Source: a virus. From it: a DNA stretch of 64,000 nucleotides. The translations under genes were made by a program, and so were the position numbers. The first letter of the stretch is position 1. Each line of letters starts with the position of its first letter. Below, piece after piece: positions 1 to 64,000 of this stretch. The DNA lies in the IMG/VR virus record IMGVR_UViG_3300033153_013649, positions 95,838 through 159,837 of that record. One strand, written 5' to 3'. Under the pieces are notes generated by a model that did no database searches, was not told where the DNA came from, and worked only from the letters and a program-made list of their open reading frames with translations.

Positions 1-1
1 T

Positions 2-283
2 CATAGGAAAACGTATGAGTTATCTATTAGAGATCTTGTTATAAATCATTTAATATCTCTTAATTTGAATTCTGGTGTAGCTAAAGTTTTTTTACCTTAT
101 TTAGATGAAAAACTCATTAGATTAATGGCTAAGATTCCATTAAAATGTAAAGTGGATACTAAGATTAGAAAAAAAGTTGTAGTAGAAATTGCTAGAAAAC
201 TTAATATACCTCAAGAGATTATAGAACGAAATAAATATGGTTTTTGTGATGCTTTTTTAATGAAAGATAAAGGAAGAAAATGA
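2..283 (+). CDS. Asparagine synthase-like protein, C-terminal end (partial)
   Basis: The reading frame is open from the first bases of the window, so this is the 3' end of a longer gene. The residues resemble the C-terminus of the asparagine synthase/amidotransferase family: a P-Y-L-D-E-K-L-I helix start, then K-K-V-V-x-E-I-A-R-K and I-I-E-R-N-K-Y-G-F, matching the family's usual P-[FY]-L-D and R-x-K-x-G-F positions. That family activates a carboxylate with ATP and amidates it. The substrate cannot be judged from this fragment. The stop overlaps the next start (ATGA). Confidence 0.6.
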   Translation, partial: HRKTYELSIRDLVINHLISLNLNSGVAKVFLPYLDEKLIRLMAKIPLKCKVDTKIRKKVVVEIARKLNIPQEIIERNKYGFCDAFLMKDKGRK

Positions 284-486
284 AATCCTTGAAATTAAAT
301 AAAGAGAAAGACGAGATTAGAAAGCCTCAAGATAAAGATAAACCGGAAAAAATTGATAAAAAAGACAAGGATTTTGAAGTTGAAAAAAAGAAGATCAAAA
401 AAGAAATAAAAGAAAAGATTCAAAAGGTTGAACTTTCGTTTGGAGATTTGATTGAAGAAGAAATAGAAAAGAGAGAAAAGGGGTAA
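280..486 (+). CDS. Charged Lys/Glu-rich small protein with tag-like C-terminus
   Basis: A 68-residue protein built almost entirely of Lys, Glu, Asp and Ile and probably helical. It overlaps the upstream gene by four bases (ATGA), which suggests translational coupling. Its last third reads L-S-F-G-D-L-I-E-E-E-I, which looks like the capsid-targeting tag found at the start of many neighbours but placed at the C-terminus. I do not recognise a family. Confidence 0.6.
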   Translation: MKSLKLNKEKDEIRKPQDKDKPEKIDKKDKDFEVEKKKIKKEIKEKIQKVELSFGDLIEEEIEKREKG

Positions 487-490
487 AATT

Positions 491-718
491 ATGCCTTATA
501 CAAAAACTGATTATCCGGATGCAATAAAAAATCTCAAAGAAGGAGCAAGAAATAAATGGATTGAGGTTTTTAATGCCGTTTTTGACGAAAAGGGAGACGA
601 AGATACAGCAAGAATGGCTGCTTGGAAAGTAGTTAAAGACAAATACGGAAAAGATTATATGAAAGAATCAATAACCTTTGAAGAAGTTATTAGAGAACAA
701 CTAAGAAAAATTAAATAA
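491..718 (+). CDS. ChaB-like domain protein
   Basis: 75 residues. Residues 1-55 match the ChaB family: P-Y-x-K-T-D-Y-P, a central F-N-A-V-F-D-E helix, then A-A-W-K-V-V-K-D-K-Y. ChaB was named in E. coli as a cation-transport regulator and recurs in phages and baculoviruses without a firm function. After it come about 20 residues with I-T-F-E-E-V-I-R-E, a C-terminal echo of the tag on the following genes. I infer a small virion-associated protein from the context. Confidence 0.7.
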   Translation: MPYTKTDYPDAIKNLKEGARNKWIEVFNAVFDEKGDEDTARMAAWKVVKDKYGKDYMKESITFEEVIREQLRKIK

Positions 719-732
719 AGGAAAAATATATT

Positions 733-924
733 ATGAGATATTCGGAATTAATTAGAGAAGCAATACACGAAGAAAAAGGCGATAAGAAGGAATATCAAGC
801 ATTTTTCAGAAAAGCTCTCAAAAAATTTGGTGTAACTGAACCAGATCAATTAGAAGGAGATAAGAAGAAAGAATTTTTTGATTATATCGATAAGAACTGG
901 AGCGCGAAATCAGAAACTGATTAG
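733..924 (+). CDS. Tagged putative internal protein with phage virion C-terminal motif
   Basis: 63 residues. The N-terminus M-R-Y-S-E-L-I-R-E fits the M-K-x-[YF]-x-E-[IF]-[IL]-x-E form of T4 capsid-targeting sequences. The rest (E-Y-Q-A-F-F-R-K-A-L-K-K-F-G-V and F-F-D-Y-I-D-K-N-W) is a short motif I know from the ends of many phage structural proteins. RBS AGGAAAAATA precedes the ATG. Likely a small protein packaged in the head and cut after the tag. Confidence 0.65.
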   Translation: MRYSELIREAIHEEKGDKKEYQAFFRKALKKFGVTEPDQLEGDKKKEFFDYIDKNWSAKSETD

Positions 925-943
925 AAAATTTATAAGGAAAAAT

Positions 944-1171
944 ATGAAATATAGAGAAATATTAAATGAAGGATTCTTTTCAGAATTTCAAATTGTAGCT
1001 GGGGATTATTTCGGGGATAAATTCGTAAAAGATATGATGAAGATCAGCCGGAAAGAATCAGATTTAGTAAAAATCATATTAGCTACGGCTAAAAAACATA
1101 AAATTGAAAAAGATAATCAGAAACTTAAAGCTTTATTAAAGATGGCTGGTATGGTAAAAGGAAATATATAA
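944..1171 (+). CDS. Tagged putative internal protein
   Basis: 75 residues starting M-K-Y-R-E-I-L-N-E, almost the same as the T4 IPIII signal M-K-T-Y-Q-E-F-I-A-E. I chose the ATG at 944 because it follows AAGGAAAAAT and puts the tag at the N-terminus; an upstream GTG-type extension would run into the preceding gene. The body is a Lys-rich helical sequence with no family I recognise. The stop overlaps the next start (TAATG). Confidence 0.65.
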   Translation: MKYREILNEGFFSEFQIVAGDYFGDKFVKDMMKISRKESDLVKIILATAKKHKIEKDNQKLKALLKMAGMVKGNI

Positions 1172-1293
1172 TGAATCATTCAGAAATATTAGAAGCAGAA
1201 TTAAAAGATGAAAAATTTTTTATTTATTTGATCAAAAACCGAATTATTAGAAAAAAATCAAAAGATCTTTTTAAAAAGAATAACAGAACTTAA
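1171..1293 (+). CDS. Tagged 40-residue peptide
   Basis: The ATG overlaps the previous stop (TAATG). The product starts M-N-H-S-E-I-L-E-A-E, a variant of the capsid-targeting tag, followed by about 30 mostly basic residues. It is very short, but the tag and tight coupling to its neighbours argue that it is translated. No family recognised. Confidence 0.5.
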   Translation: MNHSEILEAELKDEKFFIYLIKNRIIRKKSKDLFKKNNRT

Positions 1294-1296
1294 AAA

Positions 1297-1539
1297 ATGA
1301 AATATCAAGAAGCTTTAGAGAGTAGATTTGATATGAGTAGTCGTAAAAGGATTAAAAGAGATCCCAAAAAGATTATGGTTACTTTAAAAAAGAATTATCC
1401 AAATATTAAATTTGAATTGAAAGATAATGTTTTATATGGAAATAAAAATCAATTAGGATCTTATCATTATGGATCTGGAAACGAATCGATTCAAGCTATT
1501 ATAGCTAAAATGAAAATGTTAGGACTTATTAAAAAGTAA
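1297..1539 (+). CDS. Tagged putative internal protein
   Basis: 80 residues starting M-K-Y-Q-E-A-L-E-S, then a strongly basic segment (S-S-R-K-R-I-K-R-D-P-K-K) and a predicted alpha/beta remainder. A basic body after a targeting tag is what is seen in T4 internal proteins, which lie against DNA inside the head. Exact function unknown. Confidence 0.6.
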   Translation: MKYQEALESRFDMSSRKRIKRDPKKIMVTLKKNYPNIKFELKDNVLYGNKNQLGSYHYGSGNESIQAIIAKMKMLGLIKK

Positions 1540-1555
1540 AGGACCGAAAAATATT

Positions 1556-1978
1556 ATGAAATATAGAGAAATACTTGAAGGATTGAATCTTTCAGCTGCA
1601 ATTAAATCTCTTAAAATGGAAGAAGATCTTAAAACTCTTGCTAAAAAAAATCCGGGTAAAACAGGGAAACAATTAAAAAGAGAAATCATAACAATTGCTT
1701 CTAAATATATTGGAAAGTCTGAAATTAAAGATGTACATATTAAAGATCTAACACAGGAAGCTATAAAAGAATTTGATCGGATAATTAAAAAAGAAAAAAT
1801 AAGTGAAAAACTCGAACCTAATTGGATTATAGTTTTTAAGAATGGAAAAACTTTAGATATTAATAATGAACCAACAAACGTACCTTCTGAAACAGAGTAT
1901 TTTCAAACAGAGAAGGAAGCAATTAAGAGATTTAACAAGTTGAAGCTAAAAGGAAAAGCGGAAATAATAGAGGTATAA
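1556..1978 (+). CDS. Tagged putative internal protein, 140 residues
   Basis: Starts M-K-Y-R-E-I-L-E-G-L with RBS AAAGGACCG upstream. This is the largest protein of the first tagged cluster. A helical N-terminal half (A-I-K-S-L-K-M-E-E-D-L-K) is followed by a W-I-I-V-F-K-N-G-K-T-L beta-hairpin-like C-terminal half. I know no family match. Position between other tagged genes suggests it is co-packaged. Confidence 0.6.
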   Translation: MKYREILEGLNLSAAIKSLKMEEDLKTLAKKNPGKTGKQLKREIITIASKYIGKSEIKDVHIKDLTQEAIKEFDRIIKKEKISEKLEPNWIIVFKNGKTLDINNEPTNVPSETEYFQTEKEAIKRFNKLKLKGKAEIIEV

Positions 1979-1984
1979 AATAAA

Positions 1985-2134
1985 ATGAAATTCGGGGAGA
2001 TTGTGAATGAAGTAAATATTGATGCTATTAGATTAAATCAACTTACTAAATATGCTAGAACTAATAAAAAAGCTAAATATCAGATTTTAAAAAAGTTAAA
2101 AGAATTAATATTAAATATTGAAAAGGAAATCTAA
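1985..2134 (+). CDS. Tagged 49-residue peptide
   Basis: Product starts M-K-F-G-E-I-V-N-E-V-N, another tag variant, followed by a short helical Lys-rich segment ending L-N-I-E-K-E-I. The stop overlaps the next ATG (TAATG). Too small to assign a function beyond the shared tag. Confidence 0.55.
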   Translation: MKFGEIVNEVNIDAIRLNQLTKYARTNKKAKYQILKKLKELILNIEKEI

Positions 2135-2319
2135 TGAATTTTGGTGATATTATAAACGAAGCTGCTTATCCAGGAAATATTGGATTTCAAGAATTAATAA
2201 ATTTTTATCGTGTAGCAAATAAAACTCAGATGAAAAAAATGCAAAACCTTATCGAAAAAGAAGATTGGTTAGGATTTAAAAAATTAATTCGAAAAACCTT
2301 AGGGATTAATTTACAATAA
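2134..2319 (+). CDS. Tagged putative internal protein, 61 residues
   Basis: Starts M-N-F-G-D-I-I-N-E-A-A, a tag variant with an I-x-E cleavage-like site. The remainder forms two probable helices (F-Q-E-L-I-N-F-Y-R and M-K-K-M-Q-N-L-I-E-K). Overlaps the upstream gene by one base. No recognised family. Confidence 0.6.
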   Translation: MNFGDIINEAAYPGNIGFQELINFYRVANKTQMKKMQNLIEKEDWLGFKKLIRKTLGINLQ

Positions 2320-2340
2320 AATACAAAGAAGTTTTTTATT

Positions 2341-2592
2341 ATGAGATATTCGGAGATAATCGAAGAAGAAATTTTAAATGAAGGTAAACTCCTTACAGGA
2401 ATTATGATAGCTTTGGTATTATTTAAAGCTGCTGGAATGATTAATCGTACTGAATCAGATCCTATTACTCGTAAAGTTGCAGCAAAAATAACTAAATTAT
2501 CAGATGAAGAATTAGAAAAATTAAAATATAAATTTAATTTTAAAATTGATAAAAAAGAAGCAATTAAAACCTTAAAAAAATTGGGGTTCTAA
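2341..2592 (+). CDS. Tagged protein with a membrane-like segment
   Basis: 83 residues: tag M-R-Y-S-E-I-I-E-E-E-I-L-N-E-G (two possible (I/L)xE sites), then a hydrophobic stretch L-T-G-I-M-I-A-L-V-L-F-K-A-A-G at residues 17-32, then a charged helical tail. A hydrophobic segment is unusual for a T4 internal protein. It could act at the membrane during DNA entry; that is speculation. Confidence 0.6.
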   Translation: MRYSEIIEEEILNEGKLLTGIMIALVLFKAAGMINRTESDPITRKVAAKITKLSDEELEKLKYKFNFKIDKKEAIKTLKKLGF

Positions 2593-2594
2593 AA

Positions 2595-2681
2595 ATGAAA
2601 TTAAATAATTATCAACCGAATTTATGGGATACCCCCGAATTGTATAGAAATTCAAAGAAATCCTCGAGAGAGGAATACTGA
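2595..2681 (+). CDS. Possible 28-residue peptide
   Basis: A short open frame beginning three bases after the preceding stop; the product contains Q-P-N-L-W-D-T-P. It has no family match, no tag and a poor RBS, so it may be non-coding trailer before the terminator. Confidence 0.25.
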   Translation: MKLNNYQPNLWDTPELYRNSKKSSREEY

Positions 2682-2706
2682 AGATAATTTAAATTGTAAT
2701 GATCTT

Positions 2707-2740
2707 AATGGAATCTTCAGTTAGAGAATTCCATTTTTTA
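2707..2740 (+). terminator. Intrinsic terminator after first tagged cluster
   Basis: Perfect 8-bp stem AATGGAAT/ATTCCATT (2707-2714 with 2728-2735) followed by a T-rich run. It closes the transcript of the first tagged cluster. Confidence 0.75.
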
Positions 2741-2772
2741 TTTGAATAAAATTAAAATATAAAGGAAATAAT

Positions 2773-2877
2773 ATGAGTTCAGGACGTACAGCTAAAATAA
2801 AGAAACGGGAAAAGAAAAGGGTTCATCTTGAAAATATTAAACGAAAAAAAGAAATCAAAAAAGCAAAAAAAGATTGA
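2773..2877 (+). CDS. Small highly basic peptide
   Basis: 34 residues dominated by Lys and Arg, with RBS AAAGGAAAT. The stop codon overlaps the -35 element of the next promoter. Possibly an RNA- or DNA-binding peptide; only composition supports that. Confidence 0.5.
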   Translation: MSSGRTAKIKKREKKRVHLENIKRKKEIKKAKKD

Positions 2878-2902
2878 CAAATAAAGAATTATTTAGTATA
2901 TT
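2874..2902 (+). promoter_or_regulatory. Promoter TTGACA-17-TATATT
   Basis: TTGACA at 2874-2879 and TATATT at 2897-2902, with the ATTTAG spacer end shared by the other promoters of this class in the window. It points into the first tRNA cluster and its structured leader. Confidence 0.8.
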
Positions 2903-2904
2903 TA

Positions 2905-3092
2905 GTACATGGGTTCTTTGAAATTTTAAGCTATAGTTTAATATAGATTCAAGAGACATACTGGTATAACTATAGCTAGGCCAAACTATAGTTTGGCTTC
3001 CGGGATGAAGGAAGATTTGGCGGTACTAAATAATTAATCTAACTTGAATCGGATTTAAAAACCGACCTTCTAAAAAAAGGTAACCGCCATTT
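2905..3092 (+). ncRNA. Structured leader RNA before tRNA cluster, unknown class
   Basis: No gene is visible here. Paired elements seen by eye: AGCTATAGTT (2929-2938) with AACTATAGCT (2968-2977); a perfect palindrome GCCAAACTATAGTTTGGC at about 2980-2997; CTTCC/GGAAG just after; and GGCGGT (3019-3024) with ACCGCC (3083-3088). The CTATAG strand occurs three times, so alternative pairings are possible. There is no T-run, so transcription likely continues into the tRNAs. I cannot match it to a known RNA family. Confidence 0.45.
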
Positions 3093-3164
3093 GGAATCGT
3101 GGATCATTGGTAGATCACCTGTCTGTCGAACAGGTTTAAATGGGTTCGATTCCCATCGATTCCG
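3093..3164 (+). tRNA. tRNA-Asp (GUC)
   Basis: Acceptor GGAATCG/CGATTCC, D stem GATC/GATC, anticodon stem CCTGT/ACAGG with loop CTGTCGA (anticodon GTC), T arm ATGGG-TTCGATT-CCCAT. The 3' CCA is not encoded. Confidence 0.93.
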
Positions 3165-3200
3165 CTTCCGCAAACATATAAGTTTTTTATCAAATTTTTT

Positions 3201-3274
3201 GCTGCCGTAGCTCAAGAGGGTAGAGCGTCTCACTTGTAATGAGAAAGTTGGGGGATCGTGGCCTCCCGGTAGCT
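3201..3274 (+). tRNA. tRNA-Thr (UGU)
   Basis: Acceptor GCTGCCG/CGGTAGC, D stem GCTC/GAGC, anticodon stem TCTCA/TGAGA with loop CTTGTAA (anticodon TGT). The T stem GGGGG/CCTCC encloses an atypical loop ATCGTGG instead of TTCRANN, which may weaken elbow formation. No encoded CCA. Confidence 0.82.
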
Positions 3275-3285
3275 CGAGAATTATT

Positions 3286-3363
3286 CTAGAAGTGAAGGAG
3301 TCTGGCTTTCCTTGTCCGCTTTGGAAGCGGGATATCTCGTCGGTTCGAATCCGGCCTTCTAGA
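3286..3363 (+). tRNA. tRNA-Pro (UGG)
   Basis: Acceptor CTAGAAG/CTTCTAG, D stem AAGG/CCTT, anticodon stem TCCGC/GCGGG with loop TTTGGAA (anticodon TGG), and a canonical TTCGAAT T loop. No encoded CCA. Confidence 0.88.
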
Positions 3364-3453
3364 CAAAGGTTTCGAGGGTTAAATCCTTGAAATTATTAAT
3401 TTCTAAAATAAAACCCCTTAAGATTAATAGATCCGTAGACAACTACATAATTC

Positions 3454-3534
3454 GGAACGGCGTTCAACGGTGAGATAAGCTGACTGTAAATCAGTGGCCT
3501 ACGTGCTTTGATGGTTCGAATCCATCCCGTTCCA
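3454..3534 (+). tRNA. tRNA-Tyr (GUA)
   Basis: Acceptor GGAACGG/CCGTTCC, anticodon stem GCTGA/TCAGT with loop CTGTAAA (anticodon GTA), a 15-base variable region as expected for bacterial class II tRNA-Tyr, T arm GATGG-TTCGAAT-CCATC. The D stem is weak. Confidence 0.87.
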
Positions 3535-3539
3535 CAATT

Positions 3540-3612
3540 TCCTGGGTAGTTTAATTGGAAGAACGCTGCACTGTTAATGCAGATGATGAAAGTTCGATTC
3601 TTTCCCCGGGAG
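3540..3612 (+). tRNA. tRNA-Asn (GUU)
   Basis: Acceptor TCCTGGG/CCCGGGA, D stem GTTT/GAAC, anticodon loop CTGTTAA (anticodon GTT) in a TGCA/TGCA stem, T loop TTCGATT. It ends eight bases before the start of the first ParB-like gene. Confidence 0.88.
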
Positions 3613-3620
3613 CTTTTATT

Positions 3621-4028
3621 ATGATAAAATATTTTAAAAAAAATCCTCATATTCTTAAAGCGATAAATATTTTAGAAATAAATTATAGAGCTGGATCTGA
3701 TATTTTATTTGGTATAAATAAATTCAAAGAATTATTTATTAATATTCAAAAGGAAGGAATAAAATATCCTATAATTTGTGTTCTAGATATTAATAAAGAT
3801 TTTAAAATAAGATTTGGTAATAGAAGAGTAATTATAGCAAGACTTCTAAGAATTAAAGAAGTTCCAGTTCTTTTATATTATAATAAAAAAGAAAAGGGAA
3901 TTCTGCCTATTGATAATATAAAAGGGAGGACTGTTACTAAAGAAGAATTATGTATGTTCTTTGAAAACGATAAAAATATTCCTGGACTAAAATATCTTTT
4001 GGAGATTTTTAATGATAGTATATGCTGA
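3621..4028 (+). CDS. ParB/Srx-like domain protein, copy 1
   Basis: 135 residues from the ATG at 3621; a longer frame would run back into tRNA-Asn. It contains I-K-Y-P-I-I-C-V-L then I-R-F-G-N-R-R-V-I-I-A-R-L-L-R-I-K-E-V-P-V-L, the core of the ParB N-terminal/sulfiredoxin-like fold in which G-x-R-R helps bind a nucleotide. It is only that core: no helix-turn-helix and no second domain. It is the most divergent of four paralogues, and its end overlaps copy 2. DNA binding, nuclease or nucleotide chemistry are all possible. Confidence 0.6.
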   Translation: MIKYFKKNPHILKAINILEINYRAGSDILFGINKFKELFINIQKEGIKYPIICVLDINKDFKIRFGNRRVIIARLLRIKEVPVLLYYNKKEKGILPIDNIKGRTVTKEELCMFFENDKNIPGLKYLLEIFNDSIC

Positions 4029-4497
4029 ACCGGAAGTTAAAGAAGTGATATTAAGATTTTCTTTTAAAAAAGAGAATTATAATAAAACTCAAACTCTTGA
4101 TATAGAAATAAAGAATTATAAAAAGTTAAAAAGTAATATTATAAAATACGGAATAGTTCATCCTTTAATTGGTAATAGTTTATATAAAAATAATAGAAAT
4201 TATCCTTATGTTATAAAATATGGAATTAGAAGATTTCATATTGCAAAAGAACTCGGTATACAAAGAATTCCAATATTGATATATGATTTACCTATATTAG
4301 AAGAATCCAAGAAGATAAATTGTAAATATAAATATAAAATCAATAATATGGAAGATTTATCAAAGTTATTTAAAGCTCATATTTCTAATTATCAAGTTCC
4401 AGATAATCTTATTACTCCAGGGTATGAAAATATTCCAGCAGGATTAAAAATTTTTATTAATTTATATAATACTTATCAAGAGGATTTATTCAAATGA
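4012..4497 (+). CDS. ParB/Srx-like domain protein, copy 2
   Basis: 161 residues starting M-I-V-Y-A-E-P, a start shared with copies 3 and 4. ParB-like core: I-V-H-P-L-I-G-N-S, I-K-Y-G-I-R-R-F-H-I-A-K-E-L-G, R-I-P-I-L-I-Y-D. The ATG lies 17 bases inside copy 1 and the stop overlaps copy 3 (ATGATAG), so copies 1-3 form a translationally coupled set. Closest in sequence to copy 4. Confidence 0.6.
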   Translation: MIVYAEPEVKEVILRFSFKKENYNKTQTLDIEIKNYKKLKSNIIKYGIVHPLIGNSLYKNNRNYPYVIKYGIRRFHIAKELGIQRIPILIYDLPILEESKKINCKYKYKINNMEDLSKLFKAHISNYQVPDNLITPGYENIPAGLKIFINLYNTYQEDLFK

Positions 4498-4952
4498 TAG
4501 TATACGCTGAACCAGATCCTTGGAAAGCTCAACCTAAAGATATATTTCGAAAAGATTTTAATATCGGTGGTCCGACAATGACTTCGAAAGAAGGATTTCA
4601 GAAATTAGAAAATAATATCAGAGAAAATAGAATGTTTCATCCTTTGATAGGAATAGCTTTACAAAATTGTCCATGGATTATTCAAATGGGAAATAGAAGA
4701 CTACTGATCGCTCGAAGATTAAAAATGGAAAAAGTTCCGATGATTATATATAGCCTTCCCCCTCTTGTACATCCTCGAGTGCATCCAAAACCAGGAACTT
4801 ATATAAAAAGAATTAAAGATTTTGAAGAAATTACAGCTTTGTTTTGTAAGGAAGGATTAGATTTTCCCGAAGAGAGTCGACGCAGAGACGGAGTCCCGCA
4901 TGGATTACAATTAATGAAAGATTTATTTAGAAAATGTGTTGACTTTGATTAA
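4494..4952 (+). CDS. ParB/Srx-like domain protein, copy 3
   Basis: 152 residues starting M-I-V-Y-A-E-P. Core motifs: F-H-P-L-I-G-I-A, I-I-Q-M-G-N-R-R-L-L-I-A-R-R-L-K, K-V-P-M-I-I-Y. The last base of the stop codon is also the first base of tRNA-Cys, so the coding and tRNA genes abut. The C-terminal third (D-F-E-E-I-T-A-L-F) aligns with the other copies. Confidence 0.6.
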   Translation: MIVYAEPDPWKAQPKDIFRKDFNIGGPTMTSKEGFQKLENNIRENRMFHPLIGIALQNCPWIIQMGNRRLLIARRLKMEKVPMIIYSLPPLVHPRVHPKPGTYIKRIKDFEEITALFCKEGLDFPEESRRRDGVPHGLQLMKDLFRKCVDFD

Positions 4953-5031
4953 GTACTCGTAGCCAAGTGGTTTCACGGCAGCGGTCTGCAAAACCGTTAT
5001 ATATCGCGGGTTCGAATCCCGCCGAGTACTC
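4952..5031 (+). tRNA. tRNA-Cys (GCA)
   Basis: Acceptor AGTACTC/GAGTACT, D stem GCC/GGC, anticodon stem GCGGT/ACCGT with loop CTGCAAA (anticodon GCA), T arm GCGGG-TTCGAAT-CCCGC. Slightly long variable loop. It shares one base with the upstream stop codon. Confidence 0.88.
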
Positions 5032-5047
5032 TATTATATTTCTAAAC

Positions 5048-5116
5048 GTGCCTGAGCTAAAACAGCTAATAATATTTCAAATCTCGTGAAGGTGGGTTCG
5101 ATTCCTCCCAGGCGCG
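5048..5116 (+). tRNA. tRNA-like gene, anticodon unresolved
   Basis: Acceptor GTGCCTG/CAGGCGC pairs fully, and a TTCGATT T loop is present with one T-stem mismatch. The D arm is reduced to AGCT-AAAAC-AGCT without the GG of the D loop, and the anticodon arm barely pairs. By spacing the anticodon would be TTC (Glu). Either a decayed tRNA or one with an unusual fold. Confidence 0.5.
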
Positions 5117-5137
5117 CAAAATTAATTAAAAAAGAGG

Positions 5138-5167
5138 TTGACAAACTATTATAGGATTTAGTACATT
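5138..5167 (+). promoter_or_regulatory. Promoter TTGACA-18-TACATT
   Basis: TTGACA at 5138-5143 and TACATT at 5162-5167, preceded by the shared ATTTAG. It drives a long untranslated leader and the 639-residue protein gene. Confidence 0.72.
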
Positions 5168-5173
5168 ATTATA

Positions 5174-5336
5174 AAAATTATAAGGCATAGAGAGTTCCTT
5201 TTAATTATCACTCCCATAGAATAATACTCTCCGCCTTTAAATTTTTAGAGTAAAAACAAAAGGGGTTCCTATTTGAATCGATTGAGAGTCAACAATTACC
5301 CCTCGTTTGAAACTCTAATAAAGGGGAAATAAAAAA
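5174..5336 (+). promoter_or_regulatory. Long structured 5' leader
   Basis: About 160 untranslated bases. By eye, AGAGAGT near 5190 can pair with ACTCTC near 5227 inside a GGC/GCC closure, and GAGAGT near 5285 with ACTCT near 5312. Several GGGG and CCCC tracts could pair with the ribosome site (AAGGGGAAAT). This suggests post-transcriptional control, but no known riboswitch consensus was found. Confidence 0.4.
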
Positions 5337-7256
5337 ATGAAAGCAACAATAAAATTATTTAGAGCTGTTGAAATCAAAGATAAATATAAGACACGCTTAA
5401 ATAAAAGATTATTGCCAAAAACTGTAAGATCTGGATTTATATTTGCCCCTGAAGTAATCGGAAATTATTCTGAAGAGGAACTCGATGATTTATTTGAAAT
5501 AGTAGATAAAGAAATCGGATTATCTGCTGAACAAATGAATACATCCTTTCATAAATCTTGGAATAAAGTAAAAGAAGCAAGTATCGAACAATTAGTTTTA
5601 GAACAATTAGTTCACTATATTACGACTTATGGTTTCGAACACGCGGGACTTTATGATAAAGATTCTGTATATATTCCTAATGAAATTCTTGAAGTTCCAG
5701 AACTTGAAGATGGTATACGCTTAAGAGTTATCAAAGGATATACAAAAGAAGAATTAAAAGATAAATTGTTATCTTTGATCGGTTCAGGAATAGCTCTTAA
5801 AGAAGATACAGTAAATGATATACTTGAAGTTGCTGTTCAAATTGGAATAAATGAAGAAGATATAGATCAGATAAAGAATAAAGAAATTAAAGTTGCTCTT
5901 TATGACCGTTTAGGATTATTTCCAGAAAATCCAATTGAATTTTTAAGATATGTTGTTTATAAAACCATCGGAAAAACTCTTTTAATTAAAGATAATGATA
6001 CTATAACAGCAATTAAAGAAGCAGATATAGGAAAAAACTCAGACTTATTTTTTGAATATATAAATAAGTACGGTTTAGAAAAATTAGCTCAAGTATTCTT
6101 TAGATTTAAACCAATTTTTCTTGCTTTCAAAACAGATAATAAAATAAGAGAAAGCGGAATCATTAATAGAATAAGAAAACTTGCTAATATATATCATAAA
6201 CCAATGCCAGAAGATTTTTTGAATGAAATTACTTCTAAGATTGCAAAAAAAGAAGAAATTGATATTAATAAATTAAATAAAGAACTTGATAGAGTAAATA
6301 TATTTAGAAAAATCCGATTAGCTTATGCTTTAAAATACAGAACTTTAGAAACTGAATCAATTCTTTATAGACTTAGAAACGGGAAAGGATATGCTAAACC
6401 TTTTTCATATACAGGTAGCAAAACAGTTGTAAATAATATATTAAATCTTATACTTAATTCAATTTCTAATGATATTGCAAAAAACGTAAAAGGAAAGAAA
6501 ATATATATTCCTGACAATATGATTTATGCTCTTCCAGCAACAGAAAAACAGTTTACAGGGGAATTTCCTTCTGGTAGTTACATTTCAATTCCAAAAGATA
6601 TGGTAATGGGGATATTTTGGAAGAATGTTAAAAAAGATGGAATTAGACATAGAATCGATTTAGATCTTTCAATAATAAATGCAACAGATAAATTTGGATG
6701 GGATGCTGATTACAGATCACCTACTAGAGAGATTCTTTTTTCTGGAGATATAACAGATCCTCCAAAAAAAGGAGCTACCGAATTATTTTTTATTGCAAAA
6801 CAAAGTTTAGATTTTTATATTGTTTTTGTAAATTATTATAATTTTCTAGAAAATTCAGGAATAGAAGTTCCAATGCAAATATTAATTGCTCAAGAAGAAA
6901 TAAAAGATAAAAAAGCAGCTCGTAATTATACTGTTAATCCTAATAATGTAATAGCTACAGCAAATACTTCGATTAATAAAAGTCAGAAACTGTTAGGCTT
7001 TCTTGTTACAACTACTGGAGGATCGAAATTCTATTTTGCGGAAACATATTTAGGAAAAACAATAACTGCTGATTCTACATGTGAACTTGTTAAACACGGA
7101 AGACAGTTTCTTTTTGATTTTTATAGAAATACTATTAATTTAAATGATATGTTGTGCGATGCAGAGGCTGAAATTGTAGAAGATAGGGAAGAAGCTGATA
7201 TTGATTTATCTCCAGAAAATCTTGAAAAAGATACAATAATCAATTTGATTAGTTAA
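5337..7256 (+). CDS. Large protein of unknown function, C-terminal region perhaps TerD-like
   Basis: 639 residues. The first 400 or so are mostly helical and unrecognised. From about residue 425, I-D-L-D-L-S, then F-G-W-D-A-D-Y and L-F-S-G-D-I-T-D, resemble the beta-sandwich of TerD-type stress proteins, which bind calcium through Asp residues. That link is weak and rests on a short motif. The gene has its own promoter and a long leader and sits alone between tRNAs, so it is likely expressed early and under separate control. Confidence 0.5.
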   Translation: MKATIKLFRAVEIKDKYKTRLNKRLLPKTVRSGFIFAPEVIGNYSEEELDDLFEIVDKEIGLSAEQMNTSFHKSWNKVKEASIEQLVLEQLVHYITTYGFEHAGLYDKDSVYIPNEILEVPELEDGIRLRVIKGYTKEELKDKLLSLIGSGIALKEDTVNDILEVAVQIGINEEDIDQIKNKEIKVALYDRLGLFPENPIEFLRYVVYKTIGKTLLIKDNDTITAIKEADIGKNSDLFFEYINKYGLEKLAQVFFRFKPIFLAFKTDNKIRESGIINRIRKLANIYHKPMPEDFLNEITSKIAKKEEIDINKLNKELDRVNIFRKIRLAYALKYRTLETESILYRLRNGKGYAKPFSYTGSKTVVNNILNLILNSISNDIAKNVKGKKIYIPDNMIYALPATEKQFTGEFPSGSYISIPKDMVMGIFWKNVKKDGIRHRIDLDLSIINATDKFGWDADYRSPTREILFSGDITDPPKKGATELFFIAKQSLDFYIVFVNYYNFLENSGIEVPMQILIAQEEIKDKKAARNYTVNPNNVIATANTSINKSQKLLGFLVTTTGGSKFYFAETYLGKTITADSTCELVKHGRQFLFDFYRNTINLNDMLCDAEAEIVEDREEADIDLSPENLEKDTIINLIS

Positions 7257-7295
7257 TATAATAAATAATATCGTCTATTGGATTTAAAATTATAT

Positions 7296-7371
7296 GGTAT
7301 TCGTAGACAAACAGGTAAAGTCGTTCGGCTGTGACCCGAATCAATATGGGTTCGAATCCCATCGAATACCC
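7296..7371 (+). tRNA. tRNA-His (GUG)
   Basis: Acceptor GGTATTC/GAATACC, D stem GAC/GTC, anticodon stem TTCGG/CCGAA with loop CTGTGAC (anticodon GTG), T arm ATGGG-TTCGAAT-CCCAT. C at the discriminator as in bacterial tRNA-His, but the genomic base before the acceptor is T, not the usual G-1. Confidence 0.9.
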
Positions 7372-7403
7372 ACCAAGAAGGTTAAAATTACAAAGAGAAA
7401 ATT

Positions 7404-7700
7404 ATGGATATTATAGAAAATGGAACGAGAGTATTTGTAGTAAATTTTGAAGATAATGAATTAGAAATTTTTGATGGAACTATCGAAGGACCGACTTTTT
7501 TAAAAGATGAATTAACTCATTATGGAATAAGATTACCTCAAGTATATCAACAACCGGCGGAGATTGTACAGAGTCTTAAAGAAAACGTATTTGTTACTAA
7601 AAAATTAGCTTATGAAAGGGCAATATATCTTTTAGAAGAAAGAATTAAAGATTTTTCAAAAAAAATCGAAGTTCTTAGTTCACAATTAAGGTCAGAATAA
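7404..7700 (+). CDS. Hypothetical protein with C-terminal coiled coil
   Basis: 98 residues. The N-terminal 60 look like a small beta barrel (G-T-R-V-F-V-V-N-F, I-F-D-G-T-I-E-G-P). The last 35 (A-I-Y-L-L-E-E-R-I-K-D-F-S-K-K-I) form an amphipathic helix suited to dimerisation. No family recognised. Start chosen at the ATG after AAAGAGAAAATT. Confidence 0.6.
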   Translation: MDIIENGTRVFVVNFEDNELEIFDGTIEGPTFLKDELTHYGIRLPQVYQQPAEIVQSLKENVFVTKKLAYERAIYLLEERIKDFSKKIEVLSSQLRSE

Positions 7701-7719
7701 AATATATAGGAGTTTTATA

Positions 7720-8181
7720 ATGTTTTTATTTTCATATATGTTATTACTTAGCTTGTTTTCTATTATTATTGGATTATTTTTTGGAATAACGGATGCTTAT
7801 ATATCAAGAAGAAAAGAAGATTCAGATAATATAGGATGGGATTATCCTTTTTGGGTTAAAAAATATATTCATATTTGGTGGCTAGGGGGTTTGATATTAA
7901 ACTTTTCTTTTATTTATTGGTTAGCTATTTTATCTCCGTTTAATATAATAAAAACTTTTTTGATAATGATGACGATTTTTTTTGCATTATCTGGATTATG
8001 TTGGGATATAACTTTTGCATATATCAAAACTGGAAAATTAATAACGGAGAAAACGATGCAATGGTGGTTAAGTATTCCGGGGATTATTAGAATAAGTTTT
8101 AAGACAAGAAAAGATGTAATAAGATTTCATATTATGAGAATAATTATTTTATTAGGTATGTGGGTATATGCATATATTTAA
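7720..8181 (+). CDS. Multi-pass membrane protein
   Basis: 153 residues with about four hydrophobic segments (near residues 2-25, 50-75, 80-100 and 135-152), separated by charged loops. RBS TAGGAG seven bases before the ATG. No recognised family; a host-membrane-modifying early protein is plausible. Confidence 0.6.
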   Translation: MFLFSYMLLLSLFSIIIGLFFGITDAYISRRKEDSDNIGWDYPFWVKKYIHIWWLGGLILNFSFIYWLAILSPFNIIKTFLIMMTIFFALSGLCWDITFAYIKTGKLITEKTMQWWLSIPGIIRISFKTRKDVIRFHIMRIIILLGMWVYAYI

Positions 8182-8230
8182 ATAAAACCAAAGTTTCTAT
8201 TTATTGTTCAAAGAATTATATTGTAATAAT

Positions 8231-8280
8231 ACGTGTTGGGTCTTCTCATTCGATTTCGATGAAGGGGAAGATCCAACTCG
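8231..8280 (+). promoter_or_regulatory. Strong RNA hairpin upstream of ParB-like copy 4
   Basis: GTTGG-g-TCTTC pairs with GAAGATCCAAC, extended outwards by ACG/CGT and inwards by TCATTCG/CGATGA. There is no T-run, so it is not a standard terminator. It may be a processing or stability element for the downstream mRNA. Confidence 0.45.
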
Positions 8281-8304
8281 TTGAATTAATATGGTTTAAA
8301 GAAT

Positions 8305-8760
8305 ATGATAGTATATGCAGAACCAAAAACAAATCAAGTTCAGCCAAAATTTTCTTTAATTGATAAACAACGAGAATTTTATAATAAAAGAATCTTAACT
8401 AATAAAGGATATCCAGCATTAAAAGAAGATATTAAAAAAAATGGAATAGTTCATCCTTTAATTGGTAATAGTTGGAAGGGTTTTCCTTATACTGTTAAAA
8501 TTGGTTTAAGACGATTTTGGGCAGCAAGAGAACTAGGTATAGAAAGAATTCCGATATTAATATATGATTTACCGATATATACTTGGATTCCCGAATTTAA
8601 AGTTAATTGTGAATATAAATATAGATTAAAAAATATGGAAGATATATATGAATTATTCAAAGCTGTTGGAAAAAATTATCCAAAAGAAGATTTAATACCG
8701 GCCGGACAAAAATATTTTGTAAATTTATACGGTCAACATGGAATGAATATATTTAGATGA
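8305..8760 (+). CDS. ParB/Srx-like domain protein, copy 4
   Basis: 151 residues starting M-I-V-Y-A-E-P, very like copy 2 about 4 kb upstream: I-V-H-P-L-I-G-N-S, V-K-I-G-L-R-R-F-W-A-A-R-E-L-G, R-I-P-I-L-I-Y-D-L-P-I. Here the G-N-R-R core is G-L-R-R. It lies between a hairpin and two tRNA-type genes, as the first three copies lie between tRNA genes. Confidence 0.6.
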   Translation: MIVYAEPKTNQVQPKFSLIDKQREFYNKRILTNKGYPALKEDIKKNGIVHPLIGNSWKGFPYTVKIGLRRFWAARELGIERIPILIYDLPIYTWIPEFKVNCEYKYRLKNMEDIYELFKAVGKNYPKEDLIPAGQKYFVNLYGQHGMNIFR

Positions 8761-8770
8761 AAATAAAAAA

Positions 8771-8844
8771 AACCTTGGTCCAATTGGAAAAGACAGCAGA
8801 TTAAAACTCTGTAAGTTATAGAGGTTCAAATCTCTTCAAAGATA
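8771..8844 (+). tRNA. tRNA-like gene, anticodon loop TTAAAAC (AAA)
   Basis: The anticodon stem GCAGA/TCTGT is good and the D stem GTC/GAC is present. The acceptor (ACCTTGG with CAAAGAT) pairs at only five of seven positions and the T stem is imperfect around TTCAAAT. Anticodon AAA (Phe codon UUU) with A34 would be very unusual. Probably degenerate. Confidence 0.4.
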
Positions 8845-8859
8845 CTAAACTAATAAAAT

Positions 8860-8933
8860 ACTCCTGTACCAGAATTGGGATATGGGCTGGATTTAGATTC
8901 CAGAGTTTATGGGTTCGATTCCCATCAGGAGTA
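8860..8933 (+). tRNA. tRNA with UAG anticodon (Leu by code), short variable loop
   Basis: Acceptor ACTCCTG/CAGGAGT, anticodon stem CTGGA/TCCAG with loop TTTAGAT (anticodon TAG), T arm ATGGG-TTCGATT-CCCAT. Only five bases separate the anticodon and T arms, whereas bacterial tRNA-Leu normally has a long variable arm, so its charging identity is uncertain. Confidence 0.8.
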
Positions 8934-8959
8934 CTCCTATAAAAAGAAAGGAAAAGGAT

Positions 8960-9565
8960 ATCATAAAAGATTATTTTTTAATCGGTCATCCGAGGTCTGG
9001 AAACGGTTTAATTAGAAATACTTTACAAGAAAATTTTCCAGAATTAAACTTTGTTCATTTTTCTCATTTAATTTTTACGCCAAGAAAAGATTTGAAATAT
9101 GTTTTTATTCAAAGACAGTTTGAATCTGTTTTGAATTCAATGTATAATATGTGGATTAATGATTTTCCTAAGAAATATATGAGCTTAGATGATTTTAGAA
9201 ATATTAAATATTCTAAACTTCCTTTTGATCCAAAAGTGCAAAGAAAAGCTAAATATAATGATAAAGGAAACAAAGTAGAAATAAGAAATTCTCAATTTGG
9301 CTGGCAATGGCTAATAAGAATAAACAGAACCCCTCGAGAATGGTATGATTATTATAATAATTATTGGCATCAACAAATCAATATGAATACTTCATTTATT
9401 CATCCAGTATTATATGAACAATTAATAGATCCAAAACTATTCCGTGAAATCATGGATAAGCTTTCAATATTTTTAATACATAAAACAAAAAGTACGTATG
9501 CTTGGTCGCAAATTACAGATAAAAGAATTGGAATATATCCGATAAATTATTCAGATAAAATTTAA
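8960..9565 (+). CDS. Sulfotransferase-like protein, apparent AUC/AUA start
   Basis: About 200 residues. Near the N-terminus L-I-G-H-P-R-S-G-N-G-L-I-R matches the phosphosulfate-binding loop of the sulfotransferase fold, and Y-V-F-I-Q-R-Q-F-E-S-V matches the 3'-phosphate-binding segment. Such enzymes move sulfate from PAPS to sugars or proteins. There is no in-frame ATG, GTG or TTG between the tRNA end and the motif; AAAGGAAAAGG sits 5-8 bases before ATC 8960/ATA 8963, so translation probably starts there. The acceptor substrate is unknown. Confidence 0.55.
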   Translation: MIKDYFLIGHPRSGNGLIRNTLQENFPELNFVHFSHLIFTPRKDLKYVFIQRQFESVLNSMYNMWINDFPKKYMSLDDFRNIKYSKLPFDPKVQRKAKYNDKGNKVEIRNSQFGWQWLIRINRTPREWYDYYNNYWHQQINMNTSFIHPVLYEQLIDPKLFREIMDKLSIFLIHKTKSTYAWSQITDKRIGIYPINYSDKI

Positions 9566-9581
9566 ATTTTGTAAAAAGTTA

Positions 9582-9610
9582 TTGACAAATTCGATTTTAT
9601 TTAGTATATT
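9582..9610 (+). promoter_or_regulatory. Promoter TTGACA-17-TATATT for the RNase P-like RNA
   Basis: TTGACA at 9582-9587, TATATT at 9605-9610, shared ATTTAG spacer end. Expected transcription start near 9617, just upstream of the structured RNA; no gene follows for 300 bases. Confidence 0.85.
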
Positions 9611-9616
9611 ATAAAT

Positions 9617-9806
9617 GAAAGGAACTTTAAAACATCAAAGAATGGAGGGCTGAATTAAATCAGGCGAGGTAACTCGACGGAAGGTACAATAGAAACTATA
9701 CCGCCACGTTTGCCCACGTGGTAAGGGTGAAAAGAGAAGGCCTAAGAATCTTCTCTATTATCGGTAACGATTAATAGACGTAAACCTTCCCCCTCCCTTC
9801 TTTTTG
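9617..9806 (+). ncRNA. Stand-alone RNase P specificity-domain-like RNA
   Basis: The sequence runs in the order of the specificity domain of bacterial RNase P RNA: a GUAA-capped hairpin (CGAG-GTAA-CTCG, 9665-9676); AGAAACTATACCGCC (9691-9705); a hairpin CCACGT/ACGTGG (9704-9721); GGTAAGGGTGAAA (9720-9732), identical to E. coli; a hairpin AGAGAAG/CTTCTCT with TAAGA in its loop (9733-9756); a second GUAA hairpin (9757-9775); and GTAAACC (9780-9786). GGAAGG/CCTTCC and GGAGGG/CCCTCC close it, and TTCTTTTT follows. The catalytic-domain signatures (GAGGAAAGTCC and ACAGAACCCGGCTTAT) are absent on both sides. It has its own promoter and terminator-like end, giving an RNA of about 190 nt. Confidence 0.85.
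9790..9806 (+). terminator. Terminator-like end of RNase P-like RNA
   Basis: The 3' strand CCCTCC of the closing helix is followed directly by CTTCTTTTT. The closing helix plus T-run could act as the terminator. About 120 bases after it hold no clear gene before the XRE regulator. Confidence 0.55.
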
Positions 9807-9927
9807 ATGTAATTTCAAATAAGTTAAGAGAATTTGGACTAATGAATAAGAAGGCTAAAATAAATGTTATTTTTAATAGAATTTCGGGTACAAATCTCTT
9901 TAAAGATTTATATAAAAGAGAGGTAAC

Positions 9928-10299
9928 ATGAAAACATCAAAAAGATTTGGCGATTTATTTAGAGAATTACGCCTTAAAAACAGATATACACTAAGGGCAT
10001 ATTGCAGAAAGTTCAACCGTGATCCTGCTTATATTAGCAGAATTGAAAGAGGAATAACTCCCCCACCGGAAAACAGTGAAGAAATCGAAAATTATGCTAG
10101 ATCATTTAATTTAGAAGAAGGATCAAGACAGTGGATTGAATTTTATAATTTGGCTGTAGTTAGTAGAAAGAAAAAATCAGAACCCATATTATCCGAGAAA
10201 GAACTTGTTGGTAAATTACCATTATTTGTAACAACAACTAGCGGAAAGCCTCTTGATAATGATAAGTTAGATAAATTGATTGATATAATAAGAGATTAA
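9928..10299 (+). CDS. XRE-family helix-turn-helix regulator
   Basis: 123 residues. Residues 5-65 form a Cro/CI-type domain: F-R-E-L-R-L-K-N-R-Y-T-L-R-A-Y, then D-P-A-Y-I-S-R-I-E-R-G as the recognition helix. The C-terminal half is short with no protease or ligand domain. RBS AGAGAGG. It lies just downstream of the RNase P-like RNA and just upstream of tRNA-Ala, so it may control a nearby transcript. Targets unknown. Confidence 0.8.
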   Translation: MKTSKRFGDLFRELRLKNRYTLRAYCRKFNRDPAYISRIERGITPPPENSEEIENYARSFNLEEGSRQWIEFYNLAVVSRKKKSEPILSEKELVGKLPLFVTTTSGKPLDNDKLDKLIDIIRD

Positions 10300-10307
10300 A
10301 TATTAAC

Positions 10308-10386
10308 GGGGCACAGGACTGCTAGGGGTGGTCGTCTCATTTGCGATGAGAAAAATTTCAGGTGGGTTCGAATCCCACGTGCTCCA
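10308..10386 (+). tRNA. tRNA-Ala (UGC)
   Basis: Acceptor GGGGCAC/GTGCTCC, D stem GAC/GTC, anticodon stem TCTCA/TGAGA with loop TTTGCGA (anticodon TGC), T arm GTGGG-TTCGAAT-CCCAC. The variable loop is about ten bases, longer than normal for tRNA-Ala. Confidence 0.87.
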
Positions 10387-10436
10387 CAGATGGAAATTAT
10401 AGATCAGAAAAAAGAAAGAATAAAAAGGAAAAACTT

Positions 10437-10781
10437 ATGATTGAATTCAAAAATGAAATTGGGCTTTTAAAATCTATAAAAAAATCTCTGCAAGAATTTC
10501 AGGAGGAAAATAAAAGTCATGAATATTCTCATGAAAAAAAAGAAGAGAAAACGGAAAATTATTTGGATGAAATGATACTTTATGCATTTCGATATTGTCT
10601 CGGAAGGTCAAGTTATGCAGTTGGAATTTGTATCGAGTATCTTATTGATAATTGGGATAAGATCTCAAAGAAAAATAAGGCATTGATTCATAAAGAAATT
10701 AATCAAGCAATTGCTGATAATGATGCTGGTTGGGGATGTGATATTGAAGCATGGAAAAAGATCTTAAAACTTGAAAAGTAG
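10437..10781 (+). CDS. Hypothetical protein
   Basis: 114 residues from the ATG after AAAAAGGAAAAACTT; the frame is open further upstream but only through tRNA-Ala. An acidic/basic helical N-terminal third is followed by a compact domain with Y-A-F-R-Y-C-L-G-R-S-S-Y-A-V-G and I-A-D-N-D-A-G-W-G-C-D. The motifs look familiar from phage proteins but I cannot name a family. Confidence 0.6.
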   Translation: MIEFKNEIGLLKSIKKSLQEFQEENKSHEYSHEKKEEKTENYLDEMILYAFRYCLGRSSYAVGICIEYLIDNWDKISKKNKALIHKEINQAIADNDAGWGCDIEAWKKILKLEK

Positions 10782-10871
10782 GAATCATATTTTAGATTCT
10801 AGATTGAAATTCTGGGAATTAGAGATAAGATTCAATTCGGTGGTATTACTAAAGAGAAAAAGGATTATATT

Positions 10872-11189
10872 ATGCTACCAAAATTAAAAAAAATCGATTT
10901 ATCGAAAAGATACCATGGCCCAAAAGATGTTAAGATTGGATGTGGAAAGCGACATGATGATATAAAGCCGAGTATTTTTACTCAATATTTAGCTAAAATT
11001 AATGGGTTTTGGCACGTTGTAAACTTTTCTGAACAATGGCATGGATTGATAGCTAAGGAGAATAATGATCGGCGGTTTGATTTAGATTCGGGGCGGCGGT
11101 TTGATTTAGATTCGGGGCAGAAAAACGATGGATCTGATTGGGAAGAATTATATGAAATTATAGATCAGAAAGGAGAAGAAAATGACTAG
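10872..11189 (+). CDS. Hypothetical protein with internal duplication
   Basis: 105 residues. Residues 1-65 include K-I-G-C-G-K-R-H-D-D and F-W-H-V-V-N-F-S-E-Q-W-H-G-L. The eight residues R-R-F-D-L-D-S-G occur twice in a row from an exact 24-bp DNA duplication. The gene overlaps the next by eight bases. Function unknown. Confidence 0.55.
   Translation: MLPKLKKIDLSKRYHGPKDVKIGCGKRHDDIKPSIFTQYLAKINGFWHVVNFSEQWHGLIAKENNDRRFDLDSGRRFDLDSGQKNDGSDWEELYEIIDQKGEEND
11070..11117 (+). repeat. 24-bp tandem duplication
   Basis: The unit CGGCGGTTTGATTTAGATTC plus GGGG occurs twice head to tail and keeps the frame, adding eight residues to the host gene. Exact identity suggests a recent slip. Confidence 0.9.
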
Positions 11190-11286
11190 TCCTTATGCAA
11201 AGAAACATTATCCGAAAAAGAAAAAACTTGGAAGAAAAAGTTTTAGGTATCTTCAATTACACGGAGAAAAAGCAAAGAAAAAATAA
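11182..11286 (+). CDS. Small very basic peptide
   Basis: 34 residues, about half Lys/Arg (K-K-H-Y-P-K-K-K-K-L-G-R-K-S). RBS AGGAGAAGAAAATG is one of the sites complementary to the putative antisense RNA at 30.85 kb. May bind nucleic acid; unrecognised. Confidence 0.55.
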   Translation: MTSPYAKKHYPKKKKLGRKSFRYLQLHGEKAKKK

Positions 11287-11297
11287 TAAAAGAAATA

Positions 11298-11546
11298 TTG
11301 AAGAAGTTATCATTTTTTGAAATATTTATAACTTTTATTTTAGTATTTATATTTATTAAATTGGATACTTATAATTTCTATAAGGAATATTATGAAAAAT
11401 ATAAGAAAAGAAAAGATGTTGAACAAATTGAAGAAAAGCTGGAATTAAAGGTTTATGAATTTTATGATATATCTGTTGATATGGATTTAAGAGTTACCTT
11501 TTTAGGTGATTCTTTACTTGCAATTGATACTTTGAAAATTTATTAG
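11298..11546 (+). CDS. Single-pass membrane protein, TTG start
   Basis: 82 residues. Residues 5-22 (F-F-E-I-F-I-T-F-I-L-V-F-I-F-I) form one membrane segment, followed by a charged helical cytoplasmic or periplasmic part. TTG start after AAAAGAAATA. Unknown role. Confidence 0.5.
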   Translation: MKKLSFFEIFITFILVFIFIKLDTYNFYKEYYEKYKKRKDVEQIEEKLELKVYEFYDISVDMDLRVTFLGDSLLAIDTLKIY

Positions 11547-11559
11547 AATAAGAAATTTT

Positions 11560-11635
11560 GCGGGATAGGCTGAAAAGGATTAGGCGCCTGGCTTCCAACC
11601 AGGAATATTAATCGGTTCGATTCCGATATCCCGCT
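11560..11635 (+). tRNA. tRNA-Gly (UCC)
   Basis: Acceptor GCGGGAT/ATCCCGC, anticodon stem CCTGG/CCAGG with loop CTTCCAA (anticodon TCC), T arm ATCGG-TTCGATT-CCGAT. No encoded CCA. Confidence 0.92.
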
Positions 11636-11654
11636 CTAAAATAATTATATAAAA

Positions 11655-12266
11655 ATGGAGATAATAAATAAAAGAGTACTTTTGATAAATATTTCTTATG
11701 AACCAATTACTGTAATTAATGTAGCAAGATCGATTCTTCTTATTTATAAAGGAAAAGCTCAAATAATTGAACATGAAGAAGAAATCAAACTTAGATCTAG
11801 TGGAAGATTTAATCCAAAAACAAATAAAAGAGAAAATTGGGAAATCAACTGTCCTACAGTTTTAAGATTAAAGAAATATGTTAAAGTTCCGAGAAGAAAT
11901 TTATTACCAGTTAAAAGTAATATTTGCCAAAGAGACAGATATATCTGTCAATATTGTGGGATTGAACTCAATTTTATAGATCTTACTTTAGATCATGTTA
12001 TTCCTTATAGTAAAGGAGGGAAAAGTACTTGGGAAAATTTAGTTGCTTCTTGTAGTAGATGTAATAATAAAAAAGGGGATAGAACTCCAAAACAAGCGGG
12101 AATGAAATTACTTTCTAAACCGAAAAAACCCCATGCGTTTCAAACTTTGAGATTTTATATCAAGACAATTAGAAGTCCCTGGAAACCATATTTATTTATG
12201 GAATCCTTTCCTGTTGAAAACACAGTATCTCAAGAAGATATTGCTATTGTAGAACGTTCTTTATAA
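11655..12266 (+). CDS. HNH endonuclease
   Basis: 203 residues. The HNH core is in the middle: C-Q-Y-C-G, T-L-D-H-V-I-P-Y-S-K-G-G, W-E-N-L-V-A-S-C-S-R-C-N-N-K-K-G, with four Cys for structural zinc and the D-H catalytic pair. The N-terminal 80 residues (V-L-L-I-N-I-S-Y-E-P-I) match the N-terminal part of the McrA-like/HNH proteins common in cyanobacteria and phages. It could be a free-standing homing nuclease or a host-DNA nuclease. Its position between two tRNA genes fits a mobile insertion. Confidence 0.85.
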   Translation: MEIINKRVLLINISYEPITVINVARSILLIYKGKAQIIEHEEEIKLRSSGRFNPKTNKRENWEINCPTVLRLKKYVKVPRRNLLPVKSNICQRDRYICQYCGIELNFIDLTLDHVIPYSKGGKSTWENLVASCSRCNNKKGDRTPKQAGMKLLSKPKKPHAFQTLRFYIKTIRSPWKPYLFMESFPVENTVSQEDIAIVERSL

Positions 12267-12362
12267 GAGGGGTGGTGGAGTCTGGATTAATCACACTGGT
12301 CTTGAAAACCAGTAAATGTTGTAAAAGCATCATTTCGTGGGTTCAAATCCCACCCCCCTCTG
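12266..12362 (+). tRNA. tRNA-Ser (UGA)
   Basis: Acceptor AGAGGGG/CCCCTCT, D stem GTG/CAC, anticodon stem ACTGGT/ACCAGT with loop CTTGAAA (anticodon TGA), a long variable arm (AAATG..CATTT) as in class II tRNA-Ser, T arm GTGGG-TTCAAAT-CCCAC. One extra C lies between T stem and acceptor. Confidence 0.9.
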
Positions 12363-12387
12363 CAAAATTAATCTTATAAATAGTTTT

Positions 12388-13005
12388 ATGAATGTTGAAA
12401 TAGTTGAAAAGAAAATAGACAAAAACAATTTAAGAAAAAATTGGGCAATTTGTTCATTCTATACCCCTGAATATTCAAAAGTAATATTAAATCTTATTGA
12501 TTCTATTCAAAATTTAAATTTAAATTACATAATTCATCAAGTTAGATTATCCAATAATTGGACAGCTAATACTCATTATAAACCCTTCTTTCTATTAGAT
12601 GTATTAAACGAACATCCAGAGTTGAAAGCAGTTGTTTGGGTAGATGCAGATGCAGTAATTATTCGGTATCCAAAACTTTTTGATAATTTAGAATGTGATT
12701 TTGCAGCTCATATTCATAAAACAAAGAATCAATTACTTTCTGGAACTCTATTTTTCAAAAACAACAATTCTGCTAAAACTCTTTTACGAATGTGGATAAA
12801 AGAATCGAGTAACAGACGAGGCCAATGGGATCAAAAAATATTACAAGAGACTAAAAATCAATGGAAAGGAAATTTCTATAATCTTCCCCCTCAATATTGT
12901 TTAGTTTTTGATAATATGAAACAATGGGGACCTCCGGTTATAGAACATTATCAATTTTCTAGAAAAATACGAAGAAAAGAAGTTACGATAAGGTCAGGAA
13001 TTTGA
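12388..13005 (+). CDS. Glycosyltransferase-like protein (DxD fold)
   Basis: 205 residues from the ATG at 12388; the frame is open further but only into tRNA-Ser. W-A-I-C-S-F-Y-T-P-E-Y starts a Rossmann-like half, and V-V-W-V-D-A-D-A-V-I is a metal-binding DxD motif of GT-A nucleotide-sugar transferases. Q-W-D-Q-K-I-L-Q fits the acceptor-side region of these enzymes. It starts a run of three or four sugar-type genes (to 15.9 kb) that may modify phage DNA, virion or host surface. Stop overlaps the next start. Confidence 0.65.
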   Translation: MNVEIVEKKIDKNNLRKNWAICSFYTPEYSKVILNLIDSIQNLNLNYIIHQVRLSNNWTANTHYKPFFLLDVLNEHPELKAVVWVDADAVIIRYPKLFDNLECDFAAHIHKTKNQLLSGTLFFKNNNSAKTLLRMWIKESSNRRGQWDQKILQETKNQWKGNFYNLPPQYCLVFDNMKQWGPPVIEHYQFSRKIRRKEVTIRSGI

Positions 13006-13703
13006 TACTTGAAAATTTAAAAGACGGAGCTTGGAAAGGACATCGAGCATTTATTATTGGAGGGGGTCCTTCTTTAAAAGGATTCGATTGGAAATTACTT
13101 CGAAGGGAAAAGACAATTGGCGTTAATAAAGCAATATTGAAAATCTTTCCTGATATTATGATAGGAATGGATTATCGGTTTTGGAATAAGCTTTTATCCG
13201 GTGATTTAGGTGATGTTATTCTTAGAAGAGTTAAAAGAATGAAAGGCTTAAAAATATATTTTCGAACCGGTAAATCTTTAGCTAATAAATTTTCATGGGC
13301 AAATTTAATCGAAATTGTTCCTAATCAAAACAATAAAAATGCTTTTACTACTTCTTTTAGTAAAGGATTAGGACATGGAAAAAATTCAGGATTTACTGCT
13401 TTAAATGTTGCAGTTAATCTTCGAGCAAATCCAATTTATTTACTTGGTTTTGATATGAAAGGACATCCATCTACTAAAAAACAAGTTTGGTGGCACGAAG
13501 GATATCCATTTTCAGTAAATGATGAAAGTATATACAGACAATATATAAGAAATTTTGAAGTTCATGCTTTACCTGTAATAAATAAATTGGATTTGAAAGT
13601 TATAAATCTAAATCCAGCAAGTGAATTAAAATGTTTTGAATTTGCTAAACCGGAGGATATATTTGAAAATAATGAGATTCTTGAAGATGAATCCCTCTTA
13701 TAA
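13002..13703 (+). CDS. DUF115/MptE-like glycosyltransferase-type protein, copy 1
   Basis: 233 residues, TTG start overlapping the previous stop. R-A-F-I-I-G-G-G-P-S-L-K-G-F-D is the nucleotide-binding G-G-G-P-S-L motif seen in DUF115 and phage sugar-modifying proteins; P-I-Y-L-L-G-F-D-M-K and W-W-H-E-G-Y are further conserved points. Copy 2 starts about 0.9 kb downstream and shares 74 identical bases. Its last 15 codons run past the point where foreign DNA seems to have been inserted, so its natural C-terminus may be altered. Confidence 0.6.
   Translation: MILENLKDGAWKGHRAFIIGGGPSLKGFDWKLLRREKTIGVNKAILKIFPDIMIGMDYRFWNKLLSGDLGDVILRRVKRMKGLKIYFRTGKSLANKFSWANLIEIVPNQNNKNAFTTSFSKGLGHGKNSGFTALNVAVNLRANPIYLLGFDMKGHPSTKKQVWWHEGYPFSVNDESIYRQYIRNFEVHALPVINKLDLKVINLNPASELKCFEFAKPEDIFENNEILEDESLL
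13031..13104 (+). repeat. 74-bp exact repeat, first copy
   Basis: Bases 13031-13104 are identical to 14661-14734. They encode the G-G-G-P-S-L nucleotide-binding segment of both DUF115-like copies. Identity ends abruptly on both sides, which suggests gene conversion or recent duplication. Confidence 0.9.
13653..13665 (+). repeat. 13-bp direct repeat, left flank of the lysin insertion
   Basis: GAGGATATATTTG here is repeated exactly at 14625-14637. The two copies bracket the transglycosylase gene. Confidence 0.8.
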
Positions 13704-14574
13704 GAAATTTATCTATTGTATAGTTAGTTGGCTGATACTTATATTAATAATGGCTACTGTTAAATTTAAAATCGATGAGATTTCCCTTAGATATAAAATA
13801 GAAACGCTTCAGGCTGAATATGAAGTAAAAAGCCAAGGATATGATGTTTTGAAAGCGCAGTATACTGCTGCGGCGAATGACTATCTCGCCGATCGGAAAA
13901 TAGGGAGAGTCGTTCGCTCTGTTAATCCATGGCTAGACGATGAGCACGTTCAACTTTGGATCAAGATGCTTAAAGAAAGTGGAGACGGTATTCTTGCTGG
14001 TTTAAACAATTTTTCATTGAAGAAATTAGGCACCGGAGATTCGCTGTATTCTCTAAGACCAGGAATAGCTTTGCTCATTTCTGTTGGCGCATTCGAAAGT
14101 GATTTTAGGTTGTTTTCTGATAGTGGTAAGGGAGCATACGGTCCTATGCAGTTGAAAAAAATAACAGCTGTTCAGGTTGGCATCAAGGACCGTCAAGATC
14201 CAGAGGAAAATATAAGAGGTGGAGCATTACATCTTGTTTCATTATTACAAAAATACTACCAGTATCCAGATCAGCTCGAATTGGCGCTTGCCACTTACAA
14301 TGCGGGCGCCTCGCGTGTAAAAGGAAGATGGATTCCGGAATGGGGCGCCGAATGGCATGCAATATATTCCGGACTTTCTGCGGACATGACATTCAAGGAG
14401 ACGCGCACTTATGTTACGGCGGTGATGGAGCTAACCCGGCTCTTTGCCTCCGGTAGATGGAACTCCCTGGATCAGAACTTCTGGAGCAACTACCGGCAGT
14501 TTATTTTCCGCGCCGATTATGTCACTGTTTTCGACGAAGAAAAGATGCAGATTACGGAACAGGATGATTCATAA
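13672..14574 (+). CDS. Membrane-anchored lytic transglycosylase (SLT fold)
   Basis: About 300 residues. One membrane segment near the N-terminus (F-I-Y-C-I-V-S-W-L-I-L-I-L-I-M), a short coiled coil, then a lysozyme-like domain with S-V-G-A-F-E-S-D-F (catalytic Glu), G-A-Y-G-P-M-Q-L and L-A-T-Y-N-A-G. It would cut peptidoglycan with anhydromuropeptide formation. Start is ATG 13672 or 13687. From about 13.85 kb the DNA is clearly richer in G and C than its neighbours and the gene lies between two 13-bp repeats and two paralogues, so it looks acquired. It may act in entry, release or cell-wall remodelling. Confidence 0.82.
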   Translation: MRFLKMNPSYKKFIYCIVSWLILILIMATVKFKIDEISLRYKIETLQAEYEVKSQGYDVLKAQYTAAANDYLADRKIGRVVRSVNPWLDDEHVQLWIKMLKESGDGILAGLNNFSLKKLGTGDSLYSLRPGIALLISVGAFESDFRLFSDSGKGAYGPMQLKKITAVQVGIKDRQDPEENIRGGALHLVSLLQKYYQYPDQLELALATYNAGASRVKGRWIPEWGAEWHAIYSGLSADMTFKETRTYVTAVMELTRLFASGRWNSLDQNFWSNYRQFIFRADYVTVFDEEKMQITEQDDS

Positions 14575-14624
14575 TATTGTAGTAGATAGTCTGAATAATT
14601 CGAACGATAAAACATTTTAAATTT

Positions 14625-14637
14625 GAGGATATATTTG
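14625..14637 (+). repeat. 13-bp direct repeat, right flank of the lysin insertion
   Basis: Exact copy of 13653-13665. In copy 2 it carries the ribosome site (GAGG) and TTG start. Confidence 0.8.
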
Positions 14638-15291
14638 GGAATAAAAATAAAAGATAATATTTGGAAAGGACATCGAGCATTTATTATTGGAGGGGGTCCT
14701 TCTTTAAAAGGATTCGATTGGAAATTACTTCGAAATGAGAAAACAATCGGAATCAATAAAGCAATTATAGCTTTTGAACCAGATGTTCTTTTTTCAATGG
14801 ATAAATTATTTTGGAGTGTTGTATATCCAAACTTAGGAATTATTCCTAGATGTACTAAAATTTATTTAGATGGGAATATAATACCAAAATGTTCTCCTAA
14901 AATTACAAAATTAGGGATCATAAAATATCTAAGATATAAGGAAAGTCCTAAATTTTCGAAATCACTGAAAGATGGATTATCTAGTGAAGTTGATTCAGGA
15001 TATGCGGCTTTAAATTTAGCTCTTTTACTTGGTGCAGATCCGATTTATTTGCTCGGATATGATATGAAATTAAATAAAAATTCTGAACAAATATGGTGGC
15101 ATGATGGATATAAAAAATATTTTTTAAAGAACGCTATAGAAAATTATAAAAAAAGAATCTTTGCTTATGAGAAATATGCTAAACCGATAATAGATGATTA
15201 TTTTAAAGTTAAAGTTATTAATTTAAATATAAATAGTAATATAAAATGTTTTCCGTTTGCAAAAAGAGAGGAAATCTTTGAAAAGAGTTGA
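14635..15291 (+). CDS. DUF115/MptE-like glycosyltransferase-type protein, copy 2
   Basis: About 218 residues. TTG 14635 follows GAGG with six bases between, the best start; a TTG 12 bases upstream is possible. The G-G-G-P-S-L-K-G-F-D segment is base-for-base identical to copy 1, then the proteins diverge but keep P-I-Y-L-L-G-Y-D-M and W-W-H-D-G-Y. Ends A-K-R-E-E-I-F-E-K-S, as copy 1 must have ended before the insertion. Overlaps the next gene. Confidence 0.6.
   Translation: MGIKIKDNIWKGHRAFIIGGGPSLKGFDWKLLRNEKTIGINKAIIAFEPDVLFSMDKLFWSVVYPNLGIIPRCTKIYLDGNIIPKCSPKITKLGIIKYLRYKESPKFSKSLKDGLSSEVDSGYAALNLALLLGADPIYLLGYDMKLNKNSEQIWWHDGYKKYFLKNAIENYKKRIFAYEKYAKPIIDDYFKVKVINLNINSNIKCFPFAKREEIFEKS
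14661..14734 (+). repeat. 74-bp exact repeat, second copy
   Basis: Identical to 13031-13104; see that entry. Recombination between the copies would delete the transglycosylase. Confidence 0.9.
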
Positions 15292-15892
15292 TATAGTAAT
15301 ACCGAGTAAAAACAGGAGAGAAAAATTAGGAGTAGCAATTGAATCAATCGGAAAGGCTAAAGCCGACGATTACGATCTTCGAACAATTATTATTCAAAGA
15401 AAAGACATGAGATCTTTTGCTTGTTGGAATCTATATTGTCAAACTATGCAAGCAGATGCAGTTTTATTTTCTACAGACGATGTTGAATTTTTACCTAATG
15501 GAATAGAAATAGGATTTAAGAAATTTTTTGAAATATTTCCAGATACAGATGGAATATTAGGATTTCATCAAGCAAATATTGGATTTTCGAATGAGGGGCA
15601 TAAATATGCCTTTGGAATGATGGGAAAAAAGTTTTTAACTAGATTTCCAAATAAAAATCCTTTTTGTCCTGATTATATAGTATTTTGTGCAGAAACTGAA
15701 TTATGTAGATATGCTAATTCTATCGGTAAATATTATTTTGAAGAAAAAGCTAAGTTAAATCATTATCATCCTTCTCATGGAGGTACATGGGATGAGACAG
15801 GAAGAAAATACAGAGATCCAAAATTAACATCTATTGATCATAGAAATTCTGCTTTGAGAAAACAGAAAGGATTCCTTTGGGGAAAGAATTAA
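15278..15892 (+). CDS. GT2-like glycosyltransferase
   Basis: 204 residues from the TTG at 15278 with GAGAGGAAA upstream. V-D-I-V-I-P-S-K-N-R-R-E-K-L is the typical start of family 2 glycosyltransferases, and L-F-S-T-D-D-V-E-F gives the metal-binding acidic pair. Later W-D-E-T-G-R-K-Y is an acceptor-side segment. It overlaps DUF115-like copy 2, so the sugar genes are co-translated. Donor and acceptor unknown. Confidence 0.65.
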   Translation: MKRVDIVIPSKNRREKLGVAIESIGKAKADDYDLRTIIIQRKDMRSFACWNLYCQTMQADAVLFSTDDVEFLPNGIEIGFKKFFEIFPDTDGILGFHQANIGFSNEGHKYAFGMMGKKFLTRFPNKNPFCPDYIVFCAETELCRYANSIGKYYFEEKAKLNHYHPSHGGTWDETGRKYRDPKLTSIDHRNSALRKQKGFLWGKN

Positions 15893-15971
15893 GCGCCTGT
15901 ATACCCTCTCGCTACGAACGAGTAGAAAGGTTAACTAGGATTCCATATCGGTTCGATTCCGATCAGGCGTT
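15893..15971 (+). tRNA. tRNA-Arg (ACG)-like, D arm missing
   Basis: Acceptor GCGCCTG/CAGGCGT, anticodon stem TCTCG/CGAGT with loop CTACGAA (anticodon ACG), T arm ATCGG-TTCGATT-CCGAT. Only TATACCC lies between acceptor and anticodon stem, so no D arm can form, and about 24 bases lie between anticodon and T arms. Begins right at the upstream stop codon. Confidence 0.55.
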
Positions 15972-15980
15972 CAAAATATT

Positions 15981-16175
15981 ATGGTAGAAAATCATTCTTG
16001 TGCAATGTGTTGTCATTTTGTTTTGCAAATGGCGTGGTCGTCTCGTTGCCAAATAATATCTAAGGAAGAAAAAGAAAGAGAAAAAATGATTTCTTATAGT
16101 ATAAGATCTCGTGAGAAAAACAGTTGTAGAAATTTTTGCTATAATCCTGGATGGTATTTGACTGAAAATTATTAA
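15981..16175 (+). CDS. Small cysteine-rich protein
   Basis: 64 residues with seven Cys (C-A-M-C-C-H near the start; C-R-N-F-C-Y near the end), suggesting a small zinc-binding protein. It lies between a tRNA gene and a promoter, with no strong RBS. No family recognised. Confidence 0.45.
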   Translation: MVENHSCAMCCHFVLQMAWSSRCQIISKEEKEREKMISYSIRSREKNSCRNFCYNPGWYLTENY

Positions 16176-16182
16176 AAAATTG

Positions 16183-16211
16183 TTGACAAACGTCTTTTAA
16201 TTTAGTATATT
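16183..16211 (+). promoter_or_regulatory. Promoter TTGACA-17-TATATT
   Basis: TTGACA 16183-16188, TATATT 16206-16211, ATTTAG spacer end. Drives the small membrane protein and its followers. Confidence 0.85.
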
Positions 16212-16236
16212 ATAATAAAAAGGAGAGGAATTGATT

Positions 16237-16371
16237 ATGAATAATAATATGAAAATAGCTACTTATGTTAAACTCCGGGTTTCACTTTTTGGATTTTTTA
16301 GTGGAATATTAGTTATCATGTTTATTCTTTTGGTTTTTGCAAAATTAAAATCTTGTTTTAAAATTAAATAA
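16237..16371 (+). CDS. Small membrane protein
   Basis: 44 residues with one long hydrophobic segment (L-F-G-F-F-S-G-I-L-V-I-M-F-I-L-L-V-F). RBS AGGAGAGGAA. Immediately downstream of a strong promoter, so likely abundant early. A role at the host membrane is plausible but unproven. Confidence 0.6.
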   Translation: MNNNMKIATYVKLRVSLFGFFSGILVIMFILLVFAKLKSCFKIK

Positions 16372-16396
16372 AATTTTAAAAGGAAGGATTTAAACT

Positions 16397-16567
16397 ATGA
16401 AAGAACGTTCTGATATTTCAAATAAGATTTTAGATAATCATTATCGTCTACTTTCTCTCGAAAAGAGAATTGATATTCTTGAAAAGGAACTTAAGGTTTT
16501 AAAGGAATCTGCGCCTACTAAAACAAATTTAGTAAATCCTATTAATCCTAACGACGGAATCTTATAA
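16397..16567 (+). CDS. Small coiled-coil protein
   Basis: 56 residues. Residues 12-38 (L-L-S-L-E-K-R-I-D-I-L-E-K-E-L) form a heptad coiled coil, followed by a Pro/Asn-rich tail. RBS AAGGAAGGA. Unrecognised. Confidence 0.55.
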   Translation: MKERSDISNKILDNHYRLLSLEKRIDILEKELKVLKESAPTKTNLVNPINPNDGIL

Positions 16568-16586
16568 ATATAACGCAAAATAAAAA

Positions 16587-16772
16587 ATGAAGATTAAACT
16601 TACTAAATTTTTAGTTAATAATAATTTTGCATGTGATTATAATCATGCTCGGGAGTTAATAAAAGACGGGAAAATTATATATAATTCTGTACCAGTTGAT
16701 CTAGAATGGTTTGTTGTTAATTATCATTCAAAGATTGCTAAAATAGGAACGTTCATTGATATAAGAAGCTAA
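16587..16772 (+). CDS. S4-like RNA-binding domain protein
   Basis: 61 residues that are nearly all an S4 domain: K-L-T-K-F-L-V-N-N-N-F, then H-A-R-E-L-I-K-D-G-K-I-I-Y-N-S-V-P-V. S4 domains bind structured RNA in ribosomal protein S4, Hsp15 and tRNA synthetases. Placed directly before four tRNA-type genes, it may bind tRNA or ribosome. A TATAAATA octamer lies 16 bases upstream. Confidence 0.65.
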   Translation: MKIKLTKFLVNNNFACDYNHARELIKDGKIIYNSVPVDLEWFVVNYHSKIAKIGTFIDIRS

Positions 16773-16839
16773 TTAAGATCTTTATATCGATATAAAAGCT
16801 AATAAAAAAGATAATAAAGGAATTTTAAAAGACAATAAA

Positions 16840-16918
16840 GGCCCATTAGTTTAATGGAAAAACAATCGTCACATCGGCTTTTTACAGATAATTACCGGTT
16901 CGATTCCGGTATGGGTCT
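16840..16918 (+). tRNA. tRNA-Lys (UUU) with a 9-nt insertion
   Basis: Acceptor GGCCCAT/ATGGGTC, D stem GTTT/AAAC, anticodon stem ATCGG/CAGAT (one mismatch) with loop CTTTTTA (anticodon TTT), T arm ACCGG-TTCGATT-CCGGT. Nine extra bases (AATCGTCAC, 16864-16872) sit between the D and anticodon arms, followed by ATCGG, so it looks like a partial duplication. Confidence 0.65.
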
Positions 16919-16928
16919 CTCGTACTTT

Positions 16929-16999
16929 TGGCCTATAGTGAAACAGAATCACATGAGACTTTGAATCTCATATTCTTGGTGCAATTCCAAGTGGGCCAG
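16929..16999 (+). tRNA. tRNA-Gln (UUG)
   Basis: Acceptor TGGCCTA/TGGGCCA, D stem GTG/CAC, anticodon stem TGAGA/TCTCA with loop CTTTGAA (anticodon TTG), T arm CTTGG-TGCAATT-CCAAG. Confidence 0.88.
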
Positions 17000-17005
17000 C
17001 AAAAA

Positions 17006-17078
17006 TTGAGATATAGTTAAAGGGAATAACTATTGTTTCTGAAACAATTATTCTAGGTTTGATTTCTAGTGCTTCAAC
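17006..17078 (+). tRNA. tRNA-Gln (CUG)
   Basis: Acceptor TTGAGAT/GCTTCAA (one mismatch), D stem GTT/AAC, anticodon stem ATTGT/ACAAT with loop TTCTGAA (anticodon CTG), T arm CTAGG-TTTGATT-TCTAG. A second Gln tRNA beside the UUG one. Confidence 0.75.
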
Positions 17079-17090
17079 TACAAATTATTT

Positions 17091-17199
17091 AGGGATCCAC
17101 GGCCAAGCAAAATTAGATACGCACTTGGGTATTCATTAATAAAGCTTTATTTCGAATACGTAGGATGCTAACAGGTCGGTGAAAGACCGGCTGGATTCT
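17091..17199 (+). ncRNA. Structured RNA of unknown class in tRNA cluster
   Basis: AGGGATCCA (17091-17099) pairs with TGGATTCTT (about 17191-17199). Inside are CCAAG/CTTGG, a long hairpin GTATTC..GAATAC holding the palindrome AATAAAGCTTTATT, and a hairpin GGTC-GGTGAAA-GACC. This makes a closed multi-branch RNA about the size of a long tRNA. GATACGCACTTGG resembles the D-arm end of tRNA-Leu, but no anticodon arm or TTC-type T loop could be placed. Confidence 0.45.
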
Positions 17200-17229
17200 T
17201 AAATAATATTATATTGAAATAATTCAAAA

Positions 17230-17282
17230 AGAAGAACGTTCGGTTTATATTCGAAAGGTCACAAGTTCGATTCTAATTCTTC
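17230..17282 (+). tRNA. tRNA-Ile (UAU)-like fragment without D arm
   Basis: AGAAGAA can pair with TTCTTC. TTCGG/TCGAA encloses loop TTTATAT (anticodon TAT) and TTCGATT forms a T loop with a poor stem. Only two bases lie between acceptor and anticodon arm. Total about 53 nt. Either a remnant or a minimal tRNA. Confidence 0.35.
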
Positions 17283-17312
17283 ACGATACAAACTCAAAAA
17301 TTTAAAAAATTT

Positions 17313-18029
17313 ATGGATATTAAATTACTTAATCAAACCAGAAAATTTTGGAGAACTAGAAATATTGATTATGCTAAATTTTCTAGAATATTAGTTAGTC
17401 CAGAAACTCGCAAGAAATTGTTAATTGGAGACAAAAAAGGTCTTAATAAACTTTGGGAAAAACAGACCAAAAAGGATTTTCAAAAAATATTTAAAGATAT
17501 AGATTGTCTTTCAATCAATTCTGTTTTAGAAATTGGATGTGGAGTTGGAAGAATATTAAAGGTATTAGAAGAACATAAATTATTTTCTAGAATTATAGGT
17601 GTTGATATATCTCCAAAAATGATTCAATATGCCGAAGAATATCTTAAACTTCAAGATAGTTCAACTATTGAATTATATCTTACCGATGGAGAAAATTTAC
17701 CAATAAAAGATAATTCAATTGATTTTGTTTTTTCAATAGTTACCTTTCAACACATGACTACTAAATCGATTGTAAAAGCTAATTTGAAAGAAATTTATAG
17801 GGTTCTTGTTCCAAAAGGTCTTGCGAGAATTCAAACAATAGAACATAAAAATCCAAATATAAAATCAGAAAATACTATTGCTGGATACAATGGATATTTT
17901 TTAAACGTTCGCGATAAAAAAGAAATGTTTCAAGAATATGGATTAAAAGTAATTAACTGGAGATATGATAAAGAGGTAAAACCGGCTAATCCCGAACTCC
18001 AATGGATTTGGTTAACTCTAGAGAAATAA
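17313..18029 (+). CDS. Class I SAM-dependent methyltransferase
   Basis: 238 residues. S-V-L-E-I-G-C-G-V-G-R-I-L is motif I (SAM binding), I-I-G-V-D-I-S motif II, and D-F-V-F-S-I-V-T-F-Q-H-M the acidic/catalytic region of Methyltransf_11-type enzymes. L-V-P-K-G-L-A-R follows as in the family. The small-molecule, sugar or RNA target cannot be read. Beginning of the nucleic-acid metabolism block. Confidence 0.8.
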   Translation: MDIKLLNQTRKFWRTRNIDYAKFSRILVSPETRKKLLIGDKKGLNKLWEKQTKKDFQKIFKDIDCLSINSVLEIGCGVGRILKVLEEHKLFSRIIGVDISPKMIQYAEEYLKLQDSSTIELYLTDGENLPIKDNSIDFVFSIVTFQHMTTKSIVKANLKEIYRVLVPKGLARIQTIEHKNPNIKSENTIAGYNGYFLNVRDKKEMFQEYGLKVINWRYDKEVKPANPELQWIWLTLEK

Positions 18030-18065
18030 TAGCTATTATTAGGATTATATTTTAAAGGAGAGACT

Positions 18066-19526
18066 TTGTATATAGCGGTTGATTCTACTAACGAGAACTT
18101 TTTAGTTCGAAAACTAGGTCAAGATGGCAAATCATCAATTACAAAGATGCCATTTCGAGCCTCTTTGTTTATAGCTTCAGAAAAAGCTTCGAAAGAATAT
18201 ATAGGATTTAAAACTGGAAAGCATCTCAAAAGATTTGATTTCTTTTCTAGACAAAATTACTGGGATTTTAAAAATAAAATGAAAGATGTTGGAATATATG
18301 GAGATATTTCTCCGATATTTCAATTTATACCAAAACTTAATATTAGATCCGAGAATATATCTTTTCTTCGTCCTTGGGGATTAGATATTGAGGTTTATTC
18401 AGAAAAAGAATTTCCTTATCCAGAAAGAGCTATAATTTATCCTATTGTATCTTTAACTTTAGGGGATTTAAGAAAAAAGAAATATTATACTTTCGTATAT
18501 GATATGGACGGAAAATGTACCCTTAAATCTCAACCGAATTGGGAAATTTTCGTTTATAGAAGCGAAGAAGATATGATGAATTCTTTTTCAAAATTCTGGA
18601 GACAAAACATAGCTAATATTCATATTCTAACAGGCTGGAATATTAATAAATTTGATATTCCTTATATAATTAGAAGAATGAATTATCTTTTTACTGGAGA
18701 TCCAGAAAAAATTTGTAAAGAGGTTCGGCTTCTTTCTCCGTTTAGAAATATCAAAAATAAAACAACAAAATATTCAGAAACAGAATATATTATTGCTGGA
18801 ATTCCGATTCTTGATTATTTAGCAGTATTTAAAAAATTCAATTTTCAATCCCGTCGTTCTTTTAAACTCGAAAATATAGCTCAAGAAGAACTAGGTCATG
18901 GAAAACTTGAAAATCCTTATTCTTCACTTCATGAATTATACAGAAAAGATATAAATACTTTTATAAATTATAATAGAAAAGATACAGAACTTCTTGAAGA
19001 AATCGATAATAAATTCAATTATTTGAATTTTATGATTACAATTGCTCTTATTACTAAAATCAATTATGAAAACGTTTTTAGTCCTATCCGCTGCTGGGAA
19101 TCTCTTATATATAATAAATTAATAGAGCAAAATATTGTTACTAATCCAGCTAGAAGATTTACTAAAACACGTGAATATCTCGGGGCCTATGTAAAACTTC
19201 CAGAGACTAAAATGTATAGAGATATTATTTCGTATGATCTTGTACAGCTCTATCCTTCAGTAATTAGGGCAGCAAATATATCTCCTGAAACTCTTATTGA
19301 AGGAGATTATGAAGAGAATGTAACGATTGAAAAATTTATGCTTGATGAATTCGAATCTAAAAAAGCACATAAAAATAACCAGATTTTACTTCCAACCGGA
19401 AATTATTATAAAAAAGAACCTCAAGGGGTATACCCTATTTTAATGGAAGAATTGTTCTTCAAAAGAATAGCTATTAAAGAGCAAATCAAAGAAAAAGAAA
19501 GAGAATTAAAAAAATTATTACAATGA
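18066..19526 (+). CDS. 43: Family B DNA polymerase, N-terminal fragment (exonuclease and palm motif A)
   Basis: 486 residues, TTG start after AAAGGAGAG. It contains G-L-D-I-E-V-Y-S (Exo I), G-W-N-I-N-K-F-D-I-P-Y (Exo II), N-R-K-D-T-E-L-L (Exo III) and S-Y-D-L-V-Q-L-Y-P-S (polymerase motif A). It stops after R-I-A-I-K-E-Q-I-K-E-K-E-R-E-L, matching the first fingers helix of T4/RB69 gp43. Motif B (K-x3-N-S-x-Y-G) and motif C (Y-x-D-T-D) are missing, and the following genes are unrelated. Alone it could proofread but not polymerise, so a second piece elsewhere is expected. Confidence 0.88.
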   Translation: MYIAVDSTNENFLVRKLGQDGKSSITKMPFRASLFIASEKASKEYIGFKTGKHLKRFDFFSRQNYWDFKNKMKDVGIYGDISPIFQFIPKLNIRSENISFLRPWGLDIEVYSEKEFPYPERAIIYPIVSLTLGDLRKKKYYTFVYDMDGKCTLKSQPNWEIFVYRSEEDMMNSFSKFWRQNIANIHILTGWNINKFDIPYIIRRMNYLFTGDPEKICKEVRLLSPFRNIKNKTTKYSETEYIIAGIPILDYLAVFKKFNFQSRRSFKLENIAQEELGHGKLENPYSSLHELYRKDINTFINYNRKDTELLEEIDNKFNYLNFMITIALITKINYENVFSPIRCWESLIYNKLIEQNIVTNPARRFTKTREYLGAYVKLPETKMYRDIISYDLVQLYPSVIRAANISPETLIEGDYEENVTIEKFMLDEFESKKAHKNNQILLPTGNYYKKEPQGVYPILMEELFFKRIAIKEQIKEKERELKKLLQ

Positions 19527-19762
19527 AAAATTTTTCTGCAGAAAATAAAGCAATGATTCTTGATTTTCTTGAAAAATCTGAAATAGGATCTATAGGAGAT
19601 AAAGATGATTTTTCTCTTTATACTTGGATGGAATGGTATATTTCAGAAGAAAATTTAGATTCGAATCAAAAGAAGGTATTAGAAGAATTTATTGAATGGA
19701 TATATTCTCAAAAAAGAATAAAGATAGAGGATCTCATAAGTAAATATTTTGATTTTAATTAA
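19523..19762 (+). CDS. Small acidic protein
   Basis: 79 residues, acidic, rich in aromatic residues (L-Y-T-W-M-E-W-Y-I). The start overlaps the polymerase stop (ATGA), so it is coupled to the polymerase fragment. No family match; it is not the missing polymerase half. Confidence 0.55.
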   Translation: MKNFSAENKAMILDFLEKSEIGSIGDKDDFSLYTWMEWYISEENLDSNQKKVLEEFIEWIYSQKRIKIEDLISKYFDFN

Positions 19763-19774
19763 AAAGGAGAAATA

Positions 19775-20533
19775 ATGTCAGAAATAGCGAAACGTAAAGA
19801 TATGAAATTACCGATTCATACTTTCTCTTCTCGGACATTCGAATTACTTGATATGTTAGAAGATGAAAGTTTGATTAATCGAGAAGATATTATACATAAT
19901 CTTGCAATTTTTCCTAGATGGAACGGTGCATCAATATATCCATATACTATTGGCCAACATACTTTAGTAGCTCTTGAGATTCTCCAAAATTATTATGGAT
20001 TTCTTAAACCAAAAAAGAATAAAAAAAGAATTTTTCTTAATACTAATTCTGAATCAGAATTTAATCAGCTAAAATTAATGGCTCTTCATGATGCATCAGA
20101 AGCTTATATTGGAGATATTATTTCTCCTTTAAAAGAATTTTTGTATATTAAAATTCCAAAAAACGGAAAGATGGAGAAACTCGTAGAGAAAGGAAAGAAA
20201 AATTTAATTTCAATGGAAGAATTTGAGCTTAGTATTTCTAGAGCTATATATAATCGGTTTCATGTGATTTGTTATGATCCAAAGAAAACTAAATATGGAG
20301 AATTATTTGGAGATTCTCTTAGAATCCTTGATGTTGCTATGGCTTTTTATGAGGCAAAATATATATTTAATCCTCCACTTGATACTACTAAATGGAATTG
20401 TAGAGAACTTGAGAAAGTTCAAGACCTTAATGATCATATAGAACAAAATAAAGATTATTATTTTAGAGAAATGCATAGAAACGAAGTAAAAGAAAGATTA
20501 ATAAAAGAATTCGATAAACTTCAAATAATATGA
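19775..20533 (+). CDS. HD-domain phosphohydrolase (YfbR-like)
   Basis: 252 residues. T-I-G-Q-H-T-L-V-A (first His), M-A-L-H-D-A-S-E-A-Y-I-G-D (HD pair plus E-x-x-x-x-D) and L-D-V-A-M-A (last Asp) follow the HD metal-site order of YfbR-type 5'-nucleotidases. These remove phosphate from dNMPs and are common in phages, tuning dNTP pools or feeding modified nucleotides. RBS AAAAGGAGAAA. Overlaps the macro-domain gene. Confidence 0.75.
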   Translation: MSEIAKRKDMKLPIHTFSSRTFELLDMLEDESLINREDIIHNLAIFPRWNGASIYPYTIGQHTLVALEILQNYYGFLKPKKNKKRIFLNTNSESEFNQLKLMALHDASEAYIGDIISPLKEFLYIKIPKNGKMEKLVEKGKKNLISMEEFELSISRAIYNRFHVICYDPKKTKYGELFGDSLRILDVAMAFYEAKYIFNPPLDTTKWNCRELEKVQDLNDHIEQNKDYYFREMHRNEVKERLIKEFDKLQII

Positions 20534-21009
20534 AAACACAATACGGAGATATTTTTTCTATTAGAACAGAAAATGATTTTTTAGTAGTTCCTACAAACGT
20601 TGGATGGAAAAGAAATAATCACAATGTTATGGGTGCAGGTATTGCTAGAAGAGCATCTATCATATATCCGGATTTACCGTTAAGTTATGGATGGCATTGT
20701 AAAAAGTATGGAAATAAAATATTTGTAAGTAAAAGAAATCATATTATTTGTCTTCCTTCTAAGCCTTTATTATATCCAAGAAAACCGCATTTAAGTTGGA
20801 CAGGGAATTCGAATAAATCTACAATTTCTAATTCTTACAGACAATTAAAATATTTTGCTAAAAATTATCCGGAAGAAAAGATTTATACCCCTTTATTTGG
20901 TACGGGAAATGGAAATATTCCTTTTAATATTGGAATGAAATTAATTAATTCAGCGAATTTACCCGATAATATAATTTTAATATTACCTCACGAATCCGCA
21001 GAGAAATGA
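20530..21009 (+). CDS. Macro-domain protein (ADP-ribose binding)
   Basis: 159 residues. Macro-fold signposts: G-D-I-F near the start, F-L-V-V-P-T-N-V-G-W, then N-V-M-G-A-G-I-A-R-R-A, and I-Y-T-P-L-F-G-T-G-N-G as the second phosphate loop. These bind ADP-ribose or hydrolyse ADP-ribose esters. It overlaps the HD gene by four bases, so the two act on nucleotides together. May undo ADP-ribosylation or clear ADP-ribose made by defence enzymes (inferred). Confidence 0.75.
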   Translation: MKTQYGDIFSIRTENDFLVVPTNVGWKRNNHNVMGAGIARRASIIYPDLPLSYGWHCKKYGNKIFVSKRNHIICLPSKPLLYPRKPHLSWTGNSNKSTISNSYRQLKYFAKNYPEEKIYTPLFGTGNGNIPFNIGMKLINSANLPDNIILILPHESAEK

Positions 21010-21078
21010 TAAAATAGAATTAATTTATATTAACAAATAAGAATTGAATTATTATATCATAATAATACGAAATAGAAG

Positions 21079-22212
21079 ATGGAAAAAATACATTATAAAA
21101 ACTTTGATAGACTAGAAAAAGAATATGTACAAAAAGGATTAATTCGCAAAAGTTATCATCCAATTTTTGATTTTGCAATTTATAATTATGGAATTAAAGT
21201 TCAATTTGAAGCTTTATGGGATGAAATAACTTTAGAAGTTCGGGGATTAATCCTAGATTCTAAAGGAAACATTATTGCTAGACCTTTTGATAAATTCTTT
21301 AATTATGAAGAACTAGTTTCTGGAGATGAAAATAAAAGACTTAAAATTAGGATTCCAAATGAAAGGGTAAAAAGGATCACAGAAAAAATAGACGGATCTC
21401 TTGGAATTCTTTATAAAGGATTAGACGGGAAACATTATATTGCAACTAGAGGATCATTTAATTCTGATCAAGCAATTAAAGCAAATGAAATTTTAAATAA
21501 GAAATATAATAATGAAGATTTTATGGATGGGTATACATATTTATTTGAAATTATTTATCCAGAAAATCGAATTATTATTAATTATGGAGAAACAGAAGAT
21601 CTTATTCTTTTGGCTGTTCGAAATAATAAAACAGGAGAATATTTAGACTTATATGAAAATTTTGATTCATCTAATTTTAATTTAGTTGTTTCAATTGAAA
21701 CAACAGATTATTGTAATCTCACAAAAGAAAATAAGATTAATAATGAAGGTTATGTAATTGAATTCGAATCAGGATTTCGAATGAAAATGAAATTTGAAGA
21801 ATATGTTAGATTACATAAATTTGTATCCGGATTTTCTAATATTAGTATTTGGGAAGTTTTGGCTTCTGGAGGAAATATATATGATCTTATTGAAAATATT
21901 CCGGACGAATTATATAATTGGATAAATAAACAAATCAAACATTTTAAATTCGAATTTGACAAATTATGTAATTTCTATTTTGAAGTTTTTAAAAATACTA
22001 AAGAAAAAATAACAAATTTATATGGAAAAGAATTAAATACTATTTTTTCCGATAAAGATATAAGAAAAATCTATGCAGATTTCTTTATTCGATCAGTAAA
22101 AAATCCTAATATTCTTTTTATGATGCTTGATAAAAAAGATTGGAAAAAAGCTATTTGGAAACAACTTAAACCTCAAGATAAAGAAATTTTTAGAAAGGAA
22201 TTTATTAAATGA
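21079..22212 (+). CDS. rnlA: RNA ligase, T4 Rnl1 type
   Basis: 377 residues, the same size as T4 RNA ligase 1 (374). I-T-E-K-I-D-G-S-L-G is motif I with the Lys that takes AMP. L-E-V-R-G-L-I-L-D and A-R-P-F-D-K-F-F-N-Y-E precede it as in Rnl1, and Y-T-Y-L-F-E-I-I-Y-P and E-G-Y-V-I-E-F follow. It seals RNA ends with ATP. T4 uses it with Pnkp to repair tRNA cut by the PrrC toxin; no Pnkp is in this window. Fits a phage that invests in tRNA. Confidence 0.88.
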   Translation: MEKIHYKNFDRLEKEYVQKGLIRKSYHPIFDFAIYNYGIKVQFEALWDEITLEVRGLILDSKGNIIARPFDKFFNYEELVSGDENKRLKIRIPNERVKRITEKIDGSLGILYKGLDGKHYIATRGSFNSDQAIKANEILNKKYNNEDFMDGYTYLFEIIYPENRIIINYGETEDLILLAVRNNKTGEYLDLYENFDSSNFNLVVSIETTDYCNLTKENKINNEGYVIEFESGFRMKMKFEEYVRLHKFVSGFSNISIWEVLASGGNIYDLIENIPDELYNWINKQIKHFKFEFDKLCNFYFEVFKNTKEKITNLYGKELNTIFSDKDIRKIYADFFIRSVKNPNILFMMLDKKDWKKAIWKQLKPQDKEIFRKEFIK

Positions 22213-22706
22213 GTAAAGAATTAACAATTATTGAAGAAGAAAAATCTGTTGAAGAACCATGGAAAATGACAAGAGAAGATGCATATTGGAAAGAAATTGA
22301 TTTAAGGCAAGATCGCAGTTTAACAATCGGTGCAGCGGAGGTAAAGTTGCGAAGTGCTATCGGTCGGAAAAGAATTTTTGCATATAGCTCCGAGGTACAA
22401 CTTGCATCTAATAGGAATAAAATTATTAAATTTGAAGGTAGATATGTATTTAAAGATAAACTTACCCCCGAAATAAGAGAAGCAATGGAAAATCTTAAAA
22501 AAGTTAGAAAAGAAGCAGATGAGAAATACATAAGAGAAGCTACCCCTCTTAATGCTCATTATGAAACAGTTAAAAAAGCTGTATACGAAGGTAAGCCCGT
22601 TCCGCGAAAGGTACTTGAAGAATATAAGGATGAAAAGTGGGCGGATGAAGCTCTTGCTAAATTGTTAAAAGTTGAGAAAAAAACTTCTGAACTTGGTAAG
22701 GAATAA
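22209..22706 (+). CDS. Hypothetical protein
   Basis: 165 residues, start overlapping the ligase stop (ATGAG). Central R-S-L-T-I-G-A-A-E-V-K-L-R-S-A-I-G and a long charged helix (I-R-E-A-M-E-N-L-K-K-V-R-K-E). Its coupling to RNA ligase and position before ribonucleotide reductase suggest nucleic-acid work. No family recognised. Confidence 0.6.
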   Translation: MSKELTIIEEEKSVEEPWKMTREDAYWKEIDLRQDRSLTIGAAEVKLRSAIGRKRIFAYSSEVQLASNRNKIIKFEGRYVFKDKLTPEIREAMENLKKVRKEADEKYIREATPLNAHYETVKKAVYEGKPVPRKVLEEYKDEKWADEALAKLLKVEKKTSELGKE

Positions 22707-22762
22707 ATAGACTGAAGACTTTTAATAAAATAAAACTTATAAAAAATAAACGGAGGATTTAA

Positions 22763-23998
22763 TTGGACATATCTCAAGAAATCTTATCGGATATTATTGT
22801 TTATATGAAATACGCTCGTTACAATGATAAAAAACAAAGAAGAGAAACCTGGGAAGAAGTAGTAAGACGTAATAAAAGAATGCATCAAAAAAAATTTCCT
22901 GAATTAAAAGAAGAAATTGAAGAAATTTATAAATTAGTCTTAGATAAAAAAGTTTTGCCTTCAATGCGTTCAATGCAATTTGCTGGGAAATCAATTGAGA
23001 TTTCTCCAAATAGAATTTATAATTGTGCTTATTTACCAATTGATAGTATTGATGCTTTTCATGAAATTATGTTTTTGCTCCTTGGAGGTACAGGAATTGG
23101 AATTTCTGTTCAAAAACATCACGTAGAAAAACTCCCGAATATTATTAGACCTTATACTAAAAGAACTAAACGATTTCTTATCGGAGATTCTATAGAAGGA
23201 TGGGCAGAATCTATTAGAGTATTAATTAAATCTTATTTTCATGGCGGATCTACAATTAGATTTGATTTTTCTGATATTCGTCCTAAAGGAGCAAGATTAA
23301 TTACCTCGGGGGGAAAAGCTCCCGGGCCTCAACCTCTTAAAGAATGTCTTTTGAAAATTAGAGGATTATTAGATGAAAAAGAAAACGGGGATAAATTACA
23401 GCCAATAGAAGTTCATGATATAATATGCTATATTGCTGATACAGTACTTGCAGGTGGAATTAGACGAGCAGCTTTAATTTCTCTTTTCTCTGCTAAAGAT
23501 ATGGATATGATGAATGCCAAAACAGAAGAATGGTTTACTCATTATCCTCATAGAGGCAGAGCTAATAATTCTGTTGTTTTAGTTCGTCATAAGATCAAGA
23601 AAGAATATTTTGATGAAATATTTGAAAGAATGAAATTATCTCGATCCGGAGAGCCTGGAATATTTTTTACAAATGATCAAGATATTGGGACCAATCCGTG
23701 TTTAACTGGGGATATGTTAATATCTACTGAAAGTGGAAATATTTCTATAAAGGAATTAGTTGAATCAGAATTTGATTTACCTAAAGTTTATACTTATAAT
23801 GAAGCTTCAAAACAAGTTGAATTGAAAAAGATTAAAGATAAACTCCTTACAAAGAAAAATGCTAATATTATTAAACTTGAATTAGAAGATGGAAGTGAAA
23901 TTAAATTAACCCCAGATCATAAAGTATATACAGAAAACCGTGGATGGATTGAAGCTGCTCAATTAACAAATAAAGACATTCTTTTTCAAATCGATTAA
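22763..23998 (+). CDS. nrdJ: Class II ribonucleotide reductase N-part with split-intein N-half
   Basis: 411 residues, TTG start after CGGAGGA. Residues 1-312 are the N-terminal part of a monomer-type adenosylcobalamin reductase: I-Y-N-C-A-Y-L-P-I (first redox Cys), L-G-G-T-G-I-G-I-S-V, G-G-K-A-P-G-P-Q-P. From Cys 23699 the protein becomes an intein N-half of 99 residues: C-L-T-G-D (block A) and L-T-P-D-H-K-V-Y-T (block B). The break falls in N-P-C-G-E, so no active site exists until trans-splicing with the partner gene at 24825. Confidence 0.92.
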   Translation: MDISQEILSDIIVYMKYARYNDKKQRRETWEEVVRRNKRMHQKKFPELKEEIEEIYKLVLDKKVLPSMRSMQFAGKSIEISPNRIYNCAYLPIDSIDAFHEIMFLLLGGTGIGISVQKHHVEKLPNIIRPYTKRTKRFLIGDSIEGWAESIRVLIKSYFHGGSTIRFDFSDIRPKGARLITSGGKAPGPQPLKECLLKIRGLLDEKENGDKLQPIEVHDIICYIADTVLAGGIRRAALISLFSAKDMDMMNAKTEEWFTHYPHRGRANNSVVLVRHKIKKEYFDEIFERMKLSRSGEPGIFFTNDQDIGTNPCLTGDMLISTESGNISIKELVESEFDLPKVYTYNEASKQVELKKIKDKLLTKKNANIIKLELEDGSEIKLTPDHKVYTENRGWIEAAQLTNKDILFQID

Positions 23999-24002
23999 AA
24001 TT

Positions 24003-24048
24003 AAAAACCCCTATATTATAAATATATAAAAAAGACATAGGGGTTTTT
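24003..24048 (+). promoter_or_regulatory. Hairpin hiding the endonuclease RBS, with late-promoter octamer in its loop
   Basis: AAAAACCCCTAT (24003-24014) pairs perfectly with ATAGGGGTTTTT (24037-24048), directly before the ATG at 24049. The only ribosome site, AGGGG, lies in the 3' strand. The loop holds TATAAATA (24017-24024), the T4-type late promoter octamer. A transcript begun upstream would fold and block translation or terminate at the T-run; one begun in the loop would lack the 5' strand and be open. Confidence 0.75.
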
Positions 24049-24873
24049 ATGAAAACTTTAATTCAAAAATTTTATTTAGATTTTTCGAAAGGAAATATAT
24101 TTGAAATACCAGAAGAATTAAATATTGAATTTCAAATATATCTTTTAAAAGAAATAGATAAACATGGAAAATCAGCATATAGTTATTCTAAAAGAATATT
24201 TCTTAGAAATAAATATATTAAAGAAAATTATTCTGAATTTTTAATATTAAAAAAAGAATTAGAAGATCTTTATAATAGTGGATATGGATTTAAAAGAATC
24301 GCAAAACTAATAGATCTTTCTTATACAAAAACCAGATTTTTATTTTCTCTTTGTGAAATAAAAACAAGAAAAGGTCAATCGATTGTAACAGATGAACTCA
24401 GGAAATTAAGATCTGAAAATAGTAAAAAACATTATAAAAATAGAACTGGATATTTTAAAACATTTGAAAGACGAACAAATAAATCAATAAGAGGTGTTCA
24501 AGGATATTATTATAATAAATGGTTTAATAAATATGTTTGGTTGAGAAGTACTTATGAATATATCTTTGCTAAATGGTTAGATTTTCAAAATATTAAATGG
24601 GATATTGAAGTTGAAATGTTTAAACTTAAAGATTCATGGTATAGACCAGATTTTTTTATATATAAAAATAATAAAGTTGTAAAAATTGTAGAAATTAAAG
24701 GATATAAATATAGAGAAAATGAAAAATCTAATGAATTAAATAAACAATTAAATATTGATGTTATTCAAATTGAAAATATTAATCCTTATATAATAAATTC
24801 AAGTTATGGGAAGGAATTAAAACTTTGGAAAAAAGTACGTTTAAACGAATTAGAATTAAAAGAATTACAATAG
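24049..24873 (+). CDS. Vsr-like (EDxHD type) homing endonuclease
   Basis: 274 residues lying between the two halves of the reductase. The C-terminal domain has L-R-S-T-Y-E-Y-I-F-A-K-W-L-D, I-E-V-E-M-F-K-L, Y-R-P-D-F-F-I and K-I-V-E-I-K-G, the Vsr/PD-(D/E)xK arrangement of homing nucleases known from split-intein 'fractured genes'. The N-terminal half has helix-turn-helix-like DNA-binding segments (Y-G-F-K-R-I-A-K-L-I-D-L). It would cut intein-free nrdJ alleles and spread the block. Translation seems held by the upstream hairpin. Confidence 0.85.
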   Translation: MKTLIQKFYLDFSKGNIFEIPEELNIEFQIYLLKEIDKHGKSAYSYSKRIFLRNKYIKENYSEFLILKKELEDLYNSGYGFKRIAKLIDLSYTKTRFLFSLCEIKTRKGQSIVTDELRKLRSENSKKHYKNRTGYFKTFERRTNKSIRGVQGYYYNKWFNKYVWLRSTYEYIFAKWLDFQNIKWDIEVEMFKLKDSWYRPDFFIYKNNKVVKIVEIKGYKYRENEKSNELNKQLNIDVIQIENINPYIINSSYGKELKLWKKVRLNELELKELQ

Positions 24874-25874
24874 AAAAAAATGAAGATGTATATGATTTAA
24901 AGATAAAAGATAACCATAATTTTTTCGCTAATGGATTATTAGTACATAATTGCGGGGAAATTTCTCTTCGTCCCTTTCAATTCTGTAATGTAGTTGAAAT
25001 AAATGCTTCTGATATTGAAACACAAGAAGAATTAGAAAATAGAATAAAAGCAGCAGCTTTTATTGGAACTCTTCAAGCAACATATACGGATTTTCATTAT
25101 CTTCGAGATATTTGGCAAACAACAACAGAAAAAGATGCATTGCTTGGAATAGGAATGACTGGAATAGCTTCTGGAAGAGTTCAAAAGCTCGATATTGAAT
25201 CTGCTGTACGAAAAGCATTGTATCAAAATACTAGACTAGCAAATAAAATTGGAATTAATAAAGCTGCAAGACTTACAACTATAAAACCAGCTGGTTCTTC
25301 TTCTATAGTTCTTGGTACTTCTTCTGGCATCCATCCATGGCATTCTCAATATTATATTAGAAGAATCAGAGTTGGAAAAAACGAAGCAATTTATAAATAT
25401 CTTTCTAAAAATCATCCAGAATTATTAGAAGATGATAAATTTCGTTCTCATGATCGATCAATAATTTCTATTCCTCAAAAAGCTCCAGAAGGAGCAATAA
25501 CAAGAGAAGAAACTGCAATCGAATTATTGGAAAGAGCTAAAGATATTCATCTAAGATGGATTCGTCCTGGACATAGATCTGGATCTAATTATAATAATGT
25601 ATCTATTACTGTTTCCGTTAAAGATGATGAATGGGAAGATATAAAGAAATGGATGTGGAAAAATAGAGAATATTATAATGGAATAACAGTTCTTCCCTAT
25701 GATGGAGGAACATATATTCAAGCTCCGTTTGAAGAATGTTCGAAAGAATATTATGAAGAATATTATAATAAATTAAAAAAAATTAATACAAAAGAAATTA
25801 TTGAATTTCAAGATAGTACAAATTTATCAGGGGAAGTGGCTTGTGGGGGAGGAATGAGTTGTGAAATAATTTAG
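24825..25874 (+). CDS. nrdJ: Split-intein C-half with class II ribonucleotide reductase C-part
   Basis: 349 residues, TTG start inside the endonuclease gene with AAGGA upstream. Residues 1-42 are the intein C-half: D-V-Y-D-L-K-I-K-D-N-H-N-F-F-A-N-G (block F) and L-L-V-H-N before Cys (block G). At 24951 the reductase resumes: C-G-E-I-S-L-R-P-F-Q-F-C-N (catalytic Cys as the +1 residue). T-I-K-P-A-G-S-S-S is a conserved loop, and the C-terminal A-C-G-G-G-M-S-C is the shuttle Cys pair. Splicing would join N-P to C-G-E. Confidence 0.92.
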   Translation: MEKSTFKRIRIKRITIEKNEDVYDLKIKDNHNFFANGLLVHNCGEISLRPFQFCNVVEINASDIETQEELENRIKAAAFIGTLQATYTDFHYLRDIWQTTTEKDALLGIGMTGIASGRVQKLDIESAVRKALYQNTRLANKIGINKAARLTTIKPAGSSSIVLGTSSGIHPWHSQYYIRRIRVGKNEAIYKYLSKNHPELLEDDKFRSHDRSIISIPQKAPEGAITREETAIELLERAKDIHLRWIRPGHRSGSNYNNVSITVSVKDDEWEDIKKWMWKNREYYNGITVLPYDGGTYIQAPFEECSKEYYEEYYNKLKKINTKEIIEFQDSTNLSGEVACGGGMSCEII

Positions 25875-25887
25875 GTTTAATTAAAAA

Positions 25888-26475
25888 ATGATAAATAAAA
25901 TAATTTGTGGAGATTCTTTGAAAGTTCTTACGGGTTCAGAACATGTAGATTTGATAATTTCAGATCCTCCGTATCCAGATTTTTATACATCTGAATTCAA
26001 TTACAAAGACGAATTAATAGAAATATTCAATAGATATAATTGCCGGCAGTTTATTTTTTGGAGTGCTAAAGTTTCTTTTCCTTTATCTTATACTGCTCGA
26101 CATGTATGGGATAAAATTACTGGAGCAGCTTGTCAATATGATTTCATTTATGAAAGAAATGGATATAAAAAACAGAAAGTATTTAGAGGACATAGAATTA
26201 ATTCAACAGTGTCTGCACAATTTGCAAAAGAAAAATTCTATGGTCAAAAAGCTCAAAAGCCATTAAGTGTATTAATAAAATTAATAGAATATGCCTCGTC
26301 TAAAGAAGATTTAATACTCGATCCTTTTATGGGAACAGGTACTACTTGTATTGCATCAAAAATATTAGGACGAAAATATATCGGTATCGATATTAATCCA
26401 AAATGCTATAAAATAGTTCAAGAGCGTCTAACAAAGGTTCAACCAAAAGGAGATTGGAAAAGATTATTAGATTAA
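25888..26475 (+). CDS. DNA adenine-type methyltransferase
   Basis: 195 residues. L-I-I-S-D-P-P-Y-P is motif IV near the N-terminus, and L-D-P-F-M-G-T-G-T-T-C-I-A is motif I near the C-terminus, so the order is of the beta class. DPPY favours N6-adenine. The target domain between them is short. No restriction nuclease is beside it, so it probably protects phage DNA or marks it. Follows the reductase operon. Confidence 0.82.
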   Translation: MINKIICGDSLKVLTGSEHVDLIISDPPYPDFYTSEFNYKDELIEIFNRYNCRQFIFWSAKVSFPLSYTARHVWDKITGAACQYDFIYERNGYKKQKVFRGHRINSTVSAQFAKEKFYGQKAQKPLSVLIKLIEYASSKEDLILDPFMGTGTTCIASKILGRKYIGIDINPKCYKIVQERLTKVQPKGDWKRLLD

Positions 26476-26505
26476 GATTTTTTATTTAAAATTCTTTCTT
26501 CCTAG

Positions 26506-26535
26506 AAATTTGCTACCTGATAGCAAATTTTTTTG
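26506..26535 (+). terminator. Intrinsic terminator
   Basis: Perfect 10-bp stem AAATTTGCTA/TAGCAAATTT with a five-base loop and TTTTTG. Separates the metabolism block from the secreted-protein/holin cassette. Confidence 0.9.
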
Positions 26536-26557
26536 TTTTAATAAAACTTCTTAATAT

Positions 26558-26565
26558 TATAAATA
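26558..26565 (+). promoter_or_regulatory. Possible T4-type late promoter TATAAATA
   Basis: The octamer lies 28 bases before the first gene of the cassette and right after a terminator, as expected for a late start. The octamer is common by chance in such AT-rich DNA, so position is the main support. Confidence 0.5.
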
Positions 26566-26585
26566 ATAATAAAAGGAGAAAGGTA

Positions 26586-26930
26586 ATGTTAATGCTATAT
26601 ATTCATTCGTTTGTGAAATCGTTGCTGCCATATATAGCATTACTGCATCGTAAAAACTGGTTGTTTGACAGAAGAGAGTATCCGCAATTATGGCACACAT
26701 GGAGTTGGATTGCACCCCGCGGAACAAGAAGAAGGGAATTGCTTTATAGAATTTGCGGAATTTTGACCGGGCACGAAATTAGTAAAACGGAATGGGGATA
26801 TGGAGGGGGAAATTTTGTTGATCGACATTGTCGATGGTGTGATAAATTGATGCGAGTTCATAAACTTGAAGACAAACCACCCGATTCCTTACAGGACTTG
26901 GTTGGACCATTGGGATTTTATGATAAATAA
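26586..26930 (+). CDS. Small phage protein with Cys/His pair motifs
   Basis: 114 residues with strong RBS AAAGGAGAAAGGT. W-H-T-W-S-W-I-A-P-R-G and L-T-G-H-E-I-S-K-T-E, then D-R-H-C-R-W-C-D-K suggest a small zinc site. I have seen similar short proteins in phages of environmental bacteria but cannot name a function. Its base composition is richer in G and C than the surroundings, the left edge of an apparently acquired cassette. Confidence 0.55.
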   Translation: MLMLYIHSFVKSLLPYIALLHRKNWLFDRREYPQLWHTWSWIAPRGTRRRELLYRICGILTGHEISKTEWGYGGGNFVDRHCRWCDKLMRVHKLEDKPPDSLQDLVGPLGFYDK

Positions 26931-26952
26931 TATGAGGATAAAAGGTATATTG

Positions 26953-29115
26953 ATGCATAAATATCTGATTATAATATTAATATTACTGCTGCCGTGCGGT
27001 GTTATCGGGCAGACGGCGGTGCATGATACGAGCACCGCATTCGATGCTGGATACATATACAGTAGGGATTCGCTTTACAGTGTAGCGCGAGGATCGACGA
27101 CCGGTAATAGTTCTGGCACCACCCTTCTCTGGTTCGGGCAGAACGACAATCTCGGCGGAGATAATTTTATTTCGCGTGCATTTTTCACTTTTGTTTTTAG
27201 TGACATTCCGGGAAGCGCAATCATTGATTCCGCAAAAATTGTATTAGATGGCAATAACGCTAATTATGGTACTCATTTTTGGTATAATATTTATGTAGCG
27301 ACATATTCCTCAATTGCTACGTCGGAGTTTGATGCGTTCATTGGCTGGCAAAGCGGAGTGCAAACATATACTGGAGACTCGCTGGCATTTTCACTTTATA
27401 CGGGGGATTATTCAGATGGCGACAATGTGATGTATATGAGGCAATCAGGATTAGATAGCATTACGGCTCACATCGGAGACAGCCTAAAATTAGTGATACT
27501 GAGCCGCGAAGATGTGGTGGCATCGGAGCCGACCAATAACGAGCATGTCCGATTTGAGATTAACCCAGAAATAATTGTTTCATATCATACGGCAGCTGGT
27601 GATTCGCCTCGCACTCTTACAAACTTTGATGTTTATGATGCCGGGCAGGATACAGCACTTTATACAGTTCATCCCGATACCGGCGATTTTTCCATGTGGG
27701 ATAGCATTGTTGTGTACGATGCGACAGATACGGCTACAGTTTACGGCGCATTCACAAGCGGCTCTCTGGCGGACACGGCGGGCACATTAAGCAATCTGAC
27801 AATCGGCGTCCTCGATACCCTGATTGCGGTGATGTACGCCCCGGTCGATACAATAGCTTATTCGCTGATTGATACCGTTACTACACTTTCAATATCTTCA
27901 CCAACTGCTCATTATGTTTTTGCGGGAGCTACTGGTAACAATGATGGCTCTGACTGGACAAACGCGTGGACTGAATTGCCTGCGACTTTAATACGAGGAG
28001 ACATATATTATGTTGGCGCCGGCACGTATAGTTCATATACTTTTGACGATGCTGTTTCCGGGACAGACAGTATTAAGATTTTATTTGCCGATTCTGCGAG
28101 TACTCCAGCTATTGCGTCAATAAATGGCTGGACTACGGCGATTGATGATAGCAATGCGGTATGGACTGCACCAACAACTTTTACGTCTAATTATTGGGTT
28201 ATGGACGGGCAGGTTGGCGGCGGCCCTGGTAATTGGACGTCGGGACACGGTTTTAGAACTAAGGGTACGAGTGGGGGACAAAGATTGATATTTTTCGACA
28301 ACGGTGCAAGTAATATTACAATAAGTCATTTTAATTTAGAGCATCGTGGATTAGATACTGAAACTGGCGATGATGGCATTTATCAAGCAGATAGTACTGT
28401 ACAAAATATTACTATTGACCATTGTTATTTACATGATTTCGGGAGAGTGCCTTTATTAACGAGATTCACGGATAATTGGTTGTTTGAATATAATTATGTT
28501 GCAAGAAATTCATCATCTCCGGCACAACACGCTGAAGCGTGGTCTGACCAGGGTAGCGATGATATGATTGTGAGATATAACATGTGGGCTGATATAGAGG
28601 GAACTGCCTTTTTAGCATTTCTTGGACAAGATGTCACCGCAGAGAGATGGGAGATTTATGGAAATGTATTTTTCTATACAACTGATAATTCTACTAATCG
28701 TGAAGGAATAGCATCAGGAACAATTATCACACGAGAATCTTGTTTTTCCAATAATATAAAAGTGTATAACAATACATTTATCAATATACCCGCACAAAGC
28801 GCTGGTATTTATTTATTCGGAACTGGAAATGAAATATATAATAATATTTGGTATAACTCTAATATGATTTTAACACTTCAAGGACAAGGAACATTTGATT
28901 ATAATTGGTATTATGGAAATACAGATTATAGAGATAGTAGTAATACAGATGCTTCTTTGGCTGGAGACGAAACTAATGGCGTTGTCGGAACTGGCGATCC
29001 ATTTGTAGACTGGCAGAATGGGAACTTCAGACTTAAAAAGGCGCCGATGGTTTTTGGGACAGGGGAGCTTATGAATATACCGCCGGAGGTTTTAATGTGT
29101 ACAATGTTGCTGTAA
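26953..29115 (+). CDS. Secreted beta-helix protein, zero-frame product
   Basis: About 720 residues. ATG 26953 with AAAGGTAT upstream gives a clean signal peptide (Y-L-I-I-I-L-I-L-L-L-P-C-G-V-I-G-Q). An N-terminal beta domain (to about residue 220) is followed by Y-V-F-A-G-A-T-G-N-N-D-G-S-D-W, the usual entry to a parallel beta-helix, with repeats such as I-T-I-D-H-C-Y-L-H-D. Possibly a polysaccharide-binding or degrading protein. The last 25 residues look unnatural; a -1 shift at 29033-29039 restores a good continuation. Confidence 0.7.
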   Translation: MHKYLIIILILLLPCGVIGQTAVHDTSTAFDAGYIYSRDSLYSVARGSTTGNSSGTTLLWFGQNDNLGGDNFISRAFFTFVFSDIPGSAIIDSAKIVLDGNNANYGTHFWYNIYVATYSSIATSEFDAFIGWQSGVQTYTGDSLAFSLYTGDYSDGDNVMYMRQSGLDSITAHIGDSLKLVILSREDVVASEPTNNEHVRFEINPEIIVSYHTAAGDSPRTLTNFDVYDAGQDTALYTVHPDTGDFSMWDSIVVYDATDTATVYGAFTSGSLADTAGTLSNLTIGVLDTLIAVMYAPVDTIAYSLIDTVTTLSISSPTAHYVFAGATGNNDGSDWTNAWTELPATLIRGDIYYVGAGTYSSYTFDDAVSGTDSIKILFADSASTPAIASINGWTTAIDDSNAVWTAPTTFTSNYWVMDGQVGGGPGNWTSGHGFRTKGTSGGQRLIFFDNGASNITISHFNLEHRGLDTETGDDGIYQADSTVQNITIDHCYLHDFGRVPLLTRFTDNWLFEYNYVARNSSSPAQHAEAWSDQGSDDMIVRYNMWADIEGTAFLAFLGQDVTAERWEIYGNVFFYTTDNSTNREGIASGTIITRESCFSNNIKVYNNTFINIPAQSAGIYLFGTGNEIYNNIWYNSNMILTLQGQGTFDYNWYYGNTDYRDSSNTDASLAGDETNGVVGTGDPFVDWQNGNFRLKKAPMVFGTGELMNIPPEVLMCTMLL

Positions 29116-29726
29116 GTGACACAACGTACCGGTCGGCAATTATTTCTTTCGATACGGCAGCAACGACGGGGCTGGATTCGTTTGTTGTGATTTCGGCGTC
29201 GGACAGCAGCGAGCTTGAGAATTTCTGGCATTCGACCAGCGGGATGCTGGACTCGGCAAAAACGCTGACGAAAGATTCTCTTTACAACTATCGGATTGTG
29301 GCGTACTATGACGGCGTTGACACTTTTTATACTGGTCCGCTCAGCTTTACAACACTGGACGACCGGTACATTAATAATCTAAGATTGACAAATATCACAG
29401 ATACTACGGTGACGGCTGAATGGGACACGTCTTACGGCGCGGTTAAATCAGCGTTTGACAGTATGAGAGCAATCAACGATGCGGATTCAACTTTGCTTGC
29501 ATCTTTTGGCACCGATACGACCGGCGTTATAGATAATCTTACTGCAGGTACGACATATTATATCAGAATCGTGGGATATGCCAGTGATACCTTATATTAT
29601 ACTGAAAAGAGTACCTTTAAAACTAAATCATCAATTATTACTAAATGGGGATTTAATGCTGCTCCATGGAAAAAAGTCAAACAACTTATAATTTCATGGG
29701 GTAAATCGATATGGAGAAAATATTAA
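29040..29726 (+). CDS. FN3-like extension reached by -1 frameshift
   Basis: In the -1 frame from 29040 the product continues G-A-D-G-F-W-D-R-G-A-Y-E-Y, a typical beta-helix end motif, then two fibronectin-III-like domains (A-I-I-S-F-D-T-A and T-V-T-A-E-W-D-T as strand B; Y-N-Y-R-I-V-A-Y-Y and Y-Y-I-R-I-V-G-Y as strand F). The last 30 residues are AT-rich phage-style sequence. Either a programmed extension of the upstream protein, a mutation, or a sequencing error; an independent start near 29097 is less likely. Confidence 0.6.
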   Translation, partial: GADGFWDRGAYEYTAGGFNVYNVAVSDTTYRSAIISFDTAATTGLDSFVVISASDSSELENFWHSTSGMLDSAKTLTKDSLYNYRIVAYYDGVDTFYTGPLSFTTLDDRYINNLRLTNITDTTVTAEWDTSYGAVKSAFDSMRAINDADSTLLASFGTDTTGVIDNLTAGTTYYIRIVGYASDTLYYTEKSTFKTKSSIITKWGFNAAPWKKVKQLIISWGKSIWRKY

Positions 29727-29741
29727 AAAAAGGAATAAAAA

Positions 29742-30272
29742 ATGAAAATTTTATTAACTATAATAACAGCATTACTTTTTGCCGTTAATTCTTTTGGACA
29801 AACTATTCCCGTCGAGGGAAAGATTAACAATAATATATTAGAATTAAACCGACCGCTCGTTGCTAGATCAAGTACTATTGTTGCTAATTGGGGAAATAGT
29901 ATTCTTGTTGATACGTTAAGATTATCTACATCTAGTTCTGTTGATTCATCTATAGCATACGTCTCTTTTGAACAATCGGGGGCTATTTTTCATGCAACTC
30001 AAGCTAACGATTCAACAGATTTTATGATATATCTATATGCAGGGGTATGCGAAGATGCTTCAAATAGAACAGTAATTTTAATAGATTCACTCGATACTTC
30101 TGGAGATATTGATGAAGATGACGGATTTTGGAAAAATAATTCAGGAGATTATGTTTGGCATCATAATGTTCCTTTAAGTTCTCACTTTTTTTATGAAATT
30201 AAAGCTACAGTAAAAACAGGAACAGATACAAAAATATTTAATTCATACGTACTTAGATATAGGAGTAGATAA
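29742..30272 (+). CDS. Secreted protein with Gly-Gln signal peptide end
   Basis: 176 residues. Signal peptide I-L-L-T-I-I-T-A-L-L-F-A-V-N-S-F-G-Q; the rest is Ser/Asp-rich beta structure (S-S-S-V-D-S-S-I-A-Y-V-S-F). The signal resembles that of the beta-helix protein, so both are probably exported by the host and may sit on the cell surface or virion. Overlaps the holin-like gene by one base. Confidence 0.6.
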   Translation: MKILLTIITALLFAVNSFGQTIPVEGKINNNILELNRPLVARSSTIVANWGNSILVDTLRLSTSSSVDSSIAYVSFEQSGAIFHATQANDSTDFMIYLYAGVCEDASNRTVILIDSLDTSGDIDEDDGFWKNNSGDYVWHHNVPLSSHFFYEIKATVKTGTDTKIFNSYVLRYRSR

Positions 30273-30802
30273 TGAACTGGAAAGAATTAGGTGAAGGTAT
30301 TTCCAAAAAAGTTCCCTTGATTGGAAATATTTTAAAAAATGCAACCTTCGAAGTAGGAGAATCGATTGGAAATATTATTTCTTCTGCTTTAGGTATTGAA
30401 AACGATGTAAATTTAATTTATAAATATTTGCAAGATAATCCAAATGCTATATTAAAATTACAAGAATTAGAAATGAAGCATAGGGAAAAAATTTACGACC
30501 TTGCTTTTGTTTCAGAAGAATTACGATTAAGAGATGTACAAAATGCTCGAAAAAGAGAACTCGGAATGGCAAAACTTACGGGTTCTAAAGATGTTCATTT
30601 ATATATCTTTAGTTATATCGTTTCTATTGGATTTTTTGGTATTATGGTATATCTAATGACTAAACCCCTTCCAGAAGGAAGTAGTGAAGCTGTTCTTATG
30701 TTATTTGGTGGATTAATTGGAGCGTTTACTTCTATTATATCTTATTTCTTTGGTTCAAGTAAATCAAGTGCGGAAAAAACAAATTTACTTGCTAAAAAAT
30801 AA
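30272..30802 (+). CDS. Holin-like protein (GTA_holin_3TM type)
   Basis: 176 residues. An N-terminal amphipathic region (I-P-L-I-G-N-I-L style), a charged helix (L-Q-E-L-E-M-K-H-R-E-K-I), then hydrophobic segments at about residues 110-130 and 140-160 (Y-I-F-S-Y-I-V-S-I-G-F-F-G-I and A-V-L-M-L-F-G-G-L-I-G-A-F). This is the layout of the gene-transfer-agent-type holin family. It would permeabilise the inner membrane for lysis. Followed by a promoter and terminator. Confidence 0.65.
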   Translation: MNWKELGEGISKKVPLIGNILKNATFEVGESIGNIISSALGIENDVNLIYKYLQDNPNAILKLQELEMKHREKIYDLAFVSEELRLRDVQNARKRELGMAKLTGSKDVHLYIFSYIVSIGFFGIMVYLMTKPLPEGSSEAVLMLFGGLIGAFTSIISYFFGSSKSSAEKTNLLAKK

Positions 30803-30814
30803 TTTAAAAAAAGA

Positions 30815-30844
30815 TTGACAAAGCATTTTTAAATTTAGTAAATT
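30815..30844 (+). promoter_or_regulatory. Promoter TTGACA-18-TAAATT
   Basis: TTGACA 30815-30820, TAAATT 30839-30844, ATTTAG spacer end. A terminator lies only about 30 bases past the expected start, so the main product is a short RNA. Confidence 0.72.
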
Positions 30845-30850
30845 GTTACA

Positions 30851-30905
30851 TATTTAATTTTCTTCTCCTCAAGAGGCTAACTTTCGGGTTAGCCTCATTT
30901 TTTGT
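30851..30905 (+). ncRNA. Short RNA with an anti-ribosome-site segment
   Basis: Between the promoter and terminator is an unpaired stretch ATTTTCTTCTCCT (30857-30869). Its reverse complement, AGGAGAAGAAAAT, is the ribosome site and start context of the genes at 11182, 31712 and 48504, and 12 of the 13 bases match those at 33350 and 47389. The RNA would be about 55 nt ending in a strong hairpin. This is the form of an antisense sRNA. Confidence 0.55.
30873..30903 (+). terminator. Intrinsic terminator
   Basis: Stem GAGGCTAAC/GTTAGCCTC (30873-30881 with 30888-30896), then ATTTTTTG. Ends both the holin-side transcript and the short RNA. Confidence 0.92.
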
Positions 30906-30964
30906 TTTTTAATATTATAAATTATACATAAAGAAAAATTAACGAGGAAGAGGGGGTAAATTAA

Positions 30965-31261
30965 ATAAAACTTTATACAAAAGAAATTCAAGAATATGAT
31001 TATGAAAATAAAGATTCGAATTTAGATCTTTTAAAAATAATCGTTCGAAAATATGTTGATTATCAATCTGAATATTTTATACAATTTTTTAGTGATTTTT
31101 ATATTTATGGAATTGATAAAGCAATAATATATCTCAAAAAATATAATGAAGAACCTCTTCTTCCAGATCAAAGACCTTTCCGAGATGATATTTTTCCTGA
31201 ATTAGAAAAAACAGTTAATGAAATAAAAAATAAAGTAATTAAATGGCTAGAAAAGAAATAA
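30965..31261 (+). CDS. Hypothetical protein, AUA start, paralogue of next gene
   Basis: 98 residues. The frame is preceded directly by TAA, and codon 1 is ATA where the downstream paralogue (31334) has ATG; from there the two align end to end (x-K-L-Y-T-K-E-[IV]-Q-E-Y-D). GAGGAAGAGGGGG lies just upstream. So translation probably starts at AUA; otherwise the copy is dead. Function unknown. Confidence 0.6.
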   Translation: MKLYTKEIQEYDYENKDSNLDLLKIIVRKYVDYQSEYFIQFFSDFYIYGIDKAIIYLKKYNEEPLLPDQRPFRDDIFPELEKTVNEIKNKVIKWLEKK

Positions 31262-31273
31262 TTCTCTTTTTTA

Positions 31274-31303
31274 TTGACAATCTCTTTTTTTATTTAGTAT
31301 ATT
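31274..31303 (+). promoter_or_regulatory. Promoter TTGACA-18-TATATT
   Basis: TTGACA 31274-31279, TATATT 31298-31303, ATTTAG spacer end. Drives the ATG-starting paralogue. Confidence 0.85.
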
Positions 31304-31333
31304 ATAAAGATTAATAGAATAAGGATTATAATA

Positions 31334-31639
31334 ATGAAACTTTATACAAAAGAAGTTCAAGAATATGATCATAAAACAGGAAATTCAAATTTTCGTTTAA
31401 TTGAGACGATCGTTGAACGTGTAGTAGATTATCAATACGAATATTCTACACAATTTTTTCAAGATTTTGAAATTTATGGAATCGATGAAGCGATTATTTC
31501 TCTCAAATATTATGATAAAAATCCAGTGATGTTGAATCATCGCCCGTTCAATCAAGAAGAAATTAAAAAACTTAAAGAGATAATAGAAAGAATAAGGAAA
31601 GAAATAAATGAATGGAAAGAAAAGACAACAAAAATTTAA
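31334..31639 (+). CDS. Hypothetical protein, paralogue of previous gene
   Basis: 101 residues, ATG start, helical and charged. Shares M-K-L-Y-T-K-E-V-Q-E-Y-D, V-D-Y-Q-Y-E-Y and Y-G-I-D-E-A-I-I with the AUA-starting copy. Each has its own upstream signal. No family known. Confidence 0.6.
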   Translation: MKLYTKEVQEYDHKTGNSNFRLIETIVERVVDYQYEYSTQFFQDFEIYGIDEAIISLKYYDKNPVMLNHRPFNQEEIKKLKEIIERIRKEINEWKEKTTKI

Positions 31640-31647
31640 AAAAGGTG

Positions 31648-31676
31648 TTGACAAGCTCCGTTTTATTTAGTATATT
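31648..31676 (+). promoter_or_regulatory. Promoter TTGACA-17-TATATT
   Basis: TTGACA 31648-31653, TATATT 31671-31676, ATTTAG spacer end. Precedes the 112-residue protein and the ClpP-like gene. Confidence 0.87.
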
Positions 31677-31711
31677 ATATGGATTTTAATCTTTAGATAA
31701 AGGAGAAGAAA

Positions 31712-32050
31712 ATGAAAAATTTCAAAGATTCCGGCCAAGGGATTACTAAAGAATCCTTCGATCTTGTAAATGAAAAAATAAACGAGATAGGTAATCTTAT
31801 AACAATTCGAATATTATGGGACGGAAAAGGGGAGTGTGACACCATTTTTTTTGGTACTGAGGGAAGAATAAAATGTACTGGATTCGCAGTTGGATATCTA
31901 GGACAAGGTCCGAAAGTATTAGTAGATATTTTACAAAAAGTTACTAATATACCCTTCGTAAATCTTTCTATGACCGTATATTATTCCAATTGGAATAAAT
32001 CGGGCGAGATAGAAATACAAGTCGAAAACGGTTATGTTATTATAAAATAA
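31712..32050 (+). CDS. Hypothetical protein
   Basis: 112 residues, beta-rich (I-T-I-R-I-L-W-D-G, L-S-M-T-V-Y-Y-S-N-W). RBS AAAGGAGAAGAAAATG is a full match to the putative antisense RNA upstream. First gene of an early-type operon with the ClpP-like protease. No family recognised. Confidence 0.6.
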   Translation: MKNFKDSGQGITKESFDLVNEKINEIGNLITIRILWDGKGECDTIFFGTEGRIKCTGFAVGYLGQGPKVLVDILQKVTNIPFVNLSMTVYYSNWNKSGEIEIQVENGYVIIK

Positions 32051-32081
32051 ATAGAACGTTCAAAATTAAAAGGGGAAGAAA

Positions 32082-32741
32082 ATGAAAAGAGTAAAAATGA
32101 ATATAGACAAAGATGATGTAATTATTAAAGATCCCCCTGTTGAGAACGAACCCGATCATGTCTTATTGTTAACCGATGGAATTAATACAGAAACTTATGA
32201 ATATGCGCTTTTGAAATTAATGAAGGCTTATAATAACTGGCGAGTTCGAACCAGCCGGTACTGCCAGCTTCTTCCTACTTCTCCAGAAAATTTAGATAAA
32301 CTAAGAACAGTTGTTGTTGTATTAAATTCTCCAGGAGGATTTCTTAATACTGGATTTGCGATTTATGATTTACTTATGAGTCTCAAAGAAAAAGGAATGA
32401 AAATTATTACCTGTGGGATTGGAACTGTTGGAAGTGCTGCTACGGTAATTTATATGGCTGGAGAGAAAAGATATATATCTGAATCTTGTGTTTTTAATAT
32501 CCATGAACCTACTAGTTCTACAGGATCAGAAAAATATTCTGAATCAAAACGATCTCTTGAATTACTTCAAAAAGATTGGAATAAAGTACAAAATATTTAT
32601 ATTAAAGGAACAGGAACAAAAAATTGGATAGGATTTTTAAAAAATTATGATATAGATAAGGATGAAATTTATCTTAGATCCAAAGATTGTATAACTTATA
32701 GATTTTCGACTAACATAGGAATTCCGTTTGAAATATTTTAA
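32082..32741 (+). CDS. ClpP-like serine protease
   Basis: 219 residues. V-V-V-L-N-S-P-G-G-F-L-N-T-G is the oxyanion-side Pro-Gly-Gly segment; G-T-V-G-S-A-A-T-V carries the nucleophile Ser; F-N-I-H-E-P the His; Y-D-I-D-K-D the probable Asp. Spacing follows ClpP. No ATPase partner is nearby, so it may use a host Clp ATPase or work alone. In head operons such proteins act as prohead proteases, but this one lies among early-type genes. Confidence 0.78.
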   Translation: MKRVKMNIDKDDVIIKDPPVENEPDHVLLLTDGINTETYEYALLKLMKAYNNWRVRTSRYCQLLPTSPENLDKLRTVVVVLNSPGGFLNTGFAIYDLLMSLKEKGMKIITCGIGTVGSAATVIYMAGEKRYISESCVFNIHEPTSSTGSEKYSESKRSLELLQKDWNKVQNIYIKGTGTKNWIGFLKNYDIDKDEIYLRSKDCITYRFSTNIGIPFEIF

Positions 32742-32743
32742 AT

Positions 32744-33280
32744 ATGCCAAAGTTTTGGAATAATCAAAAATATCACGAATGTCAACTAATATCTATTTGG
32801 AATGCTGGTATTTATTATAATCAAACTGTTCCTTTAAGATACGGAAAAGAATATATAGAAGATTGTGAAAGGGGCTGTACTATACACGGAAGTTGTATTA
32901 ATTCTAATCATGTAATTCATAAAATGCATTTAAAGCCGATTAAAGGGATATTAAGTTGGAATTGGATTAAAAGAAATAGAAAATATCCAGTTGAATATTC
33001 TTTATTTTGTCATCGAGGATATCATTCGGTTTTAGCTATAAAAGTTGATATTAAAAAGAAAAAAGTATTACTTGCTAATTATGCTAAAGATCGACTATAC
33101 TGGTTATCTGTAGATAGATTAATCAAATTACATAATAAACATGTAGTTCCTATCAAGTGGGTATTACAGAAAGAACGTACTAAAATCATCGATTATTGGC
33201 ATATTTTTAAATGTGAAATTAAAGAACTAAAGTTAAGTCGCTTCTTCCCAGGAAAAATGATTAAAGAAGTTGTAAAATAA
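32744..33280 (+). CDS. Hypothetical protein, possible papain-like fold
   Basis: 178 residues starting two bases after the ClpP-like stop. E-C-Q-L-I-S-I-W-N-A near the N-terminus and R-G-Y-H-S-V-L-A-I-K-V with L-L-A-N-Y-A later are placed like the Cys, His and Asn of C39/papain-type peptidases. That is a shape argument only. Also contains C-E-R-G-C-T-I-H-G-S-C. Confidence 0.5.
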   Translation: MPKFWNNQKYHECQLISIWNAGIYYNQTVPLRYGKEYIEDCERGCTIHGSCINSNHVIHKMHLKPIKGILSWNWIKRNRKYPVEYSLFCHRGYHSVLAIKVDIKKKKVLLANYAKDRLYWLSVDRLIKLHNKHVVPIKWVLQKERTKIIDYWHIFKCEIKELKLSRFFPGKMIKEVVK

Positions 33281-33283
33281 TCA

Positions 33284-33355
33284 AAAAAAGTTGTTGACAA
33301 CCTCCATTTTATTTAGTATATTATATAGACAATAAAATTGGAGAAGAAAATGAAA
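33284..33355 (+). repeat. 72-bp promoter-RBS cassette, first copy
   Basis: Bases 33284-33355 are identical to 47323-47394: promoter, untranslated leader, ribosome site and the first two codons. The coding sequences after it are unrelated. Confidence 0.92.
33294..33322 (+). promoter_or_regulatory. Promoter TTGACA-17-TATATT
   Basis: TTGACA 33294-33299, TATATT 33317-33322, ATTTAG spacer end; part of the duplicated cassette. Confidence 0.9.
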
Positions 33356-33754
33356 ATCCACGAAGGTATTAAACATGAAGATAAGATTAAGATTAAATTA
33401 ACTGGTTCAGACTTACCTGATCGATTTGGTTGTTGGTCTAATCAAAGATTAATCGGTCTTCATGAAGATATATATGAATCAACGACTCGTGGAAAACATG
33501 GAAAAACCCCTCTTGAAGTTGCTATCCAATGTGAAAATAATTATAATAAAGCGAAAGAATTACATGGTACAGAAGATTATTGGCTTTCTCCAGTAGCTGC
33601 AATTTTAACAGCAGAAGCTCGCGAACCCGAAAAATATATAGAAGTTCAAATCGGGGATATTCTAGAAATAAATGGTCAGCTCTGGGAAGTTGGAGATCGG
33701 AAGAAGAATAAGTCTTTATGGTTTAACCTTACAAAATGGAAATATGTAAAATAG
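33350..33754 (+). CDS. Hypothetical protein upstream of ArdC-like gene
   Basis: 134 residues. ATG 33350 follows TTGGAGAAGAAA. Contains D-R-F-G-C-W-S-N-Q-R and a C-terminal Q-I-G-D-I-L-E-I-N-G-Q-L-W-E-V-G, a short beta motif. Sits in one transcript with the ArdC-like gene ten bases downstream, so an anti-defence role is possible. No family recognised. Confidence 0.55.
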   Translation: MKIHEGIKHEDKIKIKLTGSDLPDRFGCWSNQRLIGLHEDIYESTTRGKHGKTPLEVAIQCENNYNKAKELHGTEDYWLSPVAAILTAEAREPEKYIEVQIGDILEINGQLWEVGDRKKNKSLWFNLTKWKYVK

Positions 33755-33763
33755 GGGAAGAAA

Positions 33764-34684
33764 ATGGCACGAAAAAATTTTACAAAAAAGACAGTTAAAG
33801 AACTCGTAACTGATCGTATTATCGAACAACTTGATAAACAAGAAATTCCTTGGAGAAGAACTTGGGTATCAGAAGTTCCCACCTCTCTTAGTTCTGGTAA
33901 ACCTTATAGGGGATTGAATTATTTCATTCTTTCCTCTTTTGATTTCAAATCAAAATTCTGGGGGACCTTTAATCAGATTCAAGCTCTCGGTGGACGAGTT
34001 AAAAAAGGTGAAAAAGCAGCTATAGTTCAATTCTGGAAATTCGGTAGCTATCTAGAAAAAGATGAAGACGGAAATCCAATTATAACTGAATCAGGGGAAT
34101 TAAAAGAGGGGAAAAGGGTTTTATTACGATATTACAGAGTTTTTAATCTTGATCAAACTACAGGAGTTGATCTTAAAGGTAAGAAATATCAAGAACTTGT
34201 TAAATTAGCTGAAAAAAATAAAATTAATGTTGATTCAGAAAAAATATTAGAGAATTATTATAATCCTCCTTCTTATACTGAATCAATCACTGAAAATCCT
34301 AGGTATTCCCTCTCTCGAGACACTGTATTTATGCCTCCTATTGAAAATTTCGAGTCCTCCGATGAATATTATGCAACCCAGTTTCATGAATTAGTTCATT
34401 CTACAGGCCATGAATCTAGAAATAATCGATCTATTATGAATGGTAAGAATTCAGATCCTTATGCAGTAGAAGAATTAATAGCTGAAATCGGTGCTGCTTT
34501 ACTCTGTGGATATACTGGAATCGAAAATAAAAAAGTTTTTGAAAATAATGTCGCTTATATTCAAGAATGGAACAAGCGATTTAAAAACGACCGGAACGTT
34601 CTTTTGAAAGCTATTCAAGGTGCAAATAAAGGTGTTGATTTTATCCTTAATGAAAAAAAGAAACGAGATACTATAGATAATTAA
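33764..34684 (+). CDS. ArdC-like antirestriction protein
   Basis: 306 residues. The N-terminal domain (T-D-R-I-I-E-Q-L-D-K, P-W-R-R-T-W, P-Y-R-G-L-N, W-G-T-F-N-Q, G-E-K-A) is the ArdC ssDNA-binding domain. The C-terminal domain is a zincin-type peptidase with F-H-E-L-V-H-S-T-G-H and E-E-L-I-A-E-I-G-A. ArdC proteins shield incoming DNA from restriction enzymes and recur in plasmids and large phages. An early promoter upstream fits action soon after entry. Confidence 0.88.
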   Translation: MARKNFTKKTVKELVTDRIIEQLDKQEIPWRRTWVSEVPTSLSSGKPYRGLNYFILSSFDFKSKFWGTFNQIQALGGRVKKGEKAAIVQFWKFGSYLEKDEDGNPIITESGELKEGKRVLLRYYRVFNLDQTTGVDLKGKKYQELVKLAEKNKINVDSEKILENYYNPPSYTESITENPRYSLSRDTVFMPPIENFESSDEYYATQFHELVHSTGHESRNNRSIMNGKNSDPYAVEELIAEIGAALLCGYTGIENKKVFENNVAYIQEWNKRFKNDRNVLLKAIQGANKGVDFILNEKKKRDTIDN

Positions 34685-34770
34685 AGGATATGCTACTGTT
34701 AATGTTTTGATGCAGAAACTCGTCATACTATACTTACTATTTATTTGTATAATATTTTGGAAAATCAACG

Positions 34771-35028
34771 ATGAAACAAATAGAGATTGAAAATTTAGAC
34801 ACGGAGCAATTAAGGGTGCTCCGTAAAATTATTAATCTAAAGGGATATAATGATGTATTTAAGATCATTTTATATCTCGATGATAGAATACCCTTTAATG
34901 AAATAAAGATATATCGTATGTCAAGTGATCCTTATAGCCCTACATTAACAGTATTCATTAAATCCATGAGGTCTCTCAACAATTCTCTTTTCAAAAAATG
35001 GAAAAAAAGACGGTCCCATGAAAAGTAA
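34771..35028 (+). CDS. Hypothetical protein
   Basis: 85 residues; a helical N-terminus (L-R-V-L-R-K-I-I-N-L), then P-Y-S-P-T-L-T-V-F-I-K-S and a basic tail (K-K-W-K-K-R-R). Overlaps the next short gene. Unrecognised. Confidence 0.5.
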   Translation: MKQIEIENLDTEQLRVLRKIINLKGYNDVFKIILYLDDRIPFNEIKIYRMSSDPYSPTLTVFIKSMRSLNNSLFKKWKKRRSHEK

Positions 35029-35116
35029 TACGAGAGCTCACTTGAAGATATTTAAATCAGATATTTATACCTATTCTCAACGGAGATTTAACCAAAATCG
35101 GGAGTATATAAAATGA
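35018..35116 (+). CDS. Basic 32-residue peptide
   Basis: Short open frame with S-N-T-R-A-H-L-K and R-R-F-N-Q-N-R. Overlaps the genes on both sides by a few bases (ATGA at its end), a pattern of coupled translation. Weak evidence on its own. Confidence 0.4.
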   Translation: MKSNTRAHLKIFKSDIYTYSQRRFNQNREYIK

Positions 35117-35265
35117 AAAGAGATATAATATTACTCAGAAAATCTCAGGGTCTTGATCCAATAACAGGCCGAAAAATTAATCATTCTGAATCAACTACAG
35201 TTGAAGATTATAACGGTCAAAACGTAAAGGTACCCACTAAATGGATAAAAAATCCAAAAAAGTAG
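35113..35265 (+). CDS. Small hypothetical protein
   Basis: 50 residues including G-L-D-P-I-T-G-R-K-I-N, a segment also seen in small phage nucleases and zinc proteins, but no Cys or His cluster is present here. Coupled to both neighbours through overlaps. Confidence 0.45.
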   Translation: MKRDIILLRKSQGLDPITGRKINHSESTTVEDYNGQNVKVPTKWIKNPKK

Positions 35266-35597
35266 AATACGATCGGGAAAAACTAGATTTAATAAGAATA
35301 GATCTTCTTCGAGTTCTTCATAGAGAATTTCCAAATCTTCAAACTAGAGTAAATGTACTTAAAACTTTCGAAGATCGTATAATATTTGATATAAGAGCTT
35401 ATCTTTACGGCCAACAAAAAGTTATAAAGTTTCCTGTAAACTGGTGGCAATGTTTTAAAGAAGAAATGATGCCAAAATGGTTTAATAGGATTTTTCCGAT
35501 AAAATACTATCATTATAATTTTGTTGCAGTTTTTCCTAATTTAGCTGTTAAATTAGATGAACCCGTATCATTTATCTATTTTAGAAATGATAAATAA
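35241..35597 (+). CDS. Hypothetical protein
   Basis: 118 residues. I-F-D-I-R-A-Y-L-Y-G-Q-Q-K-V-I and P-V-N-W-W-Q-C-F-K-E-E-M-M-P-K-W look like a compact phage protein core common in large phages. Start lies inside the preceding gene. Function unknown. Confidence 0.55.
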   Translation: MDKKSKKVEYDREKLDLIRIDLLRVLHREFPNLQTRVNVLKTFEDRIIFDIRAYLYGQQKVIKFPVNWWQCFKEEMMPKWFNRIFPIKYYHYNFVAVFPNLAVKLDEPVSFIYFRNDK

Positions 35598-35638
35598 TAA
35601 AAAGGGAAAAATAATAAACAGTTAAAGGAAGGTTGTGG

Positions 35639-37090
35639 ATGAAACGGTTTAAACAAATCTTTACTCGATGTGAAGAAATTATATTAGAGGAAAAATTATC
35701 CGGGGTTAGTAAAGATCAATTTGCTCTTCGAAAACATCTTAATGATAGAATTAAGAATGATTTGAAAATTAAGATCTTTAAGAGTTCACGTAAGAAGATT
35801 CCTCATATAAGAGCCCCTCTTGGAAAAACAGATGCAGAAGTAAGAGATAAAATCAATAAACTTGGAAGATATTTAATACAACCTGCTGAAATTCAAATAT
35901 CTGCTAAGTTTCCTACATTTGTAATTACTACCCTCGATGATATTAGATTTGGAAAAAAAGGTCTTATTCATAAAGGAACAGAAGTTTATTTTGTTAACAA
36001 TCAAGAAACTTCTGGATTAATCAAAAAGAAAGAAACTTCTCCCGCTGGATTAGGATTAGGAGGAATGGAAATCACTGTTAGTAATTATATTAATATTATA
36101 ATGCAAAGAGTAAATCATGTACTTTCTGATCGTAAACAAATCATTCCCTTCTTCGAAGAATTACTTAGAAAATCTGCAACTGGTCAAGCTGTAACAAAAT
36201 TCGATAAATCCTATGAAGATATTTCATCTTCTGATATTGCAAACCTTGCTAATGATTTTGGTGAAATCACTGGAGCTATATGGTATGCAAAAGTAAAAAA
36301 AGGTACTAAAATATTTTTTCCTTCTGCTTCAAATGAACCTTTAATTGATTATAAGGTGTTTATTCCTGTTGGTAAAGGGAAATCAAAACGATTAATTTGG
36401 CAGGATATTAGTGCAAAAGCTGGGGCTGGAGCAAGCCCGAGTATTTCAGGTATAATTAGTTCATTGAATAATAATCCAAAGCTCTTTCTTAAAGATGGTA
36501 AATCTGTTAATGAGAAATATGTCAAAGTAAAAGATTTTATTAATGCTATAAACAATGAAGGAGTAGTAGAAGGTATTCTTTCTGCAAATAGAATTATGGA
36601 TTCGAAAGGATATAAAGTGGTTCAGAAAATAATAGGAACTACTTTAATTACAGAATCTGTAATTATTGATTATATGAGTAAATTCACCGATTGGGATACA
36701 AATCTAGATCCGAAAAAGAATGCTAAATTTCATTTACTCAAATTATATGATGTAATAGGAAGGAAAATTAAAGCCGAAGAAGCACGTAAATTATTTGCTA
36801 TTACACGAGGTCTAGATCCGAAAACTCGTGGATCAAGATTAATGGGATATATTTCTGCCCCTCTTGGATATCATATTGTTGATATAGTAAATCAACTTCC
36901 AGAATTTAATAATTTTCTTAATGATGCTCTTCGAAGTATTCAAATAATTCAAATTTATATAAATATAACAAAACGACAGATTTCTTATAAAATTAAAGAC
37001 TTTAAAGAATCAAATTTTAAATGGAAATATTCTGGTAGTGCACCAAATCCAAAAGTGAAAAAAATTGGTTTTGAATTAAAGAAAAAATAA
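35639..37090 (+). CDS. Large tagged putative internal protein
   Basis: About 483 residues from ATG 35639 with AAGGAAGG upstream. Starts M-K-R-F-K-Q-I-F-T-R-C-E-E-I-I-L-E-E, the longer form of the tag shared with proteins at 37090, 38370 and 61301. The body has a distinctive W-Q-D-I-S-A-K-A-G-A-G-A-S-P-S-I segment, with A-K-x-G-x-G spacing that recalls nuclease-type phage proteins. That link is weak. First gene of the second tagged cluster; stop overlaps the next start. Confidence 0.6.
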   Translation: MKRFKQIFTRCEEIILEEKLSGVSKDQFALRKHLNDRIKNDLKIKIFKSSRKKIPHIRAPLGKTDAEVRDKINKLGRYLIQPAEIQISAKFPTFVITTLDDIRFGKKGLIHKGTEVYFVNNQETSGLIKKKETSPAGLGLGGMEITVSNYINIIMQRVNHVLSDRKQIIPFFEELLRKSATGQAVTKFDKSYEDISSSDIANLANDFGEITGAIWYAKVKKGTKIFFPSASNEPLIDYKVFIPVGKGKSKRLIWQDISAKAGAGASPSISGIISSLNNNPKLFLKDGKSVNEKYVKVKDFINAINNEGVVEGILSANRIMDSKGYKVVQKIIGTTLITESVIIDYMSKFTDWDTNLDPKKNAKFHLLKLYDVIGRKIKAEEARKLFAITRGLDPKTRGSRLMGYISAPLGYHIVDIVNQLPEFNNFLNDALRSIQIIQIYINITKRQISYKIKDFKESNFKWKYSGSAPNPKVKKIGFELKKK

Positions 37091-37788
37091 TGAATAGATT
37101 TAAGGAAATATATTTTTCTGAACCTTTATTAGAAGGAATTTATGATCCATCTATATTTAAAGGAATATTTATAGCTGGAGGCTCTGGTAGTGGAAAGAGT
37201 TTTATTACCGGGAAAGTAGTTCCCGGGCACGGATTTAAAATAATCAATTCAGATATTTTATTTGAAAGAATGATGAAGAAAGCTAATTTAGATCTTGATT
37301 TAGAAAAATTAAATACTAAACAACTTATCAAAAAGGATGAAATAAGAGCAAGAGCAAAAGAATTAACATTAAAAACAAAAAATAGATTTATTAAAAATCA
37401 CTTAGGATTAGTGATAGATGGTACAGGTCGAGATACGACTGTTATTGAACTACAAAAAAGAAGATTAGAATCTAACGGATATGATACTTTTATGATCTTT
37501 GTTAATACTTCTTTAGAGGTTGCTTTAGAAAGAAACGCTAATAGATTAAGAAAATTACCGGAAGATATGATAAAGAAATTTTGGAAAGATACTCAGAAAA
37601 ATATTGGCAGATATCAAAATATGTTTGGACCCTCGAATTTTTTAATTATAGATAATAATCATGTAGATGAAAAAATTTTAAATAAAGTTTGGAAATTAAT
37701 TAGTAAATTTGAAAAGAAACCAATTCAAAACCCAATTGCTAAAAATTTTATTGAAGCAGATAAAATAACGAGAGGAATAAAACAATGA
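37090..37788 (+). CDS. Tagged P-loop kinase, zeta-toxin-like
   Basis: 232 residues. Tag M-N-R-F-K-E-I-Y-F-S-E-P-L-L-E, then F-I-A-G-G-S-G-S-G-K-S-F-I (Walker A at residues 29-36), N-S-D-I-L (substrate Asp), L-V-I-D-G-T-G-R-D and a late R-L-R-K-L lid. This follows the zeta-toxin/polynucleotide-kinase branch. Zeta toxins phosphorylate UDP-sugars of the cell wall; other members act on nucleotides. As a packaged enzyme it could be injected with the DNA. Confidence 0.78.
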   Translation: MNRFKEIYFSEPLLEGIYDPSIFKGIFIAGGSGSGKSFITGKVVPGHGFKIINSDILFERMMKKANLDLDLEKLNTKQLIKKDEIRARAKELTLKTKNRFIKNHLGLVIDGTGRDTTVIELQKRRLESNGYDTFMIFVNTSLEVALERNANRLRKLPEDMIKKFWKDTQKNIGRYQNMFGPSNFLIIDNNHVDEKILNKVWKLISKFEKKPIQNPIAKNFIEADKITRGIKQ

Positions 37789-38117
37789 AATATAAAGAAA
37801 TTTTAAATGAAAAAATGAATCAAGAACATCATTATTTTGATGAACGATCGAAGAAATATATTCTTGCTGTTGGACCAAATCTTTATGAAGCTCGTAAAAT
37901 CGTAACTGGAAAGATAGGAGAAGAGCCAAAAAACGAAGTTATATTTGTAAAAATGGATTCTTCAGATGAAAAGAAAGCATTTCGACAGTTAGGGAAAGAT
38001 CTTCAACTTATAAAAAGAAAAGATTTTTTAAAGAAAATTTCTAAAAATTGGGGTATAAAAATTAACAATATTCATACAAGTACAAGATTATCAAAATTAG
38101 ATCTAAGAGAACTTTAA
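37785..38117 (+). CDS. Tagged putative internal protein
   Basis: 110 residues starting M-K-Y-K-E-I-L-N-E-K, the tag form closest to T4's. The body holds Y-I-L-A-V-G-P-N-L-Y-E-A-R-K and E-V-I-F-V-K-M-D-S-S. Overlaps the kinase gene by four bases, so the two may act together, for example as enzyme and inhibitor (speculative). Confidence 0.6.
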   Translation: MKYKEILNEKMNQEHHYFDERSKKYILAVGPNLYEARKIVTGKIGEEPKNEVIFVKMDSSDEKKAFRQLGKDLQLIKRKDFLKKISKNWGIKINNIHTSTRLSKLDLREL

Positions 38118-38119
38118 AT

Positions 38120-38365
38120 ATGAAATATAAAGAAATTCTTGAAAAGCAATGGCTTAAAGATGTTAAACCAAAATATCATCCTCCTGAAGGAACTTTTACA
38201 AAAAAAGCTGCTGCAATTGCGGCTCAATTATTAAAAGATTCTTCTTCTCCAGCTCAAGCAATGCAAAGATTAAATTTTTACATTAATCGTGCAGGAAAAG
38301 ATTTAACAAATAAAGCTGAATTAGAAAAAGCCAAAGACATTATTTCGAAAAAAATAGAATCATAA
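38120..38365 (+). CDS. Tagged putative internal protein
   Basis: 81 residues starting M-K-Y-K-E-I-L-E-K-Q. The rest is helical: K-K-A-A-A-I-A-A-Q-L-L-K-D-S-S-S-P-A-Q-A, A-E-L-E-K-A-K-D-I-I. No family match. Confidence 0.6.
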   Translation: MKYKEILEKQWLKDVKPKYHPPEGTFTKKAAAIAAQLLKDSSSPAQAMQRLNFYINRAGKDLTNKAELEKAKDIISKKIES

Positions 38366-38369
38366 TAAA

Positions 38370-38855
38370 ATGGTCAAATTTAAAGAAATATATTTAGATC
38401 CAAGGAGTATTCCAGAACCAACGGAGAAACAGATTAAATCTGGAAAATATCCAAAAAGATTAATTAAATGGCACGGATTAAAAATTCGAATTGAAAACGA
38501 AGAGGGAACAATCAGAAGAGGAATTGGACCCGATGGGATTCCTTGGGAAACAGAATTCAAGTATCCATACGGATATATCGAAGGATTCAAAGGATTAGAT
38601 AAAGATGAATTAGATGTATTTGTTGGTCCTTTAATTAACTTTCCTCCAGCAAATAAAGTATATATTGTTAATCAGGTTAAAGATGACGGATCACCAGACG
38701 AAGAAAAAATTATTATAGGAGTCGATAGTAAAGATTCTGCTAAAAAAGTATATCTTTCAAATTATGAAATAGGATGGAAAAATTATAGAAAAATAGAAGA
38801 AATGAGTATTAGAGAATTTTTATTATGGATACATAATAAAAACAATAGATCTTAA
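38370..38855 (+). CDS. Tagged inorganic pyrophosphatase-like protein
   Basis: 161 residues. Tag M-V-K-F-K-E-I-Y-L-D-P. Then Y-P-Y-G-Y-I-E-G-F-K-G-L-D-K-D-E-L-D-V-F, V-G-P and V-Y-I-V-N-Q-V-K-D-D-G, with D-E-E-K and a late Y-L-S-N-Y. This is the pyrophosphatase-like domain found in phage polyvalent proteins, where it accompanies other DNA-entry domains. The acidic residues of the metal site are kept. An injected pyrophosphate or nucleotide hydrolase is a reasonable guess. Confidence 0.7.
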   Translation: MVKFKEIYLDPRSIPEPTEKQIKSGKYPKRLIKWHGLKIRIENEEGTIRRGIGPDGIPWETEFKYPYGYIEGFKGLDKDELDVFVGPLINFPPANKVYIVNQVKDDGSPDEEKIIIGVDSKDSAKKVYLSNYEIGWKNYRKIEEMSIREFLLWIHNKNNRS

Positions 38856-38870
38856 TAGGAAATAAAAAAT

Positions 38871-38924
38871 ATGAACTGCCGAGATTCAAAGAAACTAAAG
38901 AAAGAACGAGAAAATCTTGGATAA
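38871..38924 (+). CDS. Possible 17-residue leader peptide
   Basis: ATG-starting frame, K/R-rich, whose stop lies eight bases inside the radical SAM gene. It may serve to couple translation to the TTG start of that gene. Confidence 0.3.
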   Translation: MNCRDSKKLKKERENLG

Positions 38925-40050
38925 AAAAAAGCAAAAAATAATGATTAAGGAGGAGTGGTCAAGTCCGTATAATCCATTTAATACATTTAAAGCTTTAATT
39001 TGGAGAGAATGGTTTGAAGGGATTGTAAACGGAGAATTTTTACCCCCTGTTACATTAGATACAGATCCTTCTAATATTTGTAATTTTAAATGTATATGGT
39101 GTAACTCCTATCAAATTCATTGTAAAGATCAGATGTTACCCGAAGAACATCTTATTGCTCTTGCAAAATTTTATGGTGAATGGGGAATTAAATCTACATG
39201 CGTTGCTGGGGGAGGTGAGCCTCTAACAAATCCAGGATTCAATAATTTTATAATACATTTATCTAAGAACAAAGTACAGTCAGGAGTAGTAACTAATGGT
39301 TCACTTATGACTGACGATCATATAAATACTATAGTCCGCAACTCTCGTTTTTGTGGATTTTCAATGGATGCTGGTAAACCAGAAACGTATGCTAAAGTGA
39401 AAGGTCTAAGGAAAAAACAAGGGGAACAAATCTTTATAAAGGTAGTTGATAATATTGCAAAGATGGCCAAAGAAGCATCGAAATTTAAATCTGAATTTAG
39501 AATAGGATATAAATATCTTATTCACCCAGATAATGCTCTTGAAATATACGATGCTGCTGTTCTGGCTAAAAATCTTGGAATTGATGATTTTCACCTAAGA
39601 CCCGTTGGCTGGGATAATATTAACATTACTAGAAAAAAGGATCCAATTTCTTTTAAAGGATTATTAGATGAAATAAATGACCAGATCCAACGCGCGCTGG
39701 AGTTAGAAGACAACAAATTCAAATTCTTTGGAGTGAGACATAAGTTTAGTCCAGATATGAAAAAGAAAGTTAACTTCTCTAAATGTCGAGCATTACCATT
39801 ACATCTAACTTTTGGAGCTGATGGAAACGTACATTTATGCTTTGACAGAAGGGGGGATAAAGATTTAATACTATGTAAACATTTCCCAGAAGTTAAAGAA
39901 GTACTTACTGTTTGGGGTTCAGATTATCACAAGGAAATGATGGATAAAATAAATCCGGAAAAAGACTGTCCAAGGTGTACTCTCGGTCCCCATCAGGAAA
40001 TAATAGAAAAAGTATTCATGAAAGATGATATGTGCAGAATGTTTCCATAA
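38917..40050 (+). CDS. Radical SAM enzyme with C-terminal Cys cluster
   Basis: 377 residues, TTG start (ATG 38941 is an alternative). N-I-C-N-F-K-C-I-W-C is the C-x3-C-x2-C cluster motif; V-A-G-G-G-E-P-L-T-N-P is the SAM-binding GGE motif; V-V-T-N-G-S follows. Near the end C-P-R-C-T-L-G and earlier C-R-A, C-F-D suggest a SPASM-type second cluster, used on peptides and other large substrates. It has no tag but lies inside the tagged cluster. It may modify one of the neighbouring proteins. Confidence 0.82.
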   Translation: MDKKKQKIMIKEEWSSPYNPFNTFKALIWREWFEGIVNGEFLPPVTLDTDPSNICNFKCIWCNSYQIHCKDQMLPEEHLIALAKFYGEWGIKSTCVAGGGEPLTNPGFNNFIIHLSKNKVQSGVVTNGSLMTDDHINTIVRNSRFCGFSMDAGKPETYAKVKGLRKKQGEQIFIKVVDNIAKMAKEASKFKSEFRIGYKYLIHPDNALEIYDAAVLAKNLGIDDFHLRPVGWDNINITRKKDPISFKGLLDEINDQIQRALELEDNKFKFFGVRHKFSPDMKKKVNFSKCRALPLHLTFGADGNVHLCFDRRGDKDLILCKHFPEVKEVLTVWGSDYHKEMMDKINPEKDCPRCTLGPHQEIIEKVFMKDDMCRMFP

Positions 40051-40060
40051 TGATGGATTT

Positions 40061-40068
40061 TATAAATA
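40061..40068 (+). promoter_or_regulatory. Possible T4-type late promoter TATAAATA
   Basis: The octamer lies 23 bases before the tagged gene at 40092, in a short intergenic gap. Late expression would suit internal proteins. Chance occurrence cannot be excluded. Confidence 0.45.
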
Positions 40069-40091
40069 ATATTATAAAAAGATAAATTATA

Positions 40092-40490
40092 ATGAAATAT
40101 TCGGAAGTATTAGTTTTAATTGAAGCTAGATCTGGATCTCAAGATACCTTCAAAGTTATGAAAAATTTTATATTCACAAATAGTATAAGTGGTACAAGAA
40201 AAAAATTAAAATCTTGGGAAATAGATCCAAAATATTCAAACAAATTAACAATTATAGCGTTTGAAAAAGGAACAGGAAATCTAGTAGTCGCAGAAGAAGG
40301 AGACGAAAACACAGAAGATTTTGTTTTAGTAGAAAAAGACCAATGGGAAAAAGCTCTTAAAGAAAAAGCCATAAAGCAGATTGGAAATAATTATAATGAA
40401 TTTTTAAATTGGCTTAAAGAAGGAGGGATTAATCCAAAAGGTTATTTATTAGATTTAAAAGATGCTTTCGGGAAAACTTTTAAATATTAA
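40092..40490 (+). CDS. Tagged protein, paralogue of 42257 product
   Basis: 132 residues starting M-K-Y-S-E-V-L-V-L-I-E-A. It shares S-Q-D-T-F-K-V-M-K-x-F and a matching alpha/beta body with the 196-residue protein at 42257. No outside family recognised. The tag's cleavage site would be L-I-E. Confidence 0.6.
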   Translation: MKYSEVLVLIEARSGSQDTFKVMKNFIFTNSISGTRKKLKSWEIDPKYSNKLTIIAFEKGTGNLVVAEEGDENTEDFVLVEKDQWEKALKEKAIKQIGNNYNEFLNWLKEGGINPKGYLLDLKDAFGKTFKY

Positions 40491-40533
40491 AAATTATGAG
40501 AAAACCTTTTAAAACAAAATAAGGTAAATTATA

Positions 40534-41043
40534 ATGAAATATTCTGAAATATTAGCAGAAGCAAATAAAAAACCTAAAGTTCCATCTAGAGTACCAAAAA
40601 CCCTCAAAGAAGTTTATAAGGCTTGGGGATCTATTCCAAAAACGCATGAAGAAGCCGTTGAGATGATGCATTGGTTTGGTAAAACATTTTCTAAAAAATT
40701 AAATAAAGAAGTTTTTGAAGTAACCAAAAAATGTATTGTTGAATCTTATGCTTGGGGCCCCTTTGAATGTGATGAAGGAGGTATTACTGATGCTTGGTGG
40801 AAAAAAGCATTCTTAGATTCAGCGTATGATGAAGAATATATAGAAGAAACAAAATTATATGCTAAAGCTAATAAAATGTCAGTTGATAAAATTCGAAAAA
40901 TCTGGAGTAAAGTTAAAGAGAATGTAGATGCTAATAATTTTATTCGGATGATGGATTGGATAACAGACGAATATGATGAACCGGCTATTTATTATTTATA
41001 CGTTAAAATGCCTACTTCTACCAATATGGATATTGGATATTAA
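40534..41043 (+). CDS. Tagged putative internal protein
   Basis: 169 residues starting M-K-Y-S-E-I-L-A-E-A-N. A well-ordered body with H-E-E-A-V-E-M-M-H-W-F-G-K-T-F, acidic patches and aromatic clusters (F-E-C-D-E-G-G, A-W-W-K-K-A-F). Stop overlaps the next start. Probably a folded enzyme or binding protein of unknown type. Confidence 0.6.
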   Translation: MKYSEILAEANKKPKVPSRVPKTLKEVYKAWGSIPKTHEEAVEMMHWFGKTFSKKLNKEVFEVTKKCIVESYAWGPFECDEGGITDAWWKKAFLDSAYDEEYIEETKLYAKANKMSVDKIRKIWSKVKENVDANNFIRMMDWITDEYDEPAIYYLYVKMPTSTNMDIGY

Positions 41044-42260
41044 TGCGAAATAGATTCAAACAAATCCTAAACGAATTAGTACATTTAGAGTACGAATATC
41101 GCGATCAGGGTAAAGAATTTATTAATAAATTATTTAATAAATTTGTTACTGTTACTGTGAAAGTTGATTTTGCTGCTCTTGCTGTAGAGAATACGGGTAG
41201 AAAAATCACGTATTGGGGAAGAGAAGGAAAGAAAGAAATAACTCCGGTCATTCGTAAGTCTTTTGATTATTATGAAGATGCTATTGCTTATTTAGAAACT
41301 AAAAACCTCACTAAGATCATTCCACCTGGTTGGAAAATATATTTCGAAATGGCTAATAATTACAACTTCGGCGCCATGGGAAATATGGTTATAGCTTATC
41401 CAAAACGTCCAAAAAATAATTTAGTCCTTAACTATGCTACAGATGGTTCAGGGAAACGTATTGTTCCTTCTGATCCAAAAGTACTTAAAATAGCAAAAGA
41501 TCTTGACGTGCATCCTCCAGTGGTATTGTTTGCTGGAAAATTAAACGGAGCACAGAAAAAGAAGATTCTCGACTTTTTCAATATGAACGAAGACGAAAGA
41601 AGAGATAAACTGGGGCATGAGAATTTTACTAACTATTTCGTCTCTCTCTTTAATTCTAAATTCTCTGGAATGATGGGAACTAGAATTATGGAAGGGCTAG
41701 TATTCTATTTCAATAATGATGAAAACGATGTTTATATGGCTAAGGTTATCGATCCAATGTTTAAAATCGAACACACCCTCTCCGGAGATGATCCACGTAC
41801 AGTAAAACTTAGAGAACTTGAAAATCGCAAACGGGGATGGTTCAAACAAATGGTGGGATGGATAAATAAAAATAGGGGTAAAATTAAAGTTCTTATAAGA
41901 AAAGTACAAATTCCTGATAATATTGTTGACTATGATGATAAATTTTTGTATATTATGGATGAAACAGCTTACCAATTATGGCTAAGAAATCTCAAACAAA
42001 AAATGGAGAAGGAATTTGAAGGTTACGTTGACGAAGAAAAGAACTTCAGAAATTTCAACTGGAAAGAATTTACAAACCCGCAACTCATATCTGAACTTAA
42101 AAAGAACGATGTTCTTAAATTATTTTACCGTGTATTTTCTGTTGTTTATTACCAAGAGCATAAAAGAGGATCCGGGAAAATCGGAGACAAGGAAAGTGTT
42201 GCAAAAATCAATGACCTAGCAAAATTCATCAAACAACATATTGAAAAGAGATTAAAATGA
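41043..42260 (+). CDS. Large tagged putative internal protein
   Basis: 405 residues starting M-R-N-R-F-K-Q-I-L-N-E-L, a hybrid of the two tag forms. It has an N-terminal alpha/beta region (F-V-T-V-T-V-K-V-D-F) and a helical C-terminal half rich in Lys and aromatic residues. Overlaps genes on both sides. I recognise no catalytic motif. Confidence 0.6.
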   Translation: MRNRFKQILNELVHLEYEYRDQGKEFINKLFNKFVTVTVKVDFAALAVENTGRKITYWGREGKKEITPVIRKSFDYYEDAIAYLETKNLTKIIPPGWKIYFEMANNYNFGAMGNMVIAYPKRPKNNLVLNYATDGSGKRIVPSDPKVLKIAKDLDVHPPVVLFAGKLNGAQKKKILDFFNMNEDERRDKLGHENFTNYFVSLFNSKFSGMMGTRIMEGLVFYFNNDENDVYMAKVIDPMFKIEHTLSGDDPRTVKLRELENRKRGWFKQMVGWINKNRGKIKVLIRKVQIPDNIVDYDDKFLYIMDETAYQLWLRNLKQKMEKEFEGYVDEEKNFRNFNWKEFTNPQLISELKKNDVLKLFYRVFSVVYYQEHKRGSGKIGDKESVAKINDLAKFIKQHIEKRLK

Positions 42261-42847
42261 AATATAAAGAAATATTAACAAAAGTTAAATCTAGAACTTC
42301 CTCTGGATCTGAAAAGGAAACATCACCACCTAAAGTTAAAATAAGATCTCAAGATACTTTCAAAGTTATGAAAAAATTTACATTTACAGATGTTACAATT
42401 GGAAGGCACCTTCCTCATGGCGGTGATAGGGGTAAGGCGGCGAAATTTTGGAAAATAAGCCCTAATCATCCAAGTAAATTAATGGTTTTAGCGTTTGATA
42501 TCAAATCTGGAGACTGTGTAGTAATAGATTATAATATAGTAAAATCAAAAGTAAAAAAAGCAGCTTTATATAAATATTTTTTAGTAAAAAAAGAAGAACT
42601 AGAAAGAGCTTTAGAAGAAGAAGCTCTAGAGTTTCTTGGTAATTTTAAAGGAGATTTTTTAAAGTGGATAGAAAAAGATAGAATTTTAAATTATTATCCT
42701 GATCAAGAATTATTTTATAGATCTCCCAAAATTTATAAATCTATGTTAGATAGAGCTATAGAAGGATTAGATGCAGTAGGTTTTTTATATTATTTAAAAT
42801 CAGAAATTTTTTTCTTTAGTAATCGATCCCTTAATTTCAAATATTAA
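42257..42847 (+). CDS. Tagged protein, paralogue of 40092 product
   Basis: 196 residues starting M-K-Y-K-E-I-L-T-K-V. After a Ser-rich linker it has S-Q-D-T-F-K-V-M-K-K-F-T-F-T, matching the 40092 product, with an inserted loop (H-L-P-H-G-G-D-R-G) and a longer C-terminus. The pair implies duplication inside the cluster. Confidence 0.6.
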   Translation: MKYKEILTKVKSRTSSGSEKETSPPKVKIRSQDTFKVMKKFTFTDVTIGRHLPHGGDRGKAAKFWKISPNHPSKLMVLAFDIKSGDCVVIDYNIVKSKVKKAALYKYFLVKKEELERALEEEALEFLGNFKGDFLKWIEKDRILNYYPDQELFYRSPKIYKSMLDRAIEGLDAVGFLYYLKSEIFFFSNRSLNFKY

Positions 42848-42862
42848 AAACAAGAGATTAAA

Positions 42863-43066
42863 ATGAGATATAAAGAAATATTAGAAAAATCCAAAAACTT
42901 ATCAATGCTAGATAAGCGCCAAATATCTATAGCAAAAAAAACTTTAAGTATGCCTGATGCAATGGGAGGAGTTATGGGAGGACCTAGTAAAAGAGAAGCT
43001 CGAGAAATTTTAATAAAATTTGGATATTCTGATAAAGAAATTAAAAAATTGGAAAAAGGGAAATGA
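42863..43066 (+). CDS. Tagged putative internal protein
   Basis: 67 residues starting M-R-Y-K-E-I-L-E-K-S, then A-M-G-G-V-M-G-G-P-S-K-R-E-A-R-E, a Gly-rich loop before a helix. No family match. Confidence 0.6.
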   Translation: MRYKEILEKSKNLSMLDKRQISIAKKTLSMPDAMGGVMGGPSKREAREILIKFGYSDKEIKKLEKGK

Positions 43067-43068
43067 AA

Positions 43069-43428
43069 ATGAAATATAAAGAATTAAATCAATCTTTAAA
43101 TGAAGGGGTCAAAATAAAAGAAGAATGGATGTCTGAATATGGAGTTGGATATATTGAAATTGATGGAGCTGAATCTCAACATGGAACTCTTAAAGGAAGA
43201 ATTGATAGTGGATATACTACCGATGGAAAAGCAAGTATAGAAATTTCTACATCTGCTCAAAATTTCAAAATAAACTTTAAGCCCCCTAAATTTACAAATA
43301 AAGAATCTCGCAGCGAAGCAAATGCATGGGTTGCTGAAAGACTTGATAATATGAAAAAAGATCTTCTTAAATTAAAGGGAGATTTTGATAAAAAAGCTAT
43401 AACTATAGCAAAAAAATATTCAAAATAA
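43069..43428 (+). CDS. Tagged putative internal protein
   Basis: About 119 residues. The ATG at 43069 is preferred because it lies nine bases after AAAGGG and gives M-K-Y-K-E-L-N-Q-S-L-N-E; an ATG two codons earlier is possible. The body is beta-rich (Y-I-E-I-D-G-A-E, K-G-R-I-D-S-G-Y-T) followed by a long helix. Confidence 0.6.
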   Translation: MKYKELNQSLNEGVKIKEEWMSEYGVGYIEIDGAESQHGTLKGRIDSGYTTDGKASIEISTSAQNFKINFKPPKFTNKESRSEANAWVAERLDNMKKDLLKLKGDFDKKAITIAKKYSK

Positions 43429-43473
43429 GAAAGAATTTCATAAGAAGATTTAGAATAAGTTATTTAAGAAATA

Positions 43474-44067
43474 ATGAAACGCTTTTTTTCTGAAATATTT
43501 AACGAAGCTCTCGATAAGAAAGAATTAGTACAAGCTTCTAAACCTGCAGTATTAATACAAGGTAGATTTCAACCTCTTACTTTAGGTCATACTACAGCAG
43601 CAAAAAATTTAATGAAAAAACATCCAGGAGGAAAACTAATCTTTGGAGTAGTCAGAGGCTTAGGAAGCTCAGAAAACAAAGAATTAAATCCTTTTTCTTT
43701 TAAAGAACAATCAAAATTTATTAAAAAAGTATTTCCTCAAGCGGTAATTATGGAATTCAAAAATGGATTTACCCCTGATAATATTCTCGAAGCTAGAAAA
43801 AAAGGATTTGAAATTATAGCTTTTATTGCTGGGGAAGATAGAATAAAAAGTTATAAAGAACAATTGAAATATTTTGATAAAATAAAAAGAGAAAATCCAG
43901 ATTTCGAAAAGCCTCAAGCAGTTCCAATCGGTATAAAAAGAGTTGGGGATATTTCAGCTACTAAAGTAAGAGAAGCTATAAGAAACAATGAAGAGAAAAT
44001 CTTCCGAGCTAATATGCCTAAAGCTCTTTATGATGAATTCGAATTTATGAAAAAAATAATCAAATGA
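43474..44067 (+). CDS. Tagged nucleotidyltransferase (NMN/nicotinate adenylyltransferase-like)
   Basis: 197 residues. Tag M-K-R-F-F-S-E-I-F-N-E-A-L. Then V-L-I-Q-G-R-F-Q-P-L-T-L-G-H-T: G-R-F-Q-P with the T-x-G-H site of cytidylyl/adenylyltransferases, and near the end I-S-A-T-K-V-R-E-A-I, the I-S-x-T-x-x-R site. This pairing is typical of NadM-type NMN adenylyltransferases and relatives such as FAD or CTP-using enzymes. If it makes NAD, injection could restore NAD in a host that is depleting it. The exact substrate is inferred. Confidence 0.82.
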   Translation: MKRFFSEIFNEALDKKELVQASKPAVLIQGRFQPLTLGHTTAAKNLMKKHPGGKLIFGVVRGLGSSENKELNPFSFKEQSKFIKKVFPQAVIMEFKNGFTPDNILEARKKGFEIIAFIAGEDRIKSYKEQLKYFDKIKRENPDFEKPQAVPIGIKRVGDISATKVREAIRNNEEKIFRANMPKALYDEFEFMKKIIK

Positions 44068-44207
44068 AAAAATCAGAAAAACCAAAAAAGAAAAAATCTT
44101 CTAGATCTGGATATCGATTTAAAGATTTATTAAAAGAACAAGATATTTTACTTATACATAAAATTCAAAATTCTCTTAGAGAAAACGAAAAAGAAAACCA
44201 AAAATAA
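44064..44207 (+). CDS. Small basic protein with internal tag-like motif
   Basis: 47 residues: a Lys/Ser-rich start (K-K-S-E-K-P-K-K-K-K-S-S-R-S-G), then Y-R-F-K-D-L-L-K-E-Q, a tag-like segment placed inside, then an amphipathic helix. Overlaps the nucleotidyltransferase gene by four bases. Confidence 0.5.
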   Translation: MKKSEKPKKKKSSRSGYRFKDLLKEQDILLIHKIQNSLRENEKENQK

Positions 44208-44220
44208 AAAAAGAAAAAAG

Positions 44221-44619
44221 ATGACAATTTTCAGAGAAGCTTTAAACGAAAATAAAAATCGAATTACTAAAGCTATGCCAAGATCTTTGAAAAATAAGAT
44301 AATGAACGAAATTTACAAAAAAGTTCTCACAAATAAAACTTTTAAAGAAATTCCAATTAGTAAAATTTCAGAGATTTTCGAAAAACATGGCGCCGTTTTA
44401 CTTCAAGAGGATTATACTCCTTGGGCAGGCTTTTTACTTGGTTCAGAAGGAAGCGCTTCTATTATGATAGGAGACAAAAATCTCGGGCATCCCTTATCAG
44501 AAGAGAAATTTAATTCTTCGGGAGAATTCTGGTTTCCTCAATTCAAAAACGCTTGGTTTCAAATTCAATGGTATAAGTTACCGTCCGGGAATTATGAAAT
44601 AACTGCATATATTAGTTGA
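44221..44619 (+). CDS. Tagged putative internal protein
   Basis: 132 residues starting M-T-I-F-R-E-A-L-N-E-N, a divergent tag with an A-L-N-E site. The body has K-H-G-A-V-L-L-Q-E-D-Y-T-P-W-A-G-F-L-L-G and W-F-P-Q-F-K-N-A-W-F-Q-I-Q-W. Its end overlaps the next promoter. Last gene of the second cluster. Confidence 0.55.
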   Translation: MTIFREALNENKNRITKAMPRSLKNKIMNEIYKKVLTNKTFKEIPISKISEIFEKHGAVLLQEDYTPWAGFLLGSEGSASIMIGDKNLGHPLSEEKFNSSGEFWFPQFKNAWFQIQWYKLPSGNYEITAYIS

Positions 44620-44645
44620 CAAACTAATCTTAGATTTAGTATATT
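44616..44645 (+). promoter_or_regulatory. Promoter TTGACA-18-TATATT
   Basis: TTGACA 44616-44621, TATATT 44640-44645, ATTTAG spacer end. Starts the gp46 transcript. Confidence 0.87.
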
Positions 44646-44662
44646 ATAAAAAAAGGAGAATA

Positions 44663-45364
44663 ATGGCTAAAGAATGTTTTTTTAGTATTCAGACTTCTAT
44701 GTCTGGTACTAATTGGGAACAATTTGCAAAAATACTTGGTTTATTTTATATTGATCCTTCTAATATTTCCGAAAACGTTTATAAATTTCGAGATGATATA
44801 TCTCAAAAAGAAATAGACGAATTTATAAAGAAGATATTTTTAAAGCATAAAGAATCTGAAGAATCTTTAATCGGATTTAATTCTGTAAATTATATTTTAA
44901 AATTCTTGTTCCAAAACACAACAAATCCAATAACAAAAAACATGTGTATTAAAATTGCTCGGGCAAAATGGCATTATGATGTTGCATATTCTCTTTATAA
45001 AAGTCTAGGATTTTTTATTGGAATAGTTCCAATATGTAAAGCTCATGATTTTAATTCTGACGGATACATGAATTTTACTGGGAATCCTATTGATCTTTAT
45101 GCTGGAGCTGAATATCCAAATCTTAGAAAAAAAGTTATTAGACATTCTATTCGCGGATTAAGAATGATAAAAAATATATATGATTATGCGAACAGATTCG
45201 GATATTTGAGTTGGATAACTTCTAAGGGGAAAGTCATGACGGCTCAATTACAAGACGGAATTCTACCTGTTAATGTACTTATAAATATTCCAGCCAAAGA
45301 TAATTCTTGGATGGATAATCCAATTACAGAAGAAAGCATTTGGAAATGGACACAAGGTAACTAA
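44663..45364 (+). CDS. Hypothetical protein
   Basis: 233 residues, ATG after AAAAAGGAGAAT. Includes I-A-R-A-K-W-H-Y-D-V-A-Y-S-L-Y-K-S-L-G-F and L-Y-A-G-A-E-Y-P-N-L-R-K-K. In T4-like phages gp47 nuclease often lies near gp46, but this protein lacks the phosphoesterase motifs (D-x-H, G-N-H-D), so it is not gp47. It shares a transcript with gp46. Confidence 0.6.
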   Translation: MAKECFFSIQTSMSGTNWEQFAKILGLFYIDPSNISENVYKFRDDISQKEIDEFIKKIFLKHKESEESLIGFNSVNYILKFLFQNTTNPITKNMCIKIARAKWHYDVAYSLYKSLGFFIGIVPICKAHDFNSDGYMNFTGNPIDLYAGAEYPNLRKKVIRHSIRGLRMIKNIYDYANRFGYLSWITSKGKVMTAQLQDGILPVNVLINIPAKDNSWMDNPITEESIWKWTQGN

Positions 45365-45373
45365 ATATAATAT

Positions 45374-47098
45374 ATGAATGCAAAAGTAATATTCAGAACT
45401 ATAAGATGGAAAAATTTCTTATCTTATGGAAATACATGGACGGAAATACCATTAGATTCTGGTAATATTACTGTTATAACCGGAAAGAACGGAAGTGGGA
45501 AATCCTCCTTTTTAGACGCTCTTTATTTTGTTCTTATAGGTGCTCCTCTTCGCGAAGATATGAATAAAGATGGATTAGTTAATAATATAAACAAAAAAAG
45601 ATGTATTGTAGAAATAGAATTTGATACAAAAGGAAAACATTATTTAGTTAGACGGGGGATTAATCCAGCTATATTTGAAATAATAGAAGAAGGAGAACCT
45701 CTTAGAGAAGATGGAAAAAGAATAACTTTTTTTCAAGAAAAATTAGAAGCTATAACAGGATTAAATAAAAATCTTATTCGAAGTAATATCCTTATAAATT
45801 CATCTCTTAAATCCTTTTTCAAATTATATAAACACGAAAAAAGAGCAGTTCTCGACGATATTTTTAATTTAGAAAATTTTAATAAAATGTTCGAGAAAGA
45901 AAAAGCTACTAGAGAAAAAATATTACTTGATATTAAAGATAAAGAGCATAAACTCGAAATTCTTAAAGAATCTTATAAATATCAAAAAGAACAACTTAAA
46001 CAATATGAACAAATTATTGAAACTATAAAACGTCGATCTAGATCTGATAAAGAAATTATTGAGAACAAAATAAAGAAATTAGAAAAAGAAGTAGAAGAGA
46101 TTCTTAATAATATTCATCTTATTTCAGAAGAACTTGCAATCATAGAAGAAAAAAATTATAAAAGCCAAGAAGATTTAAATCAAATCGAAAAAATCAAATC
46201 TGAAATTCAAAAAGAACTAGATCTGATTTCAAAAGAAAAACCAATTAAAAAAACTTGCAATGAATGTGAACAAATTCTTCCGAAGAATATAATAGAAAAA
46301 TTAATTAACAAAAGAGAAAAAAAAATTAAAGCCAGAGAAAAAAAAGTTAAAGACCTAAAAGAAGAGTTAAAGAATTATATTCCAAAACCAAAAATTTTAC
46401 CTGTAGTTCGTTTAAAAAGAAGATTAGAAAAATTTAAAAGAGAAAAACACGTAAATCGAGAATTAGTTAAAAAATATCAAGAAGAATTAGATTCTTTCTC
46501 TTTCAAAATTCCTAAAAAACCAGAAATTGATCTTGAAAAAACAAAAAAGAAAGCTAGAACTATTCAACAAAATATTAAAAAACAAAAAAAACAATTTTCT
46601 TATCTTAAAGTAATGGATAAAATACTTAAAGATGGTGATTTGAAAACATATATTATAATGAAATATATTCCTTTTATAAATGAACAGTTTAATTATTATG
46701 TAGAAGTTTTTAATTTAGATTGTAAATTTAAATTCGATAATATGCTTAATCTTATTCCAATTTCTAGAAAATACCAAGGATACAAATATGGAAGTTTCAG
46801 TTCTGGTCAACAGATGAGATTAAATTTAGCTTTACTTTATACTTTTATTCAATTAGCTAAAATTATTAATTTCGGAACACTTAATCTTATGTATAATATT
46901 TTAGTTCTTGACGAATATATTGACCATGGATTAGATAATATAGGAATTGATGATTTTTTAGTAACTATCATCGAAAAAAACAAAAAGGAAAGAATTTCAA
47001 TTTTTATAATTTCCCATAAATTTGAATCTGGAAATACTGATTTTAAATCCCTTAAGGTTTATTTAGATAAAGGATTTTCGAAAATAAAAGAGGAATAA
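45374..47098 (+). CDS. 46: Recombination endonuclease subunit gp46 (Rad50/SbcC-like)
   Basis: 574 residues, close to T4 gp46 (560). I-T-G-K-N-G-S-G-K-S-S (Walker A, residue about 40), a long coiled coil broken by C-N-E-C (zinc hook), F-S-S-G-Q-Q-M-R-L-N-L-A-L (ABC signature) and I-L-V-L-D-E-Y (Walker B). With gp47 it resects DNA ends for recombination-dependent replication and host DNA breakdown. gp47 is not seen in this window. Confidence 0.92.
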   Translation: MNAKVIFRTIRWKNFLSYGNTWTEIPLDSGNITVITGKNGSGKSSFLDALYFVLIGAPLREDMNKDGLVNNINKKRCIVEIEFDTKGKHYLVRRGINPAIFEIIEEGEPLREDGKRITFFQEKLEAITGLNKNLIRSNILINSSLKSFFKLYKHEKRAVLDDIFNLENFNKMFEKEKATREKILLDIKDKEHKLEILKESYKYQKEQLKQYEQIIETIKRRSRSDKEIIENKIKKLEKEVEEILNNIHLISEELAIIEEKNYKSQEDLNQIEKIKSEIQKELDLISKEKPIKKTCNECEQILPKNIIEKLINKREKKIKAREKKVKDLKEELKNYIPKPKILPVVRLKRRLEKFKREKHVNRELVKKYQEELDSFSFKIPKKPEIDLEKTKKKARTIQQNIKKQKKQFSYLKVMDKILKDGDLKTYIIMKYIPFINEQFNYYVEVFNLDCKFKFDNMLNLIPISRKYQGYKYGSFSSGQQMRLNLALLYTFIQLAKIINFGTLNLMYNILVLDEYIDHGLDNIGIDDFLVTIIEKNKKERISIFIISHKFESGNTDFKSLKVYLDKGFSKIKEE

Positions 47099-47099
47099 A

Positions 47100-47336
47100 T
47101 TGAAAAATCTTACTCAACAAGAAATTAATGGTATATTAAGAGAAATTGATATAAGAAGTACTACAGAAGAAGAGAAAATATTTTTTAGTAATTCAAAGGA
47201 TGATCCGAATTCGCCTCAAAATTTTCGTTACCGATATGAATATAGATCTCCAATAATTAAACAAAGCGCTCTAATAATATTGAAATATCCATATTTACCT
47301 TCGAAAATTTATCATAAAAAACAAAAAAGTTGTTGA
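47100..47336 (+). CDS. Small hypothetical protein
   Basis: 78 residues, TTG start one base after gp46. Contains L-R-E-I-D-I-R-S-T-T-E-E-E and R-Y-R-Y-E-Y-R-S-P. Its end runs into the next promoter. Unrecognised. Confidence 0.5.
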   Translation: MKNLTQQEINGILREIDIRSTTEEEKIFFSNSKDDPNSPQNFRYRYEYRSPIIKQSALIILKYPYLPSKIYHKKQKSC

Positions 47337-47394
47337 CAACCTCCATTTTATTTAGTATATTATATAGACAATAAAATTGGAGAAGAAAATGAAA
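47323..47394 (+). repeat. 72-bp promoter-RBS cassette, second copy
   Basis: Identical to 33284-33355 through the first two codons of the gene at 47389, then the sequences diverge. Confidence 0.92.
47333..47361 (+). promoter_or_regulatory. Promoter TTGACA-17-TATATT
   Basis: TTGACA 47333-47338, TATATT 47356-47361; part of the duplicated cassette. Drives the next two related genes. Confidence 0.9.
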
Positions 47395-47856
47395 TATAAG
47401 ATTACTGAAATTTTAAAACAAGCTCGAGAAGATTCTCGTCAAGTTAAAAATATGGCTTATCGCTCTTTATCAGACAAACAGAAAATAGTTCGCGGACGGG
47501 GGCGTAAGATAGAAATTTTTAGTTATTCTGGATCTCTATTATGTGAAGTGCTTTGGACAGCTAATTTCTATAATACAAAAAAGGAAATCGATTTTGCTAT
47601 TAAAAAAATAGAAAATCGTTGTCTTGAAGAAAGAGAATCAATTACCGTTTCTTTAATTCATGAATTTGATTTATGCGAATCTCTTAATGATTATGAATGG
47701 TGTATTCCATTTGATGAGTTTGCAGAAACAATCGTTTTTAAAATGATCAGAGAACAAGGATCAGATCATATTACTAAATTATATTTTCCTAATACTGACC
47801 CTCGAATAGAAAAACATAATTCACAATGTGAATGTAATTATTGTATAAAGAATTAA
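47389..47856 (+). CDS. Hypothetical protein sharing its N-terminus with the NADAR protein
   Basis: 155 residues from ATG 47389 after TTGGAGAAGAAA. The first 35 or so residues (I-T-E-I-L-K-Q-A-R-E-D-S, then S-L-S-D-K-Q-K) align with the next gene's start. The rest differs and ends with a Cys pair cluster (C-E-C-N-Y-C). The shared N-terminus may be a localisation or interaction module. Confidence 0.6.
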   Translation: MKYKITEILKQAREDSRQVKNMAYRSLSDKQKIVRGRGRKIEIFSYSGSLLCEVLWTANFYNTKKEIDFAIKKIENRCLEERESITVSLIHEFDLCESLNDYEWCIPFDEFAETIVFKMIREQGSDHITKLYFPNTDPRIEKHNSQCECNYCIKN

Positions 47857-47859
47857 GAG

Positions 47860-48444
47860 ATGAAAACGAAATTAAAAGATATTACTGAAATTTCGAAACA
47901 GACTAGAGAATATTCTAACCAAATTGAAAATATGACTTCTCTATCTGATCAACAGAAAATGATAATTGATATTGGATCAAAATCTTCTTGGCCAGCTAAT
48001 CTTCTATCGAATTTTGCTAAATCTCCGTTTACTATTCATGGGATAAAATGTAATTCGATGGAAGGATTTATTCAGGCTTTGAAATTTAAAAATCCTGAAG
48101 TTCAAATTAAAGTTTGTCAGCTTGTAGGATTAGAAGCTAAAAAAAGAGGATATAATATAAAATGGTGGGAAAGACCAGAAAGAGAACAATTGTTCTGGAA
48201 GGGTATCGGATTTAAAGCTCACGGTTCAGTTCACATGAAATTAATAGGGCACGCTTTATATTGTAAATTTGGAGCTAAAAATAATAGCAATTTCCAAGCG
48301 GCTTTATTAGCTACTGGTGAAGCTAAATTAGTTCATTCTATCGGGAAAGAAGAACGAACTTCACTTAGAGCTAGTGATTTCTGTAGATTATTAACTCAAA
48401 TAAGAAATGGAATTAGAGGAAGATATGTTCCGAATTTTAAATAA
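47860..48444 (+). CDS. NADAR-family protein (DUF1768, RibX-like N-glycosidase)
   Basis: 194 residues. After the 35-residue start shared with the upstream gene comes the NADAR domain: L-L-S-N-F-A-K-S-P-F, S-M-E-G-F-I-Q-A-L-K-F, then W-W-E-R-P-E-R and F-W-K-G-I-G-F. NADAR proteins act on ADP-ribose-linked or riboflavin-precursor substrates; some remove ADP-ribose from guanine. A phage copy could edit NAD-derived signals or DNA modification. Two upstream bases separate it from its partner gene. Confidence 0.82.
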   Translation: MKTKLKDITEISKQTREYSNQIENMTSLSDQQKMIIDIGSKSSWPANLLSNFAKSPFTIHGIKCNSMEGFIQALKFKNPEVQIKVCQLVGLEAKKRGYNIKWWERPEREQLFWKGIGFKAHGSVHMKLIGHALYCKFGAKNNSNFQAALLATGEAKLVHSIGKEERTSLRASDFCRLLTQIRNGIRGRYVPNFK

Positions 48445-48503
48445 TTAAGAAAAAGAATTAATTATACTAAATATCAAATGTTAAACTATTAAAGGAGAAG
48501 AAA

Positions 48504-48908
48504 ATGAAGGCATCTTATGAATTAACAATTAAAAAAAACAAAAATATAGTAAATGACCAAATTCTTGAAAGTACTTTTTTATCCTCTTGTGATCATAAAT
48601 TCGATTCAGAATTTTGTACTGAATGTGGACAAAGAAAAAGAACTGTTACTCTAAAAACTGAAGTATGTTTCGAAATCGGTCTTGTATTGGGAAATTCTAT
48701 AGAATCAATTCAAGAAAGATTTAGTTGTGATGGAGAATTTGATCCCTTAAGTGAGAAAATAAAATGGAATTCTCCTTTAAAAGATATGTGTACAATATCT
48801 AAAAAATTCCCTAATCTCTTTTTTATTCTTAAAAAGTCGGGAGATAATCCAGAAGATTCTTGGAAAGCGTATTTTAAAAATGGAATTCGATTTCAAATTC
48901 TCACGTAG
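48504..48908 (+). CDS. Hypothetical protein with short zinc-finger-like motif
   Basis: 134 residues. C-D-H-K-F-D-S-E-F-C-T-E-C-G gives a C-x8-C-x2-C zinc-binding arrangement with His; the remainder is unrecognised. RBS AAAGGAGAAGAAAATG fits the antisense RNA. A decayed second copy of its finger follows directly. Confidence 0.6.
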   Translation: MKASYELTIKKNKNIVNDQILESTFLSSCDHKFDSEFCTECGQRKRTVTLKTEVCFEIGLVLGNSIESIQERFSCDGEFDPLSEKIKWNSPLKDMCTISKKFPNLFFILKKSGDNPEDSWKAYFKNGIRFQILT

Positions 48909-49014
48909 AAGTTAAATATGAAAAATTTGACGAAAACAAATTAAAATATTTATGAGGTCATGAATTTAATTCAAATTTTTGTACTGAATGTAAACAAATA
49001 ACAAAAAGGAAGAT
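48909..49014 (+). pseudogene. Remnant of a duplicated zinc-finger gene
   Basis: In one frame the DNA reads H-E-F-N-S-N-F-C-T-E-C-K-Q, closely matching H-K-F-D-S-E-F-C-T-E-C-G of the gene just upstream, but a TGA interrupts it and no full frame remains. Confidence 0.55.
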
Positions 49015-49245
49015 ATGATATCAATAGTACTAGCACTGGCAGCTTGCTTGTTTCTCGTTATCTTTTACTTAGTAAGTAAAGAAGAAAACGCGGGTTATCT
49101 AGTAGATAGACTAGGTACGAGCCTCGGAATATTAATTATGATTGCATTTCTAGGATTAATGACTTTTGCAGCTATCTTAACTCTTATAGCATGGTCCGGT
49201 ATATTCTACTACTACATAATCATGCCTCTAATAAATCTGTTTTAA
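49015..49245 (+). CDS. Small two-pass membrane protein
   Basis: 76 residues with hydrophobic segments at residues 3-20 and 38-75, joined by K-E-E-N-A-G-Y-L-V-D-R. RBS AAAAGGAAG. More balanced base use than its upstream neighbours. Unknown. Confidence 0.55.
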   Translation: MISIVLALAACLFLVIFYLVSKEENAGYLVDRLGTSLGILIMIAFLGLMTFAAILTLIAWSGIFYYYIIMPLINLF

Positions 49246-49257
49246 AAGGAAAATAAG

Positions 49258-50028
49258 ATGAGTAAAATCGAGTGGGTACAAAACCCAGATGGCACACGGG
49301 GCGAGACTTGGAACTTGTGGCATGGATGTACAAAAATCAGTCCGGGTTGTAAACACTGTTATGCGGAACGGTTCGCTAAGCGGCTTGGGTCGTGCAAAAA
49401 ATATGATGGCACGATTAAATACTTTCCTGAACGCAATAACCAACCGCTGCACTGGAAAAAGCCGAGAATGATATTCGTTAACAGTATGAGCGATTTGTTC
49501 CATGAGAGCTTATCTTTTGAAACAATATTCACAATTTCAGCTATAATATCTATAATGAGCGCAACTCCTCGACATGTTTATCAGATTTTAACAAAGAGAC
49601 CAGAACAGGCATTGTTTTATAATTTTCCATCAAACGTCTGGCTCGGCGTATCGGTGGAATCCCTTGAATATCTACCTCGGATTGAGACCCTTTTAAAAAT
49701 TCCGACGACAGTGCGGTTTGTGAGTTTTGAACCTCTATTGTCTGATGTTGGAGATATATCAGAATATTTACCTCATGAAATAAGGTTGGCGTTCCCGGAT
49801 TATGAACGTTCAAGATTAGATGGAATTGACTGGGTAATTGTTGGCTGCGAATCGGGTCCAAATCGACGCCCCTGTAAGCTAGAATGGGTGCGGAATATCG
49901 TTGCCCAGTGTAAAAACGCACATGTACCCGTGTTCGTCAAGCAGCTTAGCCTTAACGGTAAAGTCGAACACAACGTCGAGAGGTTCCCGGCGGATTTGCA
50001 AATTCGGGAATTTCCGAAACAGGGGTAA
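49258..50028 (+). CDS. DUF5131 / phage Gp37-Gp68 family protein
   Basis: 256 residues. I-E-W-V-Q-N-P-D-G-T, W-N-L-W-H-G-C-T-K-I-S-P-G-C-K-H-C-Y-A-E, then W-K-K-P-R-M-I-F-V-N-S-M-S-D-L-F-H-E are the fixed blocks of this family, whose C-x6-C-x2-C cluster and fold are radical-SAM-related. Function is unproven; members often stand beside three-Cys-motif partner genes. The gene is clearly richer in G and C than its surroundings, suggesting recent gain. Confidence 0.85.
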   Translation: MSKIEWVQNPDGTRGETWNLWHGCTKISPGCKHCYAERFAKRLGSCKKYDGTIKYFPERNNQPLHWKKPRMIFVNSMSDLFHESLSFETIFTISAIISIMSATPRHVYQILTKRPEQALFYNFPSNVWLGVSVESLEYLPRIETLLKIPTTVRFVSFEPLLSDVGDISEYLPHEIRLAFPDYERSRLDGIDWVIVGCESGPNRRPCKLEWVRNIVAQCKNAHVPVFVKQLSLNGKVEHNVERFPADLQIREFPKQG

Positions 50029-50077
50029 AATGTTATAAAGAAGTAAAAAGTGGAATACAACGAAGAGGATAAGCTAA

Positions 50078-50308
50078 ATGAACAAAAACAATCAACCTAA
50101 AAAGAGCGTAAGGCTAGAATGCTCCTGTATCGACTGGAGGGAGAATCATCCGATATTCGTTAATATGTTTATGTACATGATGGTTCACGGACAGGGCGGA
50201 TACAATGGAAAACTTTATACTTATTGCCCCTGGTGCGGCAAAAAACTGGAGAAAGTGGGAGAGTATAATTATGTCCAAAAACTCCTTCGTGATAGTCGAA
50301 GTGAATAA
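50078..50308 (+). CDS. Small zinc-ribbon protein
   Basis: 76 residues. C-S-C-I-D-W and Y-C-P-W-C-G-K-K-L give a four-Cys zinc site. Composition matches the DUF5131 gene before it, so both may have come together. The next gene starts inside it. Confidence 0.6.
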   Translation: MNKNNQPKKSVRLECSCIDWRENHPIFVNMFMYMMVHGQGGYNGKLYTYCPWCGKKLEKVGEYNYVQKLLRDSRSE

Positions 50309-50522
50309 TACTTTCAAGGCTCGACGTGGATGGACAAAAAGAATATCAGATATAATTAATCTTGAGGAACATGAATGTTATCCCGGTGAATTATGGGAGT
50401 GTGAAATTGTTTCAAGAGAAGATAACAAGGTTAAACTTTTAGATAAAGTTGTGAGATATTATGAAAGAAGAGATAAATTTAAAAAGCTGTATATGAAAAA
50501 AAAGGAAAAACAACAACTATAA
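50271..50522 (+). CDS. Small hypothetical protein
   Basis: 83 residues from ATG 50271, with GAAAGTGGGAG upstream. F-V-I-V-E-V-N-N-T-F-K-A-R and W-E-C-E-I-V-S-R-E-D-N-K-V suggest a small beta barrel. Overlaps the zinc-ribbon gene by 38 bases in another frame. Confidence 0.55.
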   Translation: MSKNSFVIVEVNNTFKARRGWTKRISDIINLEEHECYPGELWECEIVSREDNKVKLLDKVVRYYERRDKFKKLYMKKKEKQQL

Positions 50523-50635
50523 GAAAAATACTTAATTGGAGTTGTTACATAATATAATTTGCCAGATTTTACAACTAATAATGAAGAAATATGTAGTTTC
50601 AATATCCAATTTAATTTGAACGAGAGGTTCTCGAA

Positions 50636-50896
50636 ATGAAAAAACAGACAAAACTTAATTATGTAAAATTTGAAATGAAATGCCCCGAATGTAACGTCTT
50701 GTTAAAAGATTTTCTAACAGACAATGCTTCAGGGGTTTTACAATGTAATTCGATTGACCTATGGAAGGTATTCAATTTTTATACTCTTTGTCCTAATTGC
50801 GACACGTGGATCGAGTTTAATAGAAAGCCTCAAAATATAACCATTGAGGATTTCGAAATGACACAAATGAAACGAACCTGGGATCTCTTTAAATAA
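50636..50896 (+). CDS. Small zinc-binding-like protein
   Basis: 86 residues with C-P-E-C and C-P-N-C pairs about 40 residues apart (one zinc site). RBS GAGAGGTTC. It ends one base before the convergent resolvase gene. No family recognised. Confidence 0.55.
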   Translation: MKKQTKLNYVKFEMKCPECNVLLKDFLTDNASGVLQCNSIDLWKVFNFYTLCPNCDTWIEFNRKPQNITIEDFEMTQMKRTWDLFK

Positions 50897-51469
50897 TTAA
50901 TCTTCTAAACATTTATATAAAGCAAAAGCATCAATCATATCATTAATTGGGTTCTCATAGATTTTCTGCTCGAGCTCATTTTTTTGTATCCATTTTAAAA
51001 GTACATTGTTCGGATAATCTTTCCTAAATTGTTCTACCATAAGAACTTTAGAAGCTGCTCCGTTTCCTGTAAAATTCTTTTTTACTGTTCCAGGTTGAAA
51101 AACATTAATATAAATTCCTCTTTGCAAAAGTTGAGATTTTACAAATCCAGTAAATTCTCCAATATCAAAAACATATCCTGGATCAGTTTTACCAAATCCA
51201 TAAGCATATCCTTCTATTGCTACTTCAATAACATTATGGATCATCATAATCTCCATAATCATTTCTGCATTTTTTTGGTATCTCTGCAGATTTCTAGTTA
51301 ATTTACTTTCTTTTAGATTATATCCTGCACTTTGATTTCCATGAATCCATTTTTCTCCTTTTGTCATCTTCGGCCATTTTTGTGTTTTATGAAAGAAATA
51401 AAAATGGTTATTAGAAATATAAATTCCTGTTCCATCTATCGAAATATCTAATCCAGCTTTTGTATACAT
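50897..51469 (-). CDS. RuvC-like Holliday junction resolvase
   Basis: 190 residues on the minus strand, the only convincing gene there. A-G-L-D-I-S-I-D-G-T-G (first Asp), V-A-I-E-G-Y-A-Y-G (Glu), and N-P-I-N-D-M-I-D-A-F-A-L (final Asp pair) are the RNase H-fold metal ligands in RuvC order. Q-P-G-T-V-K-K-N-F-T-G-N-G resembles the DNA-binding loop. It would resolve branched DNA before packaging, replacing T4's gp49. It lies tail to tail with the early genes. Confidence 0.82.
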   Translation of the reverse strand: MYTKAGLDISIDGTGIYISNNHFYFFHKTQKWPKMTKGEKWIHGNQSAGYNLKESKLTRNLQRYQKNAEMIMEIMMIHNVIEVAIEGYAYGFGKTDPGYVFDIGEFTGFVKSQLLQRGIYINVFQPGTVKKNFTGNGAASKVLMVEQFRKDYPNNVLLKWIQKNELEQKIYENPINDMIDAFALYKCLED

Positions 51470-51546
51470 AATTTCTTTTCCTTTATAAAATATAAAAAAA
51501 TTAAAGACCGTTTGTCAATAAGTATTTATCTTTTATTCTTCAATAA

Positions 51547-51554
51547 TATAAATA
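51547..51554 (+). promoter_or_regulatory. Possible late promoter TATAAATA for the tail operon
   Basis: The octamer lies 22 bases before the first tail gene, immediately downstream of the divergent resolvase gene. Placement supports a real late promoter. Confidence 0.6.
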
Positions 51555-51576
51555 ACTAAAAAACAGTGGATAAATT

Positions 51577-52677
51577 ATGTACAAAGATTTTAAGATTAAA
51601 TCAGAAGGAAAGATAGATTCGCCGTTTGAATTTGGTACTAATATTGATATAAACACTAATCTATTTTTTGTAGAATTAGGAGGAAATAACGAAAATATAA
51701 TCGCTTCAAATAAAAGTCAAGCAGACTTAGCTAAAATGATGATTAAAAGTATTAATATGCCTGATATCACATTTGAAGATTTAAATATATTCAAGGGAGG
51801 ATACGAAAAAACTTTTGCTGGCAGTAGAACGATTGGAGATTTTGAAATTACTTCTTATAATGATATAAATTCTGAAACTTTAAACTTTTGGAATAATTGG
51901 ATCAATTATATATTTGTTGGAAAGAAAGGTCTTTTTGACTATAGATCGTTTCCCGATGAATATAAATTAAATATTTCTATTGAAAAACTTGGACGAACTA
52001 ATTATAAAACAATTTCTAAATATAATCTTATTGGAGTTTATCCGAAAAATTTATCTGGTTTAAATCTCGATAAGTCTGGAGAATCTGCCCCCTTGGATTT
52101 TGTGATCGGCCTTTCTGTAGATCAAATTAAATTTGAAATTACAGAAAAAAAAGAAACAGAAGGAGAAGTAGAATTATTAAAACTAAGATCCGATCTTAAA
52201 AATCTCGACAAAGAAATGCAATGGCAAGTCACCAAAGGAAAATTAATAGATACTAATACTTTAAAAGATAAAATGAATCTTGCTGGTTTTGCTAGAGCTC
52301 GAGAGACAATTCAAGAAAAATTAAAAAGATCCGCGCAAGAAATACTAAAACAGGCAGCAAGAGAATTTGAAAAGAAAATTCGAGCTAGAATACCTCATCC
52401 TCTAGATGATATTTCTTTTCTCGATTGGCAGAAAAATATCCAAATATTATATGATGCTATAGAAGGATATACAAGAAATCAAATTCTTAAAGGAATAAAT
52501 GAATTAACGAGTATAGGAGGAAGAAAATCTAATATTTCTATCTCTTGGGATGAACCAACTAATACTTCGGGAGAGATTCCAGAAATTTCGTGGGATAATC
52601 CAACTAATACTCCGGCGGAAATTCCAGATTTCAGTTATCTTTTAAATTTTCCGCCAACAACAAATAAAAGGCCTTAA
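51577..52677 (+). CDS. Tail tube-like protein (gp19 family) with C-terminal extension
   Basis: 366 residues. Residues 1-190 have the gp19-type pattern: P-F-E-F-G-T-N, M-P-D-I-T-F, F-A-G-S-R-T-I-G-D-F-E-I-T-S-Y, T-L-N-F-W-N-N-W-I, then Y-N-L-I-G-V-Y-P. T4 gp19 is 163 residues, so about 170 are extra: a long coiled coil and a repeated S-W-D-E-P-T-N-T segment at the end. It may be a specialised tube or tube-baseplate protein. Confidence 0.65.
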   Translation: MYKDFKIKSEGKIDSPFEFGTNIDINTNLFFVELGGNNENIIASNKSQADLAKMMIKSINMPDITFEDLNIFKGGYEKTFAGSRTIGDFEITSYNDINSETLNFWNNWINYIFVGKKGLFDYRSFPDEYKLNISIEKLGRTNYKTISKYNLIGVYPKNLSGLNLDKSGESAPLDFVIGLSVDQIKFEITEKKETEGEVELLKLRSDLKNLDKEMQWQVTKGKLIDTNTLKDKMNLAGFARARETIQEKLKRSAQEILKQAAREFEKKIRARIPHPLDDISFLDWQKNIQILYDAIEGYTRNQILKGINELTSIGGRKSNISISWDEPTNTSGEIPEISWDNPTNTPAEIPDFSYLLNFPPTTNKRP

Positions 52678-52756
52678 TTCGAATCAAAATGCAAAGCAGT
52701 TAAAAATTATACGTAGAATTAAATTCCTAAAATATATAAAGAAACAGGAGTAAGGA

Positions 52757-53206
52757 ATGAAAAAGTTTTTTAAAAATTTAAATATCATACCTTATATTAT
52801 TGACGGAAAAACTTATTTTATTCGTGATATTTTTGATATAGATAAAATCTATTCTATTGTAGATAAATATATAAAAAATATCAAATTCTATGAAGTTCAT
52901 AAATTACAAGATGGAGACAAATGGGAAAGTTTAGCTTTAAAATACTATGGAAATCAAAAAATGTTCTGGATCCTGATATTAATAAACGAAATGGATGATC
53001 CTTATTATGATTTTGCTTTAACTCTTAGAGAAATTGCTAGAGCTACTTATTATAATAGTTTATCTGATCTAGCATTGCAAAATAGAATTGTAAATTATAA
53101 TAGAGCATTAATAAATAATGATACAAAAAGAGAACTAAGAATATTAAAACCTGAATATATTTCAAAATTTGAATTTGAAATATTTAACGTATTAAAAAAA
53201 TCTTAA
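52757..53206 (+). CDS. 53: Baseplate wedge protein gp53
   Basis: 149 residues. V-H-K-L-Q-D-G-D-K-W-E-S-L-A-L-K-Y-Y-G-N with M-F-W-I-L-I-L-I-N is the LysM-like core of T4 gp53, which joins wedges around the hub. The N-terminal F-F-K-N-L-N-I-I-P-Y-I fits family members. RBS AGGAGTAAGG. Confidence 0.8.
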   Translation: MKKFFKNLNIIPYIIDGKTYFIRDIFDIDKIYSIVDKYIKNIKFYEVHKLQDGDKWESLALKYYGNQKMFWILILINEMDDPYYDFALTLREIARATYYNSLSDLALQNRIVNYNRALINNDTKRELRILKPEYISKFEFEIFNVLKKS

Positions 53207-53220
53207 GGGAGAAAAATATT

Positions 53221-53949
53221 ATGTCTAAAGAATTTCAATTTACTTATAAAAGCATTATAACAGGAGAAGAAATTCCTTATAATGCGATGACTGTAAGAAA
53301 TCAAAGACAATTAATAGAAATATTAGAAAATATTGATTCTGGAGTCGAAGAAGATATAAATTTTATTCAATTATTAAAGAGAATATGTGGAGAACTGATA
53401 GGAATTCCATATACTAATTTATTTTATAATGATTTCGAATATCTAGTGTTTCTTATAAGATATAGGACTTACGGAGAAACTATAAGGTATCATCTTACTG
53501 ATGAATCTGGAGAATTTTTAAAGGGTCCTTCAGATAAAATTAGAGAATTCAAATTTAATATTCTTAAAGATATAAATGTTCCAAAGGTAAAAGATAAAAA
53601 AGCCAGAGCTGAAATAAAAATGGAGAACGGAGACATTGTTATTATTTCCCCTTTATATTGTGAAGAATATTTTAATTTGAATTTAGATGCAAGTGAAACA
53701 AAACTTGGTCTTGAATTAATTACTACTTCTCTAAGGAAATTTAAACGGGGAGATGATCAAATTAAAGAATTTTTTGATATTAATGAGAAAATAGAATATA
53801 TAGATAAATTATCTCTTAAAGATCTAAAACGACTAACAAAAAATTTCGAAACGTTTCCTAGAATATCTCTAAATAAAAAAGAAAATGTAGATGGTATGGT
53901 CTACAGAGTTTCTTTTGGAGATATGCGTTCAAATTTTTTCGAACTATAA
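53221..53949 (+). CDS. 26: Baseplate hub assembly protein, gp26-like
   Basis: 242 residues. E-F-Q-F-T-Y-K-S-I-I-T-G-E-E-I-P, L-I-E-I-L-E-N-I and Y-L-V-F-L-I-R-Y-R-T-Y-G match the T4_baseplate (gp26) family. T4 gp26 is 208 residues. Located between gp53-like and tape-measure genes as expected. A small frame without its own start follows. Confidence 0.7.
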   Translation: MSKEFQFTYKSIITGEEIPYNAMTVRNQRQLIEILENIDSGVEEDINFIQLLKRICGELIGIPYTNLFYNDFEYLVFLIRYRTYGETIRYHLTDESGEFLKGPSDKIREFKFNILKDINVPKVKDKKARAEIKMENGDIVIISPLYCEEYFNLNLDASETKLGLELITTSLRKFKRGDDQIKEFFDINEKIEYIDKLSLKDLKRLTKNFETFPRISLNKKENVDGMVYRVSFGDMRSNFFEL

Positions 53950-53951
53950 TA

Positions 53952-54134
53952 ACAAACGGGGTTAAATTACGAACCTTATATAATTTAATATATTTTTTGA
54001 AAAGAGAAATTGGATTAAGTATTCAGGAAATTGATAATCTACGACCTTTTGAAATTGATATTTTTGAAATGCTTTGGGTTATAGATGAAAAGAAAAAACA
54101 ACAAGCTCGAAAACAAAGGGAAAGAACAAGATAA
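53952..54134 (+). CDS. Small ORF without a standard early start, perhaps a frameshift extension
   Basis: The frame opens just after the gp26-like stop and encodes L-R-P-F-E-I-D-I-F-E-M-L-W-V-I-D-E-K-K-K-Q-Q, a conserved-looking helix. The first TTG (53997) comes late and has no RBS. The layout recalls tail-chaperone pairs in which a second product arises by frameshifting, but no clear slippery site was found. Confidence 0.45.
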   Translation, partial: TNGVKLRTLYNLIYFLKREIGLSIQEIDNLRPFEIDIFEMLWVIDEKKKQQARKQRERTR

Positions 54135-54137
54135 AAG

Positions 54138-54326
54138 ATGGAAACAATAAAACTATGTACGGCTAAAGAAAGATGGACAGGATGTCGAATTAAAAAGAAT
54201 CTTTGTTGTGTGTTTTGTGAATATTTAGACGAATGTTTGTATAAATTCGAACAAGATAAAAAAAATAAAATTAGACCTTGTGAACCAGGATTTGAAAAAA
54301 ATTGTGAATTTTTATCAGAGGTTTAA
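54138..54326 (+). CDS. Small cysteine-rich protein
   Basis: 62 residues with eight Cys (L-C-T, G-C, C-C-V-F-C, E-C-L, P-C-E, N-C-E), enough for two zinc or one iron-sulfur site. Lies inside the tail operon; possible assembly factor. Unrecognised. Confidence 0.55.
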   Translation: METIKLCTAKERWTGCRIKKNLCCVFCEYLDECLYKFEQDKKNKIRPCEPGFEKNCEFLSEV

Positions 54327-54815
54327 ATGCCAAATCCTCTTGAATTTATCAAAAAAAAGCTTAAGATTGGAGAATGGAAATTTCGAGGTTTTAAACCTGG
54401 ATATATTTACAGTTATAAGTATGATCCTAAATATCGAGATACCCTTGCTTATTATGATGGGTTCCCGTTGATCATTTTCCTTAAATTTGTTAAAGGAGGA
54501 TTCTACGGTTTGAATATTCATTTTACTCCAATGAAGATTCGAGAAAAGATGTTTAAACAATTTAAATATAAACAAGGAAAAAAAGAAGAAATAAGATCAG
54601 AATCCGTTTGGACAAGTTTAAATACTGTTAGAAGATATTTTCCAGTCATAATTCGTAGATATTTGACTGGGCATATAAGAGGAAGAATAATAGCTATTCC
54701 CCCAACAAAATATACTGTAGAAGAATTAAAAAACTTTCCAACAGAAAAATTTTTTAAACTTTCTTCAAATGAAATATTTAAAATTGCAATGCTACAAAGA
54801 AAGAGTAAAAAATAA
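54327..54815 (+). CDS. Hypothetical tail-operon protein
   Basis: 162 residues. P-G-Y-I-Y-S-Y-K-Y-D-P-K and Y-G-L-N-I-H-F-T-P-M-K-I-R are motifs I know only from large T4-like phages. Its start abuts the previous stop and its stop overlaps the tape-measure start (TAATG). Probably a baseplate or hub component. Confidence 0.6.
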   Translation: MPNPLEFIKKKLKIGEWKFRGFKPGYIYSYKYDPKYRDTLAYYDGFPLIIFLKFVKGGFYGLNIHFTPMKIREKMFKQFKYKQGKKEEIRSESVWTSLNTVRRYFPVIIRRYLTGHIRGRIIAIPPTKYTVEELKNFPTEKFFKLSSNEIFKIAMLQRKSKK

Positions 54816-56533
54816 TGGCAAAAGAATTAATTGAACGACAACAAGAAAGAAATATACAATTAGCTCAGGATCGATCACTGAAAAATATTGTGATTCAGAA
54901 TACAGAACTTTTAAAATTACGAAAAGAACAAAAAAATAGATCCGAAAAAGCAGATAAAGAATCAGCAAAGAAATTAAAAGATTTGTTTCAGAGAAAAGCA
55001 GAGGGAGAATCGGGGGTTTTAAAAAAGATGTTTGGGGAAGCTTTAGATAAAAATAGAAAATCTAGAGAAAAAAAAGACGTCGCAAGACAAAAACAATTAG
55101 TTAAAGAAATGTTAATTTCTAAAGGAGAAGATAGAAAATTAGCATTTAAACAATTACAAATTCTTCTTCAAAAACAAAAAAAAGAAAAAGATACTTTGAG
55201 GTCTTTTTTAGCTGGTAAATTAAAAGGAACAGAAGAAAGATCTGCATCACAACTAATATTTTCTAAATTTTCAAATCTTATAGGAAGACAACAAGGAGTA
55301 TTAAAAAAGGAAGCAATTTCTATATTTAACGAACAAAAAGATATTGTCCAGGCAGGAATCGAAAAATCAGAAGAAAGAGAGAAATTTGCAGAGGAAAAAA
55401 AAGAAAGAAGAAATATAGAACTTGCGGCAGAAATTAATACAAGCACAATTAAAGATGATAAGATAAGAGAAGAATCTAATAAACATCTCGGCCTTCTTGT
55501 TAAAGAAAATGTTTCTATTAATCATTTTTTAAGTGAATCTCAAAAATATCAACTTAGAAATGAAAAAGAATCTGATAGAGAACATAAAGAAGAAATTGCT
55601 AAATTAGAAGGAATTCGTCATGATTTAGGAATCATATCTCAATTAAAGCAATCAAGAGAAACGGGATGGGCAGGTAGTATACAAAGAGGAGAAGGAGAGG
55701 GAAGAGGAGGAGGAAATTTATTTACTACGGGCGCAAGTCTCCTTTATATAGGAGGAAAATTAAAAAGAATCTGGAAATATTTATTTAAAGATAAAAGCCT
55801 TTTCGGAAAAATCGGAGAAAAAATCGGAGGGGGAAAAGAATTAATAGGAAAAGGATTCAAAGGGGCTAAAAGCCTTTTCGGAAAAATCGGAGAAAAAATC
55901 GGGATAAAAGAATTAGCAAAAGTAGGACCTAAAGGAACTAAAGGCCTTTTCGGAAAAATCGGAGAAAAGCTCGGAATAAAATTACTTCTTAAAGGCGGTA
56001 CAAAATCAGCTCTTAAAAAAATTCCATTAATCGGATTAGCAGCAGGAATAGGATTTGGAATTGAGAGATTACTTTCTTCAAAGGATTCCCTCGGAGCGGC
56101 AGGAGAAGCTGTATCAGGACTTGCAAGTACTATACCCTTTGTAGGTACTGCAATAAGTTCTCTTCTCGATGCAGAACTAATATATAGAGATATACTCGAA
56201 GAACGTATAAAAAAATTCGAAAAAGGTGTTTCTTATAAGATTAACGAGTTAGGAGAATTAGAAGAAATTAAACCAAAAACTATTCCAACTAGAGAATCCG
56301 CGACTAAAAAAATGCAAAGAAAAAATAAAGAGGCTGAAGATATTGTCCTCAATGAAATAAGAAATATAACAAATAATAGAGAAGCTCTAATGACTCAACC
56401 TGTTTATGTAACGAATAATAATTCTATTCTTCAATCTGCTCCTCCTCCTCCAGTAACTCAACCGATAGTTTCTTCTAAGAATTTTACAGAAGAACATATA
56501 ATTCTTAAATTAGTAGAAAGAGGGGTATTATAA
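54815..56533 (+). CDS. Tape-measure/hub protein candidate (gp29-like position)
   Basis: 572 residues, close in size to T4 gp29 (590). Residues 1-270 are highly charged coiled coil. Residues 325-400 carry three copies of a S/G-L-F-G-K-I-G-E-K-[IL]-G repeat, then hydrophobic glycine-rich segments (L-I-G-L-A-A-G-I-G-F-G and G-T-A-I-S-S-L-L) that could insert into a membrane. The end has a Pro-rich linker and a short helix. Position between baseplate genes supports tape measure. Confidence 0.65.
   Translation: MAKELIERQQERNIQLAQDRSLKNIVIQNTELLKLRKEQKNRSEKADKESAKKLKDLFQRKAEGESGVLKKMFGEALDKNRKSREKKDVARQKQLVKEMLISKGEDRKLAFKQLQILLQKQKKEKDTLRSFLAGKLKGTEERSASQLIFSKFSNLIGRQQGVLKKEAISIFNEQKDIVQAGIEKSEEREKFAEEKKERRNIELAAEINTSTIKDDKIREESNKHLGLLVKENVSINHFLSESQKYQLRNEKESDREHKEEIAKLEGIRHDLGIISQLKQSRETGWAGSIQRGEGEGRGGGNLFTTGASLLYIGGKLKRIWKYLFKDKSLFGKIGEKIGGGKELIGKGFKGAKSLFGKIGEKIGIKELAKVGPKGTKGLFGKIGEKLGIKLLLKGGTKSALKKIPLIGLAAGIGFGIERLLSSKDSLGAAGEAVSGLASTIPFVGTAISSLLDAELIYRDILEERIKKFEKGVSYKINELGELEEIKPKTIPTRESATKKMQRKNKEAEDIVLNEIRNITNNREALMTQPVYVTNNNSILQSAPPPPVTQPIVSSKNFTEEHIILKLVERGVL
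55795..55980 (+). repeat. Three diverged 11-codon repeats in the tape-measure gene
   Basis: CTTTTCGGAAAAATCGGAGA occurs at about 55798, 55873 and 55947, each encoding L-F-G-K-I-G-E-K followed by L/I-G. Spacing is about 75 bases. Copy-number change here could alter tail length. Confidence 0.8.
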
Positions 56534-56534
56534 T

Positions 56535-57308
56535 ATGCCTACTTACCGATATCCTTCAAAATCATCGATAACTACTAATTATCGAATGATTCTTTTTGAA
56601 GAAATATCTTTTAAAAATTCTCTAGAATTAGATGACGTTTCAGGAGCAAGAAGGATATCTAATGATCTTTTTATTAAAAATCACATATATTTAGAGATGC
56701 CTTCTTCTATAGATATTTCTGAATCTCATTCTTGGGAACAGCAAGATATATTAGCAGGATCTATGGGAAAAATAGCAGCTGAATCAGCAAGAGATTGGGC
56801 AGTAGGTCTTGCACAAGGTATTTCAAATCTAATGCCAGGAGATAATACTGGAACTAATATATTAAATAAAGCAACTGGATCAGCAGCTTTAAGTAGAGGG
56901 GTTAATTATTTAGCAAATCCTCATAAAGCAATAATTTATTCCGGAACAGCACAGAGAGATATATTATTTGAAATACCTTTTTATGCAGAAAATATATCAG
57001 AAGCAAAAGAAATAATTAAGATTATTAATATTTTTAAAGAAGGATCAAGAGGGAAAATGACAGAAAGTGTAGGCATTAAAAGTCCTGATGTTTGGCATAT
57101 TAAAGTACCTATATTAGAAGAAAGAGGAAACGAAGTAATCCAAGAACTCGCAGATTTAGGAACTATTCCGTTCGCTTTAGTAAGTATAAATCTATCTATT
57201 AATTCTAAAATTTTGTATCATCAAAAATATCCTGTACATGTACAAGGAACTTTACGTTTCCAAGAAATTGCTCCTAGATATGCAGGGGTACAGGATTATA
57301 ATTTATAA
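56535..57308 (+). CDS. Baseplate tube cap/initiator, gp48/gp54-like
   Basis: 257 residues. L-A-N-P-H-K-A-I-I-Y-S-G-T-A-Q-R-D-I-L-F and F-Y-A-E-N-I-S-E-A-K-E-I-I-K match the tube-like domain of T4 gp48/gp54, which cap the hub and start tube growth. A middle segment (G-M-L-style Gly/Ala helix) is an insertion. Only one such gene is seen; it may serve for both. Confidence 0.65.
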   Translation: MPTYRYPSKSSITTNYRMILFEEISFKNSLELDDVSGARRISNDLFIKNHIYLEMPSSIDISESHSWEQQDILAGSMGKIAAESARDWAVGLAQGISNLMPGDNTGTNILNKATGSAALSRGVNYLANPHKAIIYSGTAQRDILFEIPFYAENISEAKEIIKIINIFKEGSRGKMTESVGIKSPDVWHIKVPILEERGNEVIQELADLGTIPFALVSINLSINSKILYHQKYPVHVQGTLRFQEIAPRYAGVQDYNL

Positions 57309-57311
57309 ATA
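57304..57311 (+). promoter_or_regulatory. Possible late promoter TATAAATA for the portal gene
   Basis: The octamer overlaps the end of the tube-cap gene and lies 21 bases before the portal start. Placement is typical of T4 late promoters. Confidence 0.5.
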
Positions 57312-57332
57312 AATAAAAAAGGATAATAACTT

Positions 57333-59180
57333 GTGGATCTTTTTAATTGGTTAAAAAGAAACAAAGAAGACGATTTTAAATCAGATGCAGAAAGAGATAT
57401 ATCTAATGTTGGTGTTGATACTAAAGATATATCCTATGATTTAGCTGCATCTGCTAATGATTACATACCAAATATAGTTGGAACTCATTCTTCAGGAGTA
57501 TTTACTGGAGCATTTGGAGGATTATATTTAAGTCAAACTAAAAATACTTTTCCTCTTTATGCTATGCATGCTCTTGTAAAATCATATCAATGGATGGCTC
57601 AAGATCCAGATATAAATTTTGCAATCGATGAAATTATTAATGAAATGACCGTAACAGATGATAAAGATGAAATATTAGATTTAAATCTAGATAAACTCGA
57701 TTTTCAAGATAATATTAAAGAAAAAATGTTAGAAGAATTTAAAGTTATAATAAATCTTTTAGATTTTAATAATACAGCACATATTCAACTTCATAATTTT
57801 TTCGTAAACGGTAGGGTATTTTATAAAATAGATGTTAATAAAAAACGAATAGAAGAAGGTATTAAAGAAATAAAAAATATTTCCCCTTTTGATGTAGTTG
57901 CTTATTTTGACGGAGAAGGTGTAGCTAGTGTTACGGGTACAAAAAAACCAATTAATACTAAAGGAGAGCCAATTAGTTTTCAAGAAGGATATATAATTAC
58001 AGAAAATGCTTTTAGAAGTATTTATAATCTAGGTCTTACTTCTACTGCATTTGTACATCAAAAGGAATCACAAAAATTTACTAAAGAATATTTTGCTATC
58101 CCTAAAGAGCTAATGATATATCAACATTCCGGTCTTATTGATTGGAGATACAACGTTCCAATTTCTCATTTACAACTTGTCTTAAAAACTTTAAATCAGC
58201 TTAGATTACTTCGAGATGCAATGATTATTTATCGCCTTACTCGAGCACCCGAACGCTTTTTATTCAACGTTGAAGTTGGAAAAATGCCACCTACTAAAGC
58301 TCAGGAATATGTCGAAAAAGTATCTCATGCCTTAAAACAAAATATTGTTTATGATCCAGAACTTGGAACTTTTAAAGACGAATCTGATAAATTATCAATT
58401 TATAAAGATTGGTTTTTCCCTCAACAAGATGGAAAAGGAACTTCTGTAGAAACTATTCAATCTAATAACATGACAGAACAGCTAGAAGAAGTTCAAGAAT
58501 TACAGAGAACTTTATATCGTCAACTTAAGATTCCCTTTCAAAGATTTTTACAAGAAGATGGAGTAAGAATATTTTCTAACGAAGGAGAAATTGAATATTC
58601 AGAAATAAAATTTTACAAATACATAAAGAAACTTCAGATTCAATTCAACTTTGTAATCAAAGAGTTGTTCAAAAAACAATTAGTAATGAAAAAAATTATT
58701 GATGCTGATACTTTTGATAAAATAAAGAACGATATTAAAGTACTTTGGGGATCTGAAAATATATATCAAAAAACAAAAGAAATTGGAATTCTTCGTAGAA
58801 AAATTGCTCTTCTAAGTGAAATTCAGGAACATGTTGGAAGATATGGTATTAGCGAAGAATGGATAATAAAATATATTATGAGATTTAATGCAGAAGAAAT
58901 TAAAGAAGCAGAAAAAATTATTATTGATGAACTTAAAAAAGAAAATTATAAACAACAAATTCGAGATGGAGATATAAAATTCAACGAAAACGGAGAAGAG
59001 ATGGTCGAAGATGACGAGACAGGTGAAATGATAACCAAAAAGGAAAGAGAAAAACGGAATAAAGAAAAAGCAGCAGCAGAAGAAAAACCAGAAGAAGAGG
59101 AAGAACCGGAAGAAGAGGAAGAGGAAGAAGGGGAAGAGGAAGAAGAGGAGGAAGAACCAGAAGAAAAGAAAGAAGGTTAA
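57333..59180 (+). CDS. 20: Portal protein gp20
   Basis: 615 residues, GTG start after AAAAAGGATAATAAC. D-P-D-I-N-F-A-I-D-E-I-I-N-E-M (typical portal wing), F-V-N-G-R-V-F-Y-K-I-D, W-R-Y-N-V-P-I-S-H-L-Q and R-L-T-R-A-P-E-R-F follow T4 gp20 (524 residues). The extra length is a C-terminal tail of almost pure Glu with Pro and Gly. It forms the dodecameric DNA gate at the head vertex. Confidence 0.9.
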   Translation: MDLFNWLKRNKEDDFKSDAERDISNVGVDTKDISYDLAASANDYIPNIVGTHSSGVFTGAFGGLYLSQTKNTFPLYAMHALVKSYQWMAQDPDINFAIDEIINEMTVTDDKDEILDLNLDKLDFQDNIKEKMLEEFKVIINLLDFNNTAHIQLHNFFVNGRVFYKIDVNKKRIEEGIKEIKNISPFDVVAYFDGEGVASVTGTKKPINTKGEPISFQEGYIITENAFRSIYNLGLTSTAFVHQKESQKFTKEYFAIPKELMIYQHSGLIDWRYNVPISHLQLVLKTLNQLRLLRDAMIIYRLTRAPERFLFNVEVGKMPPTKAQEYVEKVSHALKQNIVYDPELGTFKDESDKLSIYKDWFFPQQDGKGTSVETIQSNNMTEQLEEVQELQRTLYRQLKIPFQRFLQEDGVRIFSNEGEIEYSEIKFYKYIKKLQIQFNFVIKELFKKQLVMKKIIDADTFDKIKNDIKVLWGSENIYQKTKEIGILRRKIALLSEIQEHVGRYGISEEWIIKYIMRFNAEEIKEAEKIIIDELKKENYKQQIRDGDIKFNENGEEMVEDDETGEMITKKEREKRNKEKAAAEEKPEEEEEPEEEEEEEGEEEEEEEEPEEKKEG

Positions 59181-59462
59181 ATGAAAACAACACTTAAAAT
59201 ATTACTAATTATAGGATTTTTATTAACTTCGATTAATATTCATCCAGCAAATACCGGACCAGATCTAGATTCTCTAATCAGAAAATCTGAAGCTAAGACG
59301 AGATATATTTGTAATTTTGAAGGAGCAAAAGTATATATTGCTTATAAAGAAGTTTCACCTGATATTTTATTGAGAATAATTGCTAAAGAATATCCTTCAA
59401 AAAGCAAAGGACAATCTGAAATAGTTAAAATAGATACAATTAAATATGTAAAAGTAAAATGA
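59181..59462 (+). CDS. Small secreted protein
   Basis: 93 residues with a signal-like N-terminus (L-K-I-L-L-I-I-G-F-L-L-T-S-I-N-I), then a compact alpha/beta body with one Cys. Starts right after the portal stop and overlaps the next gene (ATGA). Possibly a periplasmic partner of the following membrane protein. Confidence 0.55.
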   Translation: MKTTLKILLIIGFLLTSINIHPANTGPDLDSLIRKSEAKTRYICNFEGAKVYIAYKEVSPDILLRIIAKEYPSKSKGQSEIVKIDTIKYVKVK

Positions 59463-59809
59463 AATTATTAGATAAATATTTAATAGCTGGATTAGTATTT
59501 TTTATGCTAACAACCTTTTATTTAATTTCTAAGCCAACTGAAATTGAACAGGTTCCCGGTGCTCCTATAGTTACGATAGAAGAAGATAATATTGATTATA
59601 GTTACTTAGTAAAAGAGAAAACAGATCCAATTTCTAAAAAAACCGGATTAGTATTTTATAGAAGAGAAAAATCAATATTAGAAAAAGAGGTTATAGGAAA
59701 TATTACCACTAAAGATGGTGGATTAATCGGATTTATATTAACAACAATATTATTATTAGCAAAAGAAAAAATTGTAATTACATTAAAGAAATTATTTTCG
59801 GGAGATTAA
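59459..59809 (+). CDS. Membrane protein
   Basis: 116 residues: a signal-anchor-like segment at residues 7-24 (L-I-A-G-L-V-F-F-M-L), a charged middle and a second hydrophobic stretch (L-I-G-F-I-L-T-T-I-L-L-L). Coupled to the upstream secreted protein. Together they could be a spanin-like or superinfection-exclusion pair; unproven. Confidence 0.5.
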   Translation: MKLLDKYLIAGLVFFMLTTFYLISKPTEIEQVPGAPIVTIEEDNIDYSYLVKEKTDPISKKTGLVFYRREKSILEKEVIGNITTKDGGLIGFILTTILLLAKEKIVITLKKLFSGD

Positions 59810-59810
59810 T

Positions 59811-59972
59811 GTGACTAAATATCATCAAGCGATAAATGAGAAAAGAGGATTAAAATTGATCGACAAGATATTTGCTGGATTAGAAACAATTCCAGAATTT
59901 AAAAATCTTTCTATGGATAAACAAGGAGAAATTTCTATTGCTGTAGAAAAAATGATAAAAGGTAAAATTTAA
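59811..59972 (+). CDS. Small protein in prohead-gene position, GTG start
   Basis: 53 residues from GTG 59811 after GGGAGATTAAT; an overlapping ATG would stop at once. Starts V-T-K-Y-H-Q-A-I-N-E, loosely tag-like. T4 has small prohead core genes (67, 68) after the portal gene, so a core role is possible. Weak evidence. Confidence 0.45.
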   Translation: MTKYHQAINEKRGLKLIDKIFAGLETIPEFKNLSMDKQGEISIAVEKMIKGKI

Positions 59973-59987
59973 AAAAGGAAAATTGAA

Positions 59988-60335
59988 ATGTCAAATAATA
60001 ATTATGTTAAAAGAGTAGGGGAAAAGATAGCTGCTGCTCTCATTAATAATTATAAAAAAGAAGATTCTTCTACTTTATTAAATGAAAAATCATCTTCTAA
60101 GAAAAAATCAACAGTTGAAGAATTTAGAGAAGAAATTTCATCCGCAGAAAGTGAAATAACTTATATTAGAAAAGAATTGATTAAATTAGAAAAATTCTTG
60201 GGAAAGATTTCTAAAAATGCAACTTCAAACGATTTAAATGAAATCATTAAAACCTTTAAAGATATTAAACATAATGGAGAATTCCTCGTTGAAATTGGCA
60301 AAATTGGAATGTCTTTAGATGTAGAAACGAAATAA
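59988..60335 (+). CDS. Coiled-coil protein, possible prohead core
   Basis: 115 residues, charged and helical; residues 45-80 (F-R-E-E-I-S-S-A-E-S-E-I-T-Y-I-R-K-E-L) are coiled coil. Lies where T4 keeps scaffold/core genes. RBS AAAAAGGAAAATT. Not recognisable by sequence. Confidence 0.5.
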   Translation: MSNNNYVKRVGEKIAAALINNYKKEDSSTLLNEKSSSKKKSTVEEFREEISSAESEITYIRKELIKLEKFLGKISKNATSNDLNEIIKTFKDIKHNGEFLVEIGKIGMSLDVETK

Positions 60336-60349
60336 AAAAGGAAATTTTA

Positions 60350-60775
60350 ATGATAAGGTTTAAAGAATTATTCAAGAAAAAAATGATAGAAGAAGGGGAG
60401 GAAAGCGTTTCTTCTTACAGCTCTTCTGGAGCAGAAAATACGGATATAGCGAGAGCTCCCGCGCGTATCGGTAAAAAGAAGAAAAAGATTTTAAAAAAAG
60501 AAATTCCGAGTGTATCTGAAAAACTATTCGATCAATCATTACTTCCAACTGGATATGTTTTTGTAGGAAAATCTGATAAAGAAGTTTCTGTCCGAACATT
60601 AAAATATCCCGGTTTGGATATTTTTATCCAATATGATAAAAATGATAATATTACTTTTTTTAGAGTATATGATTGGGAAAAAGAAGAAACAAACCTATTT
60701 TTATATAAAAACGGAAAAGTAAAGGAATCTAAAGGTAAAGGAAGATTGATTGCTAAAGATTTTGGATTAATTTAA
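60350..60775 (+). CDS. Tagged putative internal protein in head operon
   Basis: 141 residues starting M-I-R-F-K-E-L-F-K-K-K-M-I-E-E-G, a tag variant with an M-I-E-E site. A Ser-rich then Lys-rich linker leads to a small alpha/beta domain (L-P-T-G-Y-V-F-V-G-K-S). Its place among head genes supports a head role for the tag. Confidence 0.55.
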   Translation: MIRFKELFKKKMIEEGEESVSSYSSSGAENTDIARAPARIGKKKKKILKKEIPSVSEKLFDQSLLPTGYVFVGKSDKEVSVRTLKYPGLDIFIQYDKNDNITFFRVYDWEKEETNLFLYKNGKVKESKGKGRLIAKDFGLI

Positions 60776-60778
60776 TAT

Positions 60779-61240
60779 ATGGGAAAACTTAAAGCTCCAC
60801 GAAATAAAAGAAATAAAAGAATTAAACAAGGACAATATATTTGTAAAAATCCTCAAAAATACGCAGGAGATCCAACGACAATTAGATATATGTCAAGTTT
60901 GGAATTATCTTTTATGAAATATTTAGATAATTATCCAAATATTTTAAAATGGGGGTCAGAAACAATAATAATACCTTATTTTGATAAATCTAGCAATAAA
61001 AAAAGAAATTACTACGTTGATATTTATGTAGAATATTTAGGAACAGATAACGAAAAACATAAGGCTCTTATAGAAATAAAACCTTCGTCTCAATGTAAAA
61101 AGCCGAAGATAAAAACAAAAACTTATAACCAACGCATGAAACTTTGGATACAAAATCAATCTAAATGGCAAGCAGCAAAAAATTGGGCGGAAAATAGAGA
61201 GATGAGATTTTTTCTTTTAACAGAAAAGGATATTCGTTAG
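60779..61240 (+). CDS. 4: Head completion nuclease gp4
   Basis: 153 residues, the size of T4 gp4 (150). Y-M-S-S-L-E-L-S-F-M-K-Y-L-D, I-L-K-W-G-S-E-T-I-I-I-P-Y, Y-Y-V-D-I-Y-V-E and A-L-I-E-I-K-P-S are the gp4 blocks, which make a PD-(D/E)xK nuclease. gp4 closes filled heads and trims the packaged DNA end. Confidence 0.88.
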   Translation: MGKLKAPRNKRNKRIKQGQYICKNPQKYAGDPTTIRYMSSLELSFMKYLDNYPNILKWGSETIIIPYFDKSSNKKRNYYVDIYVEYLGTDNEKHKALIEIKPSSQCKKPKIKTKTYNQRMKLWIQNQSKWQAAKNWAENREMRFFLLTEKDIR

Positions 61241-61300
61241 TTGGCATAAGTGGATTAAGGTTTTCTAAAGTTATTAAAAAAGATACTATAAACAAAGTAA

Positions 61301-62179
61301 ATGAAAAGATTTAAACAAATATATTTAGATCCTATATTAGAACTAAGTGAAAAATCAACAGTCTATCATAGAAATACAGCCAATTTAAAAATTGGTTCAA
61401 TAATGACTGCAGCTAAAGCTAAAAAAGGTGGAAAGCATTGGTTAGCTAGAAGAGAAGATGAACAATTAATAGAAGATATAAGAAGGAAATATTATAAAAA
61501 TAAACCGTCTAGATTCGATTGTATATACTCATCTGTAATTCCAAAAGCTAGATTCATGTCAAAAGGAGCTTTATATGAATTGAAACCTCTTGGAAAAATG
61601 CACATGACTAATTCAAAAATAATCGATGATATGAGTACTCTTAAGGATCTTGATGATAAAATTGCTGCAGCTCACAAATATTGGAATCCTAGTAGCGATT
61701 TTTTAACAAAAAGAAATATAATTGATATTGAAGTGTTATCAGATAAAGCGTTAGTTTTAAGAAAAGTTGATGATGAATGGAATAATGGAGATAGAGTAAG
61801 ATTAAAAACAGAGTGTACAGTTATTTGGTACGCGTACGGTCTCGATGATAATACAAAGTTATCTGATGAAGAAATAGAACAAATATTAAAACACAAGAGT
61901 ATTAAATCCTATGAAGAAGAACAAGGTATATCCGCTAGATATAAAGTAACATTTAAAAAAGGCACTAAAGGAGAAATATCAAGAGTCAAATATACAGATA
62001 AAGAAAGAAGAAGTCCTGATTCTGGTCCTAGGAAGTATCTTGTAAGATTTGATCAATTAGATTTAAGAATAGATGGAATAAAAAATACTAATTTTAGTTT
62101 TCATCCTTTTTATGTTACAGCAAAAGGGCAAAAACCAGAACAATCTCAGAGAGTAGAGTATTTTCTTGAAAAGATTTAA
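61301..62179 (+). CDS. Tagged protein with probable ADP-ribosyltransferase-like fold
   Basis: 292 residues. Tag M-K-R-F-K-Q-I-Y-L-D-P-I-L-E-L-S-E. Then T-V-Y-H-R-N-T-A-N (Tyr-His-Arg opening), K-P-S-R-F-D-C-I-Y-S-S and A-L-Y-E-L-K-P-L-G-K-M-H, a layout I associate with ART-like proteins that open with a H/R and carry Y-E-L/V later. T4's packaged Alt is an ART as well. The fold call rests on short motifs only and no E-x-E pair is certain. Confidence 0.55.
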   Translation: MKRFKQIYLDPILELSEKSTVYHRNTANLKIGSIMTAAKAKKGGKHWLARREDEQLIEDIRRKYYKNKPSRFDCIYSSVIPKARFMSKGALYELKPLGKMHMTNSKIIDDMSTLKDLDDKIAAAHKYWNPSSDFLTKRNIIDIEVLSDKALVLRKVDDEWNNGDRVRLKTECTVIWYAYGLDDNTKLSDEEIEQILKHKSIKSYEEEQGISARYKVTFKKGTKGEISRVKYTDKERRSPDSGPRKYLVRFDQLDLRIDGIKNTNFSFHPFYVTAKGQKPEQSQRVEYFLEKI

Positions 62180-62268
62180 AATCTAGATATAGAAAAGAAA
62201 AATTAAACTAGATTAAAGAGAAAATGAGTTTATCAACTACGAACCTGAAATATAAAAAAGGAAAAAAT

Positions 62269-62685
62269 ATGAAAAAAATATGGACAATCTTAATAATCGG
62301 TTTATGCTCTTCTTTTCTCTGTAGTTGTGCAAATGGAATATACACAAAAATATATCCAAGATCTTATGTTGTTCCAGTAAGAATCAAAGTTGGTCCTTCT
62401 TATCCTTATTATTATTCCTATTATCCTTATTGGAATTTAAATTATTGGCCACCTACAATTTATAGAAGAAGTTTTTATCCTTTGATATGGAATCCCGTTT
62501 ATACAAGAGAGATTAGATCAATAGAAGAGAAGAAAAGAACTTTTTCTAGAAGTAAAAGTAATAGAAGTTCTATATTCAGATCAGAACCTTCAAAAAGTTC
62601 TAGTTTAAGAGGTATTTCAATTAAAAGAAGAATCATTAAACGAAAAAACAACAGTAAATCTAGGAGATTATCATCGCAATTATAA
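62269..62685 (+). CDS. Tyr-rich lipoprotein
   Basis: About 138 residues from ATG 62269 with AAAAAGGAAAAAAT upstream; an upstream ATG at 62224 would precede the signal. Signal I-W-T-I-L-I-I-G-L-C-S-S-F-L-C-S-C with a lipobox-like end, then P-Y-Y-Y-S-Y-Y-P-Y and a Ser/Arg/Lys-rich tail. Probably an outer- or inner-membrane lipoprotein made by the phage. Its end overlaps the hub gene. Confidence 0.55.
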   Translation: MKKIWTILIIGLCSSFLCSCANGIYTKIYPRSYVVPVRIKVGPSYPYYYSYYPYWNLNYWPPTIYRRSFYPLIWNPVYTREIRSIEEKKRTFSRSKSNRSSIFRSEPSKSSSLRGISIKRRIIKRKNNSKSRRLSSQL

Positions 62686-63884
62686 ACAATAAAATTGATA
62701 ATCCTTTTATCATTTCAAATATTTCAATTGAAGGATTAGATATAGAAGAAGATTTTATAGTATTTAGATTTGAAGAAAGTTTATTTAATCCTTTTATTGT
62801 AGGAACAATTGATTTAAATAGGAAAATGATAGATAATCTAGAATCGTGGAATAAAAAAGAACTCGGTTTTATTAATAGAATTTTATCATTTGAATGGGGA
62901 ACAAATTTAGAAAATAAAGAAGAGTCAAAAAAAATAGATTTTTTAATTTATACTATAATCGAAAAGAATTCTAGATATATAAGTCTAGGATTAATTCAAA
63001 AAGATGCAATAGATTGTTTTACTAAAGAATTTTGTGACGGTTGGGAAAATAAATTAATAAGTCAAATAATTAATGATATTTTACAAAAACACGCGAACAT
63101 TAAAGCTGATATAATTGAATCAAAAACAAAGCTTTCTTTTACTAACCCTCTAAACTGGACTCCTATAAGAGCACTTTTATATTTGATGCCGATGTTTACT
63201 TCTAAAAAAGGGGATAACTGTTGTTTCTTTTATTCAACTTCGAATAACGAATGGTTTATTAAATCATTAAATACCTTTTTGGAAAAAGAAAATCCTGATC
63301 CAGAAACATTTATTAAACAAGTACCCGATCAATCAAAAGAATCTAAAAGAAAAGGTGAAAGAGTTGCAACGATTTCAAATATAAAAGAATATTATTTTCC
63401 TGCAGAAAACAATAATCTATTAGTTCAATTACAAAATAATACTTTTGGTTTTTCATTAAATGAATATAATATTAAAACAAAAACTTTAAATTCAAATAAT
63501 ATAAATAATAATGTAGAAGATAGTATAAAGTTATTAGGAAGAAATAGTGCACTCGTAGAAAATTTTGATAGTTCTTATAAGAATTGTTTTTATATTTCTG
63601 GAATTAACGGAGAAGAAATTGAAAAAAATACAGCTATATTTGAATATGTAAAAAATAATAAGATTTTTATTATTGTTTGTGGATTTAATCAAAGAGAATT
63701 AGGAGATAAAGTAGTTTTGGATTTATCTTCTAGATTTGATTTATTAGATGATCCAATGCAAGAATATTCAGGAGAAGCTATAATAACAACTATTAAACAT
63801 ATTTTTACTAAAGATTCTTATATACAAAGAATTGAATTATTTAAATCTGGATTAGAAAATTTTGAAGAAAAAATAGCATTATAA
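62673..63884 (+). CDS. Baseplate hub-like protein (gp27 type), apparent AUC/AUU start
   Basis: About 403 residues. The first ATG in frame is at 62826, but conserved-looking sequence runs upstream (I-S-N-I-S-I-E-G-L-D-I-E-E, F-R-F-E-E-S-L-F-N-P-F-I-V-G-T-I-D-L), typical of the entry strand of gp27-like hubs. AGGAG (62662-62666) precedes ATC 62673 by six bases; no ATG, GTG or TTG exists in that stretch. The rest (L-N-W-T-P-I-R-A-L-L-Y-L-M) also fits a hub or tail protein. Confidence 0.55.
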   Translation: MAIINNKIDNPFIISNISIEGLDIEEDFIVFRFEESLFNPFIVGTIDLNRKMIDNLESWNKKELGFINRILSFEWGTNLENKEESKKIDFLIYTIIEKNSRYISLGLIQKDAIDCFTKEFCDGWENKLISQIINDILQKHANIKADIIESKTKLSFTNPLNWTPIRALLYLMPMFTSKKGDNCCFFYSTSNNEWFIKSLNTFLEKENPDPETFIKQVPDQSKESKRKGERVATISNIKEYYFPAENNNLLVQLQNNTFGFSLNEYNIKTKTLNSNNINNNVEDSIKLLGRNSALVENFDSSYKNCFYISGINGEEIEKNTAIFEYVKNNKIFIIVCGFNQRELGDKVVLDLSSRFDLLDDPMQEYSGEAIITTIKHIFTKDSYIQRIELFKSGLENFEEKIAL

Positions 63885-63901
63885 AATAAAGGGATCCAAA
63901 C

Positions 63902-64000
63902 ATGAGTAAAGAATTAATACTAAAAATGATACGAGCAGCAAATTCTGAAGATTTTGTTGATTTTAAAGAAAACTTTGATGAAGTAATGATCGATAAAATG
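63902..64000 (+). CDS. Unidentified gene, 5' end only
   Basis: ATG after AAAGGGATCCAAAC; the first 33 residues (E-L-I-L-K-M-I-R-A-A-N, F-K-E-N-F-D-E-V-M) run off the window. Given the position it could be a prohead core or scaffold gene. Confidence 0.5.
   Translation, partial: MSKELILKMIRAANSEDFVDFKENFDEVMIDKM

Follow-up and report, generated by a model that had tools for sequence, protein, structure and literature searches.

The stretch of DNA analysed here, referred to as the window, comprises 64,000 nucleotides of a 160-kb viral record (IMG/VR IMGVR_UViG_3300033153_013649). Between positions 35639 and 44619 it carries 14 consecutive genes, 13 of which are "tagged", i.e. begin with a similar short leader; the exception is gene 38917. 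The probability of finding 13 of 14 tagged is 3e-10 under random placement of the window's 21 tagged genes among its 101 plus-strand ORFs. In the following list, a forward slash indicates the putative cleavage site, and the basis of the entry is given in brackets.

35639..37090, + strand: tagged 483-aa protein, MKRFKQIFTRCEEIILE/E, with distant homologues in Kyanoviridae (similarity search)
37090..37788, + strand: tagged P-loop kinase, MNRFKEIYFSEPLLE/GIYDP (Pfam, fold search)
37785..38117, + strand: tagged 110-aa uncharacterised protein, MKYKEILNE/K (leader pattern)
38120..38365, + strand: tagged 81-aa DUF3175-like protein, MKYKEILE/K (PF11373, E=5.8e-7)
38370..38855, + strand: tagged InPase, a type I pyrophosphatase of the polyvalent-protein type, MVKFKEIYLDPRSIPE/P (PF18823, E=4e-41)
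38917..40050, + strand: untagged radical SAM/SPASM-like protein, 377 aa, within the cluster (PF04055, E=2.7e-15)
40092..40490, + strand: tagged paralogue A, MKYSEVLVLIE/A (paralogue comparison)
40534..41043, + strand: tagged 169-aa uncharacterised protein, MKYSEILAE/A (leader pattern)
41043..42260, + strand: tagged 405-aa uncharacterised protein, MRNRFKQILNE/L, with untagged homologues in huge phages (similarity search)
42257..42847, + strand: tagged paralogue B, MKYKEILTKVK, with no clear [LI]xE (paralogue comparison)
42863..43066, + strand: tagged 67-aa uncharacterised protein, MRYKEILE/K (leader pattern)
43069..43428, + strand: tagged 119-aa uncharacterised protein, MKYKELNQSLNE/G, its ORF opening at 43063 (leader pattern)
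43474..44067, + strand: tagged HIGH-superfamily nucleotidyltransferase, NMNAT/cytidylyltransferase-like, MKRFFSEIFNE/A (PF01467, E=2e-5; phrog_3041, E=5e-21)
44221..44619, + strand: tagged 132-aa uncharacterised protein, MTIFREALNE/N (leader pattern)

The start of 35639 is an ATG within a longer ORF begun by TTG at 35633. Its homologues in Phage C48C1 (E=4e-25) and AG-345-F15 (E=4e-11) are both close to a nucleotidyltransferase gene and untagged at the start as read. The radical SAM protein shows weak viperin-like matches in a defence library. An untagged ArdC-MPTase gene is located near the cluster.

The shared leader, M-(K/R)-x(0-1)-[F/Y]-x-x-hydrophobic pair-x-E, is a pattern drawn from this record. 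It is found in 28 genes encoding a total of 4,426 aa (8.4% of the record). With this pattern of the record's own, the leader marks 28/211 gene starts versus 4/624 internal methionines (Fisher p = 6e-14), and it is therefore not a product of chance. A second pattern, which follows the register of the T4 capsid targeting sequence (CTS), marks 14/211 starts versus 5/624 internal methionines (p = 1e-5), mostly in the same genes. The leader is typically followed by a potential protease site: [LIVM]xE ends at residues 8-18 in 25 of the 28 tagged proteins versus 33/141 untagged ones (p = 5e-11), and in 4/22 when the same tagged proteins are read 60 residues deeper. Phenylalanine at P3 was left out of this count because the tag itself inflates it. 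The leaders of 1297 and 42257 lack [LIVM]xE, the site of 43474 is FNE, and in many leaders the site is followed by K or L. Genes of neighbouring families are mostly without such a leader.

It is very unlikely that the leader is a translation-start or gene-duplication feature, with AT-rich starts like ATGAAATATAAAGAAATT copied along with the ribosome site, and no capsid tag. Some starts are indeed alike in DNA (37785 and 42257 share 81% over 45 bases), and K, Y, E and I are favoured by AT-rich codons. However, the leader is absent from 38917 and from replication and tail genes, the cleavage motif follows at variable distance in varied sequence, other phages show the same design with other residues, and tagged homologues occur in cyanophage virions (see below).

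The remaining tagged genes of the window and the portal gene are as follows.

733..2592, + strand: first tagged cluster, six small genes at 733, 944, 1297, 1556, 2134 and 2341 (leader pattern)
57333..59180, + strand: portal protein of the T4 gp20 family, head-assembly context (phrog_213, E=1e-110)
60350..60775, + strand: tagged 141-aa protein downstream of the portal gene, MIRFKELFKKKMIE/E (leader pattern)
61301..62179, + strand: tagged 292-aa protein near the portal gene, MKRFKQIYLDPILE/L (leader pattern), with a weak match to DUF2441 under the curated cut-off (PF10386, E=5e-5)

Several tagged genes adjoin capsid genes; they lie at 6455-10836 in record coordinates and at 60350 and 61301 in the window. 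The same record encodes an S77 prohead protease (Peptidase_S77, E=3e-15), a gp22-type scaffold (T4_CASP, E=1e-18) and a gp23 capsid protein (Gp23, E=9e-79). Gp23 itself holds an LTE site, AGLTE/VASS, directly ahead of its mature domain. The sequence TATAAATA is found 5' of the gp22, gp23, sheath, tube and portal genes, and 31 bases 5' of 40092. As a late promoter shared with the head genes it is weak evidence, the 8-mer not being enriched in the record.

This arrangement resembles the internal-protein system of phage T4. In the T4 CTS, MKTYQEFIAE, residues 4 and 7 drive targeting and residues 8 and 10 processing (PMC9026906). The T4 proteins IPI, IPII, IPIII and Alt share with the tagged set a leader of 10-19 residues of the form M-K-x-[YF]-x-E-hydrophobic pair-x-E, cleavage at [LI]xE by a gp21-type S77 protease, and the use of one leader on unrelated bodies. 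The register of the experimentally proven T4 sequence, MKTYQEFIAE/A, is the same as that of the leader described here, and T4 IPII and IPIII fit the pattern of this record. In IPIII, loss of the aromatic residue is known to prevent packaging, and a change of E to D to prevent cleavage. Accordingly, the tagged proteins have leaders of about 10-19 aa, with an aromatic residue at position 3-5, a hydrophobic pair three residues on and [LI]-x-E at the end, in a phage that also possesses the S77 protease, the gp22 scaffold and gp23. A homologue of IPI or Alt was not recognised among the families searched. The tagged set is thus very probably cargo of the T4 internal-protein (CTS) type. Addressing to another destination in the cell, such as the membrane or a replication compartment, or merely incidental cutting of the tags by the protease, is extremely unlikely. 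The predicted address does rest on sequence in this phage, but the T4-CTS register, the co-occurring protease, scaffold and Gp23, and the tagged relatives found in virions by mass spectrometry argue against such alternatives.

An earlier note on this DNA had described a tagged enzyme cluster, and every item it named is present: the paralogues 40092 and 42257 share 31% identity (E = 1.6e-12), and the zeta-like kinase, the pyrophosphatase-like protein and the nucleotidyltransferase were all recovered by domain searches. For the kinase (37090), AAA_17, AAA_33 and Zeta_toxin (28.4 bits) all exceed the Pfam cut-offs, and the invariant positions are GxGSGK, D55, D110, R148, R152 and R154. Its AlphaFold model (pLDDT 87.8) is disordered at residues 1-14. 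The kinase family occurs in at least 574 IMG/VR stretches, found with a kinase alignment; the single sequence queried alone retrieved no close relatives there. All 70 readable leaders of the viral homologues end in [LIVM]xE before a conserved G-x-[YN]-D. They comprise 49 distinct sequences of 8-14 residues, with an aromatic residue at residues 3-6 in 67 of the 70. MIPFILKE/GLYDP and MKTFAELQE/GVYDP are examples of such kinase starts; cultured phages with the kinase include Pelagibacter phage HTVC008M and the Methylophilales phage Melnitz. Thirteen kinase homologues from cellular genome bins have the same leader wherever the start is readable; since the flanks examined look viral, these homologues probably lie on contigs of viruses rather than representing untagged host controls. 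The E-G at the junction could belong to the kinase domain instead of the leader site, since a fusion protein of Agrobacterium phage Atu_ph07 has it at an internal domain boundary (VTE/G).

The InPase (38370) matches PF18823 with 140 bits (cut-off 26.8) over profile positions 1-134 of 135. Phages also carry homologous domains within minor head proteins, tail proteins and DarB-like proteins, and the Pa193 portal gp19 has one at its C-terminal end. The nucleotidyltransferase (43474) is a CTP_transf_like protein (E = 2e-5) with the motifs GRFQPLTLGH and ISATKVR. It is nearest to NMNAT models, the best of which scores 22.6 bits against a curated cut-off of 127, so that membership of the NMN adenylyltransferase family was rejected and the assignment kept at the HIGH superfamily. 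A PDB sequence search with it gave no match, and its closest homologue outside Kyanoviridae, in Stenotrophomonas phage Moby, is untagged. Searches of IMG/VR with the InPase queried alone, the nucleotidyltransferase, 41043 and the capsid protein retrieved no close relatives.

These enzymes may form a delivered RNA-end repair or NAD+ kit directed at tRNA-cutting or NAD+-depleting defences, consisting of a Pnk-like kinase, the nucleotidyltransferase, an InPase that pulls the reactions and perhaps 41043 as a ligase-like member; we regard this reading as quite doubtful. The best fold match of the kinase is bacterial Pnk (2e-7), with T4 Pnk (3e-5) and zeta toxin (6e-6) also matched, and the top four Foldseek hits are Pnk (TMt 0.71-0.76); the models closest to the nucleotidyltransferase are those of NMNAT, and the kinase and nucleotidyltransferase genes are adjacent in HTVC008M. 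By eye, the DUF6267 neighbours with KWDGAPA, EGYVAVD and VKLVDR are reminiscent of ligase motifs. However, sequence profile searches of the kinase favour zeta toxin and adenylate kinases, the best PDB profile match being zeta, and a fold does not reveal substrates. The assignment of 41043 as a ligase was rejected: it relied on motif resemblance alone, hhalign against the DUF6267 alignment was not significant, and the single-sequence AlphaFold model of 41043 reaches a pLDDT of 33.6.

T4-like cyanophages offer virion data for comparable enzymes. Mass spectrometry detected an NMNAT starting with MKSFLQFLKE/A in S-SCSM1 virions; a cytidylyltransferase (MKNFSSFLTE/A), a SAM hydrolase (MKDFDSFLEE) and an APH kinase (MKRFDAFLTE/E) in S-CREM2 virions; and likewise a cytidylyltransferase in S-SM1 (PMC9602691, PMC10665884, PMC3037559). 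The passages on virion enzymes in these papers do not name a CTS, and the S-CREM2 authors point out that CsCl preparations might contain proteins of this kind as carry-over. The T4-like leaders of these enzymes were observed in the present analysis. Among the non-structural proteins of S-CREM2, the T4 pattern occurs in 4/28 detected versus 2/165 undetected proteins (p=0.004).

Packaging and injection of the tagged proteins is thus a well-supported prediction for this phage, drawn from its genes and from the analogy with T4, for which ejection into the host with the DNA has been demonstrated (PMC9026906). The aromatic and hydrophobic residues of the leader would dock each cargo protein in the prohead's core of gp22-type scaffold, as in T4. 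The S77 protease would cut after [L/I]-x-E and free the mature protein in the head; DNA would then be packaged around the cargo, which at infection would exit via the tail together with the DNA. Such cargo would include three enzymes, namely the Pnk/zeta-type kinase, the polyvalent-type InPase and the HIGH nucleotidyltransferase, together with about ten uncharacterised proteins. Tentatively, the most likely effect would be that, in the first minutes, the injected cargo tunes the host's metabolism of nucleotides, NAD+ or RNA ends, or defence signalling dependent on this metabolism. It may act before any gene is read, but only on the condition that ejection proceeds as it does in T4.

The earlier note had further proposed that the phage delivers anti-host or anti-defence enzymes with its DNA. 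The delivery part is well supported by the T4-CTS register, the matching protease, scaffold and capsid, and the tagged relatives reported from cyanophage virions (PMC9602691, PMC10665884, PMC3037559). The purpose is not: nothing shows these enzymes opposing defence systems, and comparison of the tagged proteins with a defence library gave no match at a meaningful E-value. An anti-defence role may apply, but it is just as possible that the InPase, the kinase and the nucleotidyltransferase function in the metabolism of nucleotides, NAD+ or RNA ends. Some tagged proteins could also be head-core components. That the whole set is packaged but serves mainly the prohead, as core parts or in DNA condensation like T4 IPIII, gp67 and gp68, with no effectors among it, is unlikely. 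IPIII influences the head assembly rate of T4 (PMC9026906), many tagged proteins are small (61-141 aa), and several adjoin capsid genes. Against this, enzyme domains can be recognised in three members, and two of these domains are predicted to act as effectors in other settings; moreover, the bodies behind the common leader are mutually unrelated, 40092 and 42257 being the sole paralogues in the cluster.

The tagged set is best classed as a variant of the T4 internal-protein/CTS system that is unusually large and rich in enzymes. The loading method is already known from T4, but there is hardly any precedent for a tagged enzyme set of this size. A common leader and protease site would explain both the T4 internal proteins and the cyanophage virion enzymes deemed possible contamination. 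The kinase, the InPase and the nucleotidyltransferase are predicted to be packaged, with N-termini set by cleavage. The question of which phage genes are injected then becomes a sequence search, and the at least 574 IMG/VR kinase stretches, with a site in 70/70 readable leaders, imply a large uncharacterised pool of injected candidates. Tentatively, the leader might be a readable delivery code across T4-superfamily phages, the genes behind it being injected cargo; this phage would then use it to send over two dozen proteins into the host. Among them would be a kit for RNA ends, NAD+ and nucleotides, made up of the Pnk-like kinase, the HIGH nucleotidyltransferase and the InPase, by which fast-acting defences are pre-empted. 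If so, polyvalent proteins and capsid-targeted operons would be two solutions for the same payloads.

The internal proteins of T4 are a textbook curiosity of three IPs and one enzyme. Whereas T4 packages these three IPs and Alt, the present record has 28 tagged genes, including an InPase, a Pnk/zeta-type kinase and a HIGH nucleotidyltransferase. The cyanophage virion enzymes (NMNAT/cytidylyltransferase, APH kinase, SAM hydrolase) are similar in their T4-like leaders, but their nucleotidyltransferase is alike at the superfamily level only, being larger and equipped with extra domains. The P1 defence proteins DarA, DarB and DdrB are packaged in the head and partly processed, but their packaging signals and protease system differ from the T4 type. 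In Atu_ph07, a 490-kb jumbo phage whose likeness to the present cluster is known from its genes, about ten consecutive proteins start with M[KR]WxQLxE or alike, one of them containing the same kinase domain at an xTE/G boundary. Injection has also been predicted for InPase and zeta-like kinase domains within the polyvalent proteins of phages (PMC5512222, Iyer et al. 2017). Those proteins share InPase PF18823 and the zeta-like kinase domains with the present cluster, which has an ArdC-MPTase nearby, but their domains, including MPTase/ArdC, are joined in a single long polypeptide, often together with MuF or portal, whereas here they are separate genes with their own leaders, and ArdC is untagged. 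The tagged proteins were not assigned to the polyvalent class, each having one recognised domain and no fused effector domains; this phage would deliver as separately addressed proteins what others deliver as fused polyvalent proteins.

The virus record comprises 159,837 bases, the window being its final 64 kb, and has a G+C content of 29%. Fourteen plus-strand genes fill 35639-44619, with ATGA-type overlapping junctions at 37785, 41043, 42257 and 43063. One leader design is common to 13 of the 14 gene starts: an initial M and one or two residues that are mostly basic precede F/Y; after two more residues comes a hydrophobic pair, followed by x-E or, further on, [LI]xE. The tagged starts of the earlier note, including those of the kinase 37090, the inorganic pyrophosphatase (InPase) 38370 and the nucleotidyltransferase 43474, are thereby borne out. 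The sole gene without the leader, 38917-40050, lies within the tagged operon and is radical SAM/SPASM-like, with weak viperin-like and metalloenzyme-maturase-like matches. Further leaders occur on seven genes beyond the window and on the following genes within it:

733-2592, first cluster, six genes, leader at start
60350 and 61301, near the portal gene, leader at start

In total, 28 genes are tagged; they code for 4,426 aa and make up 8.4% of the record.

A pattern drawn by eye from the window's own leaders matched 28/211 plus-strand ORF starts against 4/624 internal methionines (Fisher p = 6e-14). Because of this origin, a second pattern, fixed in the register of T4 MKTYQEFIAE, was also applied; it matched 14 starts against 5 internal methionines (p = 1e-5). 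Run on 150 kb of T4 itself, this second pattern matched 6/424 mechanical ORFs, IPII and IPIII included, while IPI escapes the strict pattern through its longer leader form, MKTFKEFTSTTTPVSTITE/A (slashes mark predicted cleavage points). A second feature, which played no part in picking leaders, is an [LIVM]xE tripeptide whose last residue falls at positions 8-18: 25/28 tagged genes have it, against 33/141 untagged ones (p = 5e-11); 60 residues deeper in the same tagged proteins the figure is only 4/22.

The record encodes matching assembly genes: a prohead protease, Peptidase_S77 (E = 3e-15), a T4-type scaffold (E = 1e-18), Gp23 (E = 9e-79) and a T4-type portal. The Gp23 precursor carries AGLTE/VASS directly ahead of its mature domain, an L-x-E type site like that of the leaders. 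In the T4 leader, capsid targeting depends on residues 4 and 7, and cleavage on residues 8 and 10 (PMC9026906); their counterparts here are the aromatic, the hydrophobic and x-E. The start of T4 gp61.1 (18966-19130 of the T4 sequence), MKTFKEFIKE/D, also fits the capsid-targeting pattern; its gene is flanked by genes 61 and 41, the interval where cyanophages encode virion proteins. The T4-late-promoter core TATAAATA is found upstream of the portal (window 57304) and tagged 40092 (window 40061), as well as upstream of the scaffold, capsid, sheath and tube genes (record 1098, 2086, 13051, 16824).

Kinase homologues in named phages are few (HTVC008M, 50% identity; Melnitz, 45%; Agrobacterium phage Atu_ph07, 39%). 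Their alignment, used as a query, led to at least 574 IMG/VR stretches, of which 80 were fetched and 70 held a readable full gene. Among these 70 genes there are 49 distinct leaders, 8-14 residues long, and all end in [LIVM]xE (L 51, I 17, V 1, M 1) abutting the conserved G-x-[YN]-D; P2 of the site varies freely. The AlphaFold model of the kinase, computed from 30 sequences, shows high confidence from roughly residue 20 onwards, and its disordered residues 1-14 are the segment that would be removed. On the contigs of these relatives, the families with leaders are the kinase, the nucleotidyltransferase, DUF6267 and a handful of hypothetical ones; the other neighbour families have them seldom if at all. 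One marine contig (L112) has four tagged genes in succession:

DUF6267, MYSFKQYLNE/A
second P-loop protein, MKTFLTFLEE
kinase, MEVKSFTQQINE/G
fourth gene, MRFKDFIKE/S

DUF6267 members, several of them tagged, contain KWDGAPA, QGDL, EGYVAVD and VKLVDR in order (A3 alignment; L009, 8242-9474), motifs apparently resembling those of covalent nucleotidyltransferases (ligases). In Atu_ph07 (482-11590 of L011), about ten tandem proteins start with M[KR]WxQLxE or similar; one contains the kinase domain, and most have a YRGM motif behind the leader and look ADP-ribosyltransferase-like by eye. This 490-kb phage may carry a second arsenal of tagged proteins in these genes.

Published data place tagged proteins in the virions of other phages. 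Mass spectrometry detected an NMNAT-like protein in virions of S-SCSM1 (PMC9602691) and a cytidylyltransferase in those of S-CREM2 (PMC10665884) and S-SM1 (PMC3037559). Leaders were read from all or part of the S-SCSM1 and S-CREM2 genomes: the S-SCSM1 protein begins with MKSFLQFLKE/A; detected S-CREM2 proteins include a cytidylyltransferase (MKNFSSFLTE/A), a SAM hydrolase (MKDFDSFLEE) and an APH-like kinase (MKRFDAFLTE/E). In S-CREM2, 4/28 detected non-structural proteins match the T4-register pattern against 2/165 undetected ones (p = 0.004). A detected Cas9-like protein with LRFASFMAE/A some 17 codons downstream of its annotated start codon was left out of this count. Contamination of the preparations, thought possible by the S-CREM2 authors (PMC10665884), becomes less likely because the leader is shared. 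The virion nucleotidyltransferases belong to the same superfamily as 43474 at 24-28% identity, and therefore support the class rather than prove the case for 43474 itself. No paper linking capsid-targeting leaders to cyanophage virion enzymes was found among the open-access papers searched.

As to the cargo, 38370 is a polyvalent-type InPase (E = 4e-41). Homologues of it sit inside minor head, tail and DarB-like proteins of phages, and in the portal protein of Pa193 (9b41) the homologous stretch is the C-terminal part (E = 1e-21), which gave no density there. Injection of InPase and zeta-like kinase domains was predicted by Iyer et al. (PMC5512222). The P-loop kinase 37090 comes closest to zeta toxin by sequence profile and to bacterial polynucleotide kinase by fold. 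43474 belongs to the HIGH superfamily of nucleotidyltransferases and most resembles NMNAT models, at scores far under their cut-offs; 35639 has distant Kyanoviridae homologues located close to a nucleotidyltransferase gene. For most remaining tagged proteins, the libraries searched gave no recognised relative.

Near the cluster start, 33764-34684 encodes an untagged anti-restriction protein with an ArdC N-terminal domain and a polyvalent-type zincin. Intein-like C-terminal ends (VHNCG, SHNS, TKNS) at window 24825 and record 56006 and 91459, the last directly downstream of a gp41-type helicase, probably represent several inteins. Homing-endonuclease-like paralogues (49% identity) follow the capsid gene (record 3804-5294) and a tube-like gene (record 17477-19114). 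Paralogous proteins with GHRAFIIGGGPSLKGFDWKLLR (window 13002-13703 and 14623-15291), near glycosyltransferase-like genes, are possibly DUF115-like.

We infer that the 13 cluster proteins and the other 15 are packaged, cut and injected by this phage; packaging itself is very probable. Of the injected anti-defence toolkit proposed in the earlier note, the delivery part is favoured by the leader and its enrichment, the cleavage-site enrichment, the assembly genes, the conservation of the leader in relatives and the tagged proteins in virions of other phages. That the proteins counter defence is speculative, and an anti-defence role is rather unlikely to be their main purpose. In type, the system is the T4 internal-protein system, and the number and enzymatic nature of its cargo make it an unusual variant.
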